Shown one piece after another: positions 1-64,000 of a stretch of DNA of 64,000 nucleotides. The notes beneath the pieces were generated by a model, which worked only from the letters and a program-made list of their open reading frames with translations, was not told where the DNA came from and searched no databases. Position numbers and translations under genes: made by a program. Source of the DNA: Synechococcus sp. HK01-R (GTDB taxonomy: Bacteria; Cyanobacteriota; Cyanobacteriia; PCC-6307; Cyanobiaceae); contig NZ_CP059059.1 in assembly GCF_014217855.1 (NCBI RefSeq), positions 1,674,001-1,738,000 of the forward strand, read 5' to 3'. Numbering within the stretch: the stretch's first letter is position 1; each line of letters opens with the position of its first letter.

Positions 1-1
1 T

Positions 2-511
2 CTCTGTGCACTGACGCTGACCGCTTGTTCTGGATCCACCGCTGGTCTGAACTCCTTTCAGAGCCCAGATGGTCGTTATGCCTTTCTCTATCCCACGGGC
101 TGGACGCGGGTCTCGGTCAGCAACGGTCCCCAGGTGGTCTTTCACGACCTCATTAACAGCGATGAGACTGTCAGCCTGGTGGTGTCGGAAGTGGATGGAG
201 ACGACAATCTCTCGCAGTTGGGCAGCGCCGTGGCCGTCGGAGAGCGTCTGCGTCGGGATGTGATTGCACCAGAGGGAAGTGGCCGTGAAGCTGATCTGGT
301 GGAGGCTCGGGAACGGGATGCCTCCGGCCGCACCTTTTACGACCTCGAGTTCGCGGTTCACCTCGCTGATCGGGATCGTCACGAACTCGCCACCGTTGTG
401 GTGGATCGTGGCCGGCTTTACACCCTGGCCACCAGCACCAACGAAGAACGCTGGCCCAAGGTTCAGAACCTGTTTGAACGGGTGATCAGCTCCTTCACGT
501 TGCTGATCTGA
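2..511 (+). CDS. PsbP-like (CyanoP) lipoprotein, 5' end outside window
   Basis: The open frame runs in from the window edge. It first shows the end of a lipoprotein signal (L-T-A-C lipobox at about positions 29-40) and then a PsbP-type domain, seen as YAFLYPTGW followed by VVFHDLI and repeated VSLVVSE-like strands. PsbP/CyanoP proteins are thylakoid-lumen lipoproteins that assist photosystem II assembly. About 155 residues after the lipid-attachment Cys is normal for CyanoP, so only a few signal-peptide residues should be missing. The fold assignment comes from recognisable strand motifs; the specific role in PSII is family knowledge. It ends 76 bp before the transport-gene scar. Confidence 0.82.
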   Translation, partial: LCALTLTACSGSTAGLNSFQSPDGRYAFLYPTGWTRVSVSNGPQVVFHDLINSDETVSLVVSEVDGDDNLSQLGSAVAVGERLRRDVIAPEGSGREADLVEARERDASGRTFYDLEFAVHLADRDRHELATVVVDRGRLYTLATSTNEERWPKVQNLFERVISSFTLLI

Positions 512-587
512 ATCCCCTCGAGGCCGTTGTCAGTAACTCTCCTCTGAAGCACGGTCCCACCCTTTGAATGCCGCCAAGCTGGAGGGC

Positions 588-794
588 ATGACAAGCACTT
601 CAAGGGTCGAGCGTTTAAGGGTCCATTGGAACGGCCTGACAGACCACGAGCAGGTGGGAGCTTCCCTGCTGGCTGTCGGTGGTCTCTTCTCTGCCTGGCT
701 GGTGTTCTGGCCTGTCCCCACGCAAGTCAAGGGACAGGGAGTTCTCATCTATCCAGGTAACGCCGGTGTGCTGAATGCCCGTGCCAGCGGCCAG
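588..794 (+). pseudogene. 5' fragment of HlyD/NHLP-type secretion protein
   Basis: From the ATG at 588 (GGAGGG just upstream) the frame reads as the start of a membrane-fusion protein. It has a short cytoplasmic part, one membrane helix (about residues 20-40), then the VPTQVKGQGVLIYP and GVLNARASGQ segments typical of HlyD-like subunits of peptide (NHLP/NHLM bacteriocin) exporters. After the Gln at 792-794 homology stops, and the frame continues into sequence that is really the antisense of the next gene fragment. Such proteins normally have 250-400 residues, so this is a remnant of about 69 codons. No matching peptidase/ABC transporter lies nearby. Confidence 0.62.
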
Positions 795-1040
795 GATCGT
801 GTGAACAACAAACGTCACTCGACCACCGGCCATCGTGCCGAGGATGCGACCTCTTGCGGCACGCAGGCTGTTGTCGTCCTGGTCGTCGACCACAAAGATC
901 ACGGCGATCAGGGGATACCAGAGAAAGGTGATCCGCTGAAAATGCTGGGCGATCGCGCAGGTGATTAGCACACTCAGCCCAAGTCGCAGGCTCTGTCGCA
1001 GCAGATTGCCGCTCACGCCAAGGAAGCTGATCGCTGCCAT
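789..1040 (-). pseudogene. 5' fragment of FUSC-family membrane transporter
   Basis: The minus-strand frame starting at 1040 reads MAAISFLGVSGNLLRQSLR, then several hydrophobic stretches and a DDQDDNSLRAARGRILGTMAGG segment typical of the N-terminal half of FUSC / aromatic-acid-exporter type proteins. The recognisable part ends at about 789-794, where it meets the HlyD fragment on the other strand. The frame reads on only into antisense of that fragment. Complete members have 300-700 residues, whereas about 80 codons remain. It is therefore called a truncated remnant, not a functional gene. The 27-bp gap to the plus-strand gene at 1068 makes a divergent arrangement. Confidence 0.55.
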
Positions 1041-1067
1041 TGTGCGGGGAACCCGTCGCTCCGGCCC

Positions 1068-1535
1068 GTGTTTCTGTCCGATTTGCTAACGACCACAGAG
1101 CTGGATCTCGATGTGCTCTGGCGAATGGGTCTGTCGGTGGTTTGCGGAGTTGCCGTTGGTTTCAACCGTTCCCATTCTGGGCAGCACCACCCCCATCGAA
1201 TGCGTGTGCATGTGCTGGTGGGGTTAAGTGCCTGTCTACTGGTGTTGGCCGCCGGTGCTGGAGTTGACAGCCGCAGTCGAGCCATTCAGGGGGTCGCCAC
1301 CGGAGTCGGCTTCCTCGGGGCTGGTGAAATTCTCCAAGAGCCAAGCTCGCGCAAACGCGGAGAACCTGCCCAGGTGCGCGGTCTAACCAGCGCCGCTTCG
1401 ATCTGGTTTACTGCCGCCCTTGGAGTGACCGTGGCCACCTCGCGTCCATCGGTAGCTGCAATCGCGTTGATTCTCGCGTTGGTCGTGCTCACCTTTGCAG
1501 GCCGCAACGGACGTGATCAGAACAACACGCGATAG
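1068..1535 (+). CDS. MgtC/SapB family membrane protein
   Basis: This 155-residue protein (GTG start) has the hallmarks of the MgtC/SapB N-terminal membrane domain: a first helix with RMGLSVVCGVAVGFNR, a helix after an HRMRVHVLVGL motif, then GVATGVGFLGAGEIL, and VRGLTSAASIWFTAALG near residue 105. MgtC-like proteins sit in the inner membrane and are linked to Mg2+ and acid stress and to control of ATP synthase in some bacteria. The cyanobacterial role is unknown. The C-terminal soluble domain of classical MgtC is absent, as in many SapB-type relatives. The 3' end overlaps the convergent LCP gene by 19 bp. Confidence 0.85.
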   Translation: MFLSDLLTTTELDLDVLWRMGLSVVCGVAVGFNRSHSGQHHPHRMRVHVLVGLSACLLVLAAGAGVDSRSRAIQGVATGVGFLGAGEILQEPSSRKRGEPAQVRGLTSAASIWFTAALGVTVATSRPSVAAIALILALVVLTFAGRNGRDQNNTR

Positions 1536-2434
1536 CGCCAGCTGCTGGCTTCGCTGGCTTCTGCTCCCCCCTTCTTTTTGCTGGGCCATTCGGTGTTGAG
1601 ATAGCTGATGCCATCGCGATCGAAGGGGGTGGCTTTCAACCGTTCGGTTTCGAGGTTGGTGGTGCCCATGGCAGTGATCAGGCCACCAAGTTCCATGGGA
1701 CCGAGATCGGTCTTCAGATTGCGACCGGCCGCGGTGATCAGTGCGGGCAAACGCACCAGATTCTCAGGTCGCTTCAGAGAGGCAAACAGACTTCTGAGCA
1801 CCATCTGCTGCCGCTTCAGTCGACCAAAATCACCTTCCCCGTCATGGCGCCAGCGCAGGAAGCCCTCGAGATCCCTGCCCTTGAGCAGCTGAGGCCCTGG
1901 TTGGAGATCAATGAACAGACCTTGAGAGCGGTCTTGGTAGTAGAGACGTTTGGGCACATCCACCATCACGCCCCCTACAAGGTCGCCCATGGTGCGGATG
2001 CCTTCCAGGTTCACAAGGATGTGATGTTGGATCGGGCGGCCCATCAGCCTGCTGAGTTCCAGCTGCACAGCTTCCGGCCCTCCTCGTGCATAGAGGGCGT
2101 TCACTTTCATCGGCCCGAAGCTTCTCGAGTCGATGTAGCTATCGCGGGGAATCTGGGTGATCTTGGTTTCGCCATTCTCGACTCGAATGGTGAAGATCGC
2201 ATCGGTGTTGCCGCCACCGGCATCCATGCCGAGCACCACAACTTCCCGATCTCCGAATCCTGTCCAAGCGGAGAAGGGATTGCTAATGGGGAGGATCGAG
2301 CCCCCTGTCTCGATGTCATGAGGGTTGAGTGATCGGCTCAGCGGAACCGAAATCAAGAGACCTCCCCCAAGCCCAATCGCCATGGCGATCAATAACGATC
2401 GTGGCTGGCTGGGATGAGGGAGAGGGCTGGTCAT
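1517..2434 (-). CDS. LytR-CpsA-Psr (LCP) family protein
   Basis: The 305 residues begin with a single N-terminal membrane helix (about 14-32), followed by an extracytoplasmic LCP domain. Visible motifs are VVLGMDAGGGNTDAIFTIR, the ITQIPRDSYID strand, and the DLEGFLRWRHDGEGDFGRLKRQQ block with the Arg/Asp residues that bind the polyprenyl-pyrophosphate head group. LCP enzymes transfer glycans from lipid carriers to cell-wall peptidoglycan. In cyanobacteria they are thought to attach polysaccharides. The gene stands alone, convergent with the MgtC-like gene, and follows the antiporter gene by about 65 bp on the same strand. Length is normal. Confidence 0.88.
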   Translation of the reverse strand: MTSPLPHPSQPRSLLIAMAIGLGGGLLISVPLSRSLNPHDIETGGSILPISNPFSAWTGFGDREVVVLGMDAGGGNTDAIFTIRVENGETKITQIPRDSYIDSRSFGPMKVNALYARGGPEAVQLELSRLMGRPIQHHILVNLEGIRTMGDLVGGVMVDVPKRLYYQDRSQGLFIDLQPGPQLLKGRDLEGFLRWRHDGEGDFGRLKRQQMVLRSLFASLKRPENLVRLPALITAAGRNLKTDLGPMELGGLITAMGTTNLETERLKATPFDRDGISYLNTEWPSKKKGGAEASEASSWRYRVLF

Positions 2435-2500
2435 TGGCAGATCTTAGGGCGCCCTTTGCGTTCTCTTAAGGATTGCTGCTGTCTTTGTGGGGTGACGCAA

Positions 2501-4642
2501 TCAGAGCAGCGGCTCGCTGATGACCAGCGTGGGGCACTTGAGTTGGCGGATCAGGCTGCTGGTTCGGTCGCTCGCGGGGATCGGCAGTCCGGCGACGCGA
2601 CGACGCTGGGAGCGCAGGATCACGAGGTCGTGGTGCCGACTTGAACGCTGGATGGTCTGGTCAATTCCTGGGCCAGGAACAAGATCAATGCGAATCCGCT
2701 CTCCCGACTCACCTGGAGGCTGCCAGCGACGGAGCTCGCGCTCAATCCATTGGCGATCGTGGCGGCTAAAGCGAGGGTCAACGATGTGCAGGAGTGTGAT
2801 CACTCCAGAGCTCCCTTCGGCGCTCGCCAGCAGGCGTTGAGCGAGTTCGAACTGCTCCCGTGCGCTGGCGGAGAGGTCTTTGATCGGCACCAGGATCCGT
2901 TGAAGATCATCGACGCCCTGCCCGGCCAGATTCACCACCACCACAGGGCAGTGAGCTGTGCGGCAGACGCCATCAACCAGATCTCCGAATAACCAGTTGC
3001 GGAGCTTGTCGGGTTGGCCTGTGCCGATCAGAAGGAGATCCGCTCCCTGTTCCAAGGCACTTCTGCTCATGCCACCGGCGATGTCTTCGTCAAGCCTCAG
3101 CAGGCAGCGAGTGGGCACCTTCAGGTCTTCTCCGATCGAGGCGGCCTCGTTCAGGCGATCTCTGGCGGCAGCAACAGCCCGATTGAGACTTCCGCGTGCC
3201 TCCTCCAGGCTCGGGCAAACCAGAGCCATCGGCAGAAGCTGGCCCGGAGCGCTTGAGCCCCCATTCAGAAGACGGGACGCCATGCTCAGGAGCCCATATT
3301 CGGTGGCGGGATTCGCCACGGGAACCACGATTTTCAAGGGGCGGCTGACCACTGGCAGCGCGAAATCGGCCGCTTCTGGATTCGATCGGTTCCGCTCGTC
3401 TGACGTGTTGGTTGATGATGTTTTGATGCTGTCTTCGGGTTCAACCAGCTGGGTGACCGAGCGGGCTGTCAATGCCGGCCCAAGAGATGCCGTGACGACC
3501 ATCATGGCGAGAACGCCATTGAGAACTGACGCATTCAGAAGGCCTGCCTCATAGCCAACGAAAGCCGCGGCAAGAGTGGCGGCGACCTGTGGCATGGCTA
3601 AGGACCACATCATGACCATCTGGTTGCCGTTGTAGCCAAAGCCTCGACCGGCAATGACGCTGACGAGGCCCTTGCAGGCAATCACTCCAACCACCATGAG
3701 AGCTGTTAATTCAATGCTGCTAAAACTGCTTCGCAGGCTGTTGAAATCAATGAGTAATCCAAGGTGAATGAAGAAGATCGGGATGAATAAAGCCCCGCCA
3801 ACAAAAATGACTTGTTGTTTTGCTTTTCCTTCTGGAAGGACAGAGTTGATGGCAAGGCCGGCAAGGAATGCACCTGCAATCTTTTCGACTCCAGCGAGTT
3901 CGGCGCCAAGGGAAGCAATGAAAAGGGTGAGCAGGACGGCGAGAAATATTCTGTTTTCGTCGTTGATGCTCTGTTTGAAAATTTTGCCTCCAATCGTTCG
4001 GATGCTGAAGACGACGATGACCGCGAAGAGGCTGACGCTGGCAATCAGTGAGGCGAGGTTTGTGGCTGAGAATGAACCCTTGCCAAGTCCCATCGCGATT
4101 GCCAGGACCAATAGAGATGCGATGTCAGTGAGGATTGTGCTTCCAATGCTGACAATGACTGACTCATCGCGCTGTGCGCCATAGCTGCGAATGATTGGGT
4201 AGCCTAGGGGGGTATGAGTGGCGATTAAGGTTCCTATTAAAATGGAGGGAACCATCGGAAAGTTGAATAAAAGGCCAATGGAAATACCTGTGGCCATGCC
4301 AAATAGGAAGTGGAGAACTCCCAGCGTTAATGAGCGACTTTTGACTCGATTAAACTCGTCAAGATCAATCTCTAACCCGACAATGAAGAGGAGGTAGATG
4401 GCGCCAATGTCGGAAAAGAGGGTGATCGTTTCGCCATTGGGCTGCAGCCAATTCAGGGCATTGGGGCCAACAAGCATCCCGGCAATCAGGAGGCCGACCA
4501 GATCAGGCAGGCCTGTTTTCCGGAAGATCGGTGGCACAAGCATGGCGATCGCCACCAGCAGGGCAAAAATGCCGAGGGGGTGATGCGTCAGATGGGCGAT
4601 GGATGCGCCCGATGGCGCTGCTGCAGCGAGCAAGGCGTTCAT
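2501..4642 (-). CDS. CPA2-type cation:proton antiporter with C-terminal universal-stress domains
   Basis: Residues about 15-400 form a polytopic antiporter domain of the Na+(K+)/H+ exchanger (CPA2/KefB-like) family, with about a dozen hydrophobic segments and typical PDLVGLLIAGMLVGP and GAFLAGLAIN segments. Residues about 430-713 are soluble and carry two universal-stress-protein-like repeats (LLIGTGQPDK, ILVPIKDLSASA, and a terminal VILRSQRRR segment). This layout matches cyanobacterial antiporters thought to sense nucleotides or stress through the Usp domains. It probably moves Na+ or K+ against H+ across the plasma or thylakoid membrane. The start codon touches the stop of the ABC exporter gene (shared base at 4642), so the two are co-transcribed. 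Confidence 0.88.
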   Translation of the reverse strand: MNALLAAAAPSGASIAHLTHHPLGIFALLVAIAMLVPPIFRKTGLPDLVGLLIAGMLVGPNALNWLQPNGETITLFSDIGAIYLLFIVGLEIDLDEFNRVKSRSLTLGVLHFLFGMATGISIGLLFNFPMVPSILIGTLIATHTPLGYPIIRSYGAQRDESVIVSIGSTILTDIASLLVLAIAMGLGKGSFSATNLASLIASVSLFAVIVVFSIRTIGGKIFKQSINDENRIFLAVLLTLFIASLGAELAGVEKIAGAFLAGLAINSVLPEGKAKQQVIFVGGALFIPIFFIHLGLLIDFNSLRSSFSSIELTALMVVGVIACKGLVSVIAGRGFGYNGNQMVMMWSLAMPQVAATLAAAFVGYEAGLLNASVLNGVLAMMVVTASLGPALTARSVTQLVEPEDSIKTSSTNTSDERNRSNPEAADFALPVVSRPLKIVVPVANPATEYGLLSMASRLLNGGSSAPGQLLPMALVCPSLEEARGSLNRAVAAARDRLNEAASIGEDLKVPTRCLLRLDEDIAGGMSRSALEQGADLLLIGTGQPDKLRNWLFGDLVDGVCRTAHCPVVVVNLAGQGVDDLQRILVPIKDLSASAREQFELAQRLLASAEGSSGVITLLHIVDPRFSRHDRQWIERELRRWQPPGESGERIRIDLVPGPGIDQTIQRSSRHHDLVILRSQRRRVAGLPIPASDRTSSLIRQLKCPTLVISEPLL

Positions 4643-6471
4643 CAGAGGCGGAGAGCTTCGTCGGGTCGCAGGCCTGCCTGGACGCGCCAGAGATCGGCAT
4701 AGGCCCCGCCTCTCTGCAGCAGGTCCTCATGGTTGCCCTGCTGAGCGATGCGTCCATGGTCCATCACCACGATCCGATCCGCATGCCGCACGGTGCTGAG
4801 GCGGTGAGCAATCACCAGTGTGGTGCGGTTGGCGGTGATCTGCATCAGCGACCGCTGGATCGCCGCTTCCGTTTCGTTATCGACAGCAGCGGTGGCTTCA
4901 TCGAGGACAAGGATTGGAGCGTCCTTCAAAATCGCCCGCGCGAGGGCGATGCGTTGGCGTTGGCCTCCGGAGAGGCGTTGACCTCGCTCCCCGACCACTG
5001 TGTCGTATCCCAGGGGTAGGGCTTGGATGAAGTGATGTGCTTCTGCCAGTTCGGCAGCCTGTTGCACCTGGGCTTGGCTCGCTCCTTCGGCGCCGTAGGC
5101 GATGTTCGCGGCCACGCTGCCGTGAAAGAGATACACGTCCTGGCTGACGAGAGCGATGCATCGTCGTAGGTCGCCAAGATTCAGTCTGTCGATCGGTTCG
5201 CCGTCGAGAAGAATGTGGCCGCTGTTCAGTGGGTAGAGGCGAAGGAGCAGTTTCACCAGGGTGCTTTTGCCTGAACCGGTGGCTCCCACGATGCCGATCG
5301 TCTGCCCTGCAGCGATGGAGAGGGAAAAGTCATCCAGCAGGATGGGGCGATCCTGGTAGTGAAACCCCACGCGCTCGAAGTCCACGCGCCCTTCAATCGT
5401 TCGCTTGTCGAGTCGCTGTTGTCCTCCAGTGATGCGAACCGGTGTATCGATCAGATCCAGCACCCGTTGCGTTGAGGCCATGGAGCGCTGATAGTCGTCC
5501 AACGTGCGGCCAAGGGTGGTCAGAGGCCAGAGCAATCGCTGTGTGATGAACACCAGGAAGCTGTAGGTGCCGACGGCGATCTCCCCTTTCCAGGCCTGGA
5601 GGCCTCCGATCAGCAGGATGGCCAGGAAGGCAAAGAGAATTGCAAATCGAATCAGGGGGATGAAGGCGGCGGACAGACGGATGGCGCGGCCGTTGCTGCG
5701 GCGGTAGGCGTCACTGTCTTCTCGGAGCTGCTCGAGCTCCCAGGATTCGGTGGTGAAGCTCTTGATCGTGAGCATGCCACCGAGGTTGTTGGCGAGACGC
5801 GAGGCCATGGCACCGGCCCTTTCGCGCACATCGCGGTAGCGGGGGGCGAGACGTTGTTGAAAACGCAGCGAGCCCCAGAGGATGACTGGGATGGGGAGGT
5901 ACGCGAACAGGGCGACGCCTGGGGCCATCCAGGCCATGGCTCCACCGACCAACACCACGGTGGTGATCAGTTGAAGGATCTCATTGGCCCCGTGATCGAG
6001 GAAGCGCTCCAGTTGGTTGATGTCATCGCCGAGAACGGTGAGCAGGCGGCCACTGCTATCTCCTTCAAAGAAGGCCATCTCCAACCTCTGGAGATGGTCA
6101 TAGGCCTCCAGGCGCAGGGTGTGTTGTGTGCTCTGCGCGAGATTCCGCCAGAGAACGCCGTAGAGATACTCAAACAGGGATTCGGCACTCCAAACCAGGA
6201 AGGAGAGGCCGGCCAGCACCCAGAGTTGGCTGGGCACCGTGACAGCACCCAGGCGTGCCAGCCAGGACGTCTGCTGCTGCACGACCACATCCACCGCGAG
6301 GCCGATCAGCACCGGTGGGGCCAGATCAAAGAACTTGTTCAGAAGGGAACAGGCTGTGGCCGCCAGCACAAGCCGGCGATGGGGGGCCAGGTGAGCCAGC
6401 AGTCGCTGGAGTGGCGCAGCGGTTGAGAGCATGGATCTATTCAAGGCCAGCGACCTCAGCGGCTTGTGCAA
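4642..6471 (-). CDS. ABC exporter, fused permease and ATPase
   Basis: A 609-residue half-transporter of the MsbA/multidrug type. Residues 1-330 hold a six-helix membrane domain. Residues 350-600 hold the ATPase domain, with Walker A GATGSGKST (about 394), signature LSGGQ (about 500), Walker B ILVLDEAT and a switch HRLSTVRHADR. It should act as a homodimer exporting a lipid or hydrophobic compound; the substrate cannot be read from sequence. It is the first gene of a two-gene unit with the antiporter and lies divergent from the PEP-mutase family gene, with 18 bp between starts. No truncation is visible. Confidence 0.9.
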   Translation of the reverse strand: MHKPLRSLALNRSMLSTAAPLQRLLAHLAPHRRLVLAATACSLLNKFFDLAPPVLIGLAVDVVVQQQTSWLARLGAVTVPSQLWVLAGLSFLVWSAESLFEYLYGVLWRNLAQSTQHTLRLEAYDHLQRLEMAFFEGDSSGRLLTVLGDDINQLERFLDHGANEILQLITTVVLVGGAMAWMAPGVALFAYLPIPVILWGSLRFQQRLAPRYRDVRERAGAMASRLANNLGGMLTIKSFTTESWELEQLREDSDAYRRSNGRAIRLSAAFIPLIRFAILFAFLAILLIGGLQAWKGEIAVGTYSFLVFITQRLLWPLTTLGRTLDDYQRSMASTQRVLDLIDTPVRITGGQQRLDKRTIEGRVDFERVGFHYQDRPILLDDFSLSIAAGQTIGIVGATGSGKSTLVKLLLRLYPLNSGHILLDGEPIDRLNLGDLRRCIALVSQDVYLFHGSVAANIAYGAEGASQAQVQQAAELAEAHHFIQALPLGYDTVVGERGQRLSGGQRQRIALARAILKDAPILVLDEATAAVDNETEAAIQRSLMQITANRTTLVIAHRLSTVRHADRIVVMDHGRIAQQGNHEDLLQRGGAYADLWRVQAGLRPDEALRL

Positions 6472-6489
6472 GCCTGATGGGGTTGCGTT

Positions 6490-7395
6490 GTGAGTCCAGG
6501 CGTGCGTGAAATCTCGACACCCGCTGATTGCTTGCGCTCCTTGATGGAGGAACGTGCCTGTTTGTTGATGCCCTGTTGTTTCGACGCACTCTCTGCGCGT
6601 TTAGTGGAGCGGGCTGGCTTCCCGCTCACGTTCATGAGTGGGTTTTCTGTTTCGGCAGCACGGGCCGGATTGCCAGATACGGGTTTGCTGTCCGTGGCGG
6701 AGATGTTGGATCAGGGCCGCTCGATCTGCGATGCAGTTCGTATTCCTGTGATCGGTGATGGTGATACCGGCCACGGCAATGCAGCGAATGTGCAGCGGAC
6801 CATGCACCAGTTCGCCAGGGCCGGTTTTGCAGGGATCATGCTCGAGGACCAGCTGGCGCCAAAGCGCTGTGGGCACACCGGTGTCAAGGAGGTCGTGGGG
6901 CGTGAGGAAGCCCTCATGCGCATTCGCTCGGCGGTGGCGGCTCGCGCTGATGGTGCTGACCTGGTGATTGTGGCGCGCACTGATGCCCGCTCAGCCTTGG
7001 CGGCAAGCCACGGCGATCGCGCGGCGCTGGATGAGGCTCTCTGGCGTTTAAAGGCCTTTGCCGAACTCGGTGCTGATGTGCTGTTTCTTGAGGCCCCCCG
7101 CTCAGAAGCGGAGCTGCGACGGTTCTGTGAAGAGGTGCCGGGGTGGCGTATGGCCAACATGCTGGAGGGAGGCCTCACCCCTTTGCTTCCGCCAGCTGTT
7201 CTGGGAGAGATTGGCATTCATCTCGCCGCCTATCCCCTCACCTTGTTGGCCTGTGCGGCAGCAGCCATGAAGGAGGCTCTTGACGACTTGGCGGTGGGAC
7301 GCACACCCGAGCGCATGATGGATTTTTCGGCCCTGCGCGAGCTGGTGGGCTTCGATGACTACGACGCCCTGCTTGGCGAGTCGACCAATCTCTGA
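6490..7395 (+). CDS. isocitrate lyase/PEP mutase superfamily enzyme
   Basis: The 301-residue protein has the TIM-barrel pattern of this superfamily. GDGDTGHGN (about 88) supplies metal-binding Asp residues, LEDQLAPKRCGHTG (about 115-130) contains the K[KR]CGH catalytic motif, and VIVARTDARSA follows. These features match 2-methylisocitrate lyase / carboxyvinyl-carboxyphosphonate mutase-like proteins, which cleave or rearrange C-C or C-P bonds of 2-keto or 2-hydroxy acids using Mg2+. The exact substrate cannot be assigned: no prpC/prpD genes are nearby and picocyanobacteria lack a glyoxylate shunt. The start is GTG at 6490, right after the divergent exporter start. Confidence 0.82.
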   Translation: MSPGVREISTPADCLRSLMEERACLLMPCCFDALSARLVERAGFPLTFMSGFSVSAARAGLPDTGLLSVAEMLDQGRSICDAVRIPVIGDGDTGHGNAANVQRTMHQFARAGFAGIMLEDQLAPKRCGHTGVKEVVGREEALMRIRSAVAARADGADLVIVARTDARSALAASHGDRAALDEALWRLKAFAELGADVLFLEAPRSEAELRRFCEEVPGWRMANMLEGGLTPLLPPAVLGEIGIHLAAYPLTLLACAAAAMKEALDDLAVGRTPERMMDFSALRELVGFDDYDALLGESTNL

Positions 7396-7484
7396 CAGGG
7401 CGATGCCTGCCAATGTGCTTGATCTGAACAGTGCAAGTTCTTCCGGCTGGGTTAGACCAAGGGAGTCACCACCAGGAGGTGTTC

Positions 7485-7688
7485 ATGACAAGAACCCGAG
7501 ACTTTCACCGCTTCCAACGCTGGACGGCGAAGCTGCGCCGTCGCAGCTTGAGGAATGTGTTACCTGAACCTCGCGAGGGCGAGCTTCATCCACTCCATTC
7601 TGTGAACGACCTGCGTTGTCGGGAATGGCAGCTCGATCAGCTGCACGACTTGATTGAGCTCGATGAACGCGAAGAAGCAGCCTGCTAA
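7485..7688 (+). CDS. small conserved-type hypothetical protein
   Basis: The ATG at 7485 is preceded by a near-perfect ribosome binding site (AGGAGGT, 7474-7480), which decides this start over an upstream in-frame codon. The 67-residue product begins with a strongly basic region (FHRFQRWTAKLRRRSLRNV) and ends with an acidic helix (DLIELDEREEAAC). No domain is recognised. It is followed directly by a strong bidirectional terminator, supporting a real, separately transcribed small gene. The basic head and acidic tail might suit a nucleic-acid or ribosome-associated role, but this is only a guess. Confidence 0.6.
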   Translation: MTRTRDFHRFQRWTAKLRRRSLRNVLPEPREGELHPLHSVNDLRCREWQLDQLHDLIELDEREEAAC

Positions 7689-7707
7689 GGCATTGGCTTC
7701 AAAAGCG

Positions 7708-7752
7708 AAAGCCCTGGAGCCTGCCGTTTGAGCAGGACTCCAGGGCTTTTTT
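7708..7752. terminator. bidirectional intrinsic terminator
   Basis: AAAGCCCTGGAG (7708-7719) pairs perfectly with CTCCAGGGCTTT (7738-7749), and an inner CCTGC/GCAGG extension leaves a 7-base loop. A T-run follows on the plus strand and an A-run precedes it, so it can terminate both the small plus-strand gene and the minus-strand RNA-binding protein gene. Confidence 0.9.
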
Positions 7753-7791
7753 GTTGAACTCAGCCGCTTGTGTGCGGAGGAGCTTGGCTGA

Positions 7792-8169
7792 TCACCAACG
7801 GTTGCCGCCGCCGTAACCACCTTCGCCGCCGCCGCCGCCGCCGCCGTAACCGCCACGACCGCCGCCGCCGCCGCCGCCGCCGCGGTTGCCGCCGCCGTAA
7901 CCGCCGCGACCGCCGCCGCCGCCGCCTTCACGGGGGGTGGCTTTGTTGACGCGGATCATGCGACCCATCCACTCCACGTTCTGGAGATCGTCGATCGCTT
8001 TCTGTTCGTCGCTGTCGTTGTTCATCTCAACGAAGGCGAAACCGCGCTTGCGGCCGGTTTCGCGGTCGAGGGGAAGGCTGGCGCTCTTCACTTCGCCGTA
8101 TTGGCCGAAGAGGTCGAGCAGATCCTCCTGTTCCGCTTGGAAGGAGAGATTGCCGATGTAGATGGTCAT
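7792..8169 (-). CDS. RRM RNA-binding protein with glycine-rich tail
   Basis: Residues 2-80 form one RNA-recognition motif with RNP2 (IYIGNLSF) and RNP1 (KRGFAFVEM). The remaining 45 residues are almost only glycine with interspersed Arg, Tyr and Asn (RGGYGGGN repeats). This is the cyanobacterial Rbp type, implicated in cold response and in positioning photosystem mRNAs at membranes. The tail is encoded mostly by GGC codons, giving a long imperfect GCC-repeat tract on the plus strand (about 7804-7927) that is prone to slippage. The ATG at 8169 precedes the RRM exactly, so the start is secure. Confidence 0.93.
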   Translation of the reverse strand: MTIYIGNLSFQAEQEDLLDLFGQYGEVKSASLPLDRETGRKRGFAFVEMNNDSDEQKAIDDLQNVEWMGRMIRVNKATPREGGGGGGRGGYGGGNRGGGGGGGGRGGYGGGGGGGEGGYGGGNRW

Positions 8170-8412
8170 TCCTGTGGGGACCGATGGACGTTTTGATCAG
8201 TGAAGCCGTGGTCCGAAAAGGAAAGTCCTTGATGCTGAAGCCGTGGAGCTGAAGCCTGGGGGAGCGAGCCGATCAGAGCCGAACGCTGAAGCTGATGCCT
8301 CTCCAAGCTACAGGGGCGCCTGCAGCTTCTTCACTGGATCGTGAAGGGAAGTGGAAAAGTGGGGCGATTCCACGCCCAATGCCCCATTGTCAGAAGACCC
8401 TGACAGGAGGGA

Positions 8413-8604
8413 GTGGTGGGAGTGTCTTCGATTCGTGCCCTTGACTGGACCCCTGAGGGGGAATTGTCGACGGTGGACCGACTTGATCTCCTCGTGACTC
8501 TCCTGGAGACCAGCATCCCGGAGGTGCGTTATGAGCTCGTTTGTGCGGTCGAGGCTTTGGCTTTGCGCGAGCGTGAGGTGTCCGTTCAGGTCACGGTTTC
8601 CTGA
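8413..8604 (+). CDS. small hypothetical protein
   Basis: The frame encodes up to 63 residues. AGGAGG (8405-8410) precedes several in-frame GTG codons (8413, 8416, 8422); spacing favours 8416 or 8422. The product is rich in Leu, Glu and Val and predicted helical (VDRLDLLVTLLETSIPEVRYELVCAVEALALREREVSV). No family was recognised. It sits between two minus-strand genes, with a hairpin just after its stop. Confidence 0.5.
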   Translation: MVGVSSIRALDWTPEGELSTVDRLDLLVTLLETSIPEVRYELVCAVEALALREREVSVQVTVS

Positions 8605-8608
8605 TCAG

Positions 8609-8630
8609 AGGGCGTCCTGGGCGACGCCCT
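8609..8630. terminator. possible terminator hairpin
   Basis: AGGGCGTC (8609-8616) and GACGCCCT (8623-8630) form a perfect 8-bp stem with a 6-base loop between two convergent genes. No T-run follows, so it may be a weak or factor-assisted terminator, or an mRNA 3'-end stabiliser. Confidence 0.35.
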
Positions 8631-8638
8631 GATGCCGA

Positions 8639-8917
8639 TCAGAACTTGTAGCGCTCGGCGGCCTTCTGCTTGCAAATGTCCTGGGCGCTTTGGATCGAAG
8701 CCCCTGCGTTCACTTGCTCAAGGAAGCAATTGCAAGTGAAGGTGCCCATGCCGGCAGGAGGTGTCTTTCCGGCATGGCTCATGGCGGCATTGAATCCCGC
8801 CAGGCAAAGGCGGTTGATCGTGCTCTCATCTCCAGCCGCATGCCCGTGGGAGGGCATCAGGGCCGAACAGCCAAGGCCCATGGCCGTGGTGAGCAGAAGG
8901 GTACGAACCAAAACCAT
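8639..8917 (-). CDS. small secreted cysteine-containing protein
   Basis: The 92-residue product starts with a clear signal peptide (VRTLLLTTAMGLGCSALMPSHGHA, cleavage after about residue 27). The mature part contains four Cys residues (LCLAGF, FTCNCF, DICKQ), which could form disulfides in the periplasm. It is helical, with no recognised domain. It lies 9 bp downstream of the DEAD-box helicase gene on the same strand and may be its last co-transcribed gene. Confidence 0.68.
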   Translation of the reverse strand: MVLVRTLLLTTAMGLGCSALMPSHGHAAGDESTINRLCLAGFNAAMSHAGKTPPAGMGTFTCNCFLEQVNAGASIQSAQDICKQKAAERYKF

Positions 8918-8926
8918 GGCCAGTGT

Positions 8927-10795
8927 TCAGGCGTTTGGGCGAATCTGAAGCTCCCTGTTCATCACTTTGAGGCGCTTCAGGGAATTAAACACATCTTGAG
9001 GCATTCCTTTCGGCAGGTCCACCAAGCTGTGGGATTCGAAAATCTGAATCCGTCCGATCATGCGGCCCTGCAGACCGGACTCATTGGCGATTGCGCCCAC
9101 AAGGTTGCCGGGTTTCACGCGATCGCGGTGACCCACTTCAACCCGATAGCGCTCCATGTTGTCTTCAGGGGGACGCGCAGGACGATCCTGGCGACGGCGA
9201 TCTCCGTAACGGTCACCACCATGGCGTTCACCGCCGCGCTCATCGCGTGAACGTTGGCGGTTGGCAGTTTGCAGCCAGCCCTCATCCCCCTGCACCAGAA
9301 GGGGTTGATCGCCGAGGGCCATGGTGAGCGCTGCCAGTGCCAACTGGGAGGGTTCAAGATTGAGTTCTTGCCCCACCCGCTGCAGCAGTTCCTGGAGCAG
9401 AGGACCTTCGTCAGCTTGGCGCTCGCTTCCCTCTCCAGTGGCTGCATTGCTCAGCCGTTGCCGGAGCTTGTCGAGTCGCGCCTGGTTGATTTCGGCGTTG
9501 CTGGGAATCTGCATCGGCTCGATCGGCTGACCTGTGGCCCGCTCGAGGTTGTTCACGAAGCGCCGCTCCCTCGGGGTCACGAACAAGATGGCCTCACCAC
9601 TGCGTCCAGCACGACCGGTGCGCCCGATCCGGTGCACGTAGGCCTCGCTGTCGAAGGGCATGTCGTAGTTGATGACCAGTCCGATCCGATCCACATCCAG
9701 GCCTCGGGCTGCCACGTCGGTAGCCACCAGGATGTTCACGGTTCCCTTGCGCAGCCGTTCGACTGTGCGCTCCCTTTGGTTCTGGGGGACATCACCGTTG
9801 AGGACGGCAACGTCGTGGCCGGCAGCCTCAAGCGCCTCCGACACCGTCAGAGTGATCGCTTTGGTTCGGGCGAAGATGATCACACCTTCCCCGGTCACAG
9901 CTTCGAGCACCCGATTGAGCGCTTCGAGCTTGTGGTTGTTCTGGAGCGTGATCCCTCGCTGACGGATCCGACGCGCTTCCTGATCTTTGGTTTTGATCGT
10001 GATCTCGGCTGGTTCACGCAGATAGCGCTTCGAGAGCCTGCGGATCTCGGCTGGCATCGTGGCTGAGAAGAGCACCACCTGACGCTCTTCTGGCAATTGG
10101 TCGAGGATCCACTCGACGTCGTCAATGAATCCCATCCGCAGCATTTCGTCGGCTTCATCGAGCACCAAGCTGCGCAAGTTGCTGGTGTCGAGGGTGCCCT
10201 GGCGCATGTGATCCATCACCCGACCAGGGGTTCCAACCACGACATCCACACCCCGTTTGAGGGCATTGATCTGGGAACGGAAATCGGAGCCTCCGTAGAT
10301 CGCCAGCACGTGGAGTCGGGGATGGCCGGCGGCATAGGCCTTGAAGGAGTCGGCCACCTGCATCGCCAGCTCACGGGTCGGAGCGAGGACCAGTGCCTGG
10401 GGTCTGGGCCCTTCGGCCTGCAGGCGCTCGAGGATGGGAAGAGCGAAGGCAGCGGTTTTGCCCGTACCGGTTTGGGCCTGCCCCACGAGGTCGCGTCCGA
10501 GCATCAGCTCGGGGAAGGCGGCTCGCTGGATGGGAGAGGGCTCCTTGTACCCCTTCGATTCCAGGGTTTGGAGTAGCGCTTCGCTGAAGCCAAAGCCTGC
10601 GAACCCTGAGGCAGGGCTCTGCTCTGGAACGGTGTCAATTGCTCCTGCGTCTATCACTCCTGCGTCAATCACCGTGGTGAAGATCGCGTCCTCCTGGCCC
10701 TCAGCTTTCTGAACCCCATCGGCGGGCGACATCGTGGTGGCACTGAGATCCACCGAGCACGACGCATCAACGTCGTGCGAAACAGTATTGGTCAT
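8927..10795 (-). CDS. deaD: DEAD-box ATP-dependent RNA helicase
   Basis: The 622 residues contain all helicase motifs: Q-motif (GYKEPSPIQ), Walker A AQTGTGKT (about 108), DEAD (LVLDEADEM, about 213), SAT (LFSATMP), VAARGLDV and HRIGRTGRAGR. A basic linker (RSRDERGGERHGGDRYGDRRRQDR) and a C-terminal DbpA-type RNA-binding domain (VEVGHRDRVKPGNLVGAIANE, about 545-620) follow. This matches CsdA/DeaD, which remodels structured RNA and ribosomes in the cold. An N-terminal extension of about 70 acidic residues is unusual for the family. The ATG at 10795 was chosen; an in-frame codon 33 bp upstream is possible. Confidence 0.92.
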   Translation of the reverse strand: MTNTVSHDVDASCSVDLSATTMSPADGVQKAEGQEDAIFTTVIDAGVIDAGAIDTVPEQSPASGFAGFGFSEALLQTLESKGYKEPSPIQRAAFPELMLGRDLVGQAQTGTGKTAAFALPILERLQAEGPRPQALVLAPTRELAMQVADSFKAYAAGHPRLHVLAIYGGSDFRSQINALKRGVDVVVGTPGRVMDHMRQGTLDTSNLRSLVLDEADEMLRMGFIDDVEWILDQLPEERQVVLFSATMPAEIRRLSKRYLREPAEITIKTKDQEARRIRQRGITLQNNHKLEALNRVLEAVTGEGVIIFARTKAITLTVSEALEAAGHDVAVLNGDVPQNQRERTVERLRKGTVNILVATDVAARGLDVDRIGLVINYDMPFDSEAYVHRIGRTGRAGRSGEAILFVTPRERRFVNNLERATGQPIEPMQIPSNAEINQARLDKLRQRLSNAATGEGSERQADEGPLLQELLQRVGQELNLEPSQLALAALTMALGDQPLLVQGDEGWLQTANRQRSRDERGGERHGGDRYGDRRRQDRPARPPEDNMERYRVEVGHRDRVKPGNLVGAIANESGLQGRMIGRIQIFESHSLVDLPKGMPQDVFNSLKRLKVMNRELQIRPNA

Positions 10796-10898
10796 GTCTG
10801 GAAGGCGTTGGCCTGATTGATCCTTCAAATCAGGCTTGCAACGTCCAATCGGTCGAAACCGTGCTGTATTGCTTGCCCTTTCTTCAAAGGCTTGATCT

Positions 10899-11270
10899 TC
10901 AACTTATCACCCTGCCGAAATCATCTTCCAGGCGCTCAATATCGGTTTCCTCAAGGTGGGTTCCGTGCTGAACCTCGATGATCAGCAGATCTCCTTCACC
11001 GCCTCGGGCTCGGTGGATGGCTCCGCAGGGGATGTGCAGGGTGGATCCAGGGGTTGCCTGATGCCAGTGTCCATCGCAGAAGAGCTCGCCCTCCCCGCTC
11101 ACAACCGTCCAGTTTTCGCTTCGGTGTTGATGCCGCTGCAGGCTCAGCCGCTGGCCGTTGCGGATCAGTAGACGCTTGAGCTTGTAACCGGGGCCTTCGA
11201 GTAGATCCTCGTACCAACCCCAGGGGCGCTCCACCCGTTGGCTTGCAAGGGATTCAGGGAGTAACCCCAT
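10899..11270 (-). CDS. cupin, mannose-6-phosphate isomerase type II-like
   Basis: A single-domain cupin of 123 residues with the signature of the isomerase half of bifunctional ManC proteins: RPWGWYEDL, YKLKRLLIRNGQRLSLQRHQHRSENW (metal-binding His and Glu), VVSGEGELF and IPCGAIHRA. Such proteins interconvert mannose-6-P and fructose-6-P, or are stand-alone relatives. The ATG at 11270 overlaps the recD stop as TGATG, so translation is coupled to the recCBD operon. A metabolic enzyme at the end of a DNA-repair operon is odd but the overlap is clear. Confidence 0.8.
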   Translation of the reverse strand: MGLLPESLASQRVERPWGWYEDLLEGPGYKLKRLLIRNGQRLSLQRHQHRSENWTVVSGEGELFCDGHWHQATPGSTLHIPCGAIHRARGGEGDLLIIEVQHGTHLEETDIERLEDDFGRVIS

Positions 11271-12973
11271 CAAAGCGCTGCCTCCGATGACGACTCCAGC
11301 TTGGCTGGATCTGTCGCCGTCAGCAGGAGTAGCTGTTGACGGGCTCTGGTGATGGCGGTGTAAAGCAGGGCGCACTCCTGCTGGGGGCGTTCCTGATCCC
11401 GAAGCGCTCCTGGCCAGAGCAGCAGGACGTGATCCGCCTCGCTGCCCTGGGCTTTGTGCACGGTCAGGGCCAGGGCCGGTTCCAGTGCTTTCAGTCGTGC
11501 GGGGTGCAGCAGCCGTGGACTTGCGGTCCCGGTGGCATCGATGCATCGGAAGAGCACGCGCCGCTGAGGGCCTGCCCCGATCGTGAGGCCCCGATCACCA
11601 TTGGCGAGCCCAAGCTCTGGTTGGTTGGCGGCACAGAGCACCGGAACTCCTGGGGGCCAGGCCTCGACACCTCCTTCGGGAAGCAGGGTCCGATGCAACA
11701 TGTCGACCCCCCAGGCGCCCACCCTGCGCGGGCAGAGCACCTGCAGTCGGTCCAGCTCATCGAGGGCCTGGTCGGCGGCGGCTGCATCCAGGTTGTCCCC
11801 CATGGGCTCAGTCGGTCCGGGGGGGAGAGCAGCCACGGCGTTTTGAAGCGTGTTCAGGTGGTCTCGCAGGGCCTTGGTCACCGCAGGGGGGATGGCGCGT
11901 CGATCCCCCTGTTGCCATTGCAGATTCTCGCTAGAATCTGAGGCCGCAGTGCTGTGGCGGCAAGCGCGCCAGAAGGCTTCGATTCCCTGATCCCGCAACA
12001 CGCCGCTGAGTCGGGCCAGAGCGCCTCGATTGCGATACACCCGATGCAGCTCGATTGCTGCAGATCCAAATCGTTGCCGTTGCGCATCCTCCTGGAGGTG
12101 CTGCCAGACAGCACCGGCGCCAATTGGTGGCAGTTGGGCCGCATCGCCCACCAGCACCAGTTGCGCAGTCTCGGGCAAGGCCTCAAGCAGCGCAGTGGCC
12201 AGATTGAGATCCACCATCGACATCTCATCGACAACAAGCAGGTCGAGGGGGAGTGGTCGGCGTTGATGACGCCCGAAGCCCCGGGACCCTGCCTCCAGCC
12301 AGCGATGCAGGGTGGCGCAGGGAAGGGCCGCCAGGGCCGGTTGCAGGGACGGCGGCAGACACTCTCGGCCGTTGCGGATGGCGTCTTGCAGCCGACCGGC
12401 TGCTTTGCCTGTGGGTGCGGCAAGCCCGATGCGTAGCTCGGGCTGGTCGCTGACGACCTGAGCCAGCATCCGAACCACAGTGCTGGTTTTTCCGGTGCCT
12501 GGGCCACCGCTGAGCAGCACAAGCCGGTGCTGTCGGATCGCCGCGACCGCCGCCAGCTGCTCTGGGTTCAGCCCCTGGATCCAGGGAGACTGCTCCGGCG
12601 TCGGCTGTTCCAGCGTCGGCTGTGTCGCTGGATCGGTCTCGTTGATGTCGGGCGAGGCAGCAACCCGCTCGAGAAGACGCAGCACGAGAGTCTCCATCCC
12701 CTCATGCCAGCGCCGAAAGGCCAGCTTGGATTCATGGAGCACCAGGGGGCTTCGGGGTCCGTTGAGCCATCCGCTCTGGTGCAAAGGCCGATGCTGCTCC
12801 GGCTGCAGAGGTAGCCAGGTGATCCCTTGGGCCAGCGCCGCGGTCAGATCCACCAGGATTCGATCCAGCATCGGGTCGTCTTGATCGGGGGGGAGGGAGC
12901 GGCGCAGGAGTTCGATCAAGCCGCGACTCACCGGGGCGGACCAGTCACTTGGAAGGGAGTTGGCGTCTCTCAT
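11270..12973 (-). CDS. recD: exonuclease V alpha subunit RecD
   Basis: A 567-residue superfamily 1 helicase with a RecD N-terminal domain (residues 1-120), Walker A LSGGPGTGKTST (about 158), a LLVVDEMSMVDL Walker B, QLPPIGAGAVW, and a final LTVHKAQGSEADHVLLLWPG with TAITRARQQLLLL. RecD supplies the 5'-3' motor of the RecBCD enzyme that processes double-strand breaks and degrades foreign linear DNA. The ATG at 12973 (MRDANSLP) overlaps the recB stop. A longer upstream reading inside recB lacks support. Confidence 0.93.
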   Translation of the reverse strand: MRDANSLPSDWSAPVSRGLIELLRRSLPPDQDDPMLDRILVDLTAALAQGITWLPLQPEQHRPLHQSGWLNGPRSPLVLHESKLAFRRWHEGMETLVLRLLERVAASPDINETDPATQPTLEQPTPEQSPWIQGLNPEQLAAVAAIRQHRLVLLSGGPGTGKTSTVVRMLAQVVSDQPELRIGLAAPTGKAAGRLQDAIRNGRECLPPSLQPALAALPCATLHRWLEAGSRGFGRHQRRPLPLDLLVVDEMSMVDLNLATALLEALPETAQLVLVGDAAQLPPIGAGAVWQHLQEDAQRQRFGSAAIELHRVYRNRGALARLSGVLRDQGIEAFWRACRHSTAASDSSENLQWQQGDRRAIPPAVTKALRDHLNTLQNAVAALPPGPTEPMGDNLDAAAADQALDELDRLQVLCPRRVGAWGVDMLHRTLLPEGGVEAWPPGVPVLCAANQPELGLANGDRGLTIGAGPQRRVLFRCIDATGTASPRLLHPARLKALEPALALTVHKAQGSEADHVLLLWPGALRDQERPQQECALLYTAITRARQQLLLLTATDPAKLESSSEAAL

Positions 12974-15900
12974 GGGATCACTCCCTCCAGTTGTTGATTG
13001 AGGTGCAGGATCCTCTCGACTGGTGCCGGTTCCACCAGAATCCCAGGAGTGAACTCGGGTGCTGCTGGAGCACTCAGCTGTTCTGGCTCCGGCACACCGC
13101 GCAAAAAGACATAGACGTAGCCACCCAGATTGCGCTGCGGGTCGTAGCCCGGCAATCGCCATTCCAGAAAACGATGGAGGGCCACCATGTAGAGATGGGC
13201 CTGAAGTGGGTAGTGGTGCTTGACCATCTCCTCCAGGAGTGCCTCTCGCTGGTAGTGGCATGGGCCACAGGCGAGCACCTGGCCATCGCCGTCCCGTTCT
13301 CCCAACCAGTTGCTTTTCCAGTCGGCCACCCACCAGCGGGAGGTCTGGGGATTGTTCGTGTCGGAGAACATCAAGTCGATGGATCCCGTGAGGAAGCCTC
13401 GGCTGTGGATGGACAGGCTCGCGACGCGGTCGGCATAGCTGCCCGAGAAGCTGTGCTCGGGTTGGATCCGAAAGCTGGCCGCCAGGGCGTGGGCTTGGAT
13501 GGCGCGACCCCGATGGGCAATGGGCAGATCGAAGCTGAGCTCGTGGCGCCGGCGATCGGCAGCGATCTGTTCGAGGCGCAGGGCGCCGAGCGGGCCGCCG
13601 AGGGGCACCTTCAGCAGTCGGGCCAGGCCTTGCTGCACGCTGGCTTGCAGATCAGCCTCCAGGCCGGCCCGGCGCAGTTCCTGGGCAATCACCTCGGCGC
13701 TGCCGGGATCTGCCGCCGCCGTTGCGAAATTCACCCTTTCGAGCATGCGATGCAGGCAGTCGCCGGCCGCCGGACCGCGTGGAAATCCACTCAGGGGACC
13801 CAGGCGACTGGCCGGATCCTCAGGCACTCGCTCGTTCTGAACCTTGTCGTGATCAGTCGTGTCGCTTGAGGGGCTTCCAGGGGGGGCATCAACGGGGCTG
13901 ATGGGATCACGATCGCGTCCCTCCTCCAGGGTGCGGGGATCATCGGTTCTGGCAGCGGCATGGTCGCCTCCCCCGCTGCTGCTCCAGGCTGAGTAACTGC
14001 TCCGGCCCCAGATCCTGTCCAGCGATCGCTCGGGAATTGGACCCAGTTGCAGAGCAACCGGTTCAACGGAGCGTCGCCAGGCCTTGACGGGAGCCTCGGG
14101 GTCAAGGAGCTGGCGGCTGATTCCGACTGGCTCGGTCGCCAGCCAGCGCTTCAGAGGGTTGTGTTCATGGCCGCCGGCCTGGGCGTCGATGAGGATCAGC
14201 TGACGAACGGCGCGAGTCATTGCCACATAGGCAAGACGTTCGGTTTCGGCGCCGATCTCAGCGTCTTCTTCCTCAGCGGCCCTTCGGCCGTAACCCCAGT
14301 GACGGTTGATGGCCACGATCCAGCCATCGCTCCGGCGCCAGAGCGGCCCCTCGGCTTCCTGGGGCATCTGCCAGAGGTAAGGGCAGATCACCACTGGATA
14401 TTCCAGGCCCTTGCTGCGGTGCACCGTGACAACGGCGACAGCGTCTTCGGCGTGGTCGCTGTGGGGTTGCCGTTCGTCGGATGGGCTTGGTTCCGGTTGG
14501 AGACGCTGTCGTCGCAACCAGTCGGCGGCACTGGAGGCATCCAATCCCAGGCGGTGAATCGTGTCTTGGACAAGGCGTGCGCATTGCTGGAGGTCTCCGA
14601 GAAATCGGCCCCGCTCCGTCAGTGCTGCCATGGTTTCCCCCGCCAAGATCTGGGACAGGCAGCCCAGCAGACCAAGGGTGGGCAAGGCATCGGCGAGATT
14701 TCGCACCTGCTGGGCGAGTTGATCGAGACCCCCGTCTGCTTCTGCGCTGGCAAGCTTGTGGGCAGACCACTGGAGAAGGGCTGAGCAAGCCAGCAGTCGC
14801 AGCGTGCCGTCATTGGCAGGACTGGCCAGGCTGTCGAGCAATCGCTGCAGCGCTTCTGCTGCTGCACTGTTGAACACGTCGCCGCGGCTGACCAACCGAC
14901 TCGGCAGGCCGATGGCTGCTAGCTGGGCGCGGATCGCTTCGGCCTGTCGGTGCCGACTGACGAGCACGCAGAGGTCGGCAGGGCTGAGCTCCGCATGGCG
15001 ATGCATGAGCTCACTGCTCACACCAGCCACCATCCTGGGCAACAGATCCTCCAGGACGGTTTTGCTGGCGCTGGAGGTTTCCCCTGATTCCGGCAGGTTC
15101 AACACCTGGAGTGGTTCAGGGCCGTCGGGACCCGCGAGGGGTTGGGCAGAACTCTTGGCATCCAGGGCTGGAACCTCCAACCGCGATTGCTCCAGACCCG
15201 TTGCCATGAGCTGGTTGAGTCCCAGCATCAGAGGAGGTGTTGTTCGGTAGTTGTCGAGCAGGGCATCGATCCGGTCGGCCTGTTGGCGCGCCTCCCGATA
15301 GGTGTTCAGGTCACCGCCGCGAAATCGATAGATCGCCTGCTTTGGATCGCCGACCATCAGAAGCAGATGCGACGCACCGGTGGCGAAAGCAGTGCGCAGT
15401 AATCGCCATTGGAGAGGATCGGTGTCTTGGAATTCGTCGATCAGGGCTACCCGGTAGCGGCGGCGAAGTTCGCTGATCCACCGCTGCTGTTGTTCTTCGC
15501 TCTGGCTTGCTGGATCGAGGGCGTCGAGCAGTCCGGAGAAGCCAATCACTCCCCGGCGGTTGCGCCGCTCTTTCAGGGCGGCCGCACCACTGATCAGCGC
15601 ATGGCGCCAAACCTGTTCGCTGGGGCCGTCCCAGAGGGCGGCGATCGCCTCCATGGTCTGCGGACAGGGCAAGCGGGGCTGCGCCTCTCCGCAGGCTCGG
15701 GCCACGCGAGAGAAGGTGCCGGGATGGAAGTAGCCCCCGAGTAAGGGCTGTTTTCGCACGTAGCCGTAGCGTATTCGTGCTATTTGCGTGTCGTCAGGCC
15801 GGCCTGCGGGTGTTGCAGGTCCGGCTTGTCTCATCCAGTCGCTCAGAGTGCTTGCTCGTTGCGTTCGCGGTTTGGGGCTGTAGGGGGTGGTGCGATTGCT

Positions 15901-16689
15901 GCTGCAGCCTCGGCTGCGCCAATCGGCAGCTGCTGCGCAAAGCGCCGTTTCCAGCTCGTCGCCGTTCTCCTGCCACTGCTTCTTGGCGCTCAGCCAGCGC
16001 TGCTCGATCCATGATTCGAACTGCTCCTTGAGGGGGGCGTTGGGATCGGGTGGATCGTTGCCCGGATCAATGCGCACTCCACTATCCCCATCGAGGCGCC
16101 GCAGGGCTTCGCTGAGGGTCTCCGGGGAGAGCTGCGCCATCTGCAACCCCTTCACATCCTCTGGATCCAGCGACAGCACCTGTTGCTGCCAGTAGTCATG
16201 GGCCACCTCATGGCAGAGGTCGGCGTTGTCGCTCTCCAGATCGGGATCCATAACGGCACCGCTCTGCAGGGACAAACGCCGGAGCGTGCGGTGACAGAAG
16301 CCATGGATGGTGGTGATGTCAGCTTTCTCCAGGCCGTCGAGGGCGGTGAGAAGGCAACTGGCGATCTCCCGCCGCCGGTTGCCATCGGCTCCGTGGCGTT
16401 CCAGCCAGGCGCGCAGCACCGGATCAGCGTCGCTCAGGACCTGGTCATTTTCGATCTGAGTGAGCCCCTGTAGGGCAAGATCCAGTCGCCGCCCGATGCG
16501 ATCCTGCAGCTCTGCAGCTGCCGCATCGGTGAAGGTCACCACCAGCAACTGCTCGATGCGCAGATTCCGCTCCGTGATCAGACGCAACACCAGATGCGCC
16601 AGAGCGAAAGTCTTGCCCGTGCCAGCACTGGCCTCAAGGAGTCGAACGCCTCCATCCAGGGGGTAGTCGTTGTGCTCAAAACGTCTCAC
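12970..16689 (-). CDS. recB: exonuclease V beta subunit RecB
   Basis: 1239 residues, normal for RecB. Residues 15-40 hold Walker A LEASAGTGKTFALAHL; a UvrD-type helicase follows (DEFQDTDPLQWRLL, LLMVGDPKQAIYRFRGGD, VVTVHRSKGLEYPVVICP). The C-terminal nuclease domain shows HRMLERVNF, GSIDLMFSD and VADWKSNWLG (about 1110-1125), which carry the His, Asp, Asp and Lys of the metal-dependent RecB nuclease site. It works with RecC and RecD in the cytoplasm on double-strand DNA ends. The start overlaps the recC stop by 4 bp, and the stop overlaps the recD start. Confidence 0.96.
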   Translation of the reverse strand: MRRFEHNDYPLDGGVRLLEASAGTGKTFALAHLVLRLITERNLRIEQLLVVTFTDAAAAELQDRIGRRLDLALQGLTQIENDQVLSDADPVLRAWLERHGADGNRRREIASCLLTALDGLEKADITTIHGFCHRTLRRLSLQSGAVMDPDLESDNADLCHEVAHDYWQQQVLSLDPEDVKGLQMAQLSPETLSEALRRLDGDSGVRIDPGNDPPDPNAPLKEQFESWIEQRWLSAKKQWQENGDELETALCAAAADWRSRGCSSNRTTPYSPKPRTQRASTLSDWMRQAGPATPAGRPDDTQIARIRYGYVRKQPLLGGYFHPGTFSRVARACGEAQPRLPCPQTMEAIAALWDGPSEQVWRHALISGAAALKERRNRRGVIGFSGLLDALDPASQSEEQQQRWISELRRRYRVALIDEFQDTDPLQWRLLRTAFATGASHLLLMVGDPKQAIYRFRGGDLNTYREARQQADRIDALLDNYRTTPPLMLGLNQLMATGLEQSRLEVPALDAKSSAQPLAGPDGPEPLQVLNLPESGETSSASKTVLEDLLPRMVAGVSSELMHRHAELSPADLCVLVSRHRQAEAIRAQLAAIGLPSRLVSRGDVFNSAAAEALQRLLDSLASPANDGTLRLLACSALLQWSAHKLASAEADGGLDQLAQQVRNLADALPTLGLLGCLSQILAGETMAALTERGRFLGDLQQCARLVQDTIHRLGLDASSAADWLRRQRLQPEPSPSDERQPHSDHAEDAVAVVTVHRSKGLEYPVVICPYLWQMPQEAEGPLWRRSDGWIVAINRHWGYGRRAAEEEDAEIGAETERLAYVAMTRAVRQLILIDAQAGGHEHNPLKRWLATEPVGISRQLLDPEAPVKAWRRSVEPVALQLGPIPERSLDRIWGRSSYSAWSSSGGGDHAAARTDDPRTLEEGRDRDPISPVDAPPGSPSSDTTDHDKVQNERVPEDPASRLGPLSGFPRGPAAGDCLHRMLERVNFATAAADPGSAEVIAQELRRAGLEADLQASVQQGLARLLKVPLGGPLGALRLEQIAADRRRHELSFDLPIAHRGRAIQAHALAASFRIQPEHSFSGSYADRVASLSIHSRGFLTGSIDLMFSDTNNPQTSRWWVADWKSNWLGERDGDGQVLACGPCHYQREALLEEMVKHHYPLQAHLYMVALHRFLEWRLPGYDPQRNLGGYVYVFLRGVPEPEQLSAPAAPEFTPGILVEPAPVERILHLNQQLEGVIP

Positions 16690-19600
16690 GCTTTCAGCGC
16701 CTCCCCCATCGGCAAGTAGAGGCAGGAGAAGGCCCGCTCGAATCCGGGAGCATTGAGGAGCTCGCGGCTCTCACAGCCATCGCCGAAGCAGGCACGCATC
16801 TCCGCCCGCTCCCGTTCGGGCCAACCCTGGAAGTCACCCTGCCAGCTCTTGTGGAAGGCCTGGTCAGCGGCCTCCTGGCCTTTCTGCCATTGACGCAGGC
16901 GTGCCAGGCCGCTCGCTGGAGGCACTGGCCAGCACTGTTTCAAGCCTCTGTTGGCTGCAGCGTGCAAGGCAGCGAGATGACGCTCAGCCAGCTCAGGCTC
17001 GATCGGTTGCCAGTGCAGAAGCACCTCAAACTGATCGCCCTTGCCCTGGCGATCTGAACGACCGATCACAGCGGTTTCGCATTCGTACCCTTCCAGCTGG
17101 GCTTCAAGGTGGCGAAGCCAGCCCAGCAGCGCTGAGCGGGCTTGCAGCTTGCCGGCCTGTGGCAGCAGCTGACAGCGCCCTGTCAGGAGTCGACCGCTGC
17201 GCAGCTGTGGCGTCCCGAAGCTCAGCAGACAGCGCTGAAGACCTTGCCAGCGCTGTTCCAGTCGCTCCTGCTCCACCGAAGCCGCTGCCGCAGGCGGCAG
17301 GATTCCCCTGCCAGCACAACGACTGAGCCAGTCCCCCTGCGTTGCTTCCTGCCAGGGCAGAGCGTTTGGTTGCTTCATTGTTTGGAGCGCTTCCTCCAGC
17401 TGTTGCTGAAGCAGCCCCTGACGCTGGCGTTCCCCCAGGTCGAGGGCTTCAAGATCCTCGATGGGCTCCAACCATTCCCCTGGCCTGAGCCCTTGTTGCT
17501 CCAGCCAGCAGCGCTGCGGGGCCAGGAGCCAGCGTTCCAGTTGCTCGGTCTCTAGTCGAGTCCCCTCGGAGCTGTCCTGTTCATGGCTGTGGGCCCGACC
17601 GCTGTCTGCAAGGCCGCTCGGCCACTGCAGCGGCATGGCCAGGGCATGGCCTCTCCTGCCGGCTTCTCTCTCTCCTCCACGGTCAAGCTCCCTTCGGGCA
17701 GCGAGGAGTCGTTGGTCGCAGCTAGGCAGAGCGCCCGTTGACTGCATTTGGAAATTGCCAGGGTCTAGGGGATTGGCCGGAGGCTGCAGCAGCACCTGGG
17801 CCATCGCGTTCTCGCCGAGTTGTTCCCTCAGGAGGGTGAGCCACTGCTGGACCGGGGCTGCTGGTGGAAGCGGTTCTCCGCTGCGCTCATCACGGGCATT
17901 CCAGCTGAGCATCAGATGCTGGCGCGACGACAGCAGGGCCTCCAGCAGCACATAGCGATCCTGATCGCTGCTGGAGGGATCACCCAGCCGCCGGATCTGC
18001 TCCAGCAAATGGAATCCTGGGCGCTCGTTCTGGCGGGGGAAGCTGCCCGCATCCAGTCCGATCAGCACCACGACCCGGTGGGGAATCGCGCGCATCGGTT
18101 CCAGCGCACTGATGGTGAGGGCTCCGCTGCGATGGCCGAAACGACCGCTGTCGTTGGAGAGGGCTTCCTGTAAGACGGCTCGCACCACTGCGGCATCCAG
18201 CAACAGTGGACAGTCGAGGCTGCGCTCTCTCCAGAGCTCAAGGGCATCCAGAATGGCCTGGCGCTCCCAACCCCATCGGCCACCGTCACCGAATAGCTCC
18301 TCCAGCAGAGACGTGAGGGTGGTGATCCAGCTGCTGCAGTGTCGTGGGGAACGCAATCGGTCGATCCAGCGGGCCAGCTTGTCCAGAAGCGTCCACCAGC
18401 GGCCGACCTCATCCGCTGTCAGTTCATCGCTAAATGGAGCGGCGTCGGCGAGGACCCAGCCCTCCTGGTCGGGCAGCATCAGACCCAGTAACCATCGATC
18501 GAGGCACCAGCGAAGGCTGTGGCTTGGGTCGCCGTGACGCTCCCGTTCATGCAGCCCCCAGCGGAACCCAGTGCGTTGCAGACAGCGGTGCATGGCATCC
18601 AGCTCGTCTGCCGTCAGTCCCTGCAGCTCCTGCAGGGCAGGGTTGGCGAGCAACTGTTCCAGTCCTGTGGCTGTGAAACGATCGGCTGCCAGGGCCAGGA
18701 GGCTTAGAAACCCCTGCATCAGGCCTGGTGCCTCCTGTTGGCTGCGGTCGGTTAGCCGCCAAGGCACCAGCACGCCCGTGGCATCAGCATCGTTGAAGGC
18801 TGATGCCAGAAGGGGAGCGAAACGGTCGATCTGGGGCGTCATCACCAGCACGTCCCTGGGTTGAAGGGTCGGGTCAGCAGCCAGCCATTGCAGGATCTGA
18901 TCCCGCACCAACTGCACCTCCCGCCAGCGACCGGGACTGGCGAGGAAACGCAGGGAGTGGTCGTTCGTCTCGAGAGTGAGCGTCGGTGTGCTGCCTTCCA
19001 CCAGCTGCTGCTGCACCTGGGCGAGCAGGCTCGGGGGTTGTTGTTGGTCCCTGGCCATGCTGACCGGTGCCGCGAACAGGTCCCTCTGTTCCCATGCTCC
19101 GAGCTGGCACTCTCCGCTGCCTTCGAGAAGCAGCTGGAATTCAGCGCCCATCCGCCCAAGCATGGCTTCAAGTCGAGGGGACTCCAACAGCCAGGAGCCA
19201 TCCAGTGGGGTCTGCCAGCGTTCTCCCAGACGACGTCGTCGGTGTTCGGAGCGCTCCCATAGGTCTGGACAGGGGGTGAGCAGAAAAATCTGCACATCGA
19301 TGCAGTCTGAGAGGGCCTGGAGCAGATCCACTTGGATCGGGGCCATGCTGCTGAGACCGAACAGCCGCAGACAGCGGGGAAGGGGCAGCACGGGGGACTC
19401 GCCGGCGCGCAGGCGCTTCACGGCCTCCATGACCTGCAGCCCAAAGGGCGCCGTCGGCAGCTTGTCGGCGAGCAAGCGGGCCAGTTCGGGTTGCCAGCGC
19501 AGCGACTCAGCGAGTGCACTGCTGGCATCGGAGTCGTGGCCGAGCCAGCGTCCGAGCTCATCGGCGCGGTACAGCGCGTAATCATCGATGGCATCGGCGA

Positions 19601-20036
19601 GGCTGCGGGCCAACAGCCAGTGATCGCGGTTGAGCTGACCTCGCTCGCAGGGATGGAGCTCCATCCATTGGCGCAGGGGGGCAGCGGCTGGTTGCTGGAG
19701 CAGCTCGGGGAGCACCTCCAGCACTGGCCAGACGAGCCGCTCGGCCCGCCAGGGATCCTCGCCGCCCCTGGGGTCACCATCTGTGCCATCGCAGCCCGTG
19801 CCCTCACCGAGAACGGCTCGCACCAGTTCACGAAGCCTGGCGCCTGGGAACGGAAAGCGCACCAGGGCACTGATCCCGTTGACAACAGCCAACTGTTCCC
19901 CCAGCCAACGGCTGGTGGGCCAGGTGTTGACGACCACTTCGATTTCTTCGAAGGGCGAGGGGGGATCGAGGCGCAGCTGTTCCGCCAGCAGCTGCGCCAG
20001 CCATTCCGCCCGATTGCTTCTGAAGATGGTCAGCAA
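16686..20036 (-). CDS. recC: exonuclease V gamma subunit RecC
   Basis: 1116 residues starting MLTIFRSNRAEWLAQLLAEQL, the classic RecC opening, followed by NTWPTSRWLGEQLA. The protein has inactivated helicase-like domains: MTPQIDRFAPLL, and VVLIGLDAGSFPRQNERPGFHLL late in the protein. RecC binds the duplex end, splits strands and reads Chi. It is the first gene of the recC-recB-recD-cupin unit. Its start lies 7 bp inside the 3' end of the upstream phosphatase gene, so the operon may begin with that gene. Confidence 0.94.
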   Translation of the reverse strand: MLTIFRSNRAEWLAQLLAEQLRLDPPSPFEEIEVVVNTWPTSRWLGEQLAVVNGISALVRFPFPGARLRELVRAVLGEGTGCDGTDGDPRGGEDPWRAERLVWPVLEVLPELLQQPAAAPLRQWMELHPCERGQLNRDHWLLARSLADAIDDYALYRADELGRWLGHDSDASSALAESLRWQPELARLLADKLPTAPFGLQVMEAVKRLRAGESPVLPLPRCLRLFGLSSMAPIQVDLLQALSDCIDVQIFLLTPCPDLWERSEHRRRRLGERWQTPLDGSWLLESPRLEAMLGRMGAEFQLLLEGSGECQLGAWEQRDLFAAPVSMARDQQQPPSLLAQVQQQLVEGSTPTLTLETNDHSLRFLASPGRWREVQLVRDQILQWLAADPTLQPRDVLVMTPQIDRFAPLLASAFNDADATGVLVPWRLTDRSQQEAPGLMQGFLSLLALAADRFTATGLEQLLANPALQELQGLTADELDAMHRCLQRTGFRWGLHERERHGDPSHSLRWCLDRWLLGLMLPDQEGWVLADAAPFSDELTADEVGRWWTLLDKLARWIDRLRSPRHCSSWITTLTSLLEELFGDGGRWGWERQAILDALELWRERSLDCPLLLDAAVVRAVLQEALSNDSGRFGHRSGALTISALEPMRAIPHRVVVLIGLDAGSFPRQNERPGFHLLEQIRRLGDPSSSDQDRYVLLEALLSSRQHLMLSWNARDERSGEPLPPAAPVQQWLTLLREQLGENAMAQVLLQPPANPLDPGNFQMQSTGALPSCDQRLLAARRELDRGGEREAGRRGHALAMPLQWPSGLADSGRAHSHEQDSSEGTRLETEQLERWLLAPQRCWLEQQGLRPGEWLEPIEDLEALDLGERQRQGLLQQQLEEALQTMKQPNALPWQEATQGDWLSRCAGRGILPPAAAASVEQERLEQRWQGLQRCLLSFGTPQLRSGRLLTGRCQLLPQAGKLQARSALLGWLRHLEAQLEGYECETAVIGRSDRQGKGDQFEVLLHWQPIEPELAERHLAALHAAANRGLKQCWPVPPASGLARLRQWQKGQEAADQAFHKSWQGDFQGWPERERAEMRACFGDGCESRELLNAPGFERAFSCLYLPMGEALKA

Positions 20037-20713
20037 GAGGTGGACTCAATGAGTTCCTGCTGGTGCTGGTGCTGGGGTGCAGGAATCGCAAGTGCTGTCT
20101 GACCCATCACCTGCACCACGGCATCGGTTTCAGGGCAGAAGGCCGAGAGTCGTCCCCCATAGACGGCGCCGGTGTCGATCATCACGATGTGTTGGCGTCG
20201 CTCCACGCTGGGCCTAGGGGTGTGACCCACCACCACGCGGCCGAAGCGGCCGTCGTAGGTCTCCCAGAAGGGTTCGCGGATGCGTAAATCAGGGCGACCT
20301 TGAGGGTCAAAGCCTGCATGGGTCGCGATCCAGCCTTTGCCTCGATAGTGGTCTGGCAGGGTCTGGAGACGCTGCAGCCACTGGCGGGTGAGGCCATCGC
20401 CGAGCTGGCGGTAGGTGTCGATCCTCAGCAGGCTCTGGTGTGCGTCTGATGACCGTTGCTCAAGGGCTTCGATCAGGTTCTGCTCGTGGTTGCCCCGCAA
20501 CCAGGTGGCTCGACCGTTGCAGACCAGCTCCCAGACCAGATGGAGAGTGTCTGCGATTCCAGGGCCGCGGTTAATCACGTCGCCGCAGAGCACCAGATGG
20601 TCTCGGGTAGGGAGCACGGCCAGGAGCTGGATCAGGGAGGCATGACAGCCGTGCACATCACCGATCACCCAGTGACGCTCAGCTGATGCCACCTCGTTTC
20701 CGCTCCATCTCAT
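20030..20713 (-). CDS. calcineurin-like serine/threonine or diadenosine phosphatase
   Basis: A 227-residue metallophosphoesterase of the PPP / ApaH-PrpE type with all metal motifs: VIGDVHGC (Asp, His), LCGDVINRGPG (Asp, Asn), LRGNHEQ (Asn, His) and a late VVGHTPRP. It should hydrolyse phosphoprotein or dinucleoside polyphosphate bonds using two metal ions. The ATG at 20713 is preferred because the homologous region starts soon after; a codon at 20755 is also in frame. The 3' end overlaps recC by 7 bp, linking it to the recombination operon. Confidence 0.82.
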   Translation of the reverse strand: MRWSGNEVASAERHWVIGDVHGCHASLIQLLAVLPTRDHLVLCGDVINRGPGIADTLHLVWELVCNGRATWLRGNHEQNLIEALEQRSSDAHQSLLRIDTYRQLGDGLTRQWLQRLQTLPDHYRGKGWIATHAGFDPQGRPDLRIREPFWETYDGRFGRVVVGHTPRPSVERRQHIVMIDTGAVYGGRLSAFCPETDAVVQVMGQTALAIPAPQHQHQQELIESTSC

Positions 20714-20797
20714 CGCTCTGCATCGGATTCTGACGGAGCCCCCCTCCCCTGTCATCGACCCTGTCTACGGTGTTGCATCGCTCAAAGGGGGTGGTCT

Positions 20798-21043
20798 GTG
20801 GATCCACGTTCATTGCCGGTGCCTCGGAGGGTTGCGTTGCTGGTTCAGGCTCTCAACGGTGCCCCACGCACCAATGAGGCCCTGGCCAAGGCTGCCGATG
20901 GGGAGGAGATGCTCGATGTGCTGGTGGGTGCGTCCGACAAGCTGGGCCTGGGGCTAACCCGCGAGCATCTGCGCAATACACCGCCGATTAGGGATTGGGT
21001 GTGGTGGCACAAGAAGCAGGCACCCTTCACGATCGGTAGCTGA
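20798..21043 (+). CDS. small hypothetical protein, weakly Nif11-like
   Basis: An 81-residue frame from a GTG at 20798, preceded by a purine-rich GGGGGTGG. The middle part (EALAKAADGEEMLDVLVGASDKLGLGLTREHL) has the helix-turn spacing and G-x-x-x-T-x-E-x-L end seen in Nif11-type leader domains, but the resemblance is weak. The tail (IRDWVWWHKKQAPFTIGS) is Trp-rich and lacks a processing GG site, so a ripp precursor is not claimed. The frame stands alone between two minus-strand genes. Confidence 0.5.
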   Translation: MDPRSLPVPRRVALLVQALNGAPRTNEALAKAADGEEMLDVLVGASDKLGLGLTREHLRNTPPIRDWVWWHKKQAPFTIGS

Positions 21044-21103
21044 GGGTGCGCTGCTGAGGTGGCGATCAAGAGGCTTTCGATCCAGCCTGTCTTGATGAGG
21101 AGA

Positions 21104-21346
21104 TCACCAGGGAAATTCCTTGGCGGTCGCCCCCTCCGGACAGGGATCAGAGGCCCGACCTCCCGGCAGATCCTCGTCGCCAATGATGTCGTTCAGATAC
21201 GCCGCGCAGAGTTGTTCTGGGGTGAGGGACTCCACCCAGTTCTCCCAGCCTCCCCCCGTGTCAGCACTGACGGTGAAGACCGTCGACGCGCTGAGCACGG
21301 CTAGCAAGGTGCTGCTGCCAAAACGAAACCCGTGGGACCTTGTCAT
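21104..21346 (-). CDS. small secreted protein
   Basis: 80 residues from the ATG at 21346. The N-terminus is a signal peptide (FGSSTLLAVLSASTVFTVSA), and the mature part has two Cys (LCAAYLND, DPCPEG). No domain was recognised. A longer upstream reading would put 30 low-complexity residues before the signal peptide and was rejected. It lies 55 bp from the ycf54-pdxJ unit on the same strand. Confidence 0.6.
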   Translation of the reverse strand: MTRSHGFRFGSSTLLAVLSASTVFTVSADTGGGWENWVESLTPEQLCAAYLNDIIGDEDLPGGRASDPCPEGATAKEFPW

Positions 21347-21401
21347 CGCTCCAGACCAATGGCTGTGTTCAGCATGACCACGGTTGTGGGCAGCCGTGGC
21401 T

Positions 21402-21734
21402 TTAGGCCGCTGTTCCGGCGCAGCTGGCGAGGGCATCGGGAATCGACGCGCTTGGAGCTTCGAAGCGGCCCTCGGCTACAAACTCCAGACGCAGCTTCAT
21501 GAAGGTGATGAAGCTGGCATCGGTGGAGACCACGGCAGCCGATGGGCTGGGTACCTGTGCTGCGAGTTCCGCCAGCTCGGGAGCGCTGAGGAATGCCGGT
21601 TGACGGATCAGCCAGAAGTCGATCTCTCGCCCCTGCTCGGCGTAATGACGGCGTCGCTCACTCAGCACTTCTTCCAGAGGTTCCTCCTCGGTCAGGAAGC
21701 GTTCACTGGCGGCGACGAAGTGATAGGTGGTCAT
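21402..21734 (-). CDS. ycf54: Ycf54, Mg-protoporphyrin ester cyclase accessory protein
   Basis: The 110 residues start [24 protein letters not shown] and continue with [15 protein letters not shown] and [20 protein letters not shown], the conserved pattern of Ycf54 (DUF2488). Ycf54 binds the AcsF/CycI oxygenase and is needed for the cyclase step that forms the fifth ring of chlorophyll. It overlaps the stop of pdxJ by 4 bp, so both should be on one transcript. The residues after about 95 are not conserved. Confidence 0.88.
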
Positions 21735-22480
21735 GGCTGAAGGCTTCCAAAGAGCGGCTCACGGCGGGGATTCTGGACCAGCCGCTTCATCTCCCTGACG
21801 GCGGCCTCGAGGCCAACCACAAGAGATCGCGCCACGATCGTATGGCCGATGTTCAACTCTTCCATGCCCTCGATGGCTGCCACGGGCTCCACGTTTTGAT
21901 AGGTGAGTCCGTGGCCTGCATTCACCCTGAGTCCAAGGTTGCGGGCATGCGCTGTTGCTTCCGTCAGTCGAGCTAATTCAGCCGGCTGTGCGCTCCAGCT
22001 CGCTTCCGCGTAGGTGCCGGTGTGGAGCTCAACCCAGCGTGCCCCGCAGCCGATGCTGGCCTCCAGTTGCTCAGGATCAGGGTCCACGAACAGGCTCACG
22101 GGGATGCCGGCGGTCTGCAGCCTCTCCACCACGCCTTTGAGGCTGATGAGCTGTGCCCTCACATCCAGGCCTCCCTCCGTGGTGACTTCCTCCCTCCGTT
22201 CGGGCACGAGGGTGACCATGTCAGGACGGATCCTTCTTGCGATCTGTTCCATCTCGGCCGTGGCGGCCATTTCCAGATTCAGACGGCTGCGAACGGTTTG
22301 GCGGAGCAGCTCCACGTCTCGGTCTTGGATATGACGACGATCTTCGCGGAGATGCACCGTGATTCCATCGGCACCGCCGAGTTCCGCCAGCATCGCCATC
22401 GGCACCGGATCGGGTTCGACCGTGCGTCGTGCCTGGCGCACGTTGGCAATGTGATCGATGTTGACGCCGAGACTGGCCAC
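21731..22480 (-). CDS. pdxJ: pyridoxine 5'-phosphate synthase PdxJ
   Basis: 249 residues with the complete PdxJ pattern: [16 protein letters not shown] at the start, [18 protein letters not shown] (catalytic His and Arg), [29 protein letters not shown], and [15 protein letters not shown] with the late [11 protein letters not shown]. It joins 1-deoxyxylulose-5-phosphate with 3-amino-2-oxopropyl phosphate to make pyridoxine phosphate for vitamin B6. It is the first gene of a unit with ycf54. The start is secure because homology begins at residue 2. Confidence 0.96.
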
Positions 22481-22616
22481 GTCCGTTGCTTCCTGGGTCC
22501 AAAACCCTAACGAGGGGTCAGGGCGTCACTGGCCGCAGAACCAACTGCCCAGCCTTCTCTGGAAATGCAGGGGCCGGACCTTAAGTTCCGAGATAGTCCA
22601 AGACCACCGGGGCGCG

Positions 22617-23315
22617 GTGACCTCAAGCCTGGCGACACGCGAAAGTGCCCTTGGTTCGGGGATTAATCCCTTTTGGGCTCCCCTGGCGATGGTGCTCACC
22701 CAGGATCTCGCTCTGCGCAGTTATTTCCGCGAGCGACTCGTGCTTGGGGAACACAATTTGCCCCTGGAGGGTCCGATCCTGCTGGCGCCGACCCATCGGG
22801 CCCGCTGGGATGCCCTGATGCTGCCGATGGCTGCCGGTCGACGGATTACAGGCCGCGACTGTCGCTTCATGGTGACCCGCACGGAAATGGACGGCGTGCA
22901 GGGGTGGTTTCTCCATCGCCTCGGTTGCTTTGCTGTGGACCAGGGACGCCCGTCGCTCACCACCTTGCGCTTTGCGATTGATCTGCTGGCTGCTGGGCAG
23001 CAAGTGGTGGTGTTCCCAGAAGGTCGTATTAATCGCAGTGATGAGCCGATCCGCCTTCAGCAGGGGCTGGCCCGCTTGGCCCTGCTCGCGCGCCGACAGG
23101 GAGTTCCGGTGCGCGTGCTGCCTGTTGGCCTCGCTTACAGCGAAGCTAGGCCGCGCTTCTGCGGACGCGCAGCAATCTGTTTCGGCGAAGCGATGGCCGT
23201 GGAGGGAAGTGGCCGTGAGGCGGTGCGTGCCTTCAATGCCGATCTGGCCTTGCGGATGCAATCAGCTGAACAAGCGGCCAGGGAGGCAGTGGGGCGCCCC
23301 CTCCACTCCCCCTAA
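22617..23315 (+). CDS. 1-acyl-glycerol-3-phosphate acyltransferase (PlsC family)
   Basis: 232 residues from a GTG at 22617; the next in-frame ATG at 22689 would remove the INPFWAPLAM stretch usual in cyanobacterial members. The catalytic HX4D motif is HRARWD (preceded by LLAPT) and the substrate-binding motif is FPEGRINRSD. These enzymes add the second acyl chain in phosphatidate synthesis at the membrane. The gene lies alone, divergent from pdxJ. Picocyanobacteria carry several paralogs, so the exact acyltransferase role is uncertain. Confidence 0.82.
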   Translation: MTSSLATRESALGSGINPFWAPLAMVLTQDLALRSYFRERLVLGEHNLPLEGPILLAPTHRARWDALMLPMAAGRRITGRDCRFMVTRTEMDGVQGWFLHRLGCFAVDQGRPSLTTLRFAIDLLAAGQQVVVFPEGRINRSDEPIRLQQGLARLALLARRQGVPVRVLPVGLAYSEARPRFCGRAAICFGEAMAVEGSGREAVRAFNADLALRMQSAEQAAREAVGRPLHSP

Positions 23316-23341
23316 AGTCCGGCCACTGTTCCGGTCTGATC

Positions 23342-23881
23342 ATGCGTTCCCGCCTCTCGCTGACCGCCCTGGCTCTGGTGGCTGGTCTGTCTCTGTCTCC
23401 CGCGGCCGGCCTCGCCCAGACCAGCGAGGACAGCCAGGCCTCAAAGGTGCTGGCGTCCGGTGGTGCCGGTTTCAACGTGGCCGCTGTTCAGTCTCTGATC
23501 AACCGTGGTGATGCGGCGGTCGCCGCCGGCAATCTGGCCGAGGCTCGCAAGGACTATGACAATGCCCGTGCAGCAGCCAAGCAACTCCTGGCGTTCTACC
23601 GGGATCTGAGTGGTGCGTTCCGAGGTCTGGATGCTCGGATTCCCCGCGAAATGGACGCCAAGGGTCGTGCTGCACTGGGTCTGCTGGCTGAGGCCAATCT
23701 CAGGTTGGCGGCCCTCTTCCGCCGTCAGAATCAACCCGAGGTTGCCGTTCCTGTGCTCGTGGAGGTGGTGCGGTTGATGACCCCCTCCCAGGCCCAAGGT
23801 CAAAAGGCCTATCAGAGCCTGGTGGAATTGGGTTTTGTCGAGACGCCCTTCGCCGCTGCCAAAACCGCTCCCGGCAGCTGA
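23342..23881 (+). CDS. secreted helical (TPR-like) hypothetical protein
   Basis: 179 residues with a clear signal peptide (LTALALVAGLSLSPAAGLAQ, cleavage after about residue 25). The rest is helical with TPR-like helix pairs (LINRGDAAVAAGNLAEARKDYDNARAAAKQLL, and a second AALGLLAEANLRLAALFRRQ). It should be periplasmic or lumenal and could serve as a scaffold. It starts 26 bp after the acyltransferase stop on the same strand and ends 58 bp before bolA. Confidence 0.65.
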   Translation: MRSRLSLTALALVAGLSLSPAAGLAQTSEDSQASKVLASGGAGFNVAAVQSLINRGDAAVAAGNLAEARKDYDNARAAAKQLLAFYRDLSGAFRGLDARIPREMDAKGRAALGLLAEANLRLAALFRRQNQPEVAVPVLVEVVRLMTPSQAQGQKAYQSLVELGFVETPFAAAKTAPGS

Positions 23882-23939
23882 GCCTGACCGCTCGTCTCCC
23901 TGATCTGTCAGCATCAGTTTCCAGCTGAAGCACCCGGTG

Positions 23940-24173
23940 ATGGTTCAACCCGATGCGGTGGCCGCGGCAATACGCCGTGCCCTTCCCGACGCCCATGTGG
24001 ATGTGGAAGACCTCACCGGCGGTGGCGACCACCTTCAGGTGCGGGTGATCTCCTCTGGTTTCGCCGGTCTCAACCGGATCCGTCAGCATCAGCTCGTCTA
24101 CAAAGCGCTGCGAGACGAGCTCGCTAGTGAGGCGATCCATGCCCTGGCACTCACCACGTCAACACCCGACTGA
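23940..24173 (+). CDS. bolA: BolA family protein
   Basis: 77 residues with the BolA class-II fold pattern: an N-terminal helix, [19 protein letters not shown], then [21 protein letters not shown] with the conserved His of the C-terminal helix-turn. BolA proteins bind a [2Fe-2S] cluster together with a CGFS glutaredoxin. The partner gene follows 36 bp downstream, a known and informative pairing for iron-sulfur sensing or trafficking. An ATG at 23940 overlaps an alternative GTG three bases upstream. Confidence 0.9.
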
Positions 24174-24209
24174 GTCCTCTTTCGCTTTTTTTCGCCGCTC
24201 TCTTTTGCC

Positions 24210-24533
24210 ATGGATGCTCAGACCCAGGCCCGAATCGAGGCCTTGATTCAATCCAGCCCGATCTTCGTGTTCATGAAGGGCACCAAGCTGATGCCCCAGT
24301 GCGGCTTCTCCAACAACGTGGTGCAGATCCTGCATGCTCTGGGCATGCCCTTCGAAACCTTCGATGTGCTCTCTGACATGGAGATCCGCCAGGGCATCAA
24401 GGAATTTTCCGAATGGCCCACCATCCCTCAGGTGTATGTGAAGGGGGAATTCATGGGCGGATCCGACATCCTGATCGAGATGTACAACTCCGGCGAGCTC
24501 AAGGAGAAACTGGAGGTGGCTCTCGCCTCCTAG
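24210..24533 (+). CDS. grxD: monothiol glutaredoxin, CGFS type
   Basis: 107 residues with the monothiol active site CGFS in MPQCGFSNNVVQIL (about residue 31), the glutathione-binding WPTIPQVYVKGEF loop and GGSDILIEMYNSGEL. CGFS glutaredoxins hold and pass on [2Fe-2S] clusters, forming a hetero-complex with BolA, whose gene is directly upstream. The stop overlaps the convergent small gene by 4 bp. Confidence 0.95.
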   Translation: MDAQTQARIEALIQSSPIFVFMKGTKLMPQCGFSNNVVQILHALGMPFETFDVLSDMEIRQGIKEFSEWPTIPQVYVKGEFMGGSDILIEMYNSGELKEKLEVALAS

Positions 24534-24796
24534 TGCTGAGGCTGCCGATAGAGGGCACTCACGTCCCCATCGGGGCCGATGAAGCTGGATGGATCCAAGA
24601 TCCAGCGATCCACTAAGGCCTCCAATCGGGCTTGATCCCTCGGTTCGAGTGCTCCTGTGCGGCGTAGGGCATGCAGATACCCGTCGGCGTAGAGCCTCAG
24701 TTCCGAGGGGCTGTGGTAGCGAAGTGTCAGTTCCTGGCAGGCGTCACACAGCGACTGGAAGTGTCGAATCGCCTCCGGATGCTGCAGGGATGTCAT
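24530..24796 (-). CDS. small conserved cyanobacterial-type protein
   Basis: 88 residues, mostly helical, starting MTSLQHPEAIRHFQSLCDACQELTLRYHSPSELRLYADGYLHALRR. The pattern resembles a short family seen in many cyanobacteria (possibly DUF6761), with no known function. Two Cys residues near the N-terminus (CDACQ) could bind metal or form a disulfide. It is convergent with grxD and divergent from the atypical response regulator. Confidence 0.7.
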   Translation of the reverse strand: MTSLQHPEAIRHFQSLCDACQELTLRYHSPSELRLYADGYLHALRRTGALEPRDQARLEALVDRWILDPSSFIGPDGDVSALYRQPQH

Positions 24797-24873
24797 GACC
24801 TGTGAGGACGGCAGCCTCTGTTACCAGCGTGCCTTGGAATTGGCCTTAGCGTAAGCAGGCAATCAACAGCCAT

Positions 24874-25644
24874 GTGACCTCCTCTTCCCGCGACCTTCTG
24901 CAGAACGGTAGTCCTCAGGTGACCACTGTTGCAGTGCCCCATCAAAGCGGCGGGGGTCCGAAGGAGCCGTCCAGGGTTCTGGTTGTCGAACCGCACCCCA
25001 CCCTGCGCACCGTGCTGGTGCAGCGCCTGCGTCAGGACGGCCACCTCACGGCTGCCGTGTCCAACGCTGCTGAGGCTCTGGAGGTCTGCCAGGACCAGTC
25101 CCCTGATCTCTTGATCAGTGCTGAAATCCTGGATCACAGCTCCGCCCTGCGCCTGGGCCAGCAGCTGCGTTGCCCCGTGATTGTGCTCACGGCCCGCAGC
25201 GGAGCCGAGCCAGTGGTGGGTCTCCTTGATGAAGGGGCTGACGATGTCCTGCGCAAGCCATTTGGCCTGGAGGAACTGGCGGCTCGCTGCCGCACCCTGT
25301 TGCGACGGGGGGGCACCGGCCTGCAGGAGCGCGTCACCGTCGGTCCCCTTGAGGTGCATCTGCTGCTGAGGCAGGTGACTCTGAGAGAACAGCCCGTTGA
25401 ACTCAGTCCCAGGGAGTTCGCTCTGCTCTGCGCTCTGCTCATGCCGCCTGGCATGGTGCGTAGCCGTCAGGATCTGTTGCGGATGGCCTGGCCACCCTTC
25501 AGCGGCGGGCCCCGCTCCGTTGATACACAGGTGCTAACGCTGCGCCGCAAGCTCGAGCAGGCTGGCCTCGGCGAAGGAGGTGGGATTACCACCGTTCGGC
25601 AGCAGGGCTATCGCTTCAGCCTGGAACACCTGCCGGCATCGTGA
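24874..25644 (+). CDS. OmpR-type response regulator with degenerate receiver
   Basis: 256 residues from a GTG at 24874. Residues about 30-145 form a receiver fold (VLVVEPHPTLRTVL, VIVLTARS, DVLRKPFGLEELAAR), and residues 155-256 a winged-helix DNA-binding domain (LSPREFALLCALL, DTQVLTLRRKLE, ITTVRQQGYRFS). Where the phosphoacceptor Asp is expected (after PDLLIS) there is Ala, and the acidic pair VED/VDD reads VEP. The Thr and Lys switch residues remain. It therefore probably binds DNA independently of phosphorylation or responds to another signal. No kinase gene is adjacent. The stop overlaps the next, convergent gene by 29 bp. Confidence 0.86.
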   Translation: MTSSSRDLLQNGSPQVTTVAVPHQSGGGPKEPSRVLVVEPHPTLRTVLVQRLRQDGHLTAAVSNAAEALEVCQDQSPDLLISAEILDHSSALRLGQQLRCPVIVLTARSGAEPVVGLLDEGADDVLRKPFGLEELAARCRTLLRRGGTGLQERVTVGPLEVHLLLRQVTLREQPVELSPREFALLCALLMPPGMVRSRQDLLRMAWPPFSGGPRSVDTQVLTLRRKLEQAGLGEGGGITTVRQQGYRFSLEHLPAS

Positions 25645-26224
25645 TCCAACCCTGTTGCAAGCCAAGGCCCAGTGCCATCTCACCTGCAAGCATCAGCGAC
25701 GCCAGGACGGCTAGCAATTGATAGGTCCAAGGAGGGGTCAGCCGGCCGATTCTTTGCGTGTTGAGTCCACTGCACGCTTGAAAGACGGCAAGAAAACGAT
25801 CGAAATCAGCAATGCGCTGGGGAAGCAGATAGTGGCTCTGCCCTTTGGTGCTGACGTAAAACACCGTTCCTCCCTGACTGGTGCCCATCGGCACGAGGGC
25901 ACGAATCTCAGGCCAGCTGAGCTGCCAACCGCGGCGAATCAACCAGCGACACCAGAGGGGGTGGCCCACCTGGATCCCCTGGGGGCTTAAGCGAACCTCT
26001 TCGCTGAGCATGGCCAAGACCAACCCGAGGCCCATGGGGGCAGCGAGCAGCAGCACGACACGAAGCCCCGGTGGTGCGAGCAGGGGCAGCGGCAGGACCA
26101 AGGCCAGATAGACACTGATCAGGGTGCCCCGGATCAGAGGGGAGATCCGGAAACACTGCTCAACACCGCTCAATCCAGTGGCAACCACCTCAGCGATCCT
26201 CGGGCGATCCGGGCAGAGGTTCAA
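25616..26224 (-). CDS. membrane protein of unknown function
   Basis: 202 residues with two close hydrophobic segments near the N-terminus (about 32-70), a soluble middle part with PH-like strands (EVRLSPQGIQVGHPLWCRW, WQLSWPEIRALVPM, VFYVSTKGQSHYLLPQRI), and a further C-terminal membrane segment (about 168-190). The strand pattern recalls bacterial PH-domain membrane proteins, but this is a loose comparison. It overlaps the small gene upstream on the same strand by 35 bp. Confidence 0.6.
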   Translation of the reverse strand: MNLCPDRPRIAEVVATGLSGVEQCFRISPLIRGTLISVYLALVLPLPLLAPPGLRVVLLLAAPMGLGLVLAMLSEEVRLSPQGIQVGHPLWCRWLIRRGWQLSWPEIRALVPMGTSQGGTVFYVSTKGQSHYLLPQRIADFDRFLAVFQACSGLNTQRIGRLTPPWTYQLLAVLASLMLAGEMALGLGLQQGWITMPAGVPG

Positions 26225-26486
26225 TCAGTTCGCTGGGCTGATAGCGGCCCTGGAAAACCTCGGCCTCGCGCCCTTTCCAGAACTCACCAAGTCGCATCAG
26301 GTCGGCATGGGCCTCCTGGATGCTGCGCATATAAGCCTCAGGACTCATGCCCTCTCGAGCTTCTTTGAGCTTCGCCAGTCGCAGCATCTGCAGCATCCAT
26401 GGCTTGCTTAGCTCGCCGCGGGACTCCATGTAGCGGGCGAGCTCAGCGGCCGAGGGCTGGGGGGTGGCTCCCATCTCACAGGTCAA
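26190..26486 (-). CDS. small helical hypothetical protein
   Basis: 98 residues: helical, charged, no signal or membrane segment (PSAAELARYMESRGELSKPWMLQMLRLAKLKEAREGMSPEAYMRSIQEAH). It resembles short conserved proteins of picocyanobacteria without known function. The gene starts 14 bp after crtH ends on the same strand and overlaps the next membrane-protein gene, so the three may form one transcript starting at crtH. Confidence 0.62.
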   Translation of the reverse strand: MTCEMGATPQPSAAELARYMESRGELSKPWMLQMLRLAKLKEAREGMSPEAYMRSIQEAHADLMRLGEFWKGREAEVFQGRYQPSELIEPLPGSPEDR

Positions 26487-26500
26487 GCAATGAACAGACC

Positions 26501-28084
26501 CTAAGCAGCGGATGCAGGGAATTGCGCGGGAAGGCTCCAGCTGTTGAGCCCGAGATCAGCACCGATTCGATGGCTGCAGGCAAAGCCGCTGAAAGCAACG
26601 GCATTCAGCCCCTGACCAGGGAAACAGGAATCGCCAACGCAATAGAGACCGGGGAGACCGGTGCGGTTGAAGGGCATGGGCAGCAGACCCGGCAATCGCA
26701 TGGCCGGGATTGGTCCGTAGCTGCCACCCATCCGACCAAGAAAGCGTCGATGGGTGCGGGGGGTACCCACCTCCTTCAGTTCGATCGCTGCGCTGAGCCC
26801 AGGCAGCAACGCTTCGAGTCGTTCAATCAGACGATCGGCGTCTGCCTGCTTTTTGCTGGCGTATTGCGTCGGATTCAGTCCTCGCCAATGACGGATGTCG
26901 CTCATCGTGAAGGTGTGCACGATGTGACGTCCCGGAGGGGCGAGAGAGGGATCCAGCAGCGTGGGGATCGACACGAAGATCACGCCCTGTTCGGCCTCCA
27001 TCGCTCGCCAGTCCTCCAGCAACAGATGGTGGCAGTGCAGGCCCTGGGGGATGACATCGGCCCTGACGCCGAGATGCAGCGACAGGAAGGAGCTGGAGGG
27101 CTGGTAGCGGCGGCGCCACGTGGATTCCGCGGCCGGGGTATGAGCGTCATCGACCAGTGTGTTGGCGGGTGATCCCTCTCCAGCGAAGGTGTCCCAGCGG
27201 GTGGCATTGCTGACGATGCGGCGGGCTCGCAGCTCCTCCCCATCAGCGAGCCTTACACCGATGGCACGGCCATTGTCGATCAGCACCTTGGTGACCCTGG
27301 CCCTGTAGCGGATCTCTCCACCGTGCGCTTTCAGGCCCTCCACGAGCTTCTCGGCGATGACACCCACGCCCCCTTTGGGATAGTTGATGCCGCCGGCATG
27401 TCGATCGGAGAAGACCATGCCGGCATTGATCATTGGCGTGCGATCCGCCGGCATCACGCTCCAGCAGAAGCACTCCATATCGATCAGCTTGAGCAGCTGT
27501 TCATCCTTGATGTGCTTGCGGGCCACATCGCCCACGTTGAACGGCAACCAGCGCGCCAGCCCTAGGCAGGCCAGCGGCGCGCGGAAGAACACCTTGGCCA
27601 GATAGGCCGGATCCTCCAGCGAGAGCAAAGGCATCGCATCGAGGCAGTTGAACACCTGCCAACAGGTGTCGTAGAAGGCGCGGATGCCCTTCGCTTCGTG
27701 GGGGAAGAGGGCGGAGAGGCGTGCGATGAAGGCCTCGTAGTCGCGGTCCACCGCCACCTTCAGGTCGCCGGGCAGGTGGTATTCGAGCTGCACCGGATCG
27801 GGCACCGTGTCGCAGTGCTGCCCCACATCAGCCAGGGCGCGGGTGAGCAGGTTGGTGTGGCCCTTGTCTCCAAAGCCAAAGATCATCGAGGCGCCCACAT
27901 CAAAGGTGTAGCCCTCGCGCCGGAAGCTGCCGCCCGAGCCCCCGGGGATCAGGTAGCGCTCCAGCACCAGTGTTTTGGCGCCCTTGGCCGCCAGCTGGGA
28001 GGCGGTGACCAGGCCGCCGATGCCCGAGCCGATCACGATCACGTCCCAGGCGGGCACATCCAAGGCAGGCTTGGTCACGCTCAT
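26501..28084 (-). CDS. crtH: carotenoid cis-trans isomerase CrtH
   Basis: 527 residues with an FAD-binding start VIVIGSGIGGLVTASQLAAKG followed by LVLERYLIPGGSGGSFRREGYTFDVGASM, the pattern of the CRTISO/CrtH branch of phytoene-desaturase-like enzymes. The C-terminus reads GLYCVGDSCFPGQGLNAVAFSG. CrtH converts poly-cis lycopene to all-trans lycopene in beta-carotene synthesis. Length is normal for CrtH (about 500). The enzyme is membrane-associated in thylakoids. It precedes the small helical gene at 26190 in the same direction. Confidence 0.9.
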   Translation of the reverse strand: MSVTKPALDVPAWDVIVIGSGIGGLVTASQLAAKGAKTLVLERYLIPGGSGGSFRREGYTFDVGASMIFGFGDKGHTNLLTRALADVGQHCDTVPDPVQLEYHLPGDLKVAVDRDYEAFIARLSALFPHEAKGIRAFYDTCWQVFNCLDAMPLLSLEDPAYLAKVFFRAPLACLGLARWLPFNVGDVARKHIKDEQLLKLIDMECFCWSVMPADRTPMINAGMVFSDRHAGGINYPKGGVGVIAEKLVEGLKAHGGEIRYRARVTKVLIDNGRAIGVRLADGEELRARRIVSNATRWDTFAGEGSPANTLVDDAHTPAAESTWRRRYQPSSSFLSLHLGVRADVIPQGLHCHHLLLEDWRAMEAEQGVIFVSIPTLLDPSLAPPGRHIVHTFTMSDIRHWRGLNPTQYASKKQADADRLIERLEALLPGLSAAIELKEVGTPRTHRRFLGRMGGSYGPIPAMRLPGLLPMPFNRTGLPGLYCVGDSCFPGQGLNAVAFSGFACSHRIGADLGLNSWSLPAQFPASAA

Positions 28085-28104
28085 CCCTCCATCAGCCTGG
28101 AACC

Positions 28105-29064
28105 CTAAGCGGCCCCTGGTGACGGGAAAGGGGATGTGGCTGTCAGGATCACCTCCGAGCGCACCGGTCTGCCCATCAGCTGATGGCAGCGTTCTTCGAT
28201 GCGATGGCGGATCACGTCGATGGCCGCCCCATCCATGGGTTGGCTGGGATTGAGATACACGACCACGAAGGCGGTGCGACCCACTTGCATCACGGTGAGA
28301 TCGAGAAGCCAGCAGGAGAGCCCAGACAGCAGGTCTTCGATGGCCGCGCGTGTCGTTCGGATCGTGTCAGTCTGCGCAGAAGCGCCGGCGGCTTGCCCAA
28401 GGGCGGTGAGAAAGGAGCGCACCGGTTCCCCAAGCACCACAGCGCTCACCACCAGCACCAACAGGGAATCGGTGATCGGTATCAGACCGGCCAGAGCAGT
28501 GCCCTGAAGCAGCGGGGTGATCAGCAGGGCCAGCCCTGTCAGACCACTCATCAGCCCATCGATCCGGGCCGCCTTGGCTTCGGTGAGCAGAAGCTGTGAC
28601 TGCTGGCCCGTGCGTTGCCAATCGTGCTGATGGCGCCAGGCGAGTCCCCAGCAGATCACCACCATGGAAATGGCATAGAAGGCCACCGGGCCAAGGCTGA
28701 CGGGGGCAATGCTGCGGCCCTTGGCATAGTCGATCACTGTGCCGAGGCCAGCGGCTGCGGCGAAGCTGAGCACACCGATCAGCACCAGCGAACGGAACAG
28801 CACATACAGGGCCTCCTGGCCGTCATAGCCGTAGGGGTAGGCCCGGTCGGGTGGGCGCACAACGTTGCGGCTGATGCGGGCCGCGACAAGACCCGAACCC
28901 ACCATCACGGCGGAGTAGAGGCCATCGAGAAGCAAGGCATAGGAGCCGGACAGCACGTGAACCCAGAGTCCGGCAACAGCCATCACGGCGCTCGCGCCCA
29001 CGCCGATCTGAAGGGATCGCTGTTCGATCAGGCGATGCTGGCGGGTGGCATGGTCAGCAGCCAT
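28105..29064 (-). CDS. CDF-like cation transporter
   Basis: 319 residues with six hydrophobic segments and a soluble C-terminal domain, the layout of cation diffusion facilitators. Segments such as SGSYALLLDGLYSAVMVGSGLVAARISRN, DRAYPYGYDGQEALYVLF and a later AARIDGLMSGLTGLALL match the family. The usual HxxxD metal site of helices 2 and 5 appears changed: Asp is present but the His is not obvious, so the transported ion is uncertain. The start lies 9 bp after the trmFO stop on the same strand. Confidence 0.75.
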   Translation of the reverse strand: MAADHATRQHRLIEQRSLQIGVGASAVMAVAGLWVHVLSGSYALLLDGLYSAVMVGSGLVAARISRNVVRPPDRAYPYGYDGQEALYVLFRSLVLIGVLSFAAAAGLGTVIDYAKGRSIAPVSLGPVAFYAISMVVICWGLAWRHQHDWQRTGQQSQLLLTEAKAARIDGLMSGLTGLALLITPLLQGTALAGLIPITDSLLVLVVSAVVLGEPVRSFLTALGQAAGASAQTDTIRTTRAAIEDLLSGLSCWLLDLTVMQVGRTAFVVVYLNPSQPMDGAAIDVIRHRIEERCHQLMGRPVRSEVILTATSPFPSPGAA

Positions 29065-29073
29065 TCGTGGTGT

Positions 29074-30477
29074 TCAGCCATTCGTGGTGAGCAGCCTTTG
29101 GAGCGACCCCTCTGTTGATTTGGTAGCAGCGGGTTGCAGATGACGGGCGAGATCGTCGAGGGCCCGATCCCGGTAGGCGCCGTAGCGGGCACGCTTGTCG
29201 CGAATACGGGTGGGCAGCTCCGGTAGCAGGCCGAAGTTGGGCGGCATCGGCTGAAACTTGCCGGAGGGGGCCTCGCTGATGAAATGGGTCAGGGCGCCGA
29301 TCATGCAGGTGGGTGGTAGGTCGAGGGGGGCGTTGCCCCTGGCCAGTCGGGCTGCATTGGTGCCGGCCAACCAACCTCCGGCCACTGCTGCGGCATAGCC
29401 CTCGGTGCCAGTGATCTGGCCTGCTGCGAGCAGGCTGGGCCGCCGACGGAACTGGAGGGTGGGATCGAGCAGTTTCGGTGCTTCAAGAAAGGTGTTGCGG
29501 TGCATCACCCCAAAGCGCACGAATTCGGCGTTCTCCAGCCCTGGAATCAGGCGCAGCACTCGCTTTTGTTCGCCCCATTTGAGGTTGGTCTGAAAGCCCA
29601 CCAGATTCCAGAGGCGCCCGTCCTTGTCTTCCTGACGCAGCTGCACCACGGCATAGGCGCGCTTGGCACGCCGTACGTCGCGGTCGTTCACATCTCCCCA
29701 GCGCGGGTCCCAGAGCCCGATCGGCTTGAGCGGGCCGTAACGCATCGTGTCTTCACCCCGGCGGGCGAGCTCCTCGATCGGCAAGCAGCCTTCGAAGAAT
29801 GTGGCACTGTCTTTTTCGAAGTCTTTGAGCTCGGCCTGTTCGGCCTGCAGCAGTGCCTCCCGGAAGGCGTGGTACTGCTCCTGATCCATCGGGCAGTTGA
29901 TGTAATCCGCGTCGCCTTTGTCGTAACGACTGGCGCGGAAGGCCCGGTTCATGTCGATGCTGTCGCCATCCACGATCGGACTTGCGGCATCAAAGAAGTG
30001 GCAGTCCTCCAAGCCTGTGAATGCCCGTAGCTCCTCCGCCAGTGCTTCGCTGGTGAGTGGTCCGGTGGCCAGCACCGTGATCTGCTCAGGATCGGGAAGG
30101 CGGGTCTGTTCCTGGCGGCGGATCGTGACCAGAGGATGTTGATCCAGGCGTTCGGTGAGGGCCGCGCTGTAGCGCCCACGATCCACCGCCAGAGCACCTC
30201 CGGCTGGGACGGCATGGGCATCGGCCGTTTGGATGACGAGGGAGCCCAGCCGTCTGAGTTCTTCCTGGAGCAGACCGGCGGCACGGTCGCTGCTGAGCGC
30301 TCCGAAACTGTTGCTGCAAACGAGTTCAGCAAATTCGGCGCTGTGGTGGGCGGGCGACCGGCGCACCGGTCGCATTTCGATCAGGGTCACGGGAACACCT
30401 GCCTGGGCGACCTGCCAGGCCGCTTCGGTGCCCGCCAACCCGGCACCAATCACAACAACGGAGGGTTCCGTGCTCAA
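29074..30477 (-). CDS. trmFO: tRNA uracil-54 C5-methyltransferase TrmFO
   Basis: 467 residues. The FAD site is [19 protein letters not shown] (residue 8 on), followed by the family segment [26 protein letters not shown]; the C-terminal part has [30 protein letters not shown]. TrmFO uses methylenetetrahydrofolate and FADH2 to methylate U54 in the T-loop of tRNAs. Length and start ([11 protein letters not shown]) are standard. It lies 50 bp downstream of psbY on the same strand. Confidence 0.96.
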
Positions 30478-30527
30478 GATGGTTGGGATCGAAGACGATC
30501 TCCAACCCTATCGACCCTTCTGGTGGC

Positions 30528-30650
30528 TCAGGCGCGGCTGCGCTTGATCATCAGCTGGAGCTGGCCTACGGCTGCACGGCCGATGTTGAACCCTGCCCAG
30601 CCGAGAGCCAGAAGGATGGGGGAGGCCACGAGGACGAGCCGGAGGTCCAT
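30528..30650 (-). CDS. psbY: photosystem II protein PsbY
   Basis: A 40-residue reading frame with ATG at 30650 and TGA at 30528-30530. The product starts MDLRLVLVASPILLALGWAG and continues FNIGRAAVGQLQLMIKRS, the standard PsbY pattern: a single membrane helix with a conserved N-I-G-x-A-A-x-x-Q-x segment and a basic tail. PsbY is a peripheral small subunit of photosystem II near cytochrome b559. The gene stands alone between the carbonic-anhydrase-like gene and trmFO. Confidence 0.9.
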   Translation of the reverse strand: MDLRLVLVASPILLALGWAGFNIGRAAVGQLQLMIKRSRA

Positions 30651-30713
30651 GGTTCCAGTCGGATTGTGCAGCCGATCTTAAGGACCGCAGGGGTTCAGCT
30701 TCGTGAACTCTTC

Positions 30714-31241
30714 TCAGTCCGTTTGGTTTTGCAGCAATTGAGACCAGCGCTCGGCCAGGTTGGCGTAGTGCAGCGCATGGTCTCGTTGCTCCCGCACGCT
30801 GCTCTCGCTCTGCTCTCGTTTGGCCTGGGCTGGAACTCCTGCCACCAGGGTGCGGGCCGGCACATCTTTGGTGACCACAGCACCAGCGGCGACGAGGGCG
30901 CCCGCTCCGACGGTGACGCCATTGAGAACGATGGCTCCGATGCCGATCAGGCAGCCGTCCTCAAGGGTGGCGCCATGCACCACAGCGCGATGGCCGATGG
31001 TGACATCTGCGCCGATGTGCACCGGAGCGCCGGGATCGCCGTGAAGCACGGCACCGTCCTGCACGTTGCTGCGCGGTCCGATCCGGATCGCGGCCATGTC
31101 GCCCCTGGCCACGGCTGTCGGCCACAGGCTTGAACCGGCGGCCATCTGTACATCGCCCATCAGCACGGCGCTCGGTGCCACCCAGGCCTCAGGATCGATG
31201 TGAGGTGTACCCCAGCTGGAAATGGTCTCGCTCGCTGTCAT
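30714..31241 (-). CDS. gamma-carbonic-anhydrase-like hexapeptide protein
   Basis: 175 residues forming a left-handed beta helix of hexapeptide repeats ([74 protein letters not shown]). The three His residues needed for the gamma-CA metal site appear to be present ([14 protein letters not shown]), followed by a C-terminal helix. Such proteins may hydrate CO2 or act as acyltransferase-like metal proteins. No carboxysome or NDH gene is next to it, so the role is open. The stop lies 64 bp upstream of the psbY start. Confidence 0.85.
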
Positions 31242-31323
31242 GGCATGCCAGTCGCTGCCACCAGTCTCCAGGCAGACCGAGTGATAATGTCCATGGGTGC
31301 CAGATCGGCATGCCCAAGCGGGC

Positions 31324-31395
31324 GGGTCGCTAGCTCAGCGGTAGAGCACTCGGCTTTTAACCGATTGGTCCTGAGTTCGAATCTCAGGCGACCCA
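31324..31395 (+). tRNA. tRNA-Lys (UUU)
   Basis: A complete cloverleaf: acceptor GGGTCGC/GCGACCC, D-arm GCTC...GAGC, anticodon loop CTTTTAA with anticodon TTT, and T-arm CTGAG TTCGAAT CTCAG, then discriminator A. No CCA is encoded. The first pair of the anticodon stem is mismatched (C-T), which is tolerated in many tRNAs. Confidence 0.97.
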
Positions 31396-31442
31396 TCACG
31401 ACTCCATCGTTCCGTCCGTAGCAAGTTGCCCCAAGGGGCTTG

Positions 31443-31886
31443 GTGGTCAGAGTTCTCCTGATCCATCAGGATGACGCTGGCAGCGACTGTCTTTTGTCTG
31501 AAATCGCTTCAGATCCCACCAGGCCTCAGGTCGCTGTCGTCGATGACGATCCCCGCCTGCGCGATCTGTTGGTTGAGGAGCTTGAGGATCTCGGGGTTCG
31601 CCCCATCACCTGTGTTGATGGGGCTGAGCTGCTGAGGTCTCTGCCGCGGGAGCGGATTGACTTGATCCTGCTCGATCTGATGATGCCCGGCATCGATGGA
31701 CTCTCCTGCCTGGCTGCACTGGAGGAGCTGCAGCATGGGGCACCGGTCGTGGTTGTGACCGCCTTGAGTGATCCTCAGAAGCGACAGCAGGCCATGAAGG
31801 CTGGTGCTGTCGACTATGTGCTCAAACCGGATCTCTTCGCTCTGCTGCCGGAGCTGCTGAAACGCCATCTCCCCACGAAGGCTTAG
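31443..31886 (+). CDS. single-domain response regulator
   Basis: 147 residues, start uncertain between TTG 31440, GTG 31443 and later codons. Residues about 30-145 form a canonical receiver: VAVVDDDPRLRDLLVEEL (acidic pair), DLILLDLMMPGIDG (phosphoacceptor Asp), VVVTALSD (Thr/Ser) and VLKPDLF (Lys). There is no output domain, so it likely acts by protein-protein contact. The gene converges with the histidine kinase at 31822 and overlaps it by 65 bp, an arrangement that suggests a functional pair and possible mutual antisense effects. Confidence 0.86.
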   Translation: MVRVLLIHQDDAGSDCLLSEIASDPTRPQVAVVDDDPRLRDLLVEELEDLGVRPITCVDGAELLRSLPRERIDLILLDLMMPGIDGLSCLAALEELQHGAPVVVVTALSDPQKRQQAMKAGAVDYVLKPDLFALLPELLKRHLPTKA

Positions 31887-32994
31887 GCAGGCGCAGCACC
31901 ACAACCATGCCGGGCTGTTGCAGCCCATCGAGATCGCGGTTGGGCCTGCAGAACACCTCTCCCCCCATTCCTTCCATCAGGCTGCGCACCACGGAGAGAC
32001 CGAGGCCGGCACCCTCGCCGCGGCCGGAATCGCGATGCTCTTCGAGGCGGGTGAAACGATCGAACACGGCGCTGTGACCCATGGCAGTGCCGATTCCTGG
32101 CCCCCAGTCGCTGAATTGAATCTCGATGTGGTCGGGGCCTGCTGAGGCCGTGATCTGAACGGGTGATGCACTGTTGCTGAACCTCAGGCTGTTCTGCAAC
32201 AGATGGCTGAGCACCTGCTCGAGGGCCTTGGGATCCAAGACAAGGTCTGGGATGTCGCCGTTGAGATTGAGCTTGATGCGCGCACTGTCGGCTGCAGGCA
32301 ATCCCTGGATCCAGCTCTCCAGGGCAGTGCGCAGGGAGATGGCTTCAAAGCACCAGGGGAACTGATCGGTGTCGAGTTCTGAGAGCACCAGAAGCTTGTC
32401 GAGTAAGTCGCCCATGCGATTCGCTTCTTCACAGGCCTGCTGAAGCCGTTGCTCTTGTTTGCCTGGCAGCCTCGCTTTGCGGGCGAGCTGGTGAAGTGAT
32501 CCCGACAGGATGGCCAGCGGGGTGCGCAGTTCATGGGCCAGCCGGTTGACGAAGCGACGTTGCTCCAGCAGCGCGGTTTCGAGCGGCCCCAGATCGCGAA
32601 TGATGAGCAGCACGAAGGAGGCACGCAGGCCCTGGATTGCAGTCCAGCGCAGCAGCTGCGGTGCTGAGGATGGCTGGCCAGAACTGAGTCTGTAACGGCG
32701 TTCGCCATCGCCAAGACGCATCAGTTGCAGGGGGTGGGTTGGAGCGTCCGGTGGGATGGGTTGTCCATCCACACGCTCGAGCAGCACAAGCTCAGCGAAG
32801 GGCTTGCCCGTGAGCAACGGGGTGAGGCCCCTCCCCCAGAGGTCAGCGGCTTTCTGATTGGCCCAGCGGATCTTGCGCTCTTCATCGAGGATCAACATTG
32901 CTTCGGTGGCGGCATCAAAGGCCACCTGAAGCAGACCGAGAGACTCCCTCAGTTGCTCGATCAGTGCGTTGGCAGCTGGTTGCTCAGCAGGCAT
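31822..32994 (-). CDS. sensor histidine kinase with PAS domain
   Basis: 390 residues from the ATG at 32994. A PAS-like sensor part (AFDAATEAMLILDEERKIRWANQKAADLWG) is followed by a HisKA H-box RLAHELRTPLAI and an ATPase domain with N-box LSHLLQNSLRFSN, G1 FSDWGPGIG and G2 GEGAGLGLSVV. No membrane segment is seen, so the kinase is soluble. It starts inside the last 11 bp of the upstream PAS gene, so the two are co-translated, and it converges with the response regulator. Confidence 0.9.
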   Translation of the reverse strand: MPAEQPAANALIEQLRESLGLLQVAFDAATEAMLILDEERKIRWANQKAADLWGRGLTPLLTGKPFAELVLLERVDGQPIPPDAPTHPLQLMRLGDGERRYRLSSGQPSSAPQLLRWTAIQGLRASFVLLIIRDLGPLETALLEQRRFVNRLAHELRTPLAILSGSLHQLARKARLPGKQEQRLQQACEEANRMGDLLDKLLVLSELDTDQFPWCFEAISLRTALESWIQGLPAADSARIKLNLNGDIPDLVLDPKALEQVLSHLLQNSLRFSNSASPVQITASAGPDHIEIQFSDWGPGIGTAMGHSAVFDRFTRLEEHRDSGRGEGAGLGLSVVRSLMEGMGGEVFCRPNRDLDGLQQPGMVVVLRLPKPSWGDGVSAAPAAERRDPV

Positions 32995-33367
32995 GCGGCC
33001 CCTCCAGGGGCCGGAGCGTGGCAGCGAAGCTCCAGCCGCTCGCCGCGTCCTTTTCGGCCACGATGTAGTGCTCACTGCGGATGCTCTGGCCATCGCTGCA
33101 GATGGTGGCGAGCTCCAGGGGGTGATTCACCAGCTTGGATTGCTCTGTGAGTTTGAAGCGGGCAAAGCCGCTGTGGTGCTGTTCGCGTAACGAGGCGGGC
33201 AGGATGGCGCCAATTGACTGACCGATCAGGGACTGATCCCAGCCGTAGACCTCGATGAAGCGTGCGTTGAACTCAACCACCAAGCCTTCGGCGTCCGTGC
33301 GCACAAACGGCAGGTTGTGCTTCGTTCTGAGCGCTTCCACGGCACCGGGAGTCCAGGTTTCGCCCAT
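32984..33367 (-). CDS. stand-alone PAS-domain protein
   Basis: 127 residues consisting of one PAS-like domain: LPFVRTDAEGLVVEFNARFIEVYGWDQSLIGQSIGAILPASLREQHHSGFARF, then a strand-rich part (LELATICSDGQSIRSEHYIVAEKDAASGWSFAATLRPL). No heme or flavin-binding Cys/His motif is obvious. The overlap with the kinase gene suggests it serves as an input or adaptor to that kinase. It lies 103 bp from tRNA-Pro. Confidence 0.8.
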   Translation of the reverse strand: MGETWTPGAVEALRTKHNLPFVRTDAEGLVVEFNARFIEVYGWDQSLIGQSIGAILPASLREQHHSGFARFKLTEQSKLVNHPLELATICSDGQSIRSEHYIVAEKDAASGWSFAATLRPLEGPHAC

Positions 33368-33470
33368 CGCTGCAGCAGCTTTGCTTCAGGCTAGGCAGCT
33401 CTGCGCTCCCGCACATCGGGTGCCCTGACTTGTGCCCCTGGCCTTAGGCCGCCAGCTAAGCTTCGGGCAC

Positions 33471-33544
33471 CGGGGTATAGCGCAGTTTGGTAGCGCGCCT
33501 GCTTTGGGAGCAGGATGCCGGGGGTTCAAATCCCTCTACCCCGA
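33471..33544 (+). tRNA. tRNA-Pro (UGG), integration target
   Basis: A complete 74-nt cloverleaf: acceptor CGGGGTA/TACCCCG, D-arm GCGC...GCGC, anticodon stem CCTGC/GCAGG with loop TTTGGGA (anticodon TGG), T-arm with TTCAAAT, and discriminator A. Its last 45 nt (33500-33544) recur exactly at 61886-61930. The gene is intact on this side of the element, as usual when integrases use a tRNA 3' end. Confidence 0.97.
33500..33544 (+). repeat. left attachment site (attL core)
   Basis: These 45 bases cover tRNA-Pro from the anticodon stem to the discriminator base and match 61886-61930 base for base. The sequence differs immediately on both sides, so this is the full core repeat. The interval between the two copies is 28,386 bp (one repeat included) and carries an integrase at its distal end. 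Confidence 0.95.
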
Positions 33545-33620
33545 CTCCATCAAAAGCCAGTCAGTGACTTGTTTCTCGGCCGCCTCTCCCAGGGCAGTTT
33601 TTTATTGCCTTGCCGCTAGT

Positions 33621-33639
33621 GCGTGCAAAACGCGTGCAA
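33621..33639 (+). promoter_or_regulatory. putative integrase arm site, left
   Basis: GCGTGCAAAACGCGTGCAA consists of two GCGTGCAA units 11 bp apart (one helical turn) and lies 77 bp inside the left core. The same 19 bases occur 93 bp inside the right core. Position and symmetry fit arm-type integrase binding sites. Confidence 0.65.
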
Positions 33640-33671
33640 GCGCTCGGAGCTGGCATTGCCCGCGTAAGGGC

Positions 33672-33965
33672 TCAATCAGCCGAATCTTGCCGATAGACAT
33701 CGCAAATCACATCCCATTTCTGGGCCTCGCTAGCGGATAGAGGCACCCGAACCGGTGGCTCGCCATGACTAGGAGGCGGCAGAACGATCACGGCAGCGAT
33801 CGGATCAGCCGTGCCGCACGATCCCTGAAACAAGACCCGAAGCTCAGCTTCCTCATCCAGGTCTGTGTGCAGTGGTCGCATCACCAGGCAGCTGCTGTGC
33901 GCATTCAGCAGGTCGACATCACGGCAGCCAATCGCCATGAGGATGTCTTTGATCTCAGGGTGCAT
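33672..33965 (-). CDS. small hypothetical protein in HTH pair
   Basis: 97 residues from ATG 33965, overlapping the upstream HTH gene by 11 bp, so translation is probably coupled. The product starts MHPEIKDILMAIGCRDVDLLNAHSS and has an acidic middle (HTDLDEEAELRVLF) and a Pro-rich loop. No family was recognised. Being the gene closest to the left end and coupled to an HTH protein, it may take part in regulating the element, but there is no direct evidence. Confidence 0.55.
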   Translation of the reverse strand: MHPEIKDILMAIGCRDVDLLNAHSSCLVMRPLHTDLDEEAELRVLFQGSCGTADPIAAVIVLPPPSHGEPPVRVPLSASEAQKWDVICDVYRQDSAD

Positions 33966-34323
33966 CTGATGCCACCTCCTGCAGGGCCATGTGGATGACA
34001 TTCGCCAGAGAAATCCATCGATCCGCTGGCCATGGCCCTGGACCCCATAGGTCGAAATCGATCCATGAGTTGCACAGCCTTGCAACCTCATCCCACTCAC
34101 TAACTGAAGCAACTTCAGGAGCCTTCGCTTGGGGGCGATCGATACGAGGTCGGGTGCTTCGAGCAAAACGAGCTTCGAGGCCATCTCGAAGGATCAGCCG
34201 TTTCGACCGGTCGTGATAGTGCAAACGAGGTGGACTGCCATTTAATGCGGCATAGATTGCACTCTTTGATCGACCTAAGATTGCGGCCGCCTCAGCTACA
34301 GTGATCAGCTTTTTGTTTTGCAT
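33955..34323 (-). CDS. MerR/excisionase-like helix-turn-helix protein
   Basis: 122 residues from ATG 34323. Residues 5-50 read KKLITVAEAAAILGRSKSAIYAALNG, then HYHDRSKRLILRDGLEA: a winged helix-turn-helix of the excisionase/DNA-binding family type. The C-terminal 65 residues (VSEWDEVARLCNSWIDFDLWGPGPWPADRW) are not recognised. It may control excision or repress genes of the element. Its upstream region is AT-rich, unlike its surroundings, and contains two ATTG...CAAT inverted pairs (34347-34358 and 34389-34403) that could be operators. Confidence 0.68.
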   Translation of the reverse strand: MQNKKLITVAEAAAILGRSKSAIYAALNGSPPRLHYHDRSKRLILRDGLEARFARSTRPRIDRPQAKAPEVASVSEWDEVARLCNSWIDFDLWGPGPWPADRWISLANVIHMALQEVASDAP

Positions 34324-34721
34324 CCTAGCTAGACTCAATGCGGGAGATTGTTAGCAATATGCGCATTATTACTGCTATTTATTTGGGTATTGCTTAGGAC
34401 AATGGAGGGGTCCGAATTTACCCGCCTGAATTTTAGAAAGAAGGACCCGTTTTTGGTTTTGAGCAGTTCCGTCATCAAGGCTTGCATTAAGGCAAAACGG
34501 GCAAAGGGCGCAACTGCTGTTCCCTAAATCCAGTAGCGGGCGCTGCCCCGGCGCTGGTGCTGATCTCTGATGGCAAGAGGCACCCCGGCTCAAGTCCGAT
34601 GAAGACCTGCAGTTGCTGATTCGCTGCCCTTGGGACCAGAAGGCGGAGCGGTTGGAGATCGCTCTCGGCCGTAGCGATCGGTTACTCGGCGGTCTTGAGT
34701 TCGCGAATGATCTGCTCAGTC
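34324..34721. other. intergenic region between DISARM end and HTH gene
   Basis: No convincing gene. The first 80 bases are AT-rich and probably hold the promoter of the minus-strand HTH gene, including the ATTG...CAAT inverted pairs. The rest is GC-rich with only a 72-codon minus-strand frame (CALCPFC motif, otherwise low complexity), which I do not support as a gene. No hairpin with a T-run was found after drmC. Confidence 0.5.
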
Positions 34722-35507
34722 TCAGACCTGGAGGAACAACCCTTCCGCAACCATCTGGCGGAAGTGCTTGGCCACCTGATCAGCGCGCCACGGTTCTCGA
34801 ACGAGCCAACCGGCTTCAAAGTTGTGGCGCTGCGCCGTTTCGCTGAAGTTGGCACTGGTGACAAGAGCGCTTGAACGCACCGTGTCGGCATCTGCGACCA
34901 CAACCTTGGCGTGCTGGTAGCAGCGCTCAGCAGCCCCTGAGGAAAGCCTTTGATCGACGTAAACCAGTGGCTTGGCCGGCCAGGGCCACACCTCCTTGTC
35001 GAACCAATTCCGAATCATGCCCAGCGGATCCGAGCCCAGTCGATCGGCGATCTGAATCGGATGAAAGAACAACTCCACCCGCTGAAGCTGGCCGCTCACT
35101 AACCGGTCCGCGATTGACTCCAAAAGCTCCTGAAACTGATTGGAGAGACCGATGTTGTATGTCGCGATCAAGAGGCTCGTCTGTGCCTGTTGAATCAGCT
35201 GATCCACGGTGGCGAAAGTGTCAGCTGTCTTGGCATGGGCTGGCTCAGGTCCCGACCACACAAAGCTCCAGGCATCGCGCTCCCGCTGTAAGGCCTCTCG
35301 TTGATCGGCTATGTGCTCAAGCACCATTGCCATCAATTGCGGAGACCCGCCCTCGCGCACGAGGTCATGCAGGAAGGTCTCTAGCTGGCCGCGGCCATCG
35401 GCATTGAGCCCTGCCAGAACGCCCTGCCAGCTGGTCGGCACGTAACTGAGCTGCCTCAACTTGGCGGCTACTCCTCGCAAGGTTTGCCCTGGGAGGGTGA
35501 TTGGCAT
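34722..35507 (-). CDS. drmC: DISARM protein DrmC (phospholipase-D-like)
   Basis: 261 residues. The C-terminal half is a single PLD/HKD domain: LLIATYNIGLSNQFQELLESIAD, then QHAKVVVADADTVRSSALVTSANFSETAQRHNFEAGWLV (HxK with downstream Asp and Asn at about residue 200). DrmC is the PLD-like component of DISARM, reported as less essential than DrmA and DrmB. The start base is also the last base of drmB, so translation is coupled. It is the last gene of the five-gene operon. Confidence 0.88.
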   Translation of the reverse strand: MPITLPGQTLRGVAAKLRQLSYVPTSWQGVLAGLNADGRGQLETFLHDLVREGGSPQLMAMVLEHIADQREALQRERDAWSFVWSGPEPAHAKTADTFATVDQLIQQAQTSLLIATYNIGLSNQFQELLESIADRLVSGQLQRVELFFHPIQIADRLGSDPLGMIRNWFDKEVWPWPAKPLVYVDQRLSSGAAERCYQHAKVVVADADTVRSSALVTSANFSETAQRHNFEAGWLVREPWRADQVAKHFRQMVAEGLFLQV

Positions 35508-37417
35508 CAGTGGGCCTCAGGGTTGATGAAGCTCCAGAAGCTCGGGTCATCGACGTCATCAACCACCGAAACGGTCCGGCTGACGAGGGCTCGGTCGAGA
35601 AACTCGTTGCGTTGCTCACAGGAGGTTTCAGCGATCAGCTCACAGCCATGACACGCGGCGCCATGGGTTGGGCGGATGTCGAATTCGTGGTTGGGATCAT
35701 GCTCAGAGCAGAAGGGGTCGTTGCTGCAAAGCTGACCTCGCTCGAAGGCCCGTTCCAGATAGGGAACAATCCGCTTGCCCGCATCAACGAGCCCCCCGAG
35801 CGTGCCTTCAGATCCAGATGAGCTGGTGAGCAAGAGAATGCCGTAACCGATCTCAGAGTTGGCGTAGATCCGTTCTCGGATTGAACTTGAGCCATAGCCG
35901 CACTCCAAGGCCATCTCGGTGATCAGCAGATGGCTGAGGCTGTGGAGAAGGATGTATGGCGCTCCTGGGAACGGGAATTGTTCGGTGTCGAGCCCTCGGG
36001 ACTTGAGCCATTCATTTTCGAAGGCCTTGCTGAACTGAGCAGCGCGGCTCATCACCGCATCACTGGACGCCCACGCCTTGATGGTGGCGGGATCGAACTC
36101 GATGAAGATCCCCTCCCCCTTGTTCTCTGAAGCGGGGAGCCAGCGCAAATCATTCGCTAGAGGAGCACGCGCGTTGCTCTTGCTGGTGTCGATCGGGAGA
36201 CCACCGAGGCTGCTCGTGCGAGCCGTGAAACGGGTGAAACCCACCAAGGCCTGGACTTCTCGCAGGCGCCTGACGAGCAGAACGCGTTTGATCGCCTTCT
36301 GGAACCACTGTGGTGAATGGTCCGGCGTCCAGATCGCAGCATCAAAGGGGCTGTCCTCTGTTGACCTGGAGACCCCTTCCATCGGGCCCACCAGAAGCCG
36401 CAGTTCCTCATCCTTCGGTTGAGGGACCTCGCCTGTTGGGCCTCCCCGCTGCGCCTCAATCGCTTGCCACAAGGCTGCAGGCTCGACTCCTTCAAAGACA
36501 CTCTTCAACCTTGGGTTGAACTTCAGAGCCATTGGAATCTCTGCTTCTGACTCGATCGCCTCAAGCTCGTCTTTCAGTTCAGTGACTCGCTTGGCCAACC
36601 CGCCAGCCTCTTCTGGCAGGGAAATCACCGAGATCGTCTCGCTGAAGTAAGCGTTCGTTGCTGAGCGAACCAAGAGCCGACTTGGGGTGGGTTTGCCATC
36701 CGTCAGGCACTTCTCGTCATCACGGCTGAAGCGACCCAACCAAGGGGTGTGGCCCTTGCATTCACCCAGCGGGTTCATCTCCTGGATCAAGGCGTCAGCC
36801 AACTTGCGGGTTACACCGCTCTCCGACTGCACAAAGATCTGAGTGAAGTCGTTGCCGGTGCCTGCTTCCAGCAGATAAAGGCGTTCGGTGTTCTTGCAGC
36901 CGAACTGACGGAAGCAGAAGTCGCGCCAGCGAATATCGCTGAGGTGGCCATGGGGGCAGGCCATCACAAAACGCACAGGCACCAGGGGGTGTTCGCCGTC
37001 TTGGTCCTGGAACTTCTTCCAATCCTTGATGCAACCGTCGTTGTAGTGCACCAACAGACGGGCCCTGCAGTTCACTCCGAAGGCCTGGCGATCAGGGATC
37101 TTTTTCTGCACCACAGACCATTCCGGGAAGCGAAATGCCTTGATCGAGCCACTGATGTTTTTGAGCGGATCCACCTCTTTTGGTGGCGTGCGCAGTTCCA
37201 CACGCGCAGCCCCGGTGGCCTGTTGTGCCAGGCGCAGCAGCCTTGGTTCGTGGACCGGATCACAGCCGCGATCGTTCCACAAATCGAGGCCGCCGATTAG
37301 CACCGCGTAGTCGGGGAGATCGACCATGGCCCCAGGGCCATACATCTGCAGCACTTGGCTCTGGCGGGCCTCCCCTAAGGGAGGTGGAGCTTGTTTTCGG
37401 CGGTTGCTAGCGGGCAT
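35507..37417 (-). CDS. drmB: DISARM protein DrmB (DUF1998)
   Basis: 636 residues. The N-terminus has the MYGPGAMVDLPDYAVLIGGLDLW signature of DUF1998/DrmB proteins. Two Cys-rich zones are visible, one in the middle (VMACPHGHLSDIRWRDFCFRQFGC, about residue 150) and one at the C-terminus (LCSNDPFCSEHD and ACHGCELIAETSC, about 560-590), likely zinc sites. DrmB pairs with the DrmA helicase; the DrmAB complex binds DNA and recognises 5'-overhang or unmodified ends in the published system. It follows drmA by 8 bp. Length matches typical DrmB (about 600-650). Confidence 0.92.
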   Translation of the reverse strand: MPASNRRKQAPPPLGEARQSQVLQMYGPGAMVDLPDYAVLIGGLDLWNDRGCDPVHEPRLLRLAQQATGAARVELRTPPKEVDPLKNISGSIKAFRFPEWSVVQKKIPDRQAFGVNCRARLLVHYNDGCIKDWKKFQDQDGEHPLVPVRFVMACPHGHLSDIRWRDFCFRQFGCKNTERLYLLEAGTGNDFTQIFVQSESGVTRKLADALIQEMNPLGECKGHTPWLGRFSRDDEKCLTDGKPTPSRLLVRSATNAYFSETISVISLPEEAGGLAKRVTELKDELEAIESEAEIPMALKFNPRLKSVFEGVEPAALWQAIEAQRGGPTGEVPQPKDEELRLLVGPMEGVSRSTEDSPFDAAIWTPDHSPQWFQKAIKRVLLVRRLREVQALVGFTRFTARTSSLGGLPIDTSKSNARAPLANDLRWLPASENKGEGIFIEFDPATIKAWASSDAVMSRAAQFSKAFENEWLKSRGLDTEQFPFPGAPYILLHSLSHLLITEMALECGYGSSSIRERIYANSEIGYGILLLTSSSGSEGTLGGLVDAGKRIVPYLERAFERGQLCSNDPFCSEHDPNHEFDIRPTHGAACHGCELIAETSCEQRNEFLDRALVSRTVSVVDDVDDPSFWSFINPEAH

Positions 37418-37425
37418 CGTTCAGC

Positions 37426-40400
37426 TCACTCGTCGTCTGCGGTGATCTCCTCGCGGTAGTTCACCAAGCGAATCGGCACGGTGGGCTCCACATCGCGAAG
37501 GCTCCAATTGGTGGCGAACTGCTTGTAGCCATCACTGGCATAAAGAACATCCGTATCGAGTGGGGTGTGCAGCAGCCCGGCTCCTGATCCCTTCTCTTCG
37601 TGGGTCCAGTACTGGAGCTTGGCTTCCGGTTGTTGGGTGAGCTTCCACCAGGCCTCCATTAGGTCCATCACCTGCTGACGCACTTCTGTCGGCAGCAGCT
37701 GGCTTTGATCAGCATCGGCGGCGCCAGTTGCTATGCAGCGGTTCTGCAAGACCTCAGCAATATCCCCTTTGATCCGTTGCAAGGCGTCGGCCGACATGGC
37801 TCCCGAGGGGGGGGCGAGCTGAGCTTCGCTGTGCCGCGCCATCGCCACCACCACGCCGGGGAGCCCCCGATCGATGGCACGGCTGGCAAAAGGTGTGCAG
37901 CTCGTCGCCTCGACGTGCCGGTAGAAGGTTTGGTGCCAGTAGGGGAACAGCTCAAAGTGGGAGCGATCCCGAGGGCGGTTGGGGTTCAACAGCACCAATA
38001 CCAGCCCTGGTTTGTTGGCATCAGGATTGCCGCTGAGCTGCCGACCCACACGACTGGTGGCCTGGATGTATTCAGCAGCCGTCTTGGGCTGGTTGAGCAC
38101 CACCATCAAGCCCAACCGAGCGATGTCCAGGCCCACCGAGATCATGTTCGTGGCCAAGGCCACATCCAGCTTTTGCTTGTCGACGTAGGGCTTGGACAGG
38201 CGGTCCTTCGTTTCGCTGATCTTGGCGGTGTTCACCCGTGAGGTGAGTTCCTCGGGCATCTCGGGTCGCCGCCGCCTGGCGAAGGGGTTCTCAACTCCCT
38301 CAATGGCGCGGTTGTTCGCGAACTCTTCGAGCTGAGCGCCGAGTTCGTCTTCCAGGATGCTGCGGGTGACCCCCAGTTCCTTGAGGTTGGAGAAGTACCC
38401 AAGCAAGGTCATGTAGGGATCCGCTGGGTTTTTCTCGCCCATGGCCTTGTTGTCATCCCAAGCTTTCTGCGCTGCTGCCATCAAGCCGAGATAGCTGCGC
38501 AGCAGAACACCCTTGAGGTTGCGGCCTGCAGCTGAGAGCCCCACATAGAGCCGCGCCTGGTTGGGATCCTCGACAGTCCGCGAGAAGAAGTTGTCGTCCC
38601 GTTCAGGGCCTGGAGGTGGGAACACCCGCGCTTGGGAGCGGCCGAACAGGGCCCGAATCTGCGCCTCTGCCCGGCGCACGGTTGCGGTAGAAGCGACGAT
38701 CTTGGGTGGTGGCGATTCAGGCGTTGGTCGCATCAACCGCTCGATCACCGTCTCGTAAAGACCGGCGAGGGTTCCCAAGGGGCCACTAATCAGATGCAGT
38801 TCGTCCTGGATCACCAGCTCTGGTGGCAAGAGCCGGCCATGGGGAATCTTCAGGCCTGCCGCCTTTTCAGCAGGGCCCCAAAAGCCCGCGACACCTGCAC
38901 CCGTTGGCAGCTGGTAGTGACTGACATTGCCGAAGAGGGATGAGGTCTTCCCAACCCAGGGCAGAGCCGCGAACTTGTCGATCGTGGAGATCAAGAAGCA
39001 GGGCAGCCGGCGATAGATCTGTTCATCCACCGCCAGCACCGGAAGAGGTGTGGCGCGGTTGAACGGGCAAGGGCCCATGTGGGCGTGCTCCTGCTTGGCC
39101 TCGGGAAGCCGAGGTTCGCGGCAATAGATCTCCAATCGATCGGGCTTGTTCTTAGGCATGAGATGGAAGCCTTCATGCGTGAGAGGCCGGTTGCACCAGG
39201 GGCAGGTCTCGATTGGAATCGGCCGGTCACGTTTGCCCGCTTTCCACTTGTTGAGCAGCGCGTGGGTCGAGTTCTGATCGCTATCGCCTGATCCACCGAG
39301 CTTGTTGGGTGTGGCGGCCTTGCCTACCCACATGCCGATCTCGAAAGGCCACTCTCCAAGCAAGTAGCCATCACCAGACTTTGCGCGTTCCTGGCGCTCC
39401 AGTTCCAAGGCGCAGATCAAGGTGGCTGCTCGGCCGAGCTGATCCAGCGTGAGCAGGCGCAAGGTGTAGCGCATTAACACCGTGACGCCGGCCGACTCGA
39501 TGCCGGGATGAGCCAGTCGGCGATACACCAAGGTGAACGCCGCCAAGCCCAGATAGGCCTCGGTCTTGCCCCCCCCCGTGGGGAAGAAGAGCAGTTCAAC
39601 GGTCTCTCGGTCGATCCTTCCTTGCTTTGTGAGGGGCTGGGCTAAGCCCGGCAAATTCATCAGCACGAAGGCCAGCTGGAAGAATCGCCAACCGGGTGTG
39701 CGGGTTCCGTTGGCAATGCCGATCTGATCTGGGGCGACCTTGGCTGTGAAAGCTGAGCGCTGCCGCTGGGCTTTTGCCATCACCACATTCATGGTGCGGA
39801 AGGCTTCCCGGTCGACCGGATCACTCAGCAACTGGATGCCGTTTTCGATGCGCTTGGCACAGTCTTCAGCTTGCGCTCGGAGCTGCTTGGCCGTGTCGTT
39901 CTGGTCTTTGTCGCTGACTGGATATTTGGGTTGTTGGCTGATCCAACCGCGATAGGCCTTCACCATCGGCAGCAGCCGATCGATCACCTGCTCGCTTTGC
40001 GCGAGATCGGCGAGGGCTTCCATCCCCATCGGCACACTGCGAGCTTCTGCTGGTGGTTCAGGCAGAACCCGCATCACCTCAGCGGTGGGCAACCAGGTGC
40101 TGGTGAGCGTGAAGGCGCGATCAGGTCGCTCCACAGCAATCCCATCGGCGTTCACCGCCACGTTGTGACCGCTCGCAAAGCAGAAATCACGCCGGTACTG
40201 GAGGGCAGCTAAGGCTTCGTCGTTGTCTTGGTTGGAGGCGTTTTGCAGGGCATCCCGACGAGGCGGAAAGCCTTCTGGGCAATGCACACTCAGCTCAGCC
40301 TGAAAAGCCGTGTGCGGATCGCGATGGCGGATCTGATTGCTCTCAGGCGGCTTGCGCTTGTTGAGCAGGAACAACGACACCGACAGTTGGTCGCTGGGGT

Positions 40401-40965
40401 AACCGAGCTTCTTGGGCGCTGGCCGGGCAATCCAGCGCAGACAGAGCCCTTCTGGGTTGCCTTCTAAGGGGATGTCCTTGCTGGTGCCTGACTCCACGAT
40501 GGTGATGCTCTGCTCTTTCTTCTGAGGAGAGCGCAGCCAGAGCTTGGGCTCGTCGCCATCAGCAGGAGGTTCGTAGTCCCCCCAAGTGACGGTGGCCTCG
40601 AGGGTGGATCCCCGCTCGAGGATGAAGCTCATCCCCAGCGATGAAGGGAACCAGGAACGTCGTTTGTTCCCCTGATCGAGAGAGTCGTTGGCGTCTTCGT
40701 CGCGTTCTTTCTTCTCCAGCCGGTTGGCGGCGTCGTTGCTTTCGTCTTCGCCAGCCAGATCGGCGTAACTCGCCTGGCCTTCATCTCCAGTGCGATCTGC
40801 TTCCTGTTGGAAGACATGGGGAACCAGGAAGCCGGTTGTGTACCAAACCGATGGCGGTTGGTTGAGCTGCTCATGGCGGCGATTCCTGTCGTCCCAACCC
40901 GGGCCGATCAGATCACCGCGCAGTGCAGCGACGAGTTGCTGACGGATCTCGGCCGACGTCGCCAT
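37426..40965 (-). CDS. drmA: DISARM helicase DrmA
   Basis: 1179 residues. A long N-terminal region precedes the helicase core. Walker A is FPTGGGKTEAYLGL (about residue 460), the DEXH box is VIQDELHLISGPLG (about 720), motif III-like ASTATVRRAEAQ follows, and motif VI is QATSRVGRQL (about 970). The DELH box and split of the core are typical of the DrmA subfamily of SF2 helicases. A possible zinc knuckle (CPWCNRPLTHEGFHLMPK) lies between the motor motifs. It needs DrmB to act against incoming DNA. It lies 39 bp downstream of drmMI and reads directly into drmB. Confidence 0.93.
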   Translation of the reverse strand: MATSAEIRQQLVAALRGDLIGPGWDDRNRRHEQLNQPPSVWYTTGFLVPHVFQQEADRTGDEGQASYADLAGEDESNDAANRLEKKERDEDANDSLDQGNKRRSWFPSSLGMSFILERGSTLEATVTWGDYEPPADGDEPKLWLRSPQKKEQSITIVESGTSKDIPLEGNPEGLCLRWIARPAPKKLGYPSDQLSVSLFLLNKRKPPESNQIRHRDPHTAFQAELSVHCPEGFPPRRDALQNASNQDNDEALAALQYRRDFCFASGHNVAVNADGIAVERPDRAFTLTSTWLPTAEVMRVLPEPPAEARSVPMGMEALADLAQSEQVIDRLLPMVKAYRGWISQQPKYPVSDKDQNDTAKQLRAQAEDCAKRIENGIQLLSDPVDREAFRTMNVVMAKAQRQRSAFTAKVAPDQIGIANGTRTPGWRFFQLAFVLMNLPGLAQPLTKQGRIDRETVELLFFPTGGGKTEAYLGLAAFTLVYRRLAHPGIESAGVTVLMRYTLRLLTLDQLGRAATLICALELERQERAKSGDGYLLGEWPFEIGMWVGKAATPNKLGGSGDSDQNSTHALLNKWKAGKRDRPIPIETCPWCNRPLTHEGFHLMPKNKPDRLEIYCREPRLPEAKQEHAHMGPCPFNRATPLPVLAVDEQIYRRLPCFLISTIDKFAALPWVGKTSSLFGNVSHYQLPTGAGVAGFWGPAEKAAGLKIPHGRLLPPELVIQDELHLISGPLGTLAGLYETVIERLMRPTPESPPPKIVASTATVRRAEAQIRALFGRSQARVFPPPGPERDDNFFSRTVEDPNQARLYVGLSAAGRNLKGVLLRSYLGLMAAAQKAWDDNKAMGEKNPADPYMTLLGYFSNLKELGVTRSILEDELGAQLEEFANNRAIEGVENPFARRRRPEMPEELTSRVNTAKISETKDRLSKPYVDKQKLDVALATNMISVGLDIARLGLMVVLNQPKTAAEYIQATSRVGRQLSGNPDANKPGLVLVLLNPNRPRDRSHFELFPYWHQTFYRHVEATSCTPFASRAIDRGLPGVVVAMARHSEAQLAPPSGAMSADALQRIKGDIAEVLQNRCIATGAADADQSQLLPTEVRQQVMDLMEAWWKLTQQPEAKLQYWTHEEKGSGAGLLHTPLDTDVLYASDGYKQFATNWSLRDVEPTVPIRLVNYREEITADDE

Positions 40966-41004
40966 GCGTTTACACCTCGGCTCCCTTGATAGCGATGGAG
41001 TGGG

Positions 41005-44000
41005 TCATAGGCCTAACCCCATCTGCTCTAAAGATTCAGAGGCTCCTGTCTTGGCGGGCCTGCCGCGCTTCTTCCCTGATGCTGTTGCAGCTGATTTCTT
41101 GCCCTTGCTGTGCAAGCCCTGGGCGACTTCTTCGGCGTAGCGCTCAGCGTTGAGGGCTAGAAGGCGGGCAAGGACATCATCACGAACGTCATCAGGCCAG
41201 CGGTAGCGCCAAGGCAGTTTCTTCTTGCCTTTGATGGCTTCATATGAACGCAACTGTGATTCGAAGTTAATGGCCTCATCGGCATCCCAGAAGAACGACT
41301 CACCGCTATCAATGCGCTCCTGTAGAGCATCAGGGAGCTTGGCATCATCTTCGGTGTCGAGGTAGTCAAGACCAAAGCCGCAGGCGGTGGGCACATCACT
41401 CCAGCCATAGGCAGCTAGAACCACTCGGTCCATCTGGCCGTGGAGATTGCGTAGCTCCAGGTGGTCACTACTGGTTTCCCCTGGATCGTGGAAGCGGTTG
41501 TAGGTGCTTGTGAGCCCTTCGTTGTTGCTGACCATCAATTCGGCGCGGTACTGGTGGTAGCGGTCGCCGATGGAATCGAGGCTCTGGCGTAAGGCGACGT
41601 GGGCGGGGTTGTTGGCTGTGGAATCGCAGAGAGCAGCGGGGAAGGGGAAGGTTTCGAAACAATCAGTGGGGGTGTAGCGAAGGTCGTCCTTCATTGACGA
41701 TCCGAAAAACCTTGCCCAGAGTTCATGTGTTGTTGACTGCAGGATGCCAAGGTCTTGGTAATCGTGCAGCGAGAACACGACCAAAGCATCAGAGAAAACT
41801 TGATCAGATCCCATGAATGCAAGTTGCCAGTTTGGTTGATGCCGCGCAGTTGCTATTACTCTTGAATGACCTGCAATGGCTGCATCGAGTGCAGGTGTTG
41901 AGCGACCAAACTTCCACCAGTTCTGCTTACGTCTTCTTCCGTCAGCATTGTCCTTGAGCTGGTCACGCTCAGGTTTGACCTTTCGCTCAACGATCGCCAT
42001 TAATTCAGGCCATTCCTGTGTGCATTCCGCAGCGCTCCGCTCGCCGAAGTTGATCACATATCTGTGATGGGTATGAGTGGGGCTGCTGTTGACCTCTTCG
42101 CCGCCAATGTACGGGTAGATCACCTCTGCGTTCTTCGGAACCTTGGCAATCAGCCTCTTCATCGTCGCGATCGGAGATGGGATCCCTAGGCTTTCGTCGT
42201 CGGCTGATCCGGAATCATCGAAAGTGAAGCCCATGCCGTACACCATGGTGCCCTTAAAGCTTTTGCTGGCATTAGCCGTCAGCTGCTTGGGATCGTCGTG
42301 GCCTCCATTGGCAAATAAAAACGCCGTGATCTGCTGCACCCGTCGATTCTCCAGCAGCTTTACGCCGGTGTAGACGCCCTTCAATAGGTGCACCATGCTC
42401 ACCACTACGGCCGCCACTCCTGGCCACTTAAAGCGCTTGCGCGCTGCATAGATCGAGCCACCGTTCAAGCAAATCCAGCGCAGCCCACTGCTGCGCGTGT
42501 CGCCCTGGGCAATGGTGTTGGTTGCAATCAGCCCTAACGTGCCACCGGGCCGTAAAAAGTAGAAGCAGCGACGGAAGAAATGGGCCACCAGATCGCAATT
42601 CCCACCGCTTTCAGGATGGAGCTGCTTGAACCAGTCAAGGATGGTTCCTGGGTATGTTTGAACAAAGGTGTTATTCCCAGCGAATGGCGGGTTGCCCACG
42701 AACACATCGAAGCCAGCATCCGGTCGGTTGAAAACATCCGGGAAGGCAAGCTGCCAGTGCAGGGGTTGAAGCCCTTTCTCGCCTTCTCGTAGCCGTTCAA
42801 GTGGCTCTCGGAGTGAATCCTCAAGAGCTTCAGCCGTGCTGTTCTGAAGAGTTTCTTCTAGATAGATCTGCTTCAGCTGTTCGCGATCCTTGGGCTTCTT
42901 GCCATTGAAGAAAGCAGCTACTAATAGATCGCCAACCGTGTGCAGGTAAGCCGTGCTGGTGTTCCACTGTTCAAGCGCTTTTCGCTTCTGTTTATCGTCA
43001 GCATCACTGCGGCTGTCGGCATGGAAGAGAGCAAAGCTCTTAGCCTCCTGTTGCTTCACTTGCTCGATGTAATTGATCTGAAGTTCACGCTGAAGACTGG
43101 CGCCCTTCAGTGCTGCCTCGATCTCGCTGCGCTCCATCCCCACTAAGGAATCGCCGCACTTGAGGGCGTGATCCACGAAGGTGAATGGTGCGTCTTTGCT
43201 CAGGCTCACCAGCCAGAGGCTGAGACGAGCCAGATTCACCGCAAAGGGGTTTTTATCCACGCCATAGAGACAGCTCTGAGCAATCAAGCGGCGGGCATAA
43301 ATCAGTGGTTCTTCGCCAAGGGCATGGCCACCCGGCTTGAGTGCATCGGGCAGGCCTTCACGGGTCCAGGCCTGCTCCAAAAGTTCAGCGAGATAGCGGC
43401 AGCTCTCTACCAGAAAAGCCCCTGATCCCATTGCTGGATCGCAGATCTTCAGATCAAGGATCTGGGCTGCTGTGGGCTTGTGGTCACAACGCTCCATCCA
43501 GGGGCGTAACGCCTCTTCCACGATCGGCCGAGTGAGTGATCGCGGTGTGTAGTGACTACCGCTGCGGCGCCGTTCTTCGGTGGGTTGGAACACCAGGCTC
43601 CCTGCTGCCTGCGGACCATCGAAAAGGTCTCGATTGATGCGCGGTGCTAAGGCTTCAACCAACTCATCTTCTGAGTCGGCAACCTTGAGAGCGGTTGCAG
43701 CTTTGGTCGGCAGGGTTGTGCCTGCTTGATCGTCCAGCCATTTCGTGCGTTTCGCGCCGGGCATTTCCAGCAGCACATCGAGATCAACGGCTGTGGTGAT
43801 CTGCTTCTTGGCCCCTTGCGGTTTGCTCTTCAATCCAATGCAACGGCCTGGTATGCGCTGAACCGCGTAGCCCATGATTCCTTCATAGACCGAGCCGATC
43901 TGCTCCACATCCAGGGCCCGGTAGCTGATCCGCTCGCCCTGCACGATCAACAGGTTGCGCAGCACCGCCAGCACCACCCCATCGCTGATCCATGGCGACT

Positions 44001-45168
44001 CCAGCCAGGGGTAGACATCGGGATCAAACAGCTGCCCGTGGCGAGCCGGCAAGTAGTCGACTGTTGGTCCGCCGCCGTCGAACACCAAGCGACAGAGGCT
44101 CATCAGCCCAGCCCAAGCACCGAAGCGCTGCTCCATCGTGTCGGGGTATTCGCTTTCGTCTTGCTGCAGTTGCTCGAAGATCGCGCTCAGCTTGTAGTTC
44201 TGCTCGTACACCGCATCGCTGGGCATCAGCGCTTCGTCTTCGGCGTAGAGCAGGAACACCAGCCGCATCAGCATGGTGATCAAGCCGCCATAGAGCTGTT
44301 GGGGATCCCGCTCGGGTAGATCTCCCAGCAGTGGGTTGTCTTGCTGTTGGCTTAGCTCATCGGCCTGCTGAAAGCCCCGCAGCAGATCCCACAACGCGGC
44401 CAACACCTGATCAGCCAGGGCATTGCTGACCACGGCCTGGAAGCTGCGGCTCTTCTTGAGCACGTCGCTCAGCCGGTAGCCATCGGGATCCAGGAACACA
44501 TGGCTCTGGCCCAGGAGCAGATCGAGGCCCGAGAGCATCAACCGGCCGCTGACCTCCGCCAATTCGCTCAGCCGGAAGGTGAGATGGCCCGAGCTTTCAC
44601 CCTTGGGGGCCACCACCAACCTCAGTTGGCTGCCGTTGAACAACAAACCTGCTTCAACACCTGTTTCTCGCAGCAAGCGCTCCAACCGTTCTTGCGCTGA
44701 CGCGCGCCAGAGATGGTCGGCGTCACTGCTCTTCTGATCGAACGGAGCAGCGAGCGGGAGTTCCACCACCAGCAGCTGGGCTCCCTCGCCGTTAGCAGCA
44801 GGGACCACTGCAGTCGGCGTCAGGGTGTCGCCCAGTTCCGGCAGCTCTTTGGAGTGAGCCTGGATGGCCTCGGGGCTCCGATCGAATTGATCGTCATCCC
44901 AGCCCAGGTGCTCGGTGAGCAGATCCAGCAGGGATCGAAAGCCTTGCTCTGTATCGCTGTCGTCTAGCTCGCCTATGTAATCCAGTGGCTCAAGCGCAGC
45001 CCGGTAACGCGCTTGCCGCTCGATCAACTCACTACCGCTGCGGGTCACCACCCAGCCGGCCTCTTGCATGGCTGCCGGTGCCACCACCAAGCCAACGGGC
45101 TGCAGGTAGCCGAGCCACTCCTGATGCGCCTTGAGCTCAGGATCCATCGCGGGAGAACGTCGTGCCAT
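41005..45168 (-). CDS. drmMI: DISARM class 1 adenine-N6 methyltransferase DrmMI
   Basis: 1387 residues. The methyltransferase core has motif I KICDPAMGSGAFLVES (about 577) and the catalytic FVGNPPFAGNNTF (NPPF, about 826), diagnostic of N6-adenine methylation in the Eco57I/PglX-like order. It is flanked by long N- and C-terminal regions probably reading DNA specificity. Its basic tail (KGKKSAATASGKKRGRPAKTG) contains an AT-hook-like GRP core. In DISARM the methylase marks host DNA as self. Only 2 bp separate it from the drmD stop. No restriction nuclease domain is evident in the protein itself. Confidence 0.92.
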   Translation of the reverse strand: MARRSPAMDPELKAHQEWLGYLQPVGLVVAPAAMQEAGWVVTRSGSELIERQARYRAALEPLDYIGELDDSDTEQGFRSLLDLLTEHLGWDDDQFDRSPEAIQAHSKELPELGDTLTPTAVVPAANGEGAQLLVVELPLAAPFDQKSSDADHLWRASAQERLERLLRETGVEAGLLFNGSQLRLVVAPKGESSGHLTFRLSELAEVSGRLMLSGLDLLLGQSHVFLDPDGYRLSDVLKKSRSFQAVVSNALADQVLAALWDLLRGFQQADELSQQQDNPLLGDLPERDPQQLYGGLITMLMRLVFLLYAEDEALMPSDAVYEQNYKLSAIFEQLQQDESEYPDTMEQRFGAWAGLMSLCRLVFDGGGPTVDYLPARHGQLFDPDVYPWLESPWISDGVVLAVLRNLLIVQGERISYRALDVEQIGSVYEGIMGYAVQRIPGRCIGLKSKPQGAKKQITTAVDLDVLLEMPGAKRTKWLDDQAGTTLPTKAATALKVADSEDELVEALAPRINRDLFDGPQAAGSLVFQPTEERRRSGSHYTPRSLTRPIVEEALRPWMERCDHKPTAAQILDLKICDPAMGSGAFLVESCRYLAELLEQAWTREGLPDALKPGGHALGEEPLIYARRLIAQSCLYGVDKNPFAVNLARLSLWLVSLSKDAPFTFVDHALKCGDSLVGMERSEIEAALKGASLQRELQINYIEQVKQQEAKSFALFHADSRSDADDKQKRKALEQWNTSTAYLHTVGDLLVAAFFNGKKPKDREQLKQIYLEETLQNSTAEALEDSLREPLERLREGEKGLQPLHWQLAFPDVFNRPDAGFDVFVGNPPFAGNNTFVQTYPGTILDWFKQLHPESGGNCDLVAHFFRRCFYFLRPGGTLGLIATNTIAQGDTRSSGLRWICLNGGSIYAARKRFKWPGVAAVVVSMVHLLKGVYTGVKLLENRRVQQITAFLFANGGHDDPKQLTANASKSFKGTMVYGMGFTFDDSGSADDESLGIPSPIATMKRLIAKVPKNAEVIYPYIGGEEVNSSPTHTHHRYVINFGERSAAECTQEWPELMAIVERKVKPERDQLKDNADGRRRKQNWWKFGRSTPALDAAIAGHSRVIATARHQPNWQLAFMGSDQVFSDALVVFSLHDYQDLGILQSTTHELWARFFGSSMKDDLRYTPTDCFETFPFPAALCDSTANNPAHVALRQSLDSIGDRYHQYRAELMVSNNEGLTSTYNRFHDPGETSSDHLELRNLHGQMDRVVLAAYGWSDVPTACGFGLDYLDTEDDAKLPDALQERIDSGESFFWDADEAINFESQLRSYEAIKGKKKLPWRYRWPDDVRDDVLARLLALNAERYAEEVAQGLHSKGKKSAATASGKKRGRPAKTGASESLEQMGLGL

Positions 45169-45170
45169 GG

Positions 45171-48100
45171 CTATCCGCTGATCGGCCAGAGGTACACAAG
45201 CCCGGCCGGCTCCAACCGGTGGGTCACCACCCGGTAGCTGTCGACGATCCGCTGCGGCTCACTGCCGAGCTCAGCTTCGATCGTTTCCAGCCTGCGCTCC
45301 CAGTGCCGTTGATCAGATCGCAATTGGGCGTGCTCTTTCTTGGACAACTTGGAGAGGTCGAGCGCTGGCACATCCACCTGATCAGCAAGGCCAGGAATCA
45401 GACCCGTTGGCTCGGCATCAGCCGCCTTTTTCTCCAGCTTCCCAAGCTCCCTGGTGCGTTGGCGCAGGGTTGCATTGATGCGCTTGCGCTGGCCGCGGAG
45501 CACATCCTTGAGGGCCTGAGCTTCCGTGCCGCCCCGCTGCTTCAGCAGCTCTGCCGCGGCTACCAATGCGGTCTCCGACTCCTGCTTCAGCAAGGGCAAC
45601 AGAGCCTGCACGTCGTGTTCGGCCATGGCCTGGAAGCGTCCGGTGTCGACATTGGGGAGACCACCGCTCTCCGCCTCCTTCAAGGCATCTTGAAGCAGTT
45701 TCCACGTGGCCTCTTTCGTGGCTGCTGGCAGTGGCTGCAGCGCGCTCTGCCGGGCATCGCCTGGATGCCAATCGGCCACCACCGTGATCAGCTCGTCATG
45801 CAACCGGGCAGCACCCTGACCGAACAACGACAGGCGCCCAAGCACCACAACCTTGGGCTGGGGATCACGGCTGGGCAGGACGCAGGCCCGGCTCAGTTCG
45901 TGGTGCAGAAAGCCTTGGCTGAGGAAACGGCTGAGGAGGCGTTGGGCCAGGCGGTGCTCGAGATGCAGATGCACCGACTCAGCACTCAGCCGCCCGGGGT
46001 CGGAGAAGATCACAGGGCGTACTGGATTCTCCCGGCGCCATTCATCGAGATAGGCCTTGGCAGGTTTCACACCCCGCAGGCTGTCGAGGGTGTTCTCCCA
46101 GCTCTTGTCACGCGTCTTGGCAGGCAATTCCTCTGGATTGGTTAGGCGCCAGCAGGTTTGACCGCGCTCGTCGGTGTGTTGCTCCAGCCCCGAAACACCC
46201 AGCAGATCCAGGGAGCAGTTGAGGGCCTGACGGAAGCGGTCGTGGGCAAAGGCAAGCCACTGTTTCGACTTCGACAGCAGCTGCCGGAGAGCATCCTGTT
46301 GCTGCTCGAGTTCCGCCACACGCCGGCTGGCTTCCAGCTCTTCTCGAGCTTTGGTGAGCAGCACGCCGCGTTCGGTGGTGGCTGAATCCATTCCCTCGAG
46401 TTGGCCCTCCAACTCGTCGAGGTTGTCCAGGTCGATCCCAGCCTCGAACGCCTCATCCACTTGGCGCTGCACCAGTGGAGAGAGGGATCCCAACTCCTGT
46501 CGGATCACTTCCGTCTTTTTGACCAACACGTCCATCACCCGATCTTCTGGGCGGTCTTCCAGCAGGAAGTAGTGGCACCACACCTGCGGGGCCTGCTGCA
46601 GCTTGCGGTCGATACGCCCGTTGCGCTGCTCCAACTTGCTGGGATTCCAGGGGATGTCGAAGTGGATTAAGTGCTTGCAGTGGTTCTGCAGGTTCACCCC
46701 CTCTCGGGCAGCGTCGGTAGCGATCAGGATCCGCAACGGCTCTTGATCAGGGTCGGCGTTGAACTGAGCCTTCAGTCGTTCGCGGTTCTCCTCGCTCATC
46801 CCTCCGCTGAAGCTGGCCACTCTTTGCTGGGCTTCTCGCTCCCCAAGTAGTGCCCCCAACTGCCGTTCCAGGTAGCGCTTGGTGTCGACGTAGTCCGTGA
46901 AGATCAACAGCCGGGTGGGATTCCACTGCAGGTCATTCGTGCCAAGCCCTGAGCAGAGGTGCTGTTCCATCCATTCCTGCAGCATCTCGATGCGTGGATC
47001 TGGCCTGCCTCTCTGGGCAGCGGCGATTGAAGCCATCTGCTCCAGCAGTTGCTGATCGCTTTGATCTGCCGCGATGGTCTGGCGCAGGGCAGCCCGGGTC
47101 TGAGCTTCCTCCAGATTCAGCACCTCGTCATCGTTGAGTTCCGCGAGATCGCTGTCGGCATCAACGCCGCCTTGAAGTAGCTCAAGCTGGGCATCCCGTT
47201 TCTGATGTTGCTTCTCGGCCAAGGTGCGTTGGTGCACCGCCAAGGTGCGCGCGAAGGCTTCGATCGAGCTGAGCAGACGCTTCTGCAGGTTGGTGATCAC
47301 CAGTCGGTCGGCGTTTAGCTGGCGCTTGGTGGCCCCTTCAGCCAGCAGCCTGCGCTCCCTTTGTTTTCGGTACTGCTGAAGCAACCGGGAGAGTGCCAGC
47401 TCTGGGGTGTCAGCTGAAAGCGACCCCTTGGGCTTCTTTAAGGGCTCAACGATCCGCTCTGGGAACTCTTCGCCAATGCGGCGTAGGTCGTCTTTCAGGC
47501 GGCGGACGAGGACTGAATCCAGATCCCCCTGTGCGAACGGCACCCCACGGGTGAAGCGCGCTGGATCCAACAACTCCAACAACGCTGTGAAGCTGTTGCT
47601 GTGGCCGTTGTGGGGCGTCGCACTCAGGAAGATCCGGTGCTCGAAGCGTGGTGCCAGATCCCGGAGGCTGCGCGTCAAGCCTGAATCAATGGCGTAGCGG
47701 AGGCTGTTGCTGGCAGGGGCCGCATTGTGGGCTTCATCCAGGATCAGCAGGCTCTGCAGAGGGGCCTGGTCTTCTCCTCCTCGGCCTTGCTCGAGCCAAT
47801 CAATCAGCGGTGCGGCGTAGTCGCTGTTGCGCAGGAGCGCATGGGAGATCAGGAAGCGGTTCCCTGTGCTCCAAGGGTTGGTGCCATAACCACGCTCCTG
47901 GCGCACCTTGGCCACATAGGCCCGGTCCATCACGGTGAAGGCCAAGCCAAAGCGGCTCGCCATTTCTTCTTGCCACTGACGCAGCACCGAAGGAGGGCAG
48001 CTGATCACTACCCGCCGGATCCGTTGCCGCAGCAGCATCTCCCGCAGGATCAGACCCGCCTCAATCGTCTTGCCCAGGCCCACGTCATCAGCGATGAACA

Positions 48101-48503
48101 GCCCCACGCGAGGCATCTGCAGCGCCTTGCGGAGCGGTTCAAGTTGATAGGCCTTCACATCGATCCCAGCCCGATAGGGGGCCTGGAAGAGCTCAGCATC
48201 GGTAGCCGTAACGCAGTTCCAGCGGAGGGTGTTGAGGTACGCCGAAAACTGCTTGGGCTGATCGAAGCCTCTCTGGGCCACTACCTCCCAGCTGCTCTCA
48301 CCCAGTACCTCGAAATCGATCTCGCGCTCAAGGAACACCGTGAGCCGCTGGCCGATCGCCTGGTCTTCCATGCAGGCCATCGCCACCACCGTGTCGGCAC
48401 CGGCCTCAACAGGCGGCTGCACCTCTTCAACGAGGTAGCGGCGGGTGCGGCAACGGACGACCGAGCCGGGCTTGAGTTTGGATCTAGGCGAAGCGACAGG
48501 CAT
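45171..48503 (-). CDS. drmD: DISARM class 1 SNF2-like helicase DrmD
   Basis: 1110 residues, SNF2/SF2 type. Walker A is FIADDVGLGKTIEAGLILRE (about 139), the DEAH box LLILDEAHNAAP (about 254), motif III FLSATPHNGHS, and the C-lobe carries LLIFTDYVDTKRYLERQL and ATDAAREGVNLQN with EQRNGRIDR (about 600-640). Long coiled-coil-like stretches follow (670-780 and 1000-1080). DrmD defines class 1 DISARM together with DrmMI. It is the first gene of the operon, so the promoter must lie in 48504-49051. Confidence 0.93.
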   Translation of the reverse strand: MPVASPRSKLKPGSVVRCRTRRYLVEEVQPPVEAGADTVVAMACMEDQAIGQRLTVFLEREIDFEVLGESSWEVVAQRGFDQPKQFSAYLNTLRWNCVTATDAELFQAPYRAGIDVKAYQLEPLRKALQMPRVGLFIADDVGLGKTIEAGLILREMLLRQRIRRVVISCPPSVLRQWQEEMASRFGLAFTVMDRAYVAKVRQERGYGTNPWSTGNRFLISHALLRNSDYAAPLIDWLEQGRGGEDQAPLQSLLILDEAHNAAPASNSLRYAIDSGLTRSLRDLAPRFEHRIFLSATPHNGHSNSFTALLELLDPARFTRGVPFAQGDLDSVLVRRLKDDLRRIGEEFPERIVEPLKKPKGSLSADTPELALSRLLQQYRKQRERRLLAEGATKRQLNADRLVITNLQKRLLSSIEAFARTLAVHQRTLAEKQHQKRDAQLELLQGGVDADSDLAELNDDEVLNLEEAQTRAALRQTIAADQSDQQLLEQMASIAAAQRGRPDPRIEMLQEWMEQHLCSGLGTNDLQWNPTRLLIFTDYVDTKRYLERQLGALLGEREAQQRVASFSGGMSEENRERLKAQFNADPDQEPLRILIATDAAREGVNLQNHCKHLIHFDIPWNPSKLEQRNGRIDRKLQQAPQVWCHYFLLEDRPEDRVMDVLVKKTEVIRQELGSLSPLVQRQVDEAFEAGIDLDNLDELEGQLEGMDSATTERGVLLTKAREELEASRRVAELEQQQDALRQLLSKSKQWLAFAHDRFRQALNCSLDLLGVSGLEQHTDERGQTCWRLTNPEELPAKTRDKSWENTLDSLRGVKPAKAYLDEWRRENPVRPVIFSDPGRLSAESVHLHLEHRLAQRLLSRFLSQGFLHHELSRACVLPSRDPQPKVVVLGRLSLFGQGAARLHDELITVVADWHPGDARQSALQPLPAATKEATWKLLQDALKEAESGGLPNVDTGRFQAMAEHDVQALLPLLKQESETALVAAAELLKQRGGTEAQALKDVLRGQRKRINATLRQRTRELGKLEKKAADAEPTGLIPGLADQVDVPALDLSKLSKKEHAQLRSDQRHWERRLETIEAELGSEPQRIVDSYRVVTHRLEPAGLVYLWPISG

Positions 48504-49051
48504 CAGACCGGACTGTGACCTCGAGCTGCATCAGGCTCCACTTCAAGATGCCAGTGGTTATGGGGAGTTGTCTTCCCTCAGTTGAGGGATGACGCAATCT
48601 CTGCATCAAATCGAGAGATCTTCGAGCAGCCCTGCCACGCCAAGAGCCGTCGCCTCAATGTTCATGGCACCCTCCAAGGCTTTGCAGGCCGCGGCCATCA
48701 CAGAAGGAAGCTCTCGCCCTTGAAGGACGGCGCCGGCTTCAAGGGGATGCCTCACGCTCCATCGTCAATCAATCCCTAAAACCCCTTGAACCCAGTCAAT
48801 CAATACCCCTAGAAGCTTGGATCAGTGCTTCCAACGACCTCTTTAAACCCGGCGCCACCGACGGGATTTCAACCAGCATCCATCAATAAAAACTCTTTCG
48901 CCGGAAGTAAACAGCAAGCCCCAGCGCAGCAGCAAACAAGGCAAGGAAAGACATATCTCGACTCTCTTGAATCTTTAGATGGCGCAGACTCCTCGACCTG
49001 AATCCGTTATTCGCACGAGAAGAAGCTTCGACTTCACAAGTCGCTGGCATC
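48504..49051. other. intergenic region between DISARM and nuclease gene
   Basis: A divergent control region for the DISARM operon (minus) and the PD-(D/E)XK gene (plus). I see no recognisable promoter consensus. The only gene-like object is a 23-codon minus-strand frame listed separately. A plus-strand 65-codon frame has no family features and is not supported. Confidence 0.5.
48883..48954 (-). CDS. possible 23-residue hydrophobic peptide
   Basis: ATG at 48954 and TGA at 48883-48885 enclose a peptide that starts MSFLALFAAALGLAVYF and ends with a basic RRKSFY tail: one membrane helix with a positive end. A GAGAG sequence 7-11 bases before the ATG could serve for ribosome binding. The layout resembles small type I toxin or single-helix membrane peptides, but a chance frame cannot be excluded. 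Confidence 0.3.
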   Translation of the reverse strand: MSFLALFAAALGLAVYFRRKSFY

Positions 49052-49741
49052 TTGACCTCGCCCTCGACAACAGAAAAGATGGAGGCCCAAGCACTAAACC
49101 TGAAACAACGCCTAGAGCGCTATTGCCATGTCACTTGGCTCGCCCCATACCTGGCAGGAGAAAGGCATTGCCTGTTCAATCTCTACCTTCATGTCAATTA
49201 CTGCACCCCCCAATCTTCAGGAATACCTGGTGATTGGGTGACTAAGCATGAGCGCTTACTTCAATCAGTAGCTCGAACCCACTCAGAGAAGGGGCGGGTC
49301 GTACACATTGAGCAGGAGAACACCATGCGCCTACGTAGCAAGAATGGCGTCACCATCCATGGCCAGTGCGATGTGGTGGTCAGCGAAACAAATTCAATGC
49401 CAGGGATTATCTCGGATGCAAAAACAGGTCGCCCACGCGGCAAAGATCGCGCCCAAGTCCTCACATATATGGCCTTGGCTCCATATGCCACTGCACTAGA
49501 AGGTGTTCAACATCCACCCTGCGGTGAATTGGTGTATGCGAATGGAGATCGAGTTGAAATCCCTGCACTCGAGGCCGGGGTGGCATTCCAGCAACAGTTG
49601 TCAGATTTATTGAGCCTCACAGCTGGGCCACAACCTGAGCCATCCCCATCTACTAACGAGTGCCGCTTCTGCCGCCTTGCCGAAATCTGCCCTCACCGCA
49701 TAAGCGAAGAACCAATTCAAGAAACGGTTTCTTGGCTCTGA
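49052..49741 (+). CDS. Cas4-like PD-(D/E)XK nuclease family protein
   Basis: 229 residues. The catalytic core reads IHGQCDVVVSE, then IISDAKTGRPRGKDRAQVLTYMALAP, giving the D...D-A-K plus downstream Q-x-x-x-Y order of RecB/Cas4-type nucleases. The C-terminus has a Cys cluster (ECRFCRLAEICPHR) and the N-terminus another Cys (LERYCHVTWLAPY), the arrangement that holds a [4Fe-4S] cluster in Cas4 and AddB-like proteins. No CRISPR array or cas genes are in the window. It is probably an exonuclease used in element recombination or defence. Divergent from DISARM. The start could also be a few codons downstream. Confidence 0.72.
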   Translation: MTSPSTTEKMEAQALNLKQRLERYCHVTWLAPYLAGERHCLFNLYLHVNYCTPQSSGIPGDWVTKHERLLQSVARTHSEKGRVVHIEQENTMRLRSKNGVTIHGQCDVVVSETNSMPGIISDAKTGRPRGKDRAQVLTYMALAPYATALEGVQHPPCGELVYANGDRVEIPALEAGVAFQQQLSDLLSLTAGPQPEPSPSTNECRFCRLAEICPHRISEEPIQETVSWL

Positions 49742-49848
49742 GAAAAGTGAGTGATGCAGACCATCCATCGGTTATTCGCACGAAGAACTGAGGATCGACT
49801 GACTAGCAAGCAACACTGAAAAAACTTCCCGCCAAAGAGAAAACCACC

Positions 49849-50361
49849 ATGTCCCGTGAACGTGACCCCTATCGGCTTCCCCGCGCTGGCTGGGAGATCG
49901 CGCCTACGGCCGGCTTGGCCTCCATCGATCTGAACGGCAACCATGGCGCGCTGACCGGCGGTGAATTCATCGGCGAAAGCACCGTTGGCGGGATGGTCGT
50001 GTTCGCCATCTACCAAGCCCTGCTCACGGGCCTCCGCACCGAAGCCATGCGCAAGCGTGGCGAGATCGATCGGAGCACCCAGGTTCAAGCGATTGTGGCG
50101 AGCGTGTGGGAAACCACCAAGCAGGGGGCTGCCGTGAGTGCAGTGCTCAGCGTGGTGCTTTTCGTCTTCCCCTGGTTGGGGTTTCCGCTCAGCCTGATCG
50201 GCATGGTTGGCCTTGGTAAAGCCTCGATCGACCTCGTGCACGCCTTCTGGGATGGGCTCAGCGAAGAACAGCGCTCGGATCTTCACCGCGCCGCCTTTGA
50301 TGCGGGGGTCAGCCTGAGTCAGCTGCTTGGTGGGGCAGCCCCTGCCAGCCAATCGGCATGA
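49849..50361 (+). CDS. membrane protein of unknown function, first of a pair
   Basis: 170 residues. After a soluble N-terminus (LASIDLNGNHGALTGGEFIGESTVGG) come one hydrophobic helix (GMVVFAIYQALLTGL), a charged segment of about 25 residues, and a long hydrophobic region (AAVSAVLSVVLFVFPWLGFPLSLIGMVGLGKA) that can form two helices. The ATG at 49849 follows no clear ribosome site. It overlaps the next gene by 4 bp (ATGA). The pattern of helix - charged loop - double helix is repeated in that neighbour. Function unknown. Confidence 0.62.
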   Translation: MSRERDPYRLPRAGWEIAPTAGLASIDLNGNHGALTGGEFIGESTVGGMVVFAIYQALLTGLRTEAMRKRGEIDRSTQVQAIVASVWETTKQGAAVSAVLSVVLFVFPWLGFPLSLIGMVGLGKASIDLVHAFWDGLSEEQRSDLHRAAFDAGVSLSQLLGGAAPASQSA

Positions 50362-51044
50362 GCCGGCCGTTTGCCATTGGGCTCACCTCAGCTTTCATCA
50401 CACGTCTGAGCGAGCAGTCTCTGGATCCGAGCGTTGTGGCCGTGCTCAAGGAGCGGCTCGCTGCCCATAGCGCCGAACTACAGGGGCAGCTGCCAGAGCT
50501 TCTGCTCCGCAGTGATAGCCCCGAGGAAGCAATCCGCAGCTGGTTATCCGACAAGGATCTCAGCCACTGGATCCCTCAATCCCAAGGAGGTTCAGCGCAA
50601 CAAGGCTGGCAGTTTGAAACTGCCAGCTGGAACCGAAGCCGCGGCGGCGAACCGATGAGCGCCGTTGATGTGGGGCGAGCCCATATCGATGGGGGCATCG
50701 ATGCGTTTGCTGCTCCAGGTGTGGCGGCCGACATCGCTGGTCACTGCCTGGAGGCCGCTGTTCTGGCAGCGTTGATAGCGATGGCTTGGGAGCTGCTCCG
50801 GAACAAGGAATCTTGGAGGCGGGCTACACCTATTGAGCGTCAGCAGAGGCTTCACCACATCTTGAAGAGTGCTGGCATCGCTGCGCTGAGCGGGGCATCC
50901 TTGTCGCTTGCTATCAGCGTTGCTCTAGCGCTCATTCCGGGCGGGCAGCTCTGGCTGGTCGCCGGTGCCATTTGCAGTGCGGCAAGAGCGTTACCTGGCA
51001 ATGGCGAGAGGGCATTTGATCTGAGGAATCTTTCGAAGCAATGA
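50358..51044 (+). CDS. membrane protein of unknown function, second of a pair
   Basis: 228 residues, coupled to the previous gene. The first 100 residues are soluble and helical (EQSLDPSVVAVLKERLAAHSAELQGQLPELL). The last 130 residues repeat the layout of the neighbour: an MSAVDVGRAHIDGGIDAF segment, one helix (AAVLAALIAMAWELL), a basic loop (RNKESWRRATPIERQQRLHHILKS), then a double hydrophobic region (AALSGASLSLAISVALALIPGGQLWLVAGAI). The two proteins may be distant paralogs forming one membrane complex. Not recognised as a known family. Confidence 0.6.
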   Translation: MSRPFAIGLTSAFITRLSEQSLDPSVVAVLKERLAAHSAELQGQLPELLLRSDSPEEAIRSWLSDKDLSHWIPQSQGGSAQQGWQFETASWNRSRGGEPMSAVDVGRAHIDGGIDAFAAPGVAADIAGHCLEAAVLAALIAMAWELLRNKESWRRATPIERQQRLHHILKSAGIAALSGASLSLAISVALALIPGGQLWLVAGAICSAARALPGNGERAFDLRNLSKQ

Positions 51045-51416
51045 CAAGCCGGGAACCCATAGAGAATCAACCCTCAAACTTGCCAATTAGAAGGGGCTCA
51101 CACCAGCCGTCATAGAACTTCTCCACGATCAATCTCTGCCAAGAGACCGATTTTTTGATCCGAAGAGACAACTCAAAACCCTGCCGAACATTGATCATCC
51201 CACTCGCGCACTATCCCAAGACAAGAACAAGCACCCTGGAAGAAGCTAAGGAATACTGAAAACTCTGGCAGGGTGCATAGAGAGACGATAGCAACTAACA
51301 AAAAATAGCAAGATTTCCTTATCCACAGAAGCCTCAAAGCTCATGATAGAGATACAAATTCAATGGGTATATTAATTAGCGACTATAAGCAAGAGACGCT
51401 TAGAAGTTGACCATAA
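51045..51416. other. AT-rich intergenic region
   Basis: No gene seen between the converging membrane-protein and 476-aa genes. It contains an 8-bp inverted repeat GCACCCTG/CAGGGTGC (51231-51238 and 51269-51276) with a 30-base loop, and a perfect DnaA-box sequence TTATCCACA at 51319-51327. Base composition is clearly more AT-rich than the flanking plus-strand genes. Confidence 0.5.
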
Positions 51417-52847
51417 TCAGAAGGGGCAGTCCGGCTGTCTATTCTTCGAAAGAATCTGATCGATGCGCTCGCGGTACATGCGCTCTTGCTCGTCAAGCAT
51501 AAAGGATCTATTAGTATTTATAATTCTTGAAACGAACTGATCTGTCTGTTTTAGCTGGTCGTAGCTGCAAACCCCTTCCTGAATCGCTGGCGCGACAATT
51601 GGCGACTGCAGGATGCAGTTATAGAACTCAAAACGCGAGTCTATCCTTTTAAGGTTATTGCGCATTTCGCTGCAGAGACTTCGCAGCTCTGAGAGGATTT
51701 TCTGAGAACTATTTCCAGCCGTAGGCGGCTGCGAGAAAGCTGAAGTCTGTGAGTCAGACTTCATGCTATTTGCATGACTGAATCTCCTTTCTGCTCCCCC
51801 ATTCGAATCCGCACTTTGGCGCACGTAAAGGCCTCCATGAGAGGTGTCGCTGTTTGGCGCCTGCCTCCCAAGGAGTGCCTGTAGAACGTCTTCAATATTC
51901 TTATTCTTCCAAGGATCAAGCAAAGAGTTACTTAAGTCCTCTGCGGCGCTGGTGATCAATGAGTTTATTCGCTCTTCCAGCCAAGCAAAGTAAGATCCGG
52001 ACTCATCATGGGCTTCACGGATTGCATCGACAATCTCGTACAGATCAGTTTTGGAGATAGTGCTAGATGCAGGGTTTTCCCTTTCTGTTGCTGGTTGCTC
52101 ATTTGCTGACGCACTCACTGGTATGGCGCCGAGCGCACTGCTTGCGTCATGATGCGGAGGCCTCAACGCATCAAATATATCTACAGAAAGGCCTTCAAAT
52201 CTTTCAATATGACTTTTAATCATTGGCAGGGACTCACCCTGTTCGTTTACCGGGCCATTGGTGATCCATCCTCTACTGCACGTGAATTTCAAGCAATTAT
52301 CAACAAGCTGCTTGAAACGACTCATGAGCGAATGGTGATATGTATAGAAAGCTTTATCGGTGCCATCTTGGAGTTTGCGATGGCTTTTGCGGTTGCGGAA
52401 AGAGACCTTGAGCAGCCCTGCCAACTCAACTATCTCTTGAAAGTCAAAGGTGAAATCACTTATTGTATCAACAATATTTGCATTCCTGATTTCGTTCGAA
52501 ATCTCTTTTTTATTCCAGATAAGCATGCTGAGAATATTTCTTGTACTGACCTTTCCATCAAAATCCTGCAGCAGGCCTACTGCTTTAGAAAGTTCGACAT
52601 TTTTGTCGCGTATGTCCTGAATACATTCTTCAAAGAACTCAGAATCTACAACATAGCGAAGAGCCTTTTCAGGATCATCCCTTACGGTTGCAGCACCCCT
52701 GCCAGGAACGGAGCCATTATTGTATACTCCATCTCCTTCAAACCTAACGCCGAGGCCCTTGCATAGGTCAAAAAGCGAGGCAAGAGAAATAAGAATCCCC
52801 GTTGTAAGCCACGGCTCCCTGGGGTCATTAAATGGATCGAGTTGCAT
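51417..52847 (-). CDS. unrecognised 476-residue protein
   Basis: Largely helical; three parts can be seen. Residues 1-215 form an alpha-rich domain (PWLTTGILISLASLFDLCKGLGV, YVVDSEFFEECIQDIRDKN, TRNILSMLIWNKKEI). Residues 240-385 include a Ser/Asn-rich low-complexity linker. Residues 385-476 are helical with coiled-coil potential (KILSELRSLCSEMRNNLKRIDSRFEFYN, ending EQERMYRERIDQILSKNRQ). No family, signal or membrane segment. It lies 15 bp downstream of the kinase-WYL gene, in one transcript with it. Its codons are visibly more AT-rich than those of DISARM, suggesting a separate origin. Confidence 0.7.
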   Translation of the reverse strand: MQLDPFNDPREPWLTTGILISLASLFDLCKGLGVRFEGDGVYNNGSVPGRGAATVRDDPEKALRYVVDSEFFEECIQDIRDKNVELSKAVGLLQDFDGKVSTRNILSMLIWNKKEISNEIRNANIVDTISDFTFDFQEIVELAGLLKVSFRNRKSHRKLQDGTDKAFYTYHHSLMSRFKQLVDNCLKFTCSRGWITNGPVNEQGESLPMIKSHIERFEGLSVDIFDALRPPHHDASSALGAIPVSASANEQPATERENPASSTISKTDLYEIVDAIREAHDESGSYFAWLEERINSLITSAAEDLSNSLLDPWKNKNIEDVLQALLGRQAPNSDTSHGGLYVRQSADSNGGAERRFSHANSMKSDSQTSAFSQPPTAGNSSQKILSELRSLCSEMRNNLKRIDSRFEFYNCILQSPIVAPAIQEGVCSYDQLKQTDQFVSRIINTNRSFMLDEQERMYRERIDQILSKNRQPDCPF

Positions 52848-52862
52848 GAGAAGTCAGGGGGA

Positions 52863-54956
52863 TTAATGAGGCATCTCCTGTAAGTGAAGAGCAATTATTT
52901 CCCTGCATCTCGCGAGATATTCATCCAGCAGATAAGCGGGATTCTCTAATGAAATATCGGCTCCATAACCAAATAACCACCGCCGAAAGTCCACATCCCG
53001 AGCCACGGTCCAAGGCGGCAGGTCGATCTCGATCGGGAACGGGTGAATATCACCCTCGATCGGTTCCAGCATCAGCTGTGTCTTGGAAGGTTTTCTCCAG
53101 GGATCGCTAGGCAAGGGTTTGGACAGGCGCATGTGACTAGGCGGGTAACGCTGCAGCCCTTCACGCAGAAAGCGGTAGACCCGAAGTGTGCAGCGGAAGC
53201 GCACGGTGGTCAACAAGGCGCTCAGCTTCTCAGGGCTGGCCTCGCAGAGCTGCTCCTGCAAAGCAGCGTCATCTCCGAAGTAGATCCCACCGCTGAGCTC
53301 CATCAGCCGAGAAAGACGCCGCACTGCTTCAGCCCGTTGCTCCGGCGTGCGGCGAAAGCCGCTGTCCACCTGCCGTAGAGCGAGCCGATCCAGCCGTTCC
53401 GTCCTGATCAGTCCACGCTCGTGACCCACCGCATCGTCTTCAAAGGCGACGTACCAACCGATGTTGTGAAACAGCAGCTGTATGGGCCACACATGAACCG
53501 GCTTCTTCGGCTCCACCCCGTGATCGGCTGCATCAGAAAAGCGCTCGAGCAACACCCGCTGCCCGGATGTGATCGCTGCCTCCAGCTTCTCGGCCTGTTC
53601 AGGCACCGCCAGCGAATCACGTCGCACGAGATCGGGGTGCACGATTGAGCGATTGGCAAAGACCCGTACCGGCAGCTCGTCCTCCCGCAATACCCCGCCC
53701 CAGCGCAGCCGCTCATCGAGCTCAGCTAGCAAGTCCTGCGCGGTGGGATCACCTAGACGGGACACCGCCTGACTTACCACCTGGTGCACTTCCCTCAGCC
53801 GCGCTGCCGATAGCACCGCCGTACCAAGGCCGTAGCCGTGGCGCACATTGTCGTTGCGGGTGCGGAAGCCATAGGGGGTGAGCACGCGCTCCACGTCCTT
53901 GCGCAGGGTGCCGGCTTCACCTGGCATGTAGACACCGCCGAGCTGGCTGATCAGGTGCTCCTGCAGTGGCACGCCCTTCTCGCAATCAAAGGGGTGATGC
54001 AACAGATGGCGCAACAGGCTGAACACCCGGATGAATACGCTCCGGTCGGCCATCGGAGGCCAGCCGCCCAGGTTCTGCTCATTCAGGTTTTCTGGGGCAG
54101 CGGGTGGCTCGATGGGTTGTTGCGTGGGCGCCGCATCGAGACAACCCTGGCTCTGGAGCCAAAGGAGATCTGCCTCCAGAGCATCCACATCGCCGTAGCA
54201 CTCGCCGCGCAGGCGAGAGAGATAGGCCGCAGCCCGTTGGGCCATCGCCCCTTCCGGCAGCGGATTGCAGATTGCCTCCAGCTCTGCTCGGGTGGTGATA
54301 TCCCCAGCGCTGAGTCCGGGATAGCGGCTGAGGAGTTGCAGCAGATAGAGCAGTCGCTCCAGATCCAACAACCGGGAGTAGCCGTGGAGCTCCTTGGCCT
54401 GCTCGCGGTTGCGGGCAGCAGAGATGCGTTTATCGAGCCGCGCGATTTCTGCAGCGAGCTCCTCGGCTGGATCACCGCCTGTGGCCGGGTCGTAATCCAC
54501 CAGAACCGCAAAGCCTTCACTGCGAGAGGGTTGAAAGTCGCGATCGCCCAGTGCTGCCGCGAATTTTTGCACCACCAGCTCGGGCACCTGGCGCGCGCGC
54601 CGCTTGTTCCACTCCAGGCACACCTCGAGTGGGGTGCGCATCCACCAACCGATCCACTCCACCGGCCTGTACAGCTCCAGCCGCTGCGTCAATGCGAGCC
54701 GCCAGGGCCGCTGAGCATGGGTGGCATCGATCAACACCGAACGCCCTGCCGCCACGCTCGCCTGAATCCCGGCGTGCAGTTGTTCCTCCACCTCATGCCA
54801 GTGGCCCTGAATTATCGGGTCGCCGTATAGCTCCTCACGGATCCGATCCGTAGAGAGGAGCTCGGCATCCAGCATCGGCGCTAGCAGTGCCGCGATGGTG
54901 GTCTTGCCGCTGGCGGGCGGTCCAATCAACAGATGGCAGCGCAGGGCGGCGGCCAT
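52863..54956 (-). CDS. polynucleotide-kinase-like ATPase fused to WYL domain
   Basis: 697 residues from ATG 54956. Residues 5-150 form a P-loop kinase domain: HLLIGPPASGKTTIAALL (Walker A), STDRIREELYGD, SVLIDATHAQRPWRLAL and an Arg-rich lid (LEWNKRRARQVPE), as in Pnk/AAA_33 kinases. The middle is helical. Residues about 330-420 may form a winged helix, and residues about 485-520 show a WYL-type sensor segment (KKPVHVWPIQLLFHNIGWYVAFEDD), followed by IRTERLDRLAL. WYL proteins bind nucleic acid or nucleotide ligands and often regulate defence genes. The fusion may be an RNA/DNA end kinase with built-in ligand sensing, or a regulator. It is co-transcribed with the 476-aa gene. Confidence 0.72.
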   Translation of the reverse strand: MAAALRCHLLIGPPASGKTTIAALLAPMLDAELLSTDRIREELYGDPIIQGHWHEVEEQLHAGIQASVAAGRSVLIDATHAQRPWRLALTQRLELYRPVEWIGWWMRTPLEVCLEWNKRRARQVPELVVQKFAAALGDRDFQPSRSEGFAVLVDYDPATGGDPAEELAAEIARLDKRISAARNREQAKELHGYSRLLDLERLLYLLQLLSRYPGLSAGDITTRAELEAICNPLPEGAMAQRAAAYLSRLRGECYGDVDALEADLLWLQSQGCLDAAPTQQPIEPPAAPENLNEQNLGGWPPMADRSVFIRVFSLLRHLLHHPFDCEKGVPLQEHLISQLGGVYMPGEAGTLRKDVERVLTPYGFRTRNDNVRHGYGLGTAVLSAARLREVHQVVSQAVSRLGDPTAQDLLAELDERLRWGGVLREDELPVRVFANRSIVHPDLVRRDSLAVPEQAEKLEAAITSGQRVLLERFSDAADHGVEPKKPVHVWPIQLLFHNIGWYVAFEDDAVGHERGLIRTERLDRLALRQVDSGFRRTPEQRAEAVRRLSRLMELSGGIYFGDDAALQEQLCEASPEKLSALLTTVRFRCTLRVYRFLREGLQRYPPSHMRLSKPLPSDPWRKPSKTQLMLEPIEGDIHPFPIEIDLPPWTVARDVDFRRWLFGYGADISLENPAYLLDEYLARCREIIALHLQEMPH

Positions 54957-55225
54957 GAATAAATGCAAGATGTCTGCATCTTGAGTATGCAACAAAAAAA
55001 ATGGCTTCTCCGGGACTCACGAATTTTTATCGACATAGATCGCGTCAACGCGCTGATGAGTTCGATCGCTTTGCAGTGACTTAATCCACCGCCGATGCTG
55101 AGGAGGCGCCATAGGGTCGCCTTGGGGGCTCGGGGAGAGTCATCATCGCAGTCGATGTTGAAGCCATGCTTGATAAATTCTTCGCGCATTAGAGTGAAGG
55201 AAGCTCGTGATAGTTTGAGGCAGCA

Positions 55226-55930
55226 ATGCAAACAATTAAACACGGCCTCGATGGCTTGATTAGTGAGCTCATTGCACTCGAGAAGATGCAACTTCCCTAT
55301 GCCGCAAAACGAGCACTTTTTTGGCTTGGCCCGCACCTGAGAAACTTTCACGCTCGGGAGATGGCAAACGTGTTCAGGGATCCGGTGCCTTACACGCTTC
55401 GATCAGTGCGCTATCGGGTCGATCCCGAATGGCTCAGCCTGACGCTCCGCATCAGCGAAGACGGCACGCTGGGGCAGACACCTGCGGACTATCTCGAGCC
55501 GGTGTTTCGGGTTGGCGCCAGCACCCGTGGCACTGCGCTTACAACGCGGTTCAGCAGGCGATTGCAACGCGGGGGGGTGTTCACACCCGGCACGCATCTG
55601 GTGCCCATTACAGGCGCACGCCACGCGGAAACACGACGCGGCAGGATGAGCCAAACCGTCTATCAAGCTGCTCTCGGTCAACTGCGCGCCAATGAATTCG
55701 CGGTCGGTAAGCAGCGCAGCAGGGGGCGGTACTTCGCGATCGATCGCAGCAGCAGCAGCAGCACACTGCAACCCGGGATCTACCGCGAGAAAAACGGCTC
55801 GATTAGTCGGTTATTTGCATTGCTCGACAGCCCGCCATCAGTGCCGCGTTTGTATGACTGGCGCGACGCCAGCATCGATGAGGCGATCGATCAACTGGAG
55901 GGGCGTATCGCGCGGATCCTTGCGCGGTGA
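55226..55930 (+). CDS. phage tail-completion/minor tail-like protein
   Basis: 234 residues resembling HK97-gp10 / GPZ-type minor tail proteins. Features are an N-terminal helix with LPYAAKRALFWLG, the DPVPYTLRSVRYRVDP segment, and a late GIYREKNGSISRLFALLDSPPSVPRLYDWRDASID close to the YRRxGxxxxxLFxFxxxPxYxPRxxF pattern of these proteins. No other head or tail gene is present, so this element cannot build a virion itself. It may remodel a helper phage tail or be a leftover. GC content is like DISARM, higher than its left neighbour. Confidence 0.62.
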   Translation: MQTIKHGLDGLISELIALEKMQLPYAAKRALFWLGPHLRNFHAREMANVFRDPVPYTLRSVRYRVDPEWLSLTLRISEDGTLGQTPADYLEPVFRVGASTRGTALTTRFSRRLQRGGVFTPGTHLVPITGARHAETRRGRMSQTVYQAALGQLRANEFAVGKQRSRGRYFAIDRSSSSSTLQPGIYREKNGSISRLFALLDSPPSVPRLYDWRDASIDEAIDQLEGRIARILAR

Positions 55931-56041
55931 CACGCTACATTGGGAGGGAGGGGAGGGTGGTAACTTTTTGTTCCATGTAAATAGTGATTAGGCATCCGGG
56001 AGCCATATGATGAATATTTACTTCATGAAACGCTTGGTAAA

Positions 56042-56368
56042 ATGAAAATAGTCTTTCTTGCCTTAATACTTGCTTCGGCTCCGGCTGCGTTGGCAGTTGA
56101 TTATGAGAAATGTGAGGCGATTCAGAAAGCTTTCGACAGGGTATCTGCCCCAGGCGGGTCAAAAAAGCGAGCCACGGCCGTGCGAATAAAGCATCAGACT
56201 GAATTTTGCGGTGGGCCGCAAACGGGAGATTGGTGGAAATGCGACGATGGAAGATCTGTCCCCGAAGATTATCCACGCTTTTTGCGTGAATGGAACGAGC
56301 TGGAAAGCGCAAACAGTGTTCGCTTGGAAAAGATCAAGGCAGACTATAATTTGCATGGTTGTTACTAA
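56042..56368 (+). CDS. small secreted cysteine-containing protein
   Basis: 108 residues. The signal peptide MKIVFLALILASAPAALA is cleaved after about residue 18, giving a mature part with four Cys (YEKCEAI, EFCGGPQ, WKCDDG, HGCY) that may form two disulfides. The pattern CGGPQTGDWWKC is distinctive but unassigned. It stands alone between the tail-type gene and the G5-repeat region. Composition is AT-richer than the flanks. Confidence 0.58.
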   Translation: MKIVFLALILASAPAALAVDYEKCEAIQKAFDRVSAPGGSKKRATAVRIKHQTEFCGGPQTGDWWKCDDGRSVPEDYPRFLREWNELESANSVRLEKIKADYNLHGCY

Positions 56369-56794
56369 TTCTGTCTGCTATTTCGTCTCGCTCAACTGAC
56401 CAGCGGTAAACGTATCTGACATATCTATGCCCGAGTTACTCTCTTGTTTCTAGTATCCATTTGCTCAGCTAAAGGGCCGCATCGCGAAGCACCTTCGGTG
56501 GCCGTAAAGGTGCTCCGGGCCTGCTGTCTACATCGACGACGACTGACGCAGCCTGCAATGGGGGATGCATTGGGGGACATGTCACGCTCCCCCATAAGAA
56601 GAGCCGCCACGACTGCGATCTTTCAGCTATGGGGGATATGGGGGAGGGGGGTCCCTTTTTTAATCAGGTCCACAACAGGGGGGGGAAAAAAGAGTCGAAA
56701 CCAGTCCCCCTCTCCCCCCTTCCCTCAAACCCCCTGGGATCACTGGTTTGTTATGGGGGACAAGGCCGCTCCCCCATTGCTCCTCGACTCCCCC
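56369..56794. other. intergenic region with G5 repeats
   Basis: No gene recognised. The first 180 bases have no clear feature. The remainder (from 56558) is dominated by runs of five to eight G or C and holds the repeated ATGGGGGA motif described separately, ending at the primase stop codon. Confidence 0.6.
56558..56777. repeat. iteron-like ATGGGGGA cluster, candidate origin
   Basis: The 8-mer ATGGGGGA occurs at 56558, 56629, 56638 and 56753 and inverted (TCCCCCAT) at 56588 and 56770; a one-base variant TTGGGGGA lies at 56570. Seven copies on both strands within 220 bp is far above chance for an 8-mer. The cluster abuts the primase-helicase gene, fitting a replication-initiation or primase recognition site. 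The G-tracts could also fold into quadruplexes. Confidence 0.55.
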
Positions 56795-59575
56795 TTAAGA
56801 AGGCAGATCAGCAATGGCCCGGTACAGCATTCCGCCCCTGGGGCCCTCGCTCACCTCGCCGACACCCAGCTTGGCCAAAGCCTGCATGGCCTGTTCAGCT
56901 AGACCGGCATCGATTCCCTTCTTCTCTTTACCGCTCATCTGCTGGCGCAGCTGCCCCCAGGTCACTTCCCCCTCCCCCTTGTGGGCCAGGGTGTGAATGC
57001 GACGCATTAGCGACGACACCCCCTCCGCATCGGCTGCTGCTTGCTCGTGGAAACCCAGCGCCCAATCATCCATCGCGTCTACCAACTCCATAGCTCGCTG
57101 CAGTGTGGCCACCGGAACTTCCACCTCAACCGGCCTGTTGAGTACCGACAGCTCCAGCAGGTGCAGTAATACAGCAACCCGGAGCACTTTGCCGGCTGAC
57201 TTGCCGTAGAGCGCACCATGCGCGTCCAGACGGGCTTGCTGGGCCTGAATCTGCTTGTTGTGCTCGTAAGCACTGAAGGCCTCGATTGCCTCAGGATCGA
57301 GCTGGTAGCGCTGTGCCGGCATCTTGTGGATTTGTCGGGCATAGTCCTGCAGATCCTGATTGGCCTGTTTGACTGCTGCCACTCCCTCCGCACTAATCCC
57401 TGTGGGCAGGGGCACCGTATTTTCCGGTAAAGGCGAGAAGAGGAAGCGCGCCCATTTGCCTGAGGGGTCGCCGCCCTTGATCAGTTCCCGCAGCACCCCG
57501 GGCTGAATGGCTCCGTAGATGCTCACCTGACAGCGTTCATAACTGCGATCGCCGGCTGAGACCCGCAGCGAGGTGTAGGCCTGCCCGTCAAACAGCTCCA
57601 GCAGCTGCTGTTCATCGGAACCGCGGCCGGAGCGGTAGGCATTCATTGCACCGAACAGGCCGGAGAGCTCATCGCGCAGCACCAGCACGCTCAGGCCTCG
57701 TTTGTCGAGCTCCTGCAGCTGCTGAACGAAGGCCTCCCCGGTGTAGTCCTGAATCTGTAGATAGATCGCCACCGGCTTGGGTGGACGCTCGTCTTTCTTG
57801 CAGCCTTTGCATTGATCTCGCCAGGCCTTTAATGCACGGGTGTTGGCGACATCGATTTCCCGTTTGAGTTCCTGCGCCGGCCTCCGAACCAGCAGCTTCT
57901 CCAGCGGGGTTTTCTTCTGGCCTGAGCGCCCCACCGTGGCCACGTAGAGGTTGGCCGGGGTGACGAAATCGGTGTAGGGGTTGCCACAGATCGTCGTGCC
58001 CAGCTTCACCAGGCCGCTGACACCCGCCAGGTAGGCCGTCGCCACCACGTGGTCGCAGTACGGCAGGTGTTCCGTGATTCGCCTGATCGCCTCCGCCAGA
58101 GGCGGCGGGAACAGGCGATCCAGGGTGATGGGTGCACGGGCTTGATGCCGAGCCAGATCCTCTTCCAGGGCGCTGGCTTCTTGCTGCAGGACATCGAATT
58201 GCTCTTGCTCGATGCGAACGGCCGCCAACAACTGGCGGAGTTCGTGCGGATGGAGATCGGATTCATCCCCCAGGTCCCCGAGCAGCAGCTCCAGTTCGGT
58301 GGGCGAGCGATGGGCGGCAATAGCATTTCGGATTCGGTCGCGACACTCTTCACGGCTCAGTGGCGGCGGCTTGCTGCGATCAGAGGCGGCATCAGCAGAT
58401 GCCCCGCTGCTCGAGCCTTTGCCGCGGCCACCCCAGTGGCGGGTCCGATCACCGGCTAGCCAGGCGTAGTGACGCTGGGCCCGATCGGGATCCCGATGAC
58501 GACAATCCGCCCGGATGATCGATTCCAGAACACGTTCCGCTTTGTCGCCGATGTCGAGGGCGGCGATCGCCTGGGCGAGCAGCTGATCGGGATCGCCTTC
58601 AAATCTCCATCCCTTCTCCAGCAGCAGGTTGTGCCAGCTCCAGAGCTCCTTCACGTAGCCGGTGAGCTGAAGGCTGCGATCAGAGGCGGCCGATGGATCC
58701 ACGCCATAGGGCCGGCCTCCCCTGAGCACCTCCTGCGCCTTGCTGCCGATTAGGTCGGCCAGCTGCGGAATGTTGCTGACGCTCGTCGGGGCTTGTCGCT
58801 TACTGGCTGGCGGCGATGGTTCCGGCGCGGCTGGCCGGGGCATGGCTTTGACCACTGGGAAGATCCCTATCGAGGCCAGGTCAGGCACCTCCACAAAGTG
58901 GTGGGCGGCTTCGGGATTGATCAGTTCATATGGGCCTCTCCCGTTCTGGGTGGGCGCACAGACCGACACCCGGGTGCCGGCCAGCACCTCACCGCGATGA
59001 GGGCCACCATGTTCAGTGCTGAAGTTGCAATGCAGCCCACCGCCAGGGCGCTTCCAGCTAGCCATCCGATCCCTGACCCGCACGTAAACATGCACCCCGC
59101 CACTGGGGGTTCGCTCCATGCGTGTGCCGGTGAGCACTGGATACCTCTCCAGTAGCGCCATCCAGTCAGCCTCCAGATGCTGGACACTGTCGTAGTTCTT
59201 GGTATCGAAGTCGATCGACACCACGTCCTTCGATGGGATGATCGCCAGCCCCAGTTCCTTCCCCAGTCGTTCAGCGATCGCGATCCGTTCGAGAAGTTCT
59301 TCCCTGTCAGCACACATGGCGTGGCTGATGGTGCTGGGGTTGCCATTAGGCAACCAGCAAGATGGGTTCTTGCCTACGAAGGCCGGCACAGGCTGACCGT
59401 TCTTCAGCACCGGCTCCCACTCACCCGTGGCCCTGTTCTTCTTCCGCCTTGGATAGAACTCCGCTGGCAGAGCCAACGGGATGACCGTCTGGACCTGCAG
59501 TCCCAATCCTGTGAGAGCGCAAATTTCTGAGCGCAGAATGTCGTAGTAGGAGGGATCAATCATTGATCTCTCCAA
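56795..59575 (-). CDS. primase-polymerase/DUF3987-type helicase replication protein
   Basis: 926 residues. An N-terminal Prim-Pol domain (residues about 10-250) shows the catalytic acidic pair in VVSIDFDTKNYDS (about 119) and TPSGGVHVYVRV. After a linker, a DUF3987-like ATPase region follows: VATVGRSGQKKTPLEKLL (P-loop-like, about 548), IYLQIQDYTGEAFVQQL, LVLRDELSGLFGAMNAY (Walker B-like) and CQVSIYGAIQPGVLREL. Such proteins start replication of satellites and of picocyanobacterial tRNA-linked elements. The ATG at 59575 starts just before homology. It is the main replication gene of the element, next to the iteron-like cluster at its 3' end. Confidence 0.88.
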   Translation of the reverse strand: MERSMIDPSYYDILRSEICALTGLGLQVQTVIPLALPAEFYPRRKKNRATGEWEPVLKNGQPVPAFVGKNPSCWLPNGNPSTISHAMCADREELLERIAIAERLGKELGLAIIPSKDVVSIDFDTKNYDSVQHLEADWMALLERYPVLTGTRMERTPSGGVHVYVRVRDRMASWKRPGGGLHCNFSTEHGGPHRGEVLAGTRVSVCAPTQNGRGPYELINPEAAHHFVEVPDLASIGIFPVVKAMPRPAAPEPSPPASKRQAPTSVSNIPQLADLIGSKAQEVLRGGRPYGVDPSAASDRSLQLTGYVKELWSWHNLLLEKGWRFEGDPDQLLAQAIAALDIGDKAERVLESIIRADCRHRDPDRAQRHYAWLAGDRTRHWGGRGKGSSSGASADAASDRSKPPPLSREECRDRIRNAIAAHRSPTELELLLGDLGDESDLHPHELRQLLAAVRIEQEQFDVLQQEASALEEDLARHQARAPITLDRLFPPPLAEAIRRITEHLPYCDHVVATAYLAGVSGLVKLGTTICGNPYTDFVTPANLYVATVGRSGQKKTPLEKLLVRRPAQELKREIDVANTRALKAWRDQCKGCKKDERPPKPVAIYLQIQDYTGEAFVQQLQELDKRGLSVLVLRDELSGLFGAMNAYRSGRGSDEQQLLELFDGQAYTSLRVSAGDRSYERCQVSIYGAIQPGVLRELIKGGDPSGKWARFLFSPLPENTVPLPTGISAEGVAAVKQANQDLQDYARQIHKMPAQRYQLDPEAIEAFSAYEHNKQIQAQQARLDAHGALYGKSAGKVLRVAVLLHLLELSVLNRPVEVEVPVATLQRAMELVDAMDDWALGFHEQAAADAEGVSSLMRRIHTLAHKGEGEVTWGQLRQQMSGKEKKGIDAGLAEQAMQALAKLGVGEVSEGPRGGMLYRAIADLPS

Positions 59576-59694
59576 TGCACTCGTTATCCCACCCGATCGG
59601 GAGAAGAATCAGGTCGGGATGGAGTCGATGTAGCTGGGCAAACCAGCGCGGGGAGGGCGTCTTGGATACACTGATGTCTGGAGTGTTTTCCATG

Positions 59695-59720
59695 ACGCCC
59701 TGGTGGTTCAGGGCGTTTTT
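59695..59720 (+). terminator. possible intrinsic terminator
   Basis: ACGCCCTG (59695-59702) pairs with CAGGGCGT (59709-59716), 6-base loop, followed by TTTT on the plus strand. Orientation fits plus-strand transcription entering from the primase antisense side. Its relevance for the minus-strand genes is unclear. Confidence 0.45.
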
Positions 59721-59795
59721 CATGCCTGGTCATGGCGGAGTGTTGGGGGGTAAAGGGCAATGGGATAAGTGTTAAGTAGCGCATCGCATTAGCAC

Positions 59796-60116
59796 TCAAC
59801 CGGCTCGATCTCCTGTCTTCGCGACAGCGCGGTTGTGCTCCACCATCGCGTCGCGTGAGACCTCGTCAGGGTTAAACCAGTCACAGGCTCCCCGAAAGTC
59901 AGCGGCCCGGTCACCACGGAAGATCCGGCAAGGCACCCAGCGAACAGGCCCTCCGCTTTCGGGCACTTCGATGATGTTTTGCACCTCGAAGCCGCTATCC
60001 CATTGGGCTAGGACGGCGCAGTGGTGTTTCTCGGTTTGCCACGTTTCGTAGATCTGCCAGGCATTGCAGCCCAAGCGGAGGTTCTCGATGTACGAAACAG
60101 CATTGTTTTCAGCCAT
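59796..60116 (-). CDS. small hypothetical protein
   Basis: 106 residues from ATG 60116 (MAENNAVSYIENLRLGCNAWQIYETWQTEK). The middle has strand-rich sequence (FEVQNIIEVPESGGPVRWVPCRIFRGDRA) and a Trp-Phe rich DFRGACDWFNPDEV. No domain recognised. An upstream longer reading would run through the Xis-like gene and was rejected. It lies between the Xis-like gene and the primase, on the same strand, and may be an early element gene. Confidence 0.55.
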   Translation of the reverse strand: MAENNAVSYIENLRLGCNAWQIYETWQTEKHHCAVLAQWDSGFEVQNIIEVPESGGPVRWVPCRIFRGDRAADFRGACDWFNPDEVSRDAMVEHNRAVAKTGDRAG

Positions 60117-60183
60117 GATGAGTATGTTTGTTGTATGTCTTTCCCGCCCTGTCGGGCGTGGATTTGTTTGACCTTCGCGGTCC

Positions 60184-60414
60184 TCAGCCGACCGCCTGCT
60201 CAAGGGTGCGGTGATCTCTCGCGAACTGCGCTGTGATCGCAGCATCAGTAGCGGGAAGGTTGTAGAGCAGCGCGCTGCGTGAATTCATGAATTTGCGGCG
60301 GTAATGCTCACCGGGCTGCAAGACACCGGCTTGGCGGTATCGCATGAGGGTGCGTTCAGACATGCCGAGATAGTCGGCAGCCTGCCGCTGCGGAACCCAA
60401 GGGGATTCAGGCAT
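60184..60414 (-). CDS. MerR/excisionase-like HTH protein
   Basis: 76 residues from ATG 60414. Residues 3-45 read SPWVPQRQAADYLGMSERTLMRYRQAGVLQPGEHYRRK, the winged helix-turn-helix of excisionase-type proteins, with a conserved R-x-R-x-A-G-x-L-x-P-G pattern. Such small proteins bend DNA at attachment sites or regulate int. It sits 117 bp downstream of the integrase gene on the same strand, the usual place for xis. A start at 60468 would add 18 residues without homology. Confidence 0.75.
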   Translation of the reverse strand: MPESPWVPQRQAADYLGMSERTLMRYRQAGVLQPGEHYRRKFMNSRSALLYNLPATDAAITAQFARDHRTLEQAVG

Positions 60415-60530
60415 TTTTGATAGGTAGATGAAGAACAACCGACACACATCTGAGCGCGTCGTACTCAAACTCTACACGATCTGTCAGGGGTAGGCAATCG
60501 AAATAAGGATCTAATTTCGTCTGCGTTTAT

Positions 60531-61769
60531 CTATCTAACTAACGCTGCGTTTTGCATTGCGCGATTAAATGCGTTTTCAGCTCCTGATTCGGTGGCCCAC
60601 GGATACGACCGGCAATGCACTTCAAGGCTGTGGCCCATCGCCAGCGCCATACTTCCGCTGTCGATCCCGCGTTGGTGGCCCCTCACGCTGTAGCTATGCC
60701 GGAATGAATAGGTCGTCACCCTCTCATCTCTCGCAGCGGCTGCAGCGATCAACGCCATCCATGCTGGTCTGCGCCTCAGGTACTGATTGACCCGCAGTGC
60801 AACCCGCGAGCTCTCATCCATCTCGGGCAGCCGCAACAGCCCGGCCTCCCATCGCTGCAGCAGATTCCAGCGCTGCATTTCACCATCGCCATCGATCAAT
60901 GGCAGTGGATACAACCGCCGGGGACGCGTTACCCCTCCACCGGCGCGCTTCTGGTAGCTGCACCACCAGTAGCTCTGGCTCGTTTTCGGATCGGTCCGTA
61001 CACCTAGATATGTCAACTCGACCGGCCGCAGCCCCAGCTCAGCCAGCAACCGAATCGCGTCTGCCCACCTGCGGCCCGGGCCGTCATCAGGGAATGAGGC
61101 GATCAGGTTGATGATCTCCTGATCGCTCACCGGATCGCTGCCGCCCGCCTCCGCTGTAGCGGGTTTCCGGCCGATGTGATCCTTAAGGCTCGGTGGTGGT
61201 TGCCATACGGCCGGGAATCGCTCCCGGGTTGTGCAGTAGGTCAAAAACTGCGCGAGGTTGCGCGCGCGCTCCTGCCGCGTTCTGCTGCCCGGTTCCCATC
61301 GCCTGATGCAGGCATCGATCAGATCCGCTGGTGTGGTGGGGGGGTTCCGACTGGTCAGCAGCGCAATGGCATCAGTCAGCACAGGTTCGTAGCCGCCTGC
61401 CCATGTCTGAGGCTTGATCGCGGTGCCGTGGTGGAGCTTTTGATCTCTGAAGCGCTCCATGGCGCCAGACCAGTCGGTGCGTTCAGTGAGCTTTGGTGCC
61501 TTACCTGCAGCGACATCCGCCGCTTGCCTCAGGTTGTAACCCTCTCCGACCACCAGCCCGAACAGATTCCGCACTCGGGTGTAGGCGTCACCAGCGGAGC
61601 GCTCCGACCATTGAATTTCAAGTGTCACGCTTTGAGACTTCTCCCCCGGCGGCCTCAAGTTGACGCGAACACGGCCCCTCTCTTCTTGAACACCCCACCC
61701 CTTCCCGAGGGCTCGAACCTGCGACCTGAGCGCCGTCTCCCAGGGATCCTGCTTTCTGACAGATGGCAT
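60531..61769 (-). CDS. tyrosine site-specific integrase
   Basis: 412 residues from ATG 61769; an ATG at 61793 would add eight residues encoded by the putative arm site. The C-terminal catalytic domain has the box I Arg in AELGLRPVELTYLGV (about 245), the H-x-x-R area TTYSFRHSYSVRG (about 360), and MALAMGHSLEVHCRSYPWA with the nucleophile Tyr (about 390). The N-terminal part contains an arm-binding-like domain and a SAM-like core-binding domain. It integrates the element at the 3' end of tRNA-Pro. The right attachment core begins 116 bp upstream of its start. Confidence 0.94.
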   Translation of the reverse strand: MPSVRKQDPWETALRSQVRALGKGWGVQEERGRVRVNLRPPGEKSQSVTLEIQWSERSAGDAYTRVRNLFGLVVGEGYNLRQAADVAAGKAPKLTERTDWSGAMERFRDQKLHHGTAIKPQTWAGGYEPVLTDAIALLTSRNPPTTPADLIDACIRRWEPGSRTRQERARNLAQFLTYCTTRERFPAVWQPPPSLKDHIGRKPATAEAGGSDPVSDQEIINLIASFPDDGPGRRWADAIRLLAELGLRPVELTYLGVRTDPKTSQSYWWCSYQKRAGGGVTRPRRLYPLPLIDGDGEMQRWNLLQRWEAGLLRLPEMDESSRVALRVNQYLRRRPAWMALIAAAAARDERVTTYSFRHSYSVRGHQRGIDSGSMALAMGHSLEVHCRSYPWATESGAENAFNRAMQNAALVR

Positions 61770-61774
61770 TGAAC

Positions 61775-61793
61775 GCGTGCAAAACGCGTGCAA
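61775..61793 (+). promoter_or_regulatory. putative integrase arm site, right; overlaps int leader
   Basis: The same 19 bases as 33621-33639, in the same orientation, 92 bp inside the right core repeat. It lies 6-24 bp upstream of the integrase ATG at 61769, so binding of Int here would block its own translation start region or promoter. This suggests autorepression. Confidence 0.65.
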
Positions 61794-61885
61794 AAACTAT
61801 CGAAATGGTCATGACAGGTCAAGTCAGCATCGGCCAAATCGCAGTCAGGGACTAGAGATGCCTTGCGGCGCATACTTTCTTGTAG

Positions 61886-61930
61886 TGCTTTGGGAGCAGG
61901 ATGCCGGGGGTTCAAATCCCTCTACCCCGA
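61886..61930 (+). repeat. right attachment site (attR core)
   Basis: An exact 45-bp copy of the tRNA-Pro 3' part (33500-33544), lacking the tRNA 5' half, so it is not a functional tRNA. The last nine bases are also the end of the flanking minus-strand gene, whose TAG stop is read from CTA at 61922-61924. Confidence 0.95.
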
Positions 61931-64000
61931 TCCATTCACGAGCCAGCGACCGGTAGCGGCCAGCAGCACCATCAAACCGGTTGCTGCGATCCAGGCGCTT
62001 CGACTGTTGCTCAGCATTCTGCGCAGGATGACGGCACTCCAGAGTGCGCCGATCACCACAGACAGGCTTTGACAGAAGGCGATGACGTGGAGGTCTGCTT
62101 GCCAATGGGGCAAGTTCCATGCCCCCTCCTCCAGCAGTGGGGATGCACTCACTGGCAGCAAGAGGCCTGCCTCCTCCATTCCGAGGGGAAGGTGGTCGGC
62201 CAGCAGAAGGCTCCAGATCAAGGGGAGCAAGCCGTAGACGGTGCGATCCAGGCGGGTCTGGCTGAAGAACGGGCGTGCACAGAGAACCAGTAGAGAAGGG
62301 ATTGCCAGGGCGAGGGTCGCGAAGGCAAGCCTTGGAAGCAGTGGTCCGCTGCTCAGGCTTTCCGGTGCCAGGGCATGCCAGCCCCAGAGCCGCTGCCAGT
62401 GATCCAGGCTGATGCTGCCGGCCAGGATCAGAAGCAGGGCCGGTTCGCCGAATGGGATTGCCATGCTGCGTTGCAGGTCGGCAGCCGGGGGGCGAATCGC
62501 CAGTCGAACGGAGCGATGGAGGCAGGCCTGGGCACAGGTGAGGCAGAGCACACAGTTGCGGTTATCGCGCAGGTGGGCGGGGTGGGTGCCAAGCGGGCAG
62601 CCGTTGCTGGCCATTCCTTCACCTTCGGCCGGTCCACCCTTGAAGCAGGCGTAGCTGTTGCAGTTACCGCTACAGATCCCTGCCTGGGCGCGCAGTTCGA
62701 GGATCGACAGCTTCGCGAACAGACCGTTCATGCCACCGATCGGGCAGAGGTAACGGCACCAGAACCGCTTCTCGAAACGCAGTGAACAGACCACAGCGCC
62801 GGCTGTGATCAGCAGCAGTAAACAGCTGCTCAGCCAGGCTGTATTGGGCAGGTTGCCAAGCGCTTCCCAGATGAGGATCAGGGCAAAGCCAGCGCTCAAC
62901 CAGCGGGACGCCCAACCGTCATGGTCTCCGCGGGGCCATGGGGCTGGTCGCCAGCTGAACCTTCGACTCAGCCGCTGGCTGATCTCTCCCCAGACCATGA
63001 AGGGGCAGAACGAACACCAGAGCCGCCCCACCAAGGGGAAGCCGATCAGGATCAGGGGCCACCACCAGGCCCAGAACAGATTGAGGGCTCCGTTATGGGC
63101 TCGATCCTGAGGTCCAAGCCAAAGCCAGAGGTTCACCAGCACGAACACCCAGCTCACCAGGCCGAACAGCAGGGTGTTCCAGAGCCGTGTTGAGCGCATC
63201 CACTCCCTGAGTCGTGGCTTCCAGCGCCAGAGATCGAAGCGGGAGTACTGCTGGCGGGGTGACGTCCAGAACACATCCTCCGGCAACAATTTCGGAGCTT
63301 GTCTGGAGCTCTGGCCATTGTGATGCGTCTCCTGATGGCGCACCTGCTGGATCGCCCGGTCGATCAACGCATCGAGTTCGCGCAGGTTGTTGGGAAAATC
63401 GTGGGTTTGCAGCTGCTTCACCACTCCTTCTGGCACTTCCGGAACTTGCTGCCAGCCAAGGCTTCGGCTCTTTTGCCGTACTTCGTAGCGCAACCATTCA
63501 CCGAGGTCCTGGCGCCTGACCCGCAAAGGGGGAACGCGAATCAGCGTGCAGCAGTCGTCGAACTGGCCGAGGCTTCGTTCGGCGGTGAAGAAGAGGCGAC
63601 CTTCAAAACGATGTCTGGGTGTGCTGGCATCCAGCGGCGCCCATTCACCGGTGCGGGCCAGGTTGAGCAAGGCCTGCCTGGCTGGTTCGGGCACCTGATC
63701 GAGATCATCAACAAGCAAGGATCCAGTCCCGAGCAGCTCCAGGAGGGGCTTTGGCCCCGGGGCATCCCCACTGCCAAACAGATCGGCGCCGTCACTGCGC
63801 ATGCGTGCTCCATCGAGACGAAGCATCAAGTGATGGCGATCAACAGAGCCGAAATGAATCAAGGCCGCCAGGTTGTCTTTCTCCAGCCCGGGTTCGCCGT
63901 ACAGCAATACCGCATGACGGTCCCGATCTGCGGCAGCCGATCGCACGGCATCCCGCAGTTGCTTCGCCTGTCGGCTGCTGCCCACGACCCCGCGTCGCGG
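61922..64000 (-). CDS. degenerate sigma54-type AAA domain fused to polyferredoxin-like membrane protein, partial
   Basis: The frame is open to the window edge, so the N-terminus is missing. First comes an AAA domain like that of sigma54 activators, but with an altered P-loop (YGEPGLEKDNLAAL) and no GAFTGA loop, so it probably cannot act on sigma54. After about residue 260 a NapH/NosR-like membrane domain follows with Cys motifs WCSFCPF, CRYLCPIGG, CSGNCNSYAC and CVLCLTCAQACLH, which bind [4Fe-4S] clusters, and several membrane helices. It may sense redox state or pass electrons. The stop lies in the right attachment core and would be kept after excision. Confidence 0.82.
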   Translation of the reverse strand, partial: PRRGVVGSSRQAKQLRDAVRSAAADRDRHAVLLYGEPGLEKDNLAALIHFGSVDRHHLMLRLDGARMRSDGADLFGSGDAPGPKPLLELLGTGSLLVDDLDQVPEPARQALLNLARTGEWAPLDASTPRHRFEGRLFFTAERSLGQFDDCCTLIRVPPLRVRRQDLGEWLRYEVRQKSRSLGWQQVPEVPEGVVKQLQTHDFPNNLRELDALIDRAIQQVRHQETHHNGQSSRQAPKLLPEDVFWTSPRQQYSRFDLWRWKPRLREWMRSTRLWNTLLFGLVSWVFVLVNLWLWLGPQDRAHNGALNLFWAWWWPLILIGFPLVGRLWCSFCPFMVWGEISQRLSRRFSWRPAPWPRGDHDGWASRWLSAGFALILIWEALGNLPNTAWLSSCLLLLITAGAVVCSLRFEKRFWCRYLCPIGGMNGLFAKLSILELRAQAGICSGNCNSYACFKGGPAEGEGMASNGCPLGTHPAHLRDNRNCVLCLTCAQACLHRSVRLAIRPPAADLQRSMAIPFGEPALLLILAGSISLDHWQRLWGWHALAPESLSSGPLLPRLAFATLALAIPSLLVLCARPFFSQTRLDRTVYGLLPLIWSLLLADHLPLGMEEAGLLLPVSASPLLEEGAWNLPHWQADLHVIAFCQSLSVVIGALWSAVILRRMLSNSRSAWIAATGLMVLLAATGRWLVNGSG

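Follow-up and report, generated by a model that had tools for sequence, protein, structure and literature searches.

The drm operon and its genes

We have analyzed a stretch of 64,000 nucleotides of the genome of Synechococcus sp. HK01-R (the window), the features of which are collected in Table 1. At positions 34722-48503 we found drmC, drmB, drmA, drmMI and drmD in coordinate order, all five on the minus strand and with intact reading frames in the ORF calls, spaced by -1, 8, 39 and 2 bp. The earlier note on this DNA, made from the letters alone, had described five contiguous minus-strand genes of DISARM type at distances of 0-39 bp. ORF calls, protein families and motifs bear out this description, and the distances hold everywhere except between drmC and drmB, that overlap by 1 bp.

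Table 1. Features of the island and of its cargo, with positions in the window.
Feature	Position	Strand	Evidence
tRNA-Pro(TGG), target of integration, left whole by the insertion	33471..33545	+	tRNA calls, Rfam
attL, 45-bp exact repeat, 3' part of tRNA-Pro(TGG)	33500..33544	+	
19-bp repeat GCGTGCAAAACGCGTGCAA, just inside left end, putative integrase arm site	33621..33639	+	
HTH_17/excisionase-like protein, left end	33955..34338	-	weak match to Pfam HTH_17 (E 8.8e-5, under the curated cut-off)
drmC, PLD nuclease-like	34722..35507	-	profile matches; motif HxK(x4)D at 199
13-bp direct repeat GATGGCCGCGGCC within drmC, marks one end of the G162 gap	35387..35399	-	
drmB, DUF1998/MZB protein	35507..37417	-	profile matches incl. 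Pfam MZB; single CxxC by pattern search
drmA, SF2 helicase	37426..40965	-	profiles; motifs GGGKT, DELH, SRVGR; solved-structure match
Compact drmMI-drmA junction, 39 bp	40966..41004	-	
drmMI, MmeI-like N6-adenine methyltransferase	41005..45168	-	profiles; motifs DPAMGSG, NPPF; structure match
DrmMI target-recognition region (aa 1060-1190), hypervariable, history unlike N-half	41599..41991	-	
drmD, SNF2-like helicase	45171..48503	-	profiles; motifs GLGKT, DEAH
Second copy of 13-bp repeat, upstream of drmD	48687..48699	-	
Exonuclease-like protein of PD-(D/E)XK type, transcribed divergently from drmD	49052..49741	+	
orf170, no family found; kin 71-88% in G181, G162, G064	49849..50361	+	
orf228, no family found; kin 63-72% in G162, G064	50358..51044	+	
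orf476, unknown	51417..52847	-	
AAA_33 kinase-like protein, WYL-like C-terminal part	52863..54995	-	
phrog_1924 minor-tail-like protein	55226..55930	+	E 1.8e-25
DUF3987/phage-type helicase	56795..59575	-	
Excisionase-like (DUF1233)	60184..60468	-	
Integrase (phrog_1), probably tyrosine recombinase, beside attR	60531..61793	-	
19-bp repeat, identical copy just inside right end	61775..61793	+	
attR, second exact copy of 45-bp repeat	61886..61930	+	

Four of the products exceeded the curated NCBIfam cut-offs of their DISARM families: DrmD (NF038317, 1019 bits, cut-off 610), DrmA (NF038325, 1151 bits, cut-off 950), DrmB (NF038324, 542 bits, cut-off 240) and DrmC (NF038319, 179 bits, cut-off 133). 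For DrmMI no NCBIfam model scored above its cut-off, and the protein fell into the DrmMI family of PADLOC (PDLC02643, 1263 bits over residues 11-1367). Scores of this size cannot be put down to chance. The earlier note had named a failure of HMM searches to assign DrmA and DrmB to DISARM families as a refutation; the searches did assign them there. DrmA is of the short form, scoring below the cut-off of the long-form model NF038326. It matches the solved DrmA 7s9v (E 2.4e-155, residues 89-1091), although the Serratia DrmAB complex (7s9v/7s9w) as presented in PMC9142583 is not of this short form. Its named kin come from Synechococcus, Cyanobium, Aphanothece, Aphanocapsa, Microcystis elabens and uncultured cyanobacteria, which speaks for a picocyanobacterial host. 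DrmMI carries the methylase and TRD domains of MmeI (structure match to 5hr4 over residues 823-928) and shares them with the MmeI/type IIG enzymes, from which it differs by sitting in a DISARM operon; the models for PglX of BREX were far below cut-off on it.

The window has all five genes of class 1 DISARM (drmD, drmMI, drmA, drmB, drmC), with the same order and orientation, so that the system is of an already known type and the class proposed in the earlier note agrees with families and order. What sets this copy apart is its tRNA-integrated island, a mosaic recognition region in DrmMI and a compact drmMI-drmA junction. The order drmD, DNA methyltransferase gene, drmA and DUF1998 gene recurs in annotated plasmid loci from Nostoc, Trichormus, Paracoccus and Sphingomonas; drmC is annotated for the first two of these genera and not for the last two. 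By analogy with known DISARM, DrmMI would mark sites of the host DNA with N6-methyladenine, the helicase complex of DrmA and DrmB would load onto incoming unmodified DNA at single-stranded or 5'-overhang ends, and DrmD and the DrmC nuclease may help to destroy it. The marking of DNA, the restriction of phages and the activity of the integrase are predictions.

The island and its carrier

The operon is found within an island of 28.4 kb, bounded by tRNA-Pro(TGG) and by a 45-bp repeat of its 3' end. The Rfam scan of positions 31000-63000 detected two tRNAs and nothing else. The integrase was recognized by its match to phrog_1 (E 3.2e-7) and by synteny; the Pfam scan gave no family and the comparison with solved structures only a chance-level match (E 0.32), and the protein is probably a tyrosine recombinase. 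Repeats derived from the tRNA, an integrase, an excisionase-like gene and 19-bp repeats inside both ends are the marks of a tRNA-targeted element, as the earlier note had it. Besides, an empty site was found in a relative of the same genus (G193), where the tRNA-Pro abuts the right-flank gene, a comparison that covers the right flank only. We consider with a probability of about 0.9 that the complete class 1 DISARM operon is cargo of this integrative island, which would have reached tRNA-Pro(TGG) through site-specific recombination at the 45-bp core. According to PMC10872708, tycheposons are cargo-carrying elements, 4-200 kb long, that are bordered by a tRNA and have a tyrosine recombinase. 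With them and other tRNA-targeted marine islands the window island shares tRNA border, integrase gene and variable cargo; its own cargo is defence.

The carrier could also be a satellite of phages, or what is left of a prophage, and travel in phage particles; DISARM would then serve in the competition between phages. The PHROGs scan of ten island proteins gave matches to integrase, excisionase, helicase and exonuclease, besides kinase-like and minor-tail-like ones. In favour of such a carrier are the genes for an integrase, for excisionase-like, exonuclease-like and minor-tail-like proteins and for a phage-type helicase; moreover, PMC12458937 describes other YprA-family systems that ride satellite phage-like elements. 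However, among the same ten proteins there was no capsid, portal or large terminase match, and the sole match to a terminase small subunit was that of the excisionase-like HTH protein, a weak one (E 0.0032). The tail-like protein found no phage record by tblastn and its single-sequence AlphaFold model had a pLDDT of 33.8 and was set aside. We regard a carrier of this kind as unlikely. The phage kin of the DUF3987 protein were weak (3 records, each covering <33% of the query).

We also considered the AAA_33/WYL protein as a dedicated regulator of DISARM. Homologues are located upstream of drmD in four genomes (G140, G218, G023 and G217), but the link is loose, because matches at E <=1e-20 appear in 83 of 300 genomes of the family, some of them covering the kinase part alone, and one genome with a homologue (G064) had no drm match within the 55 kb read. 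This candidate was dropped.

Related islands and the movement of DISARM

Among the genomes searched, the island with DISARM inside was detected in the window's own genome alone. This would suit a chromosomal defence cluster that happens to lie beside a tRNA, its repeats being decayed or due to chance and its mobility not real. We find this very improbable in view of the exact att pair of 45 bp, the integrase at the island end and the empty site in G193. Three more genomes of the genus (G123, G075 and G295) carry other islands at the same tRNA-Pro, with related integrases (that of G075 with an internal stop). The same design appears again in another genus, where two genomes (G090 and G198) have DISARM islands between 47-48-bp repeats of tRNA-Ala(GGC). 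Their integrases are ~34% identical to that of the window, and the G198 match comes in two pieces in different frames, perhaps a broken gene. Over the 19 DISARM loci examined, the stretch read held no integrase kin in 17 and no tRNA in 13.

A third genus provides the counterpart. G162 has part of the island of the window but lacks DISARM, and the gap runs from one exact 13-bp repeat to the other, which suggests a deletion as the probable mechanism; the 57 kb read around this copy held neither integrase kin nor a tRNA. G181 has DrmD, DrmA, DrmB and DrmC 92-98% identical to those of the window, while the two core proteins compared were 78% and 88% identical, as would fit a mobile operon. The DISARM of G181 lies away from tRNA-Pro (tRNA-Lys is ~29 kb and tRNA-Pro ~252 kb off). 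A separate transfer of DISARM into G181 cannot be read from this position, because the region is rearranged.

The tRNA-Ala islands of one genus and the DISARM-deleted part-island of another agree with the proposal of an operon that travels as cargo and is able to spread. The mobile status of the window DISARM is thereby supported, and the comparison with relatives indicates that islands of such type gain and lose DISARM. With the complete system, the island ends, the tRNA-Ala DISARM islands and the DISARM-deleted version in hand, gain and loss are therefore directly testable. Island-borne defences could help to explain the variation of cyanophage resistance within genera.

The operon might be intact and yet have its main role not against phages but as an orphan epigenetic module or a selfish addiction module. 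Some relatives do have toxin-antitoxin genes nested in the operon, but no match to their toxin-antitoxin pair was found in the window, where the five drm genes are open and all the sought motifs present, and we give little credit to this idea. Least credible of all is that ARMADA, Druantia or a Dpd-like system, all of the YprA family, has been taken for DISARM: the YprA helicase is common to these systems, and ARMADA and class 1 DISARM also share genes for a PglX-like methylase and a BrxHII-like helicase (according to PMC12458937), but DrmA exceeds the cut-off of the DISARM equivalog, the window has DrmC and a DrmB encoded by a gene of its own (each scoring over its cut-off), the fused helicase-DUF1998 protein without separate DrmB of ARMADA and Druantia does not occur in the window, and a consistent separation of helicase and DUF1998 part is given in that source as a trait of DISARM only, with sporadic exceptions elsewhere.

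DrmMI and the drmMI-drmA junction

The N-half of DrmMI groups with that of G181 (100/100), whereas its target-recognition region rejects such a grouping (AU p = 0.00028). Judged from these sequences, DrmMI is a mosaic in which both parts have different histories. This indicates that the enzyme swaps the part reading the target sequence, and its specificity would presumably be swapped along with it. The junction that follows was also variable: in 21 of the 23 loci measured, drmMI and drmA are separated by 0.66-13.4 kb of extra sequence, which in 18 loci includes genes related to those for HEPN/MNT toxin-antitoxin, Fic, GmrSD or ATPase proteins. A compact junction exclusive to the window was ruled out, because among the measured loci L101 (an Aphanocapsa feldmannii MAG) is compact too. 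Neither the mosaic DrmMI nor insertions at the drmMI-drmA junction were met in the literature searched.

Tentatively, and with the odds somewhat against it, the recognition half of drmMI and all that follows up to the first codons of drmA might be exchanged as a unit in picocyanobacterial class 1 DISARM. The methylation motif and a nested guard module (HEPN/MNT toxin-antitoxin, Fic, GmrSD) would then change and the effector genes remain the same. The joint exchange of recognition half and junction was seen in one pair only, the window and G181. The mosaic methylase poses the testable question of whether a new recognition domain is tolerated without a change of the effectors. If DISARM does tolerate it, DrmAB must read the state of methylation and not the motif, which is a mode of action proposed for DISARM in PMC9142583. 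Under a modular reading of this hot zone, the window would represent the compact, guard-free form.

The DISARM operon and the island that carries it

The operon is a real and complete class 1 DISARM (drmD, drmMI, drmA, drmB, drmC), carried as cargo of a tRNA-Pro(TGG) island. The earlier note had described five contiguous minus-strand DISARM genes, and the ORF calls filled the interval with exactly these. The placement in the DISARM families was also confirmed by HMM searches: DrmD, DrmA (in its short form), DrmB and DrmC exceeded the NCBIfam equivalog or subfamily cut-offs and PADLOC placed all five, with 1263 bits and a nearly full-length match for DrmMI. The active-site motifs searched for were present in the proteins of the operon, DrmA matched the solved DrmA chain 7s9v and DrmMI matched MmeI. 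Judging from the named DrmA loci, the host is probably akin to picocyanobacteria. The mechanism of DrmAB has been described (PMC9142583, available text).

The same note had proposed a tRNA-targeted element, and this is borne out by the tRNA, an exact repeat of its 3' part and an integrase at the right end. The island between tRNA and repeat spans 28.4 kb and contains, besides DISARM, genes for a DUF1233 excisionase-like protein, a DUF3987 phage-type helicase, a minor-tail-like protein, an AAA_33/WYL protein and a PD-(D/E)XK protein, plus orf476, orf228 and orf170. Among the ten island proteins scanned, no second structural phage gene was found besides the minor-tail-like one. The 19-bp sequence GCGTGCAAAACGCGTGCAA occurs unchanged just inside each island end, and the two copies are possible arm sites. 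Tycheposons have been described (PMC10872708), and YprA-family systems are reported in part from satellite-like elements (PMC12458937), in both cases according to the text available.

Features of the DISARM island (window positions)
Feature	Position	Strand	Remark
tRNA-Pro(TGG)	33471-33545		left border of island
GATGGCCGCGGCC, first copy	35387-35399		exact, 13 bp
DISARM operon	34722-48503	-	five genes
GATGGCCGCGGCC, second copy	48687-48699		exact, 13 bp
orf170	49849-50361	+	overlaps orf228 (pair 49849-51044); hydrophobic stretches, by eye only
orf228	50358-51044	+	as orf170
orf476	51417-52847	-	
AAA_33/WYL gene	52863-54995		kinase-like, WYL-like end
Minor-tail-like gene	55226-55930		phrog_1924, E 1.8e-25
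Integrase gene	adjoining right end		phrog_1, E 3.2e-7
Repeat of tRNA 3' part	61886-61930		right border; exact, 45 bp

Signs of gain, exchange and loss of DISARM

The operon is ordinary in kind, and its interest lies in its mosaic methylase and in the clean evidence for both gain and loss. Of 300 genomes in the family, 29 had DrmA above the cut-off and 97 had some match with an E-value of 0.001 or lower, many of these being weak (E about 1e-4) and to the helicase domain alone. In the available text of two reports, DISARM is incomplete in an Antarctic Synechococcus-like population (PMC9716671), and in coastal Synechococcus its genes are listed outside the complete systems (PMC10696648). We fetched 19 of the 29 loci, chiefly the top-scoring ones. 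In two relatives of one genus, other than that of the window (G090 and G198), the operon adjoins tRNA-Ala(GGC), the 3' 48 and 47 bp of which are repeated 23.7 and 30.2 kb away, beyond drmC. Their integrases are approximately 34% identical to that of the window (in G198 matched in two pieces that differ in frame). Counting the window, class 1 DISARM is therefore cargo in three islands, which lie at two different tRNAs. None of the other 17 fetched loci had integrase kin at E 1e-6 in the stretches read, and in 13 of the 19 the stretch contained no tRNA.

We searched the joined island flanks in 31 genomes of the genus, including the one studied here, and read the tRNA-Pro region in ten others. 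In G193 the right-flank gene (78% identical) directly adjoins the tRNA, and the left flank had no match at the site. In G123, G075 and G295 part of the tRNA recurs 12-17 kb away (16-17 bp exact), and their integrases are 30-33% identical to that of the window, the one in G075 with an internal stop; G295 also has DUF3987 kin (32%). A 20-bp second copy was located about 8 kb away in G260, with no integrase kin in the region read. The remaining five (G169, G156, G181, G034 and G239) had a single copy in the stretch read; G156 also has a fragment of an integrase there.

The DISARM proteins of G181 are very close to those of the window (DrmD, DrmA and DrmB 95-98% identical, DrmC 92%), compared with 78% for the right-flank protein and 88% for a GidA-family protein. 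This difference suggests a recent exchange, with the caveats that the comparison covers two core proteins and that the region is rearranged. The tRNA-Lys to tRNA-Pro distance is 2 kb in the window versus some 296 kb in G181, where the data suggest a rearrangement at this variable region.

A probable loss was seen in G162, a genome of a third genus. Three collinear blocks are shared with the window at 86-92% DNA identity: the AAA_33/WYL gene; orf228, orf170 and the PD-(D/E)XK gene together with the spacer that follows; and drmC in its 3' part. The first four genes of the operon (drmD, drmMI, drmA, drmB) are missing, as is the beginning of drmC, and orf476 has only a weak, partial match on the opposite strand. 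The junction contains a single copy of GATGGCCGCGGCC (13118-13130 of the locus, L129), and the two copies in the window bound the missing stretch. DISARM would thus have been deleted from this sister island by recombination between the direct repeats of 13 bp, with the 3' part of drmC as a remnant. Neither integrase kin nor a tRNA was found within the 57 kb read around this island copy. In G064, of a fourth genus, tRNA-Pro(TGG) has the AAA_33/WYL, orf228 and orf170 genes and excisionase kin next to it, and the 55 kb read contained neither drm nor integrase matches. The orf170/orf228 pair is near the AAA_33/WYL gene in both genomes, and orf170 kin are near drmD in G181 too. The AAA_33/WYL protein has matches in 83 of the 300 genomes (some to the kinase part only), and its gene is sometimes upstream of drmD in relatives.

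A mosaic DrmMI

Specificity in BREX resides in the recognition domain of the methylase (PMC11842806, available text). DrmMI of the window and G181 are 95% identical over residues 1-700 versus 50% over the target-recognition region (1060-1190). Across 15 relatives (omitting G008, G051 and G292, with the gene broken or cut, and G298, where it is absent), mean identity to the window drops to 0.31 at 1101-1150. At the DNA level, identity with G181 remains low up to and including the 3' end of drmMI, where the last block has 78%, and recovers to 91% immediately ahead of the drmA start. The closest recognition region is that of G023 (62%), with an N-half only 50% identical. In trees built from 16 proteins under LG+G4 without a mixture model, the N-half grouped the window with G181 (100/100) and rejected its pairing with G023, and the recognition region rejected the pairing with G181 (AU p = 0.00028). 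In the latter tree none of the small groups with good support contained the window, several of the forks were open and two long branches, G072 and G218, met.

Genes between drmMI and drmA

All 18 measurable junctions of the 19 fetched loci (G298 had no drmMI in the stretch) contained between 0.66 and 13.4 kb. Fourteen of 20 named loci were measurable, ten taken as the same as fetched loci; L100, L114 and L118 were filled, and L101, an Aphanocapsa feldmannii MAG, was compact (42 bp) like the window. Filled junctions thus amount to 21 of 23, counting the window. Eight query proteins drawn from the gaps gave at least one match in 18 of the 21, and none in G023, G140 and G292. In 11 gaps an MNT antitoxin was paired with a HEPN toxin (the HEPN of L114 in two pieces), as found by tblastn except in G217, where the pair was identified by Pfam (HepT-like, NTP_transf_2); G008 had MNT with a HEPN fragment and G099 a weak MNT-like stretch only. 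Fic proteins appeared in six gaps (G090, G072, G198, G148, G217, L118) and GmrSD-type proteins in five (G198, G142, G217, G051, L100; Pfam was run on the first two). Full-text searches of one open library on DISARM and cyanobacteria, with most subscription papers outside its scope, yielded no account of junction genes or of a mosaic DrmMI.

For plasmids of more distant hosts, tblastn gave gaps of 14-140 bp in those from Sphingomonas, Paracoccus and Nostoc, the last with the methylase split by a transposase, and gaps that contain genes in those from Trichormus and Thiodictyon. In a sixth plasmid, from Synechococcus elongatus, no drmMI was found in the stretch read. A Fic gene also lies between drmD and drmMI in five loci, G099, G108, G018, G155 and the broken G008; its product has 381 aa in the four intact ones, and the corresponding interval of the window is 2 bp.
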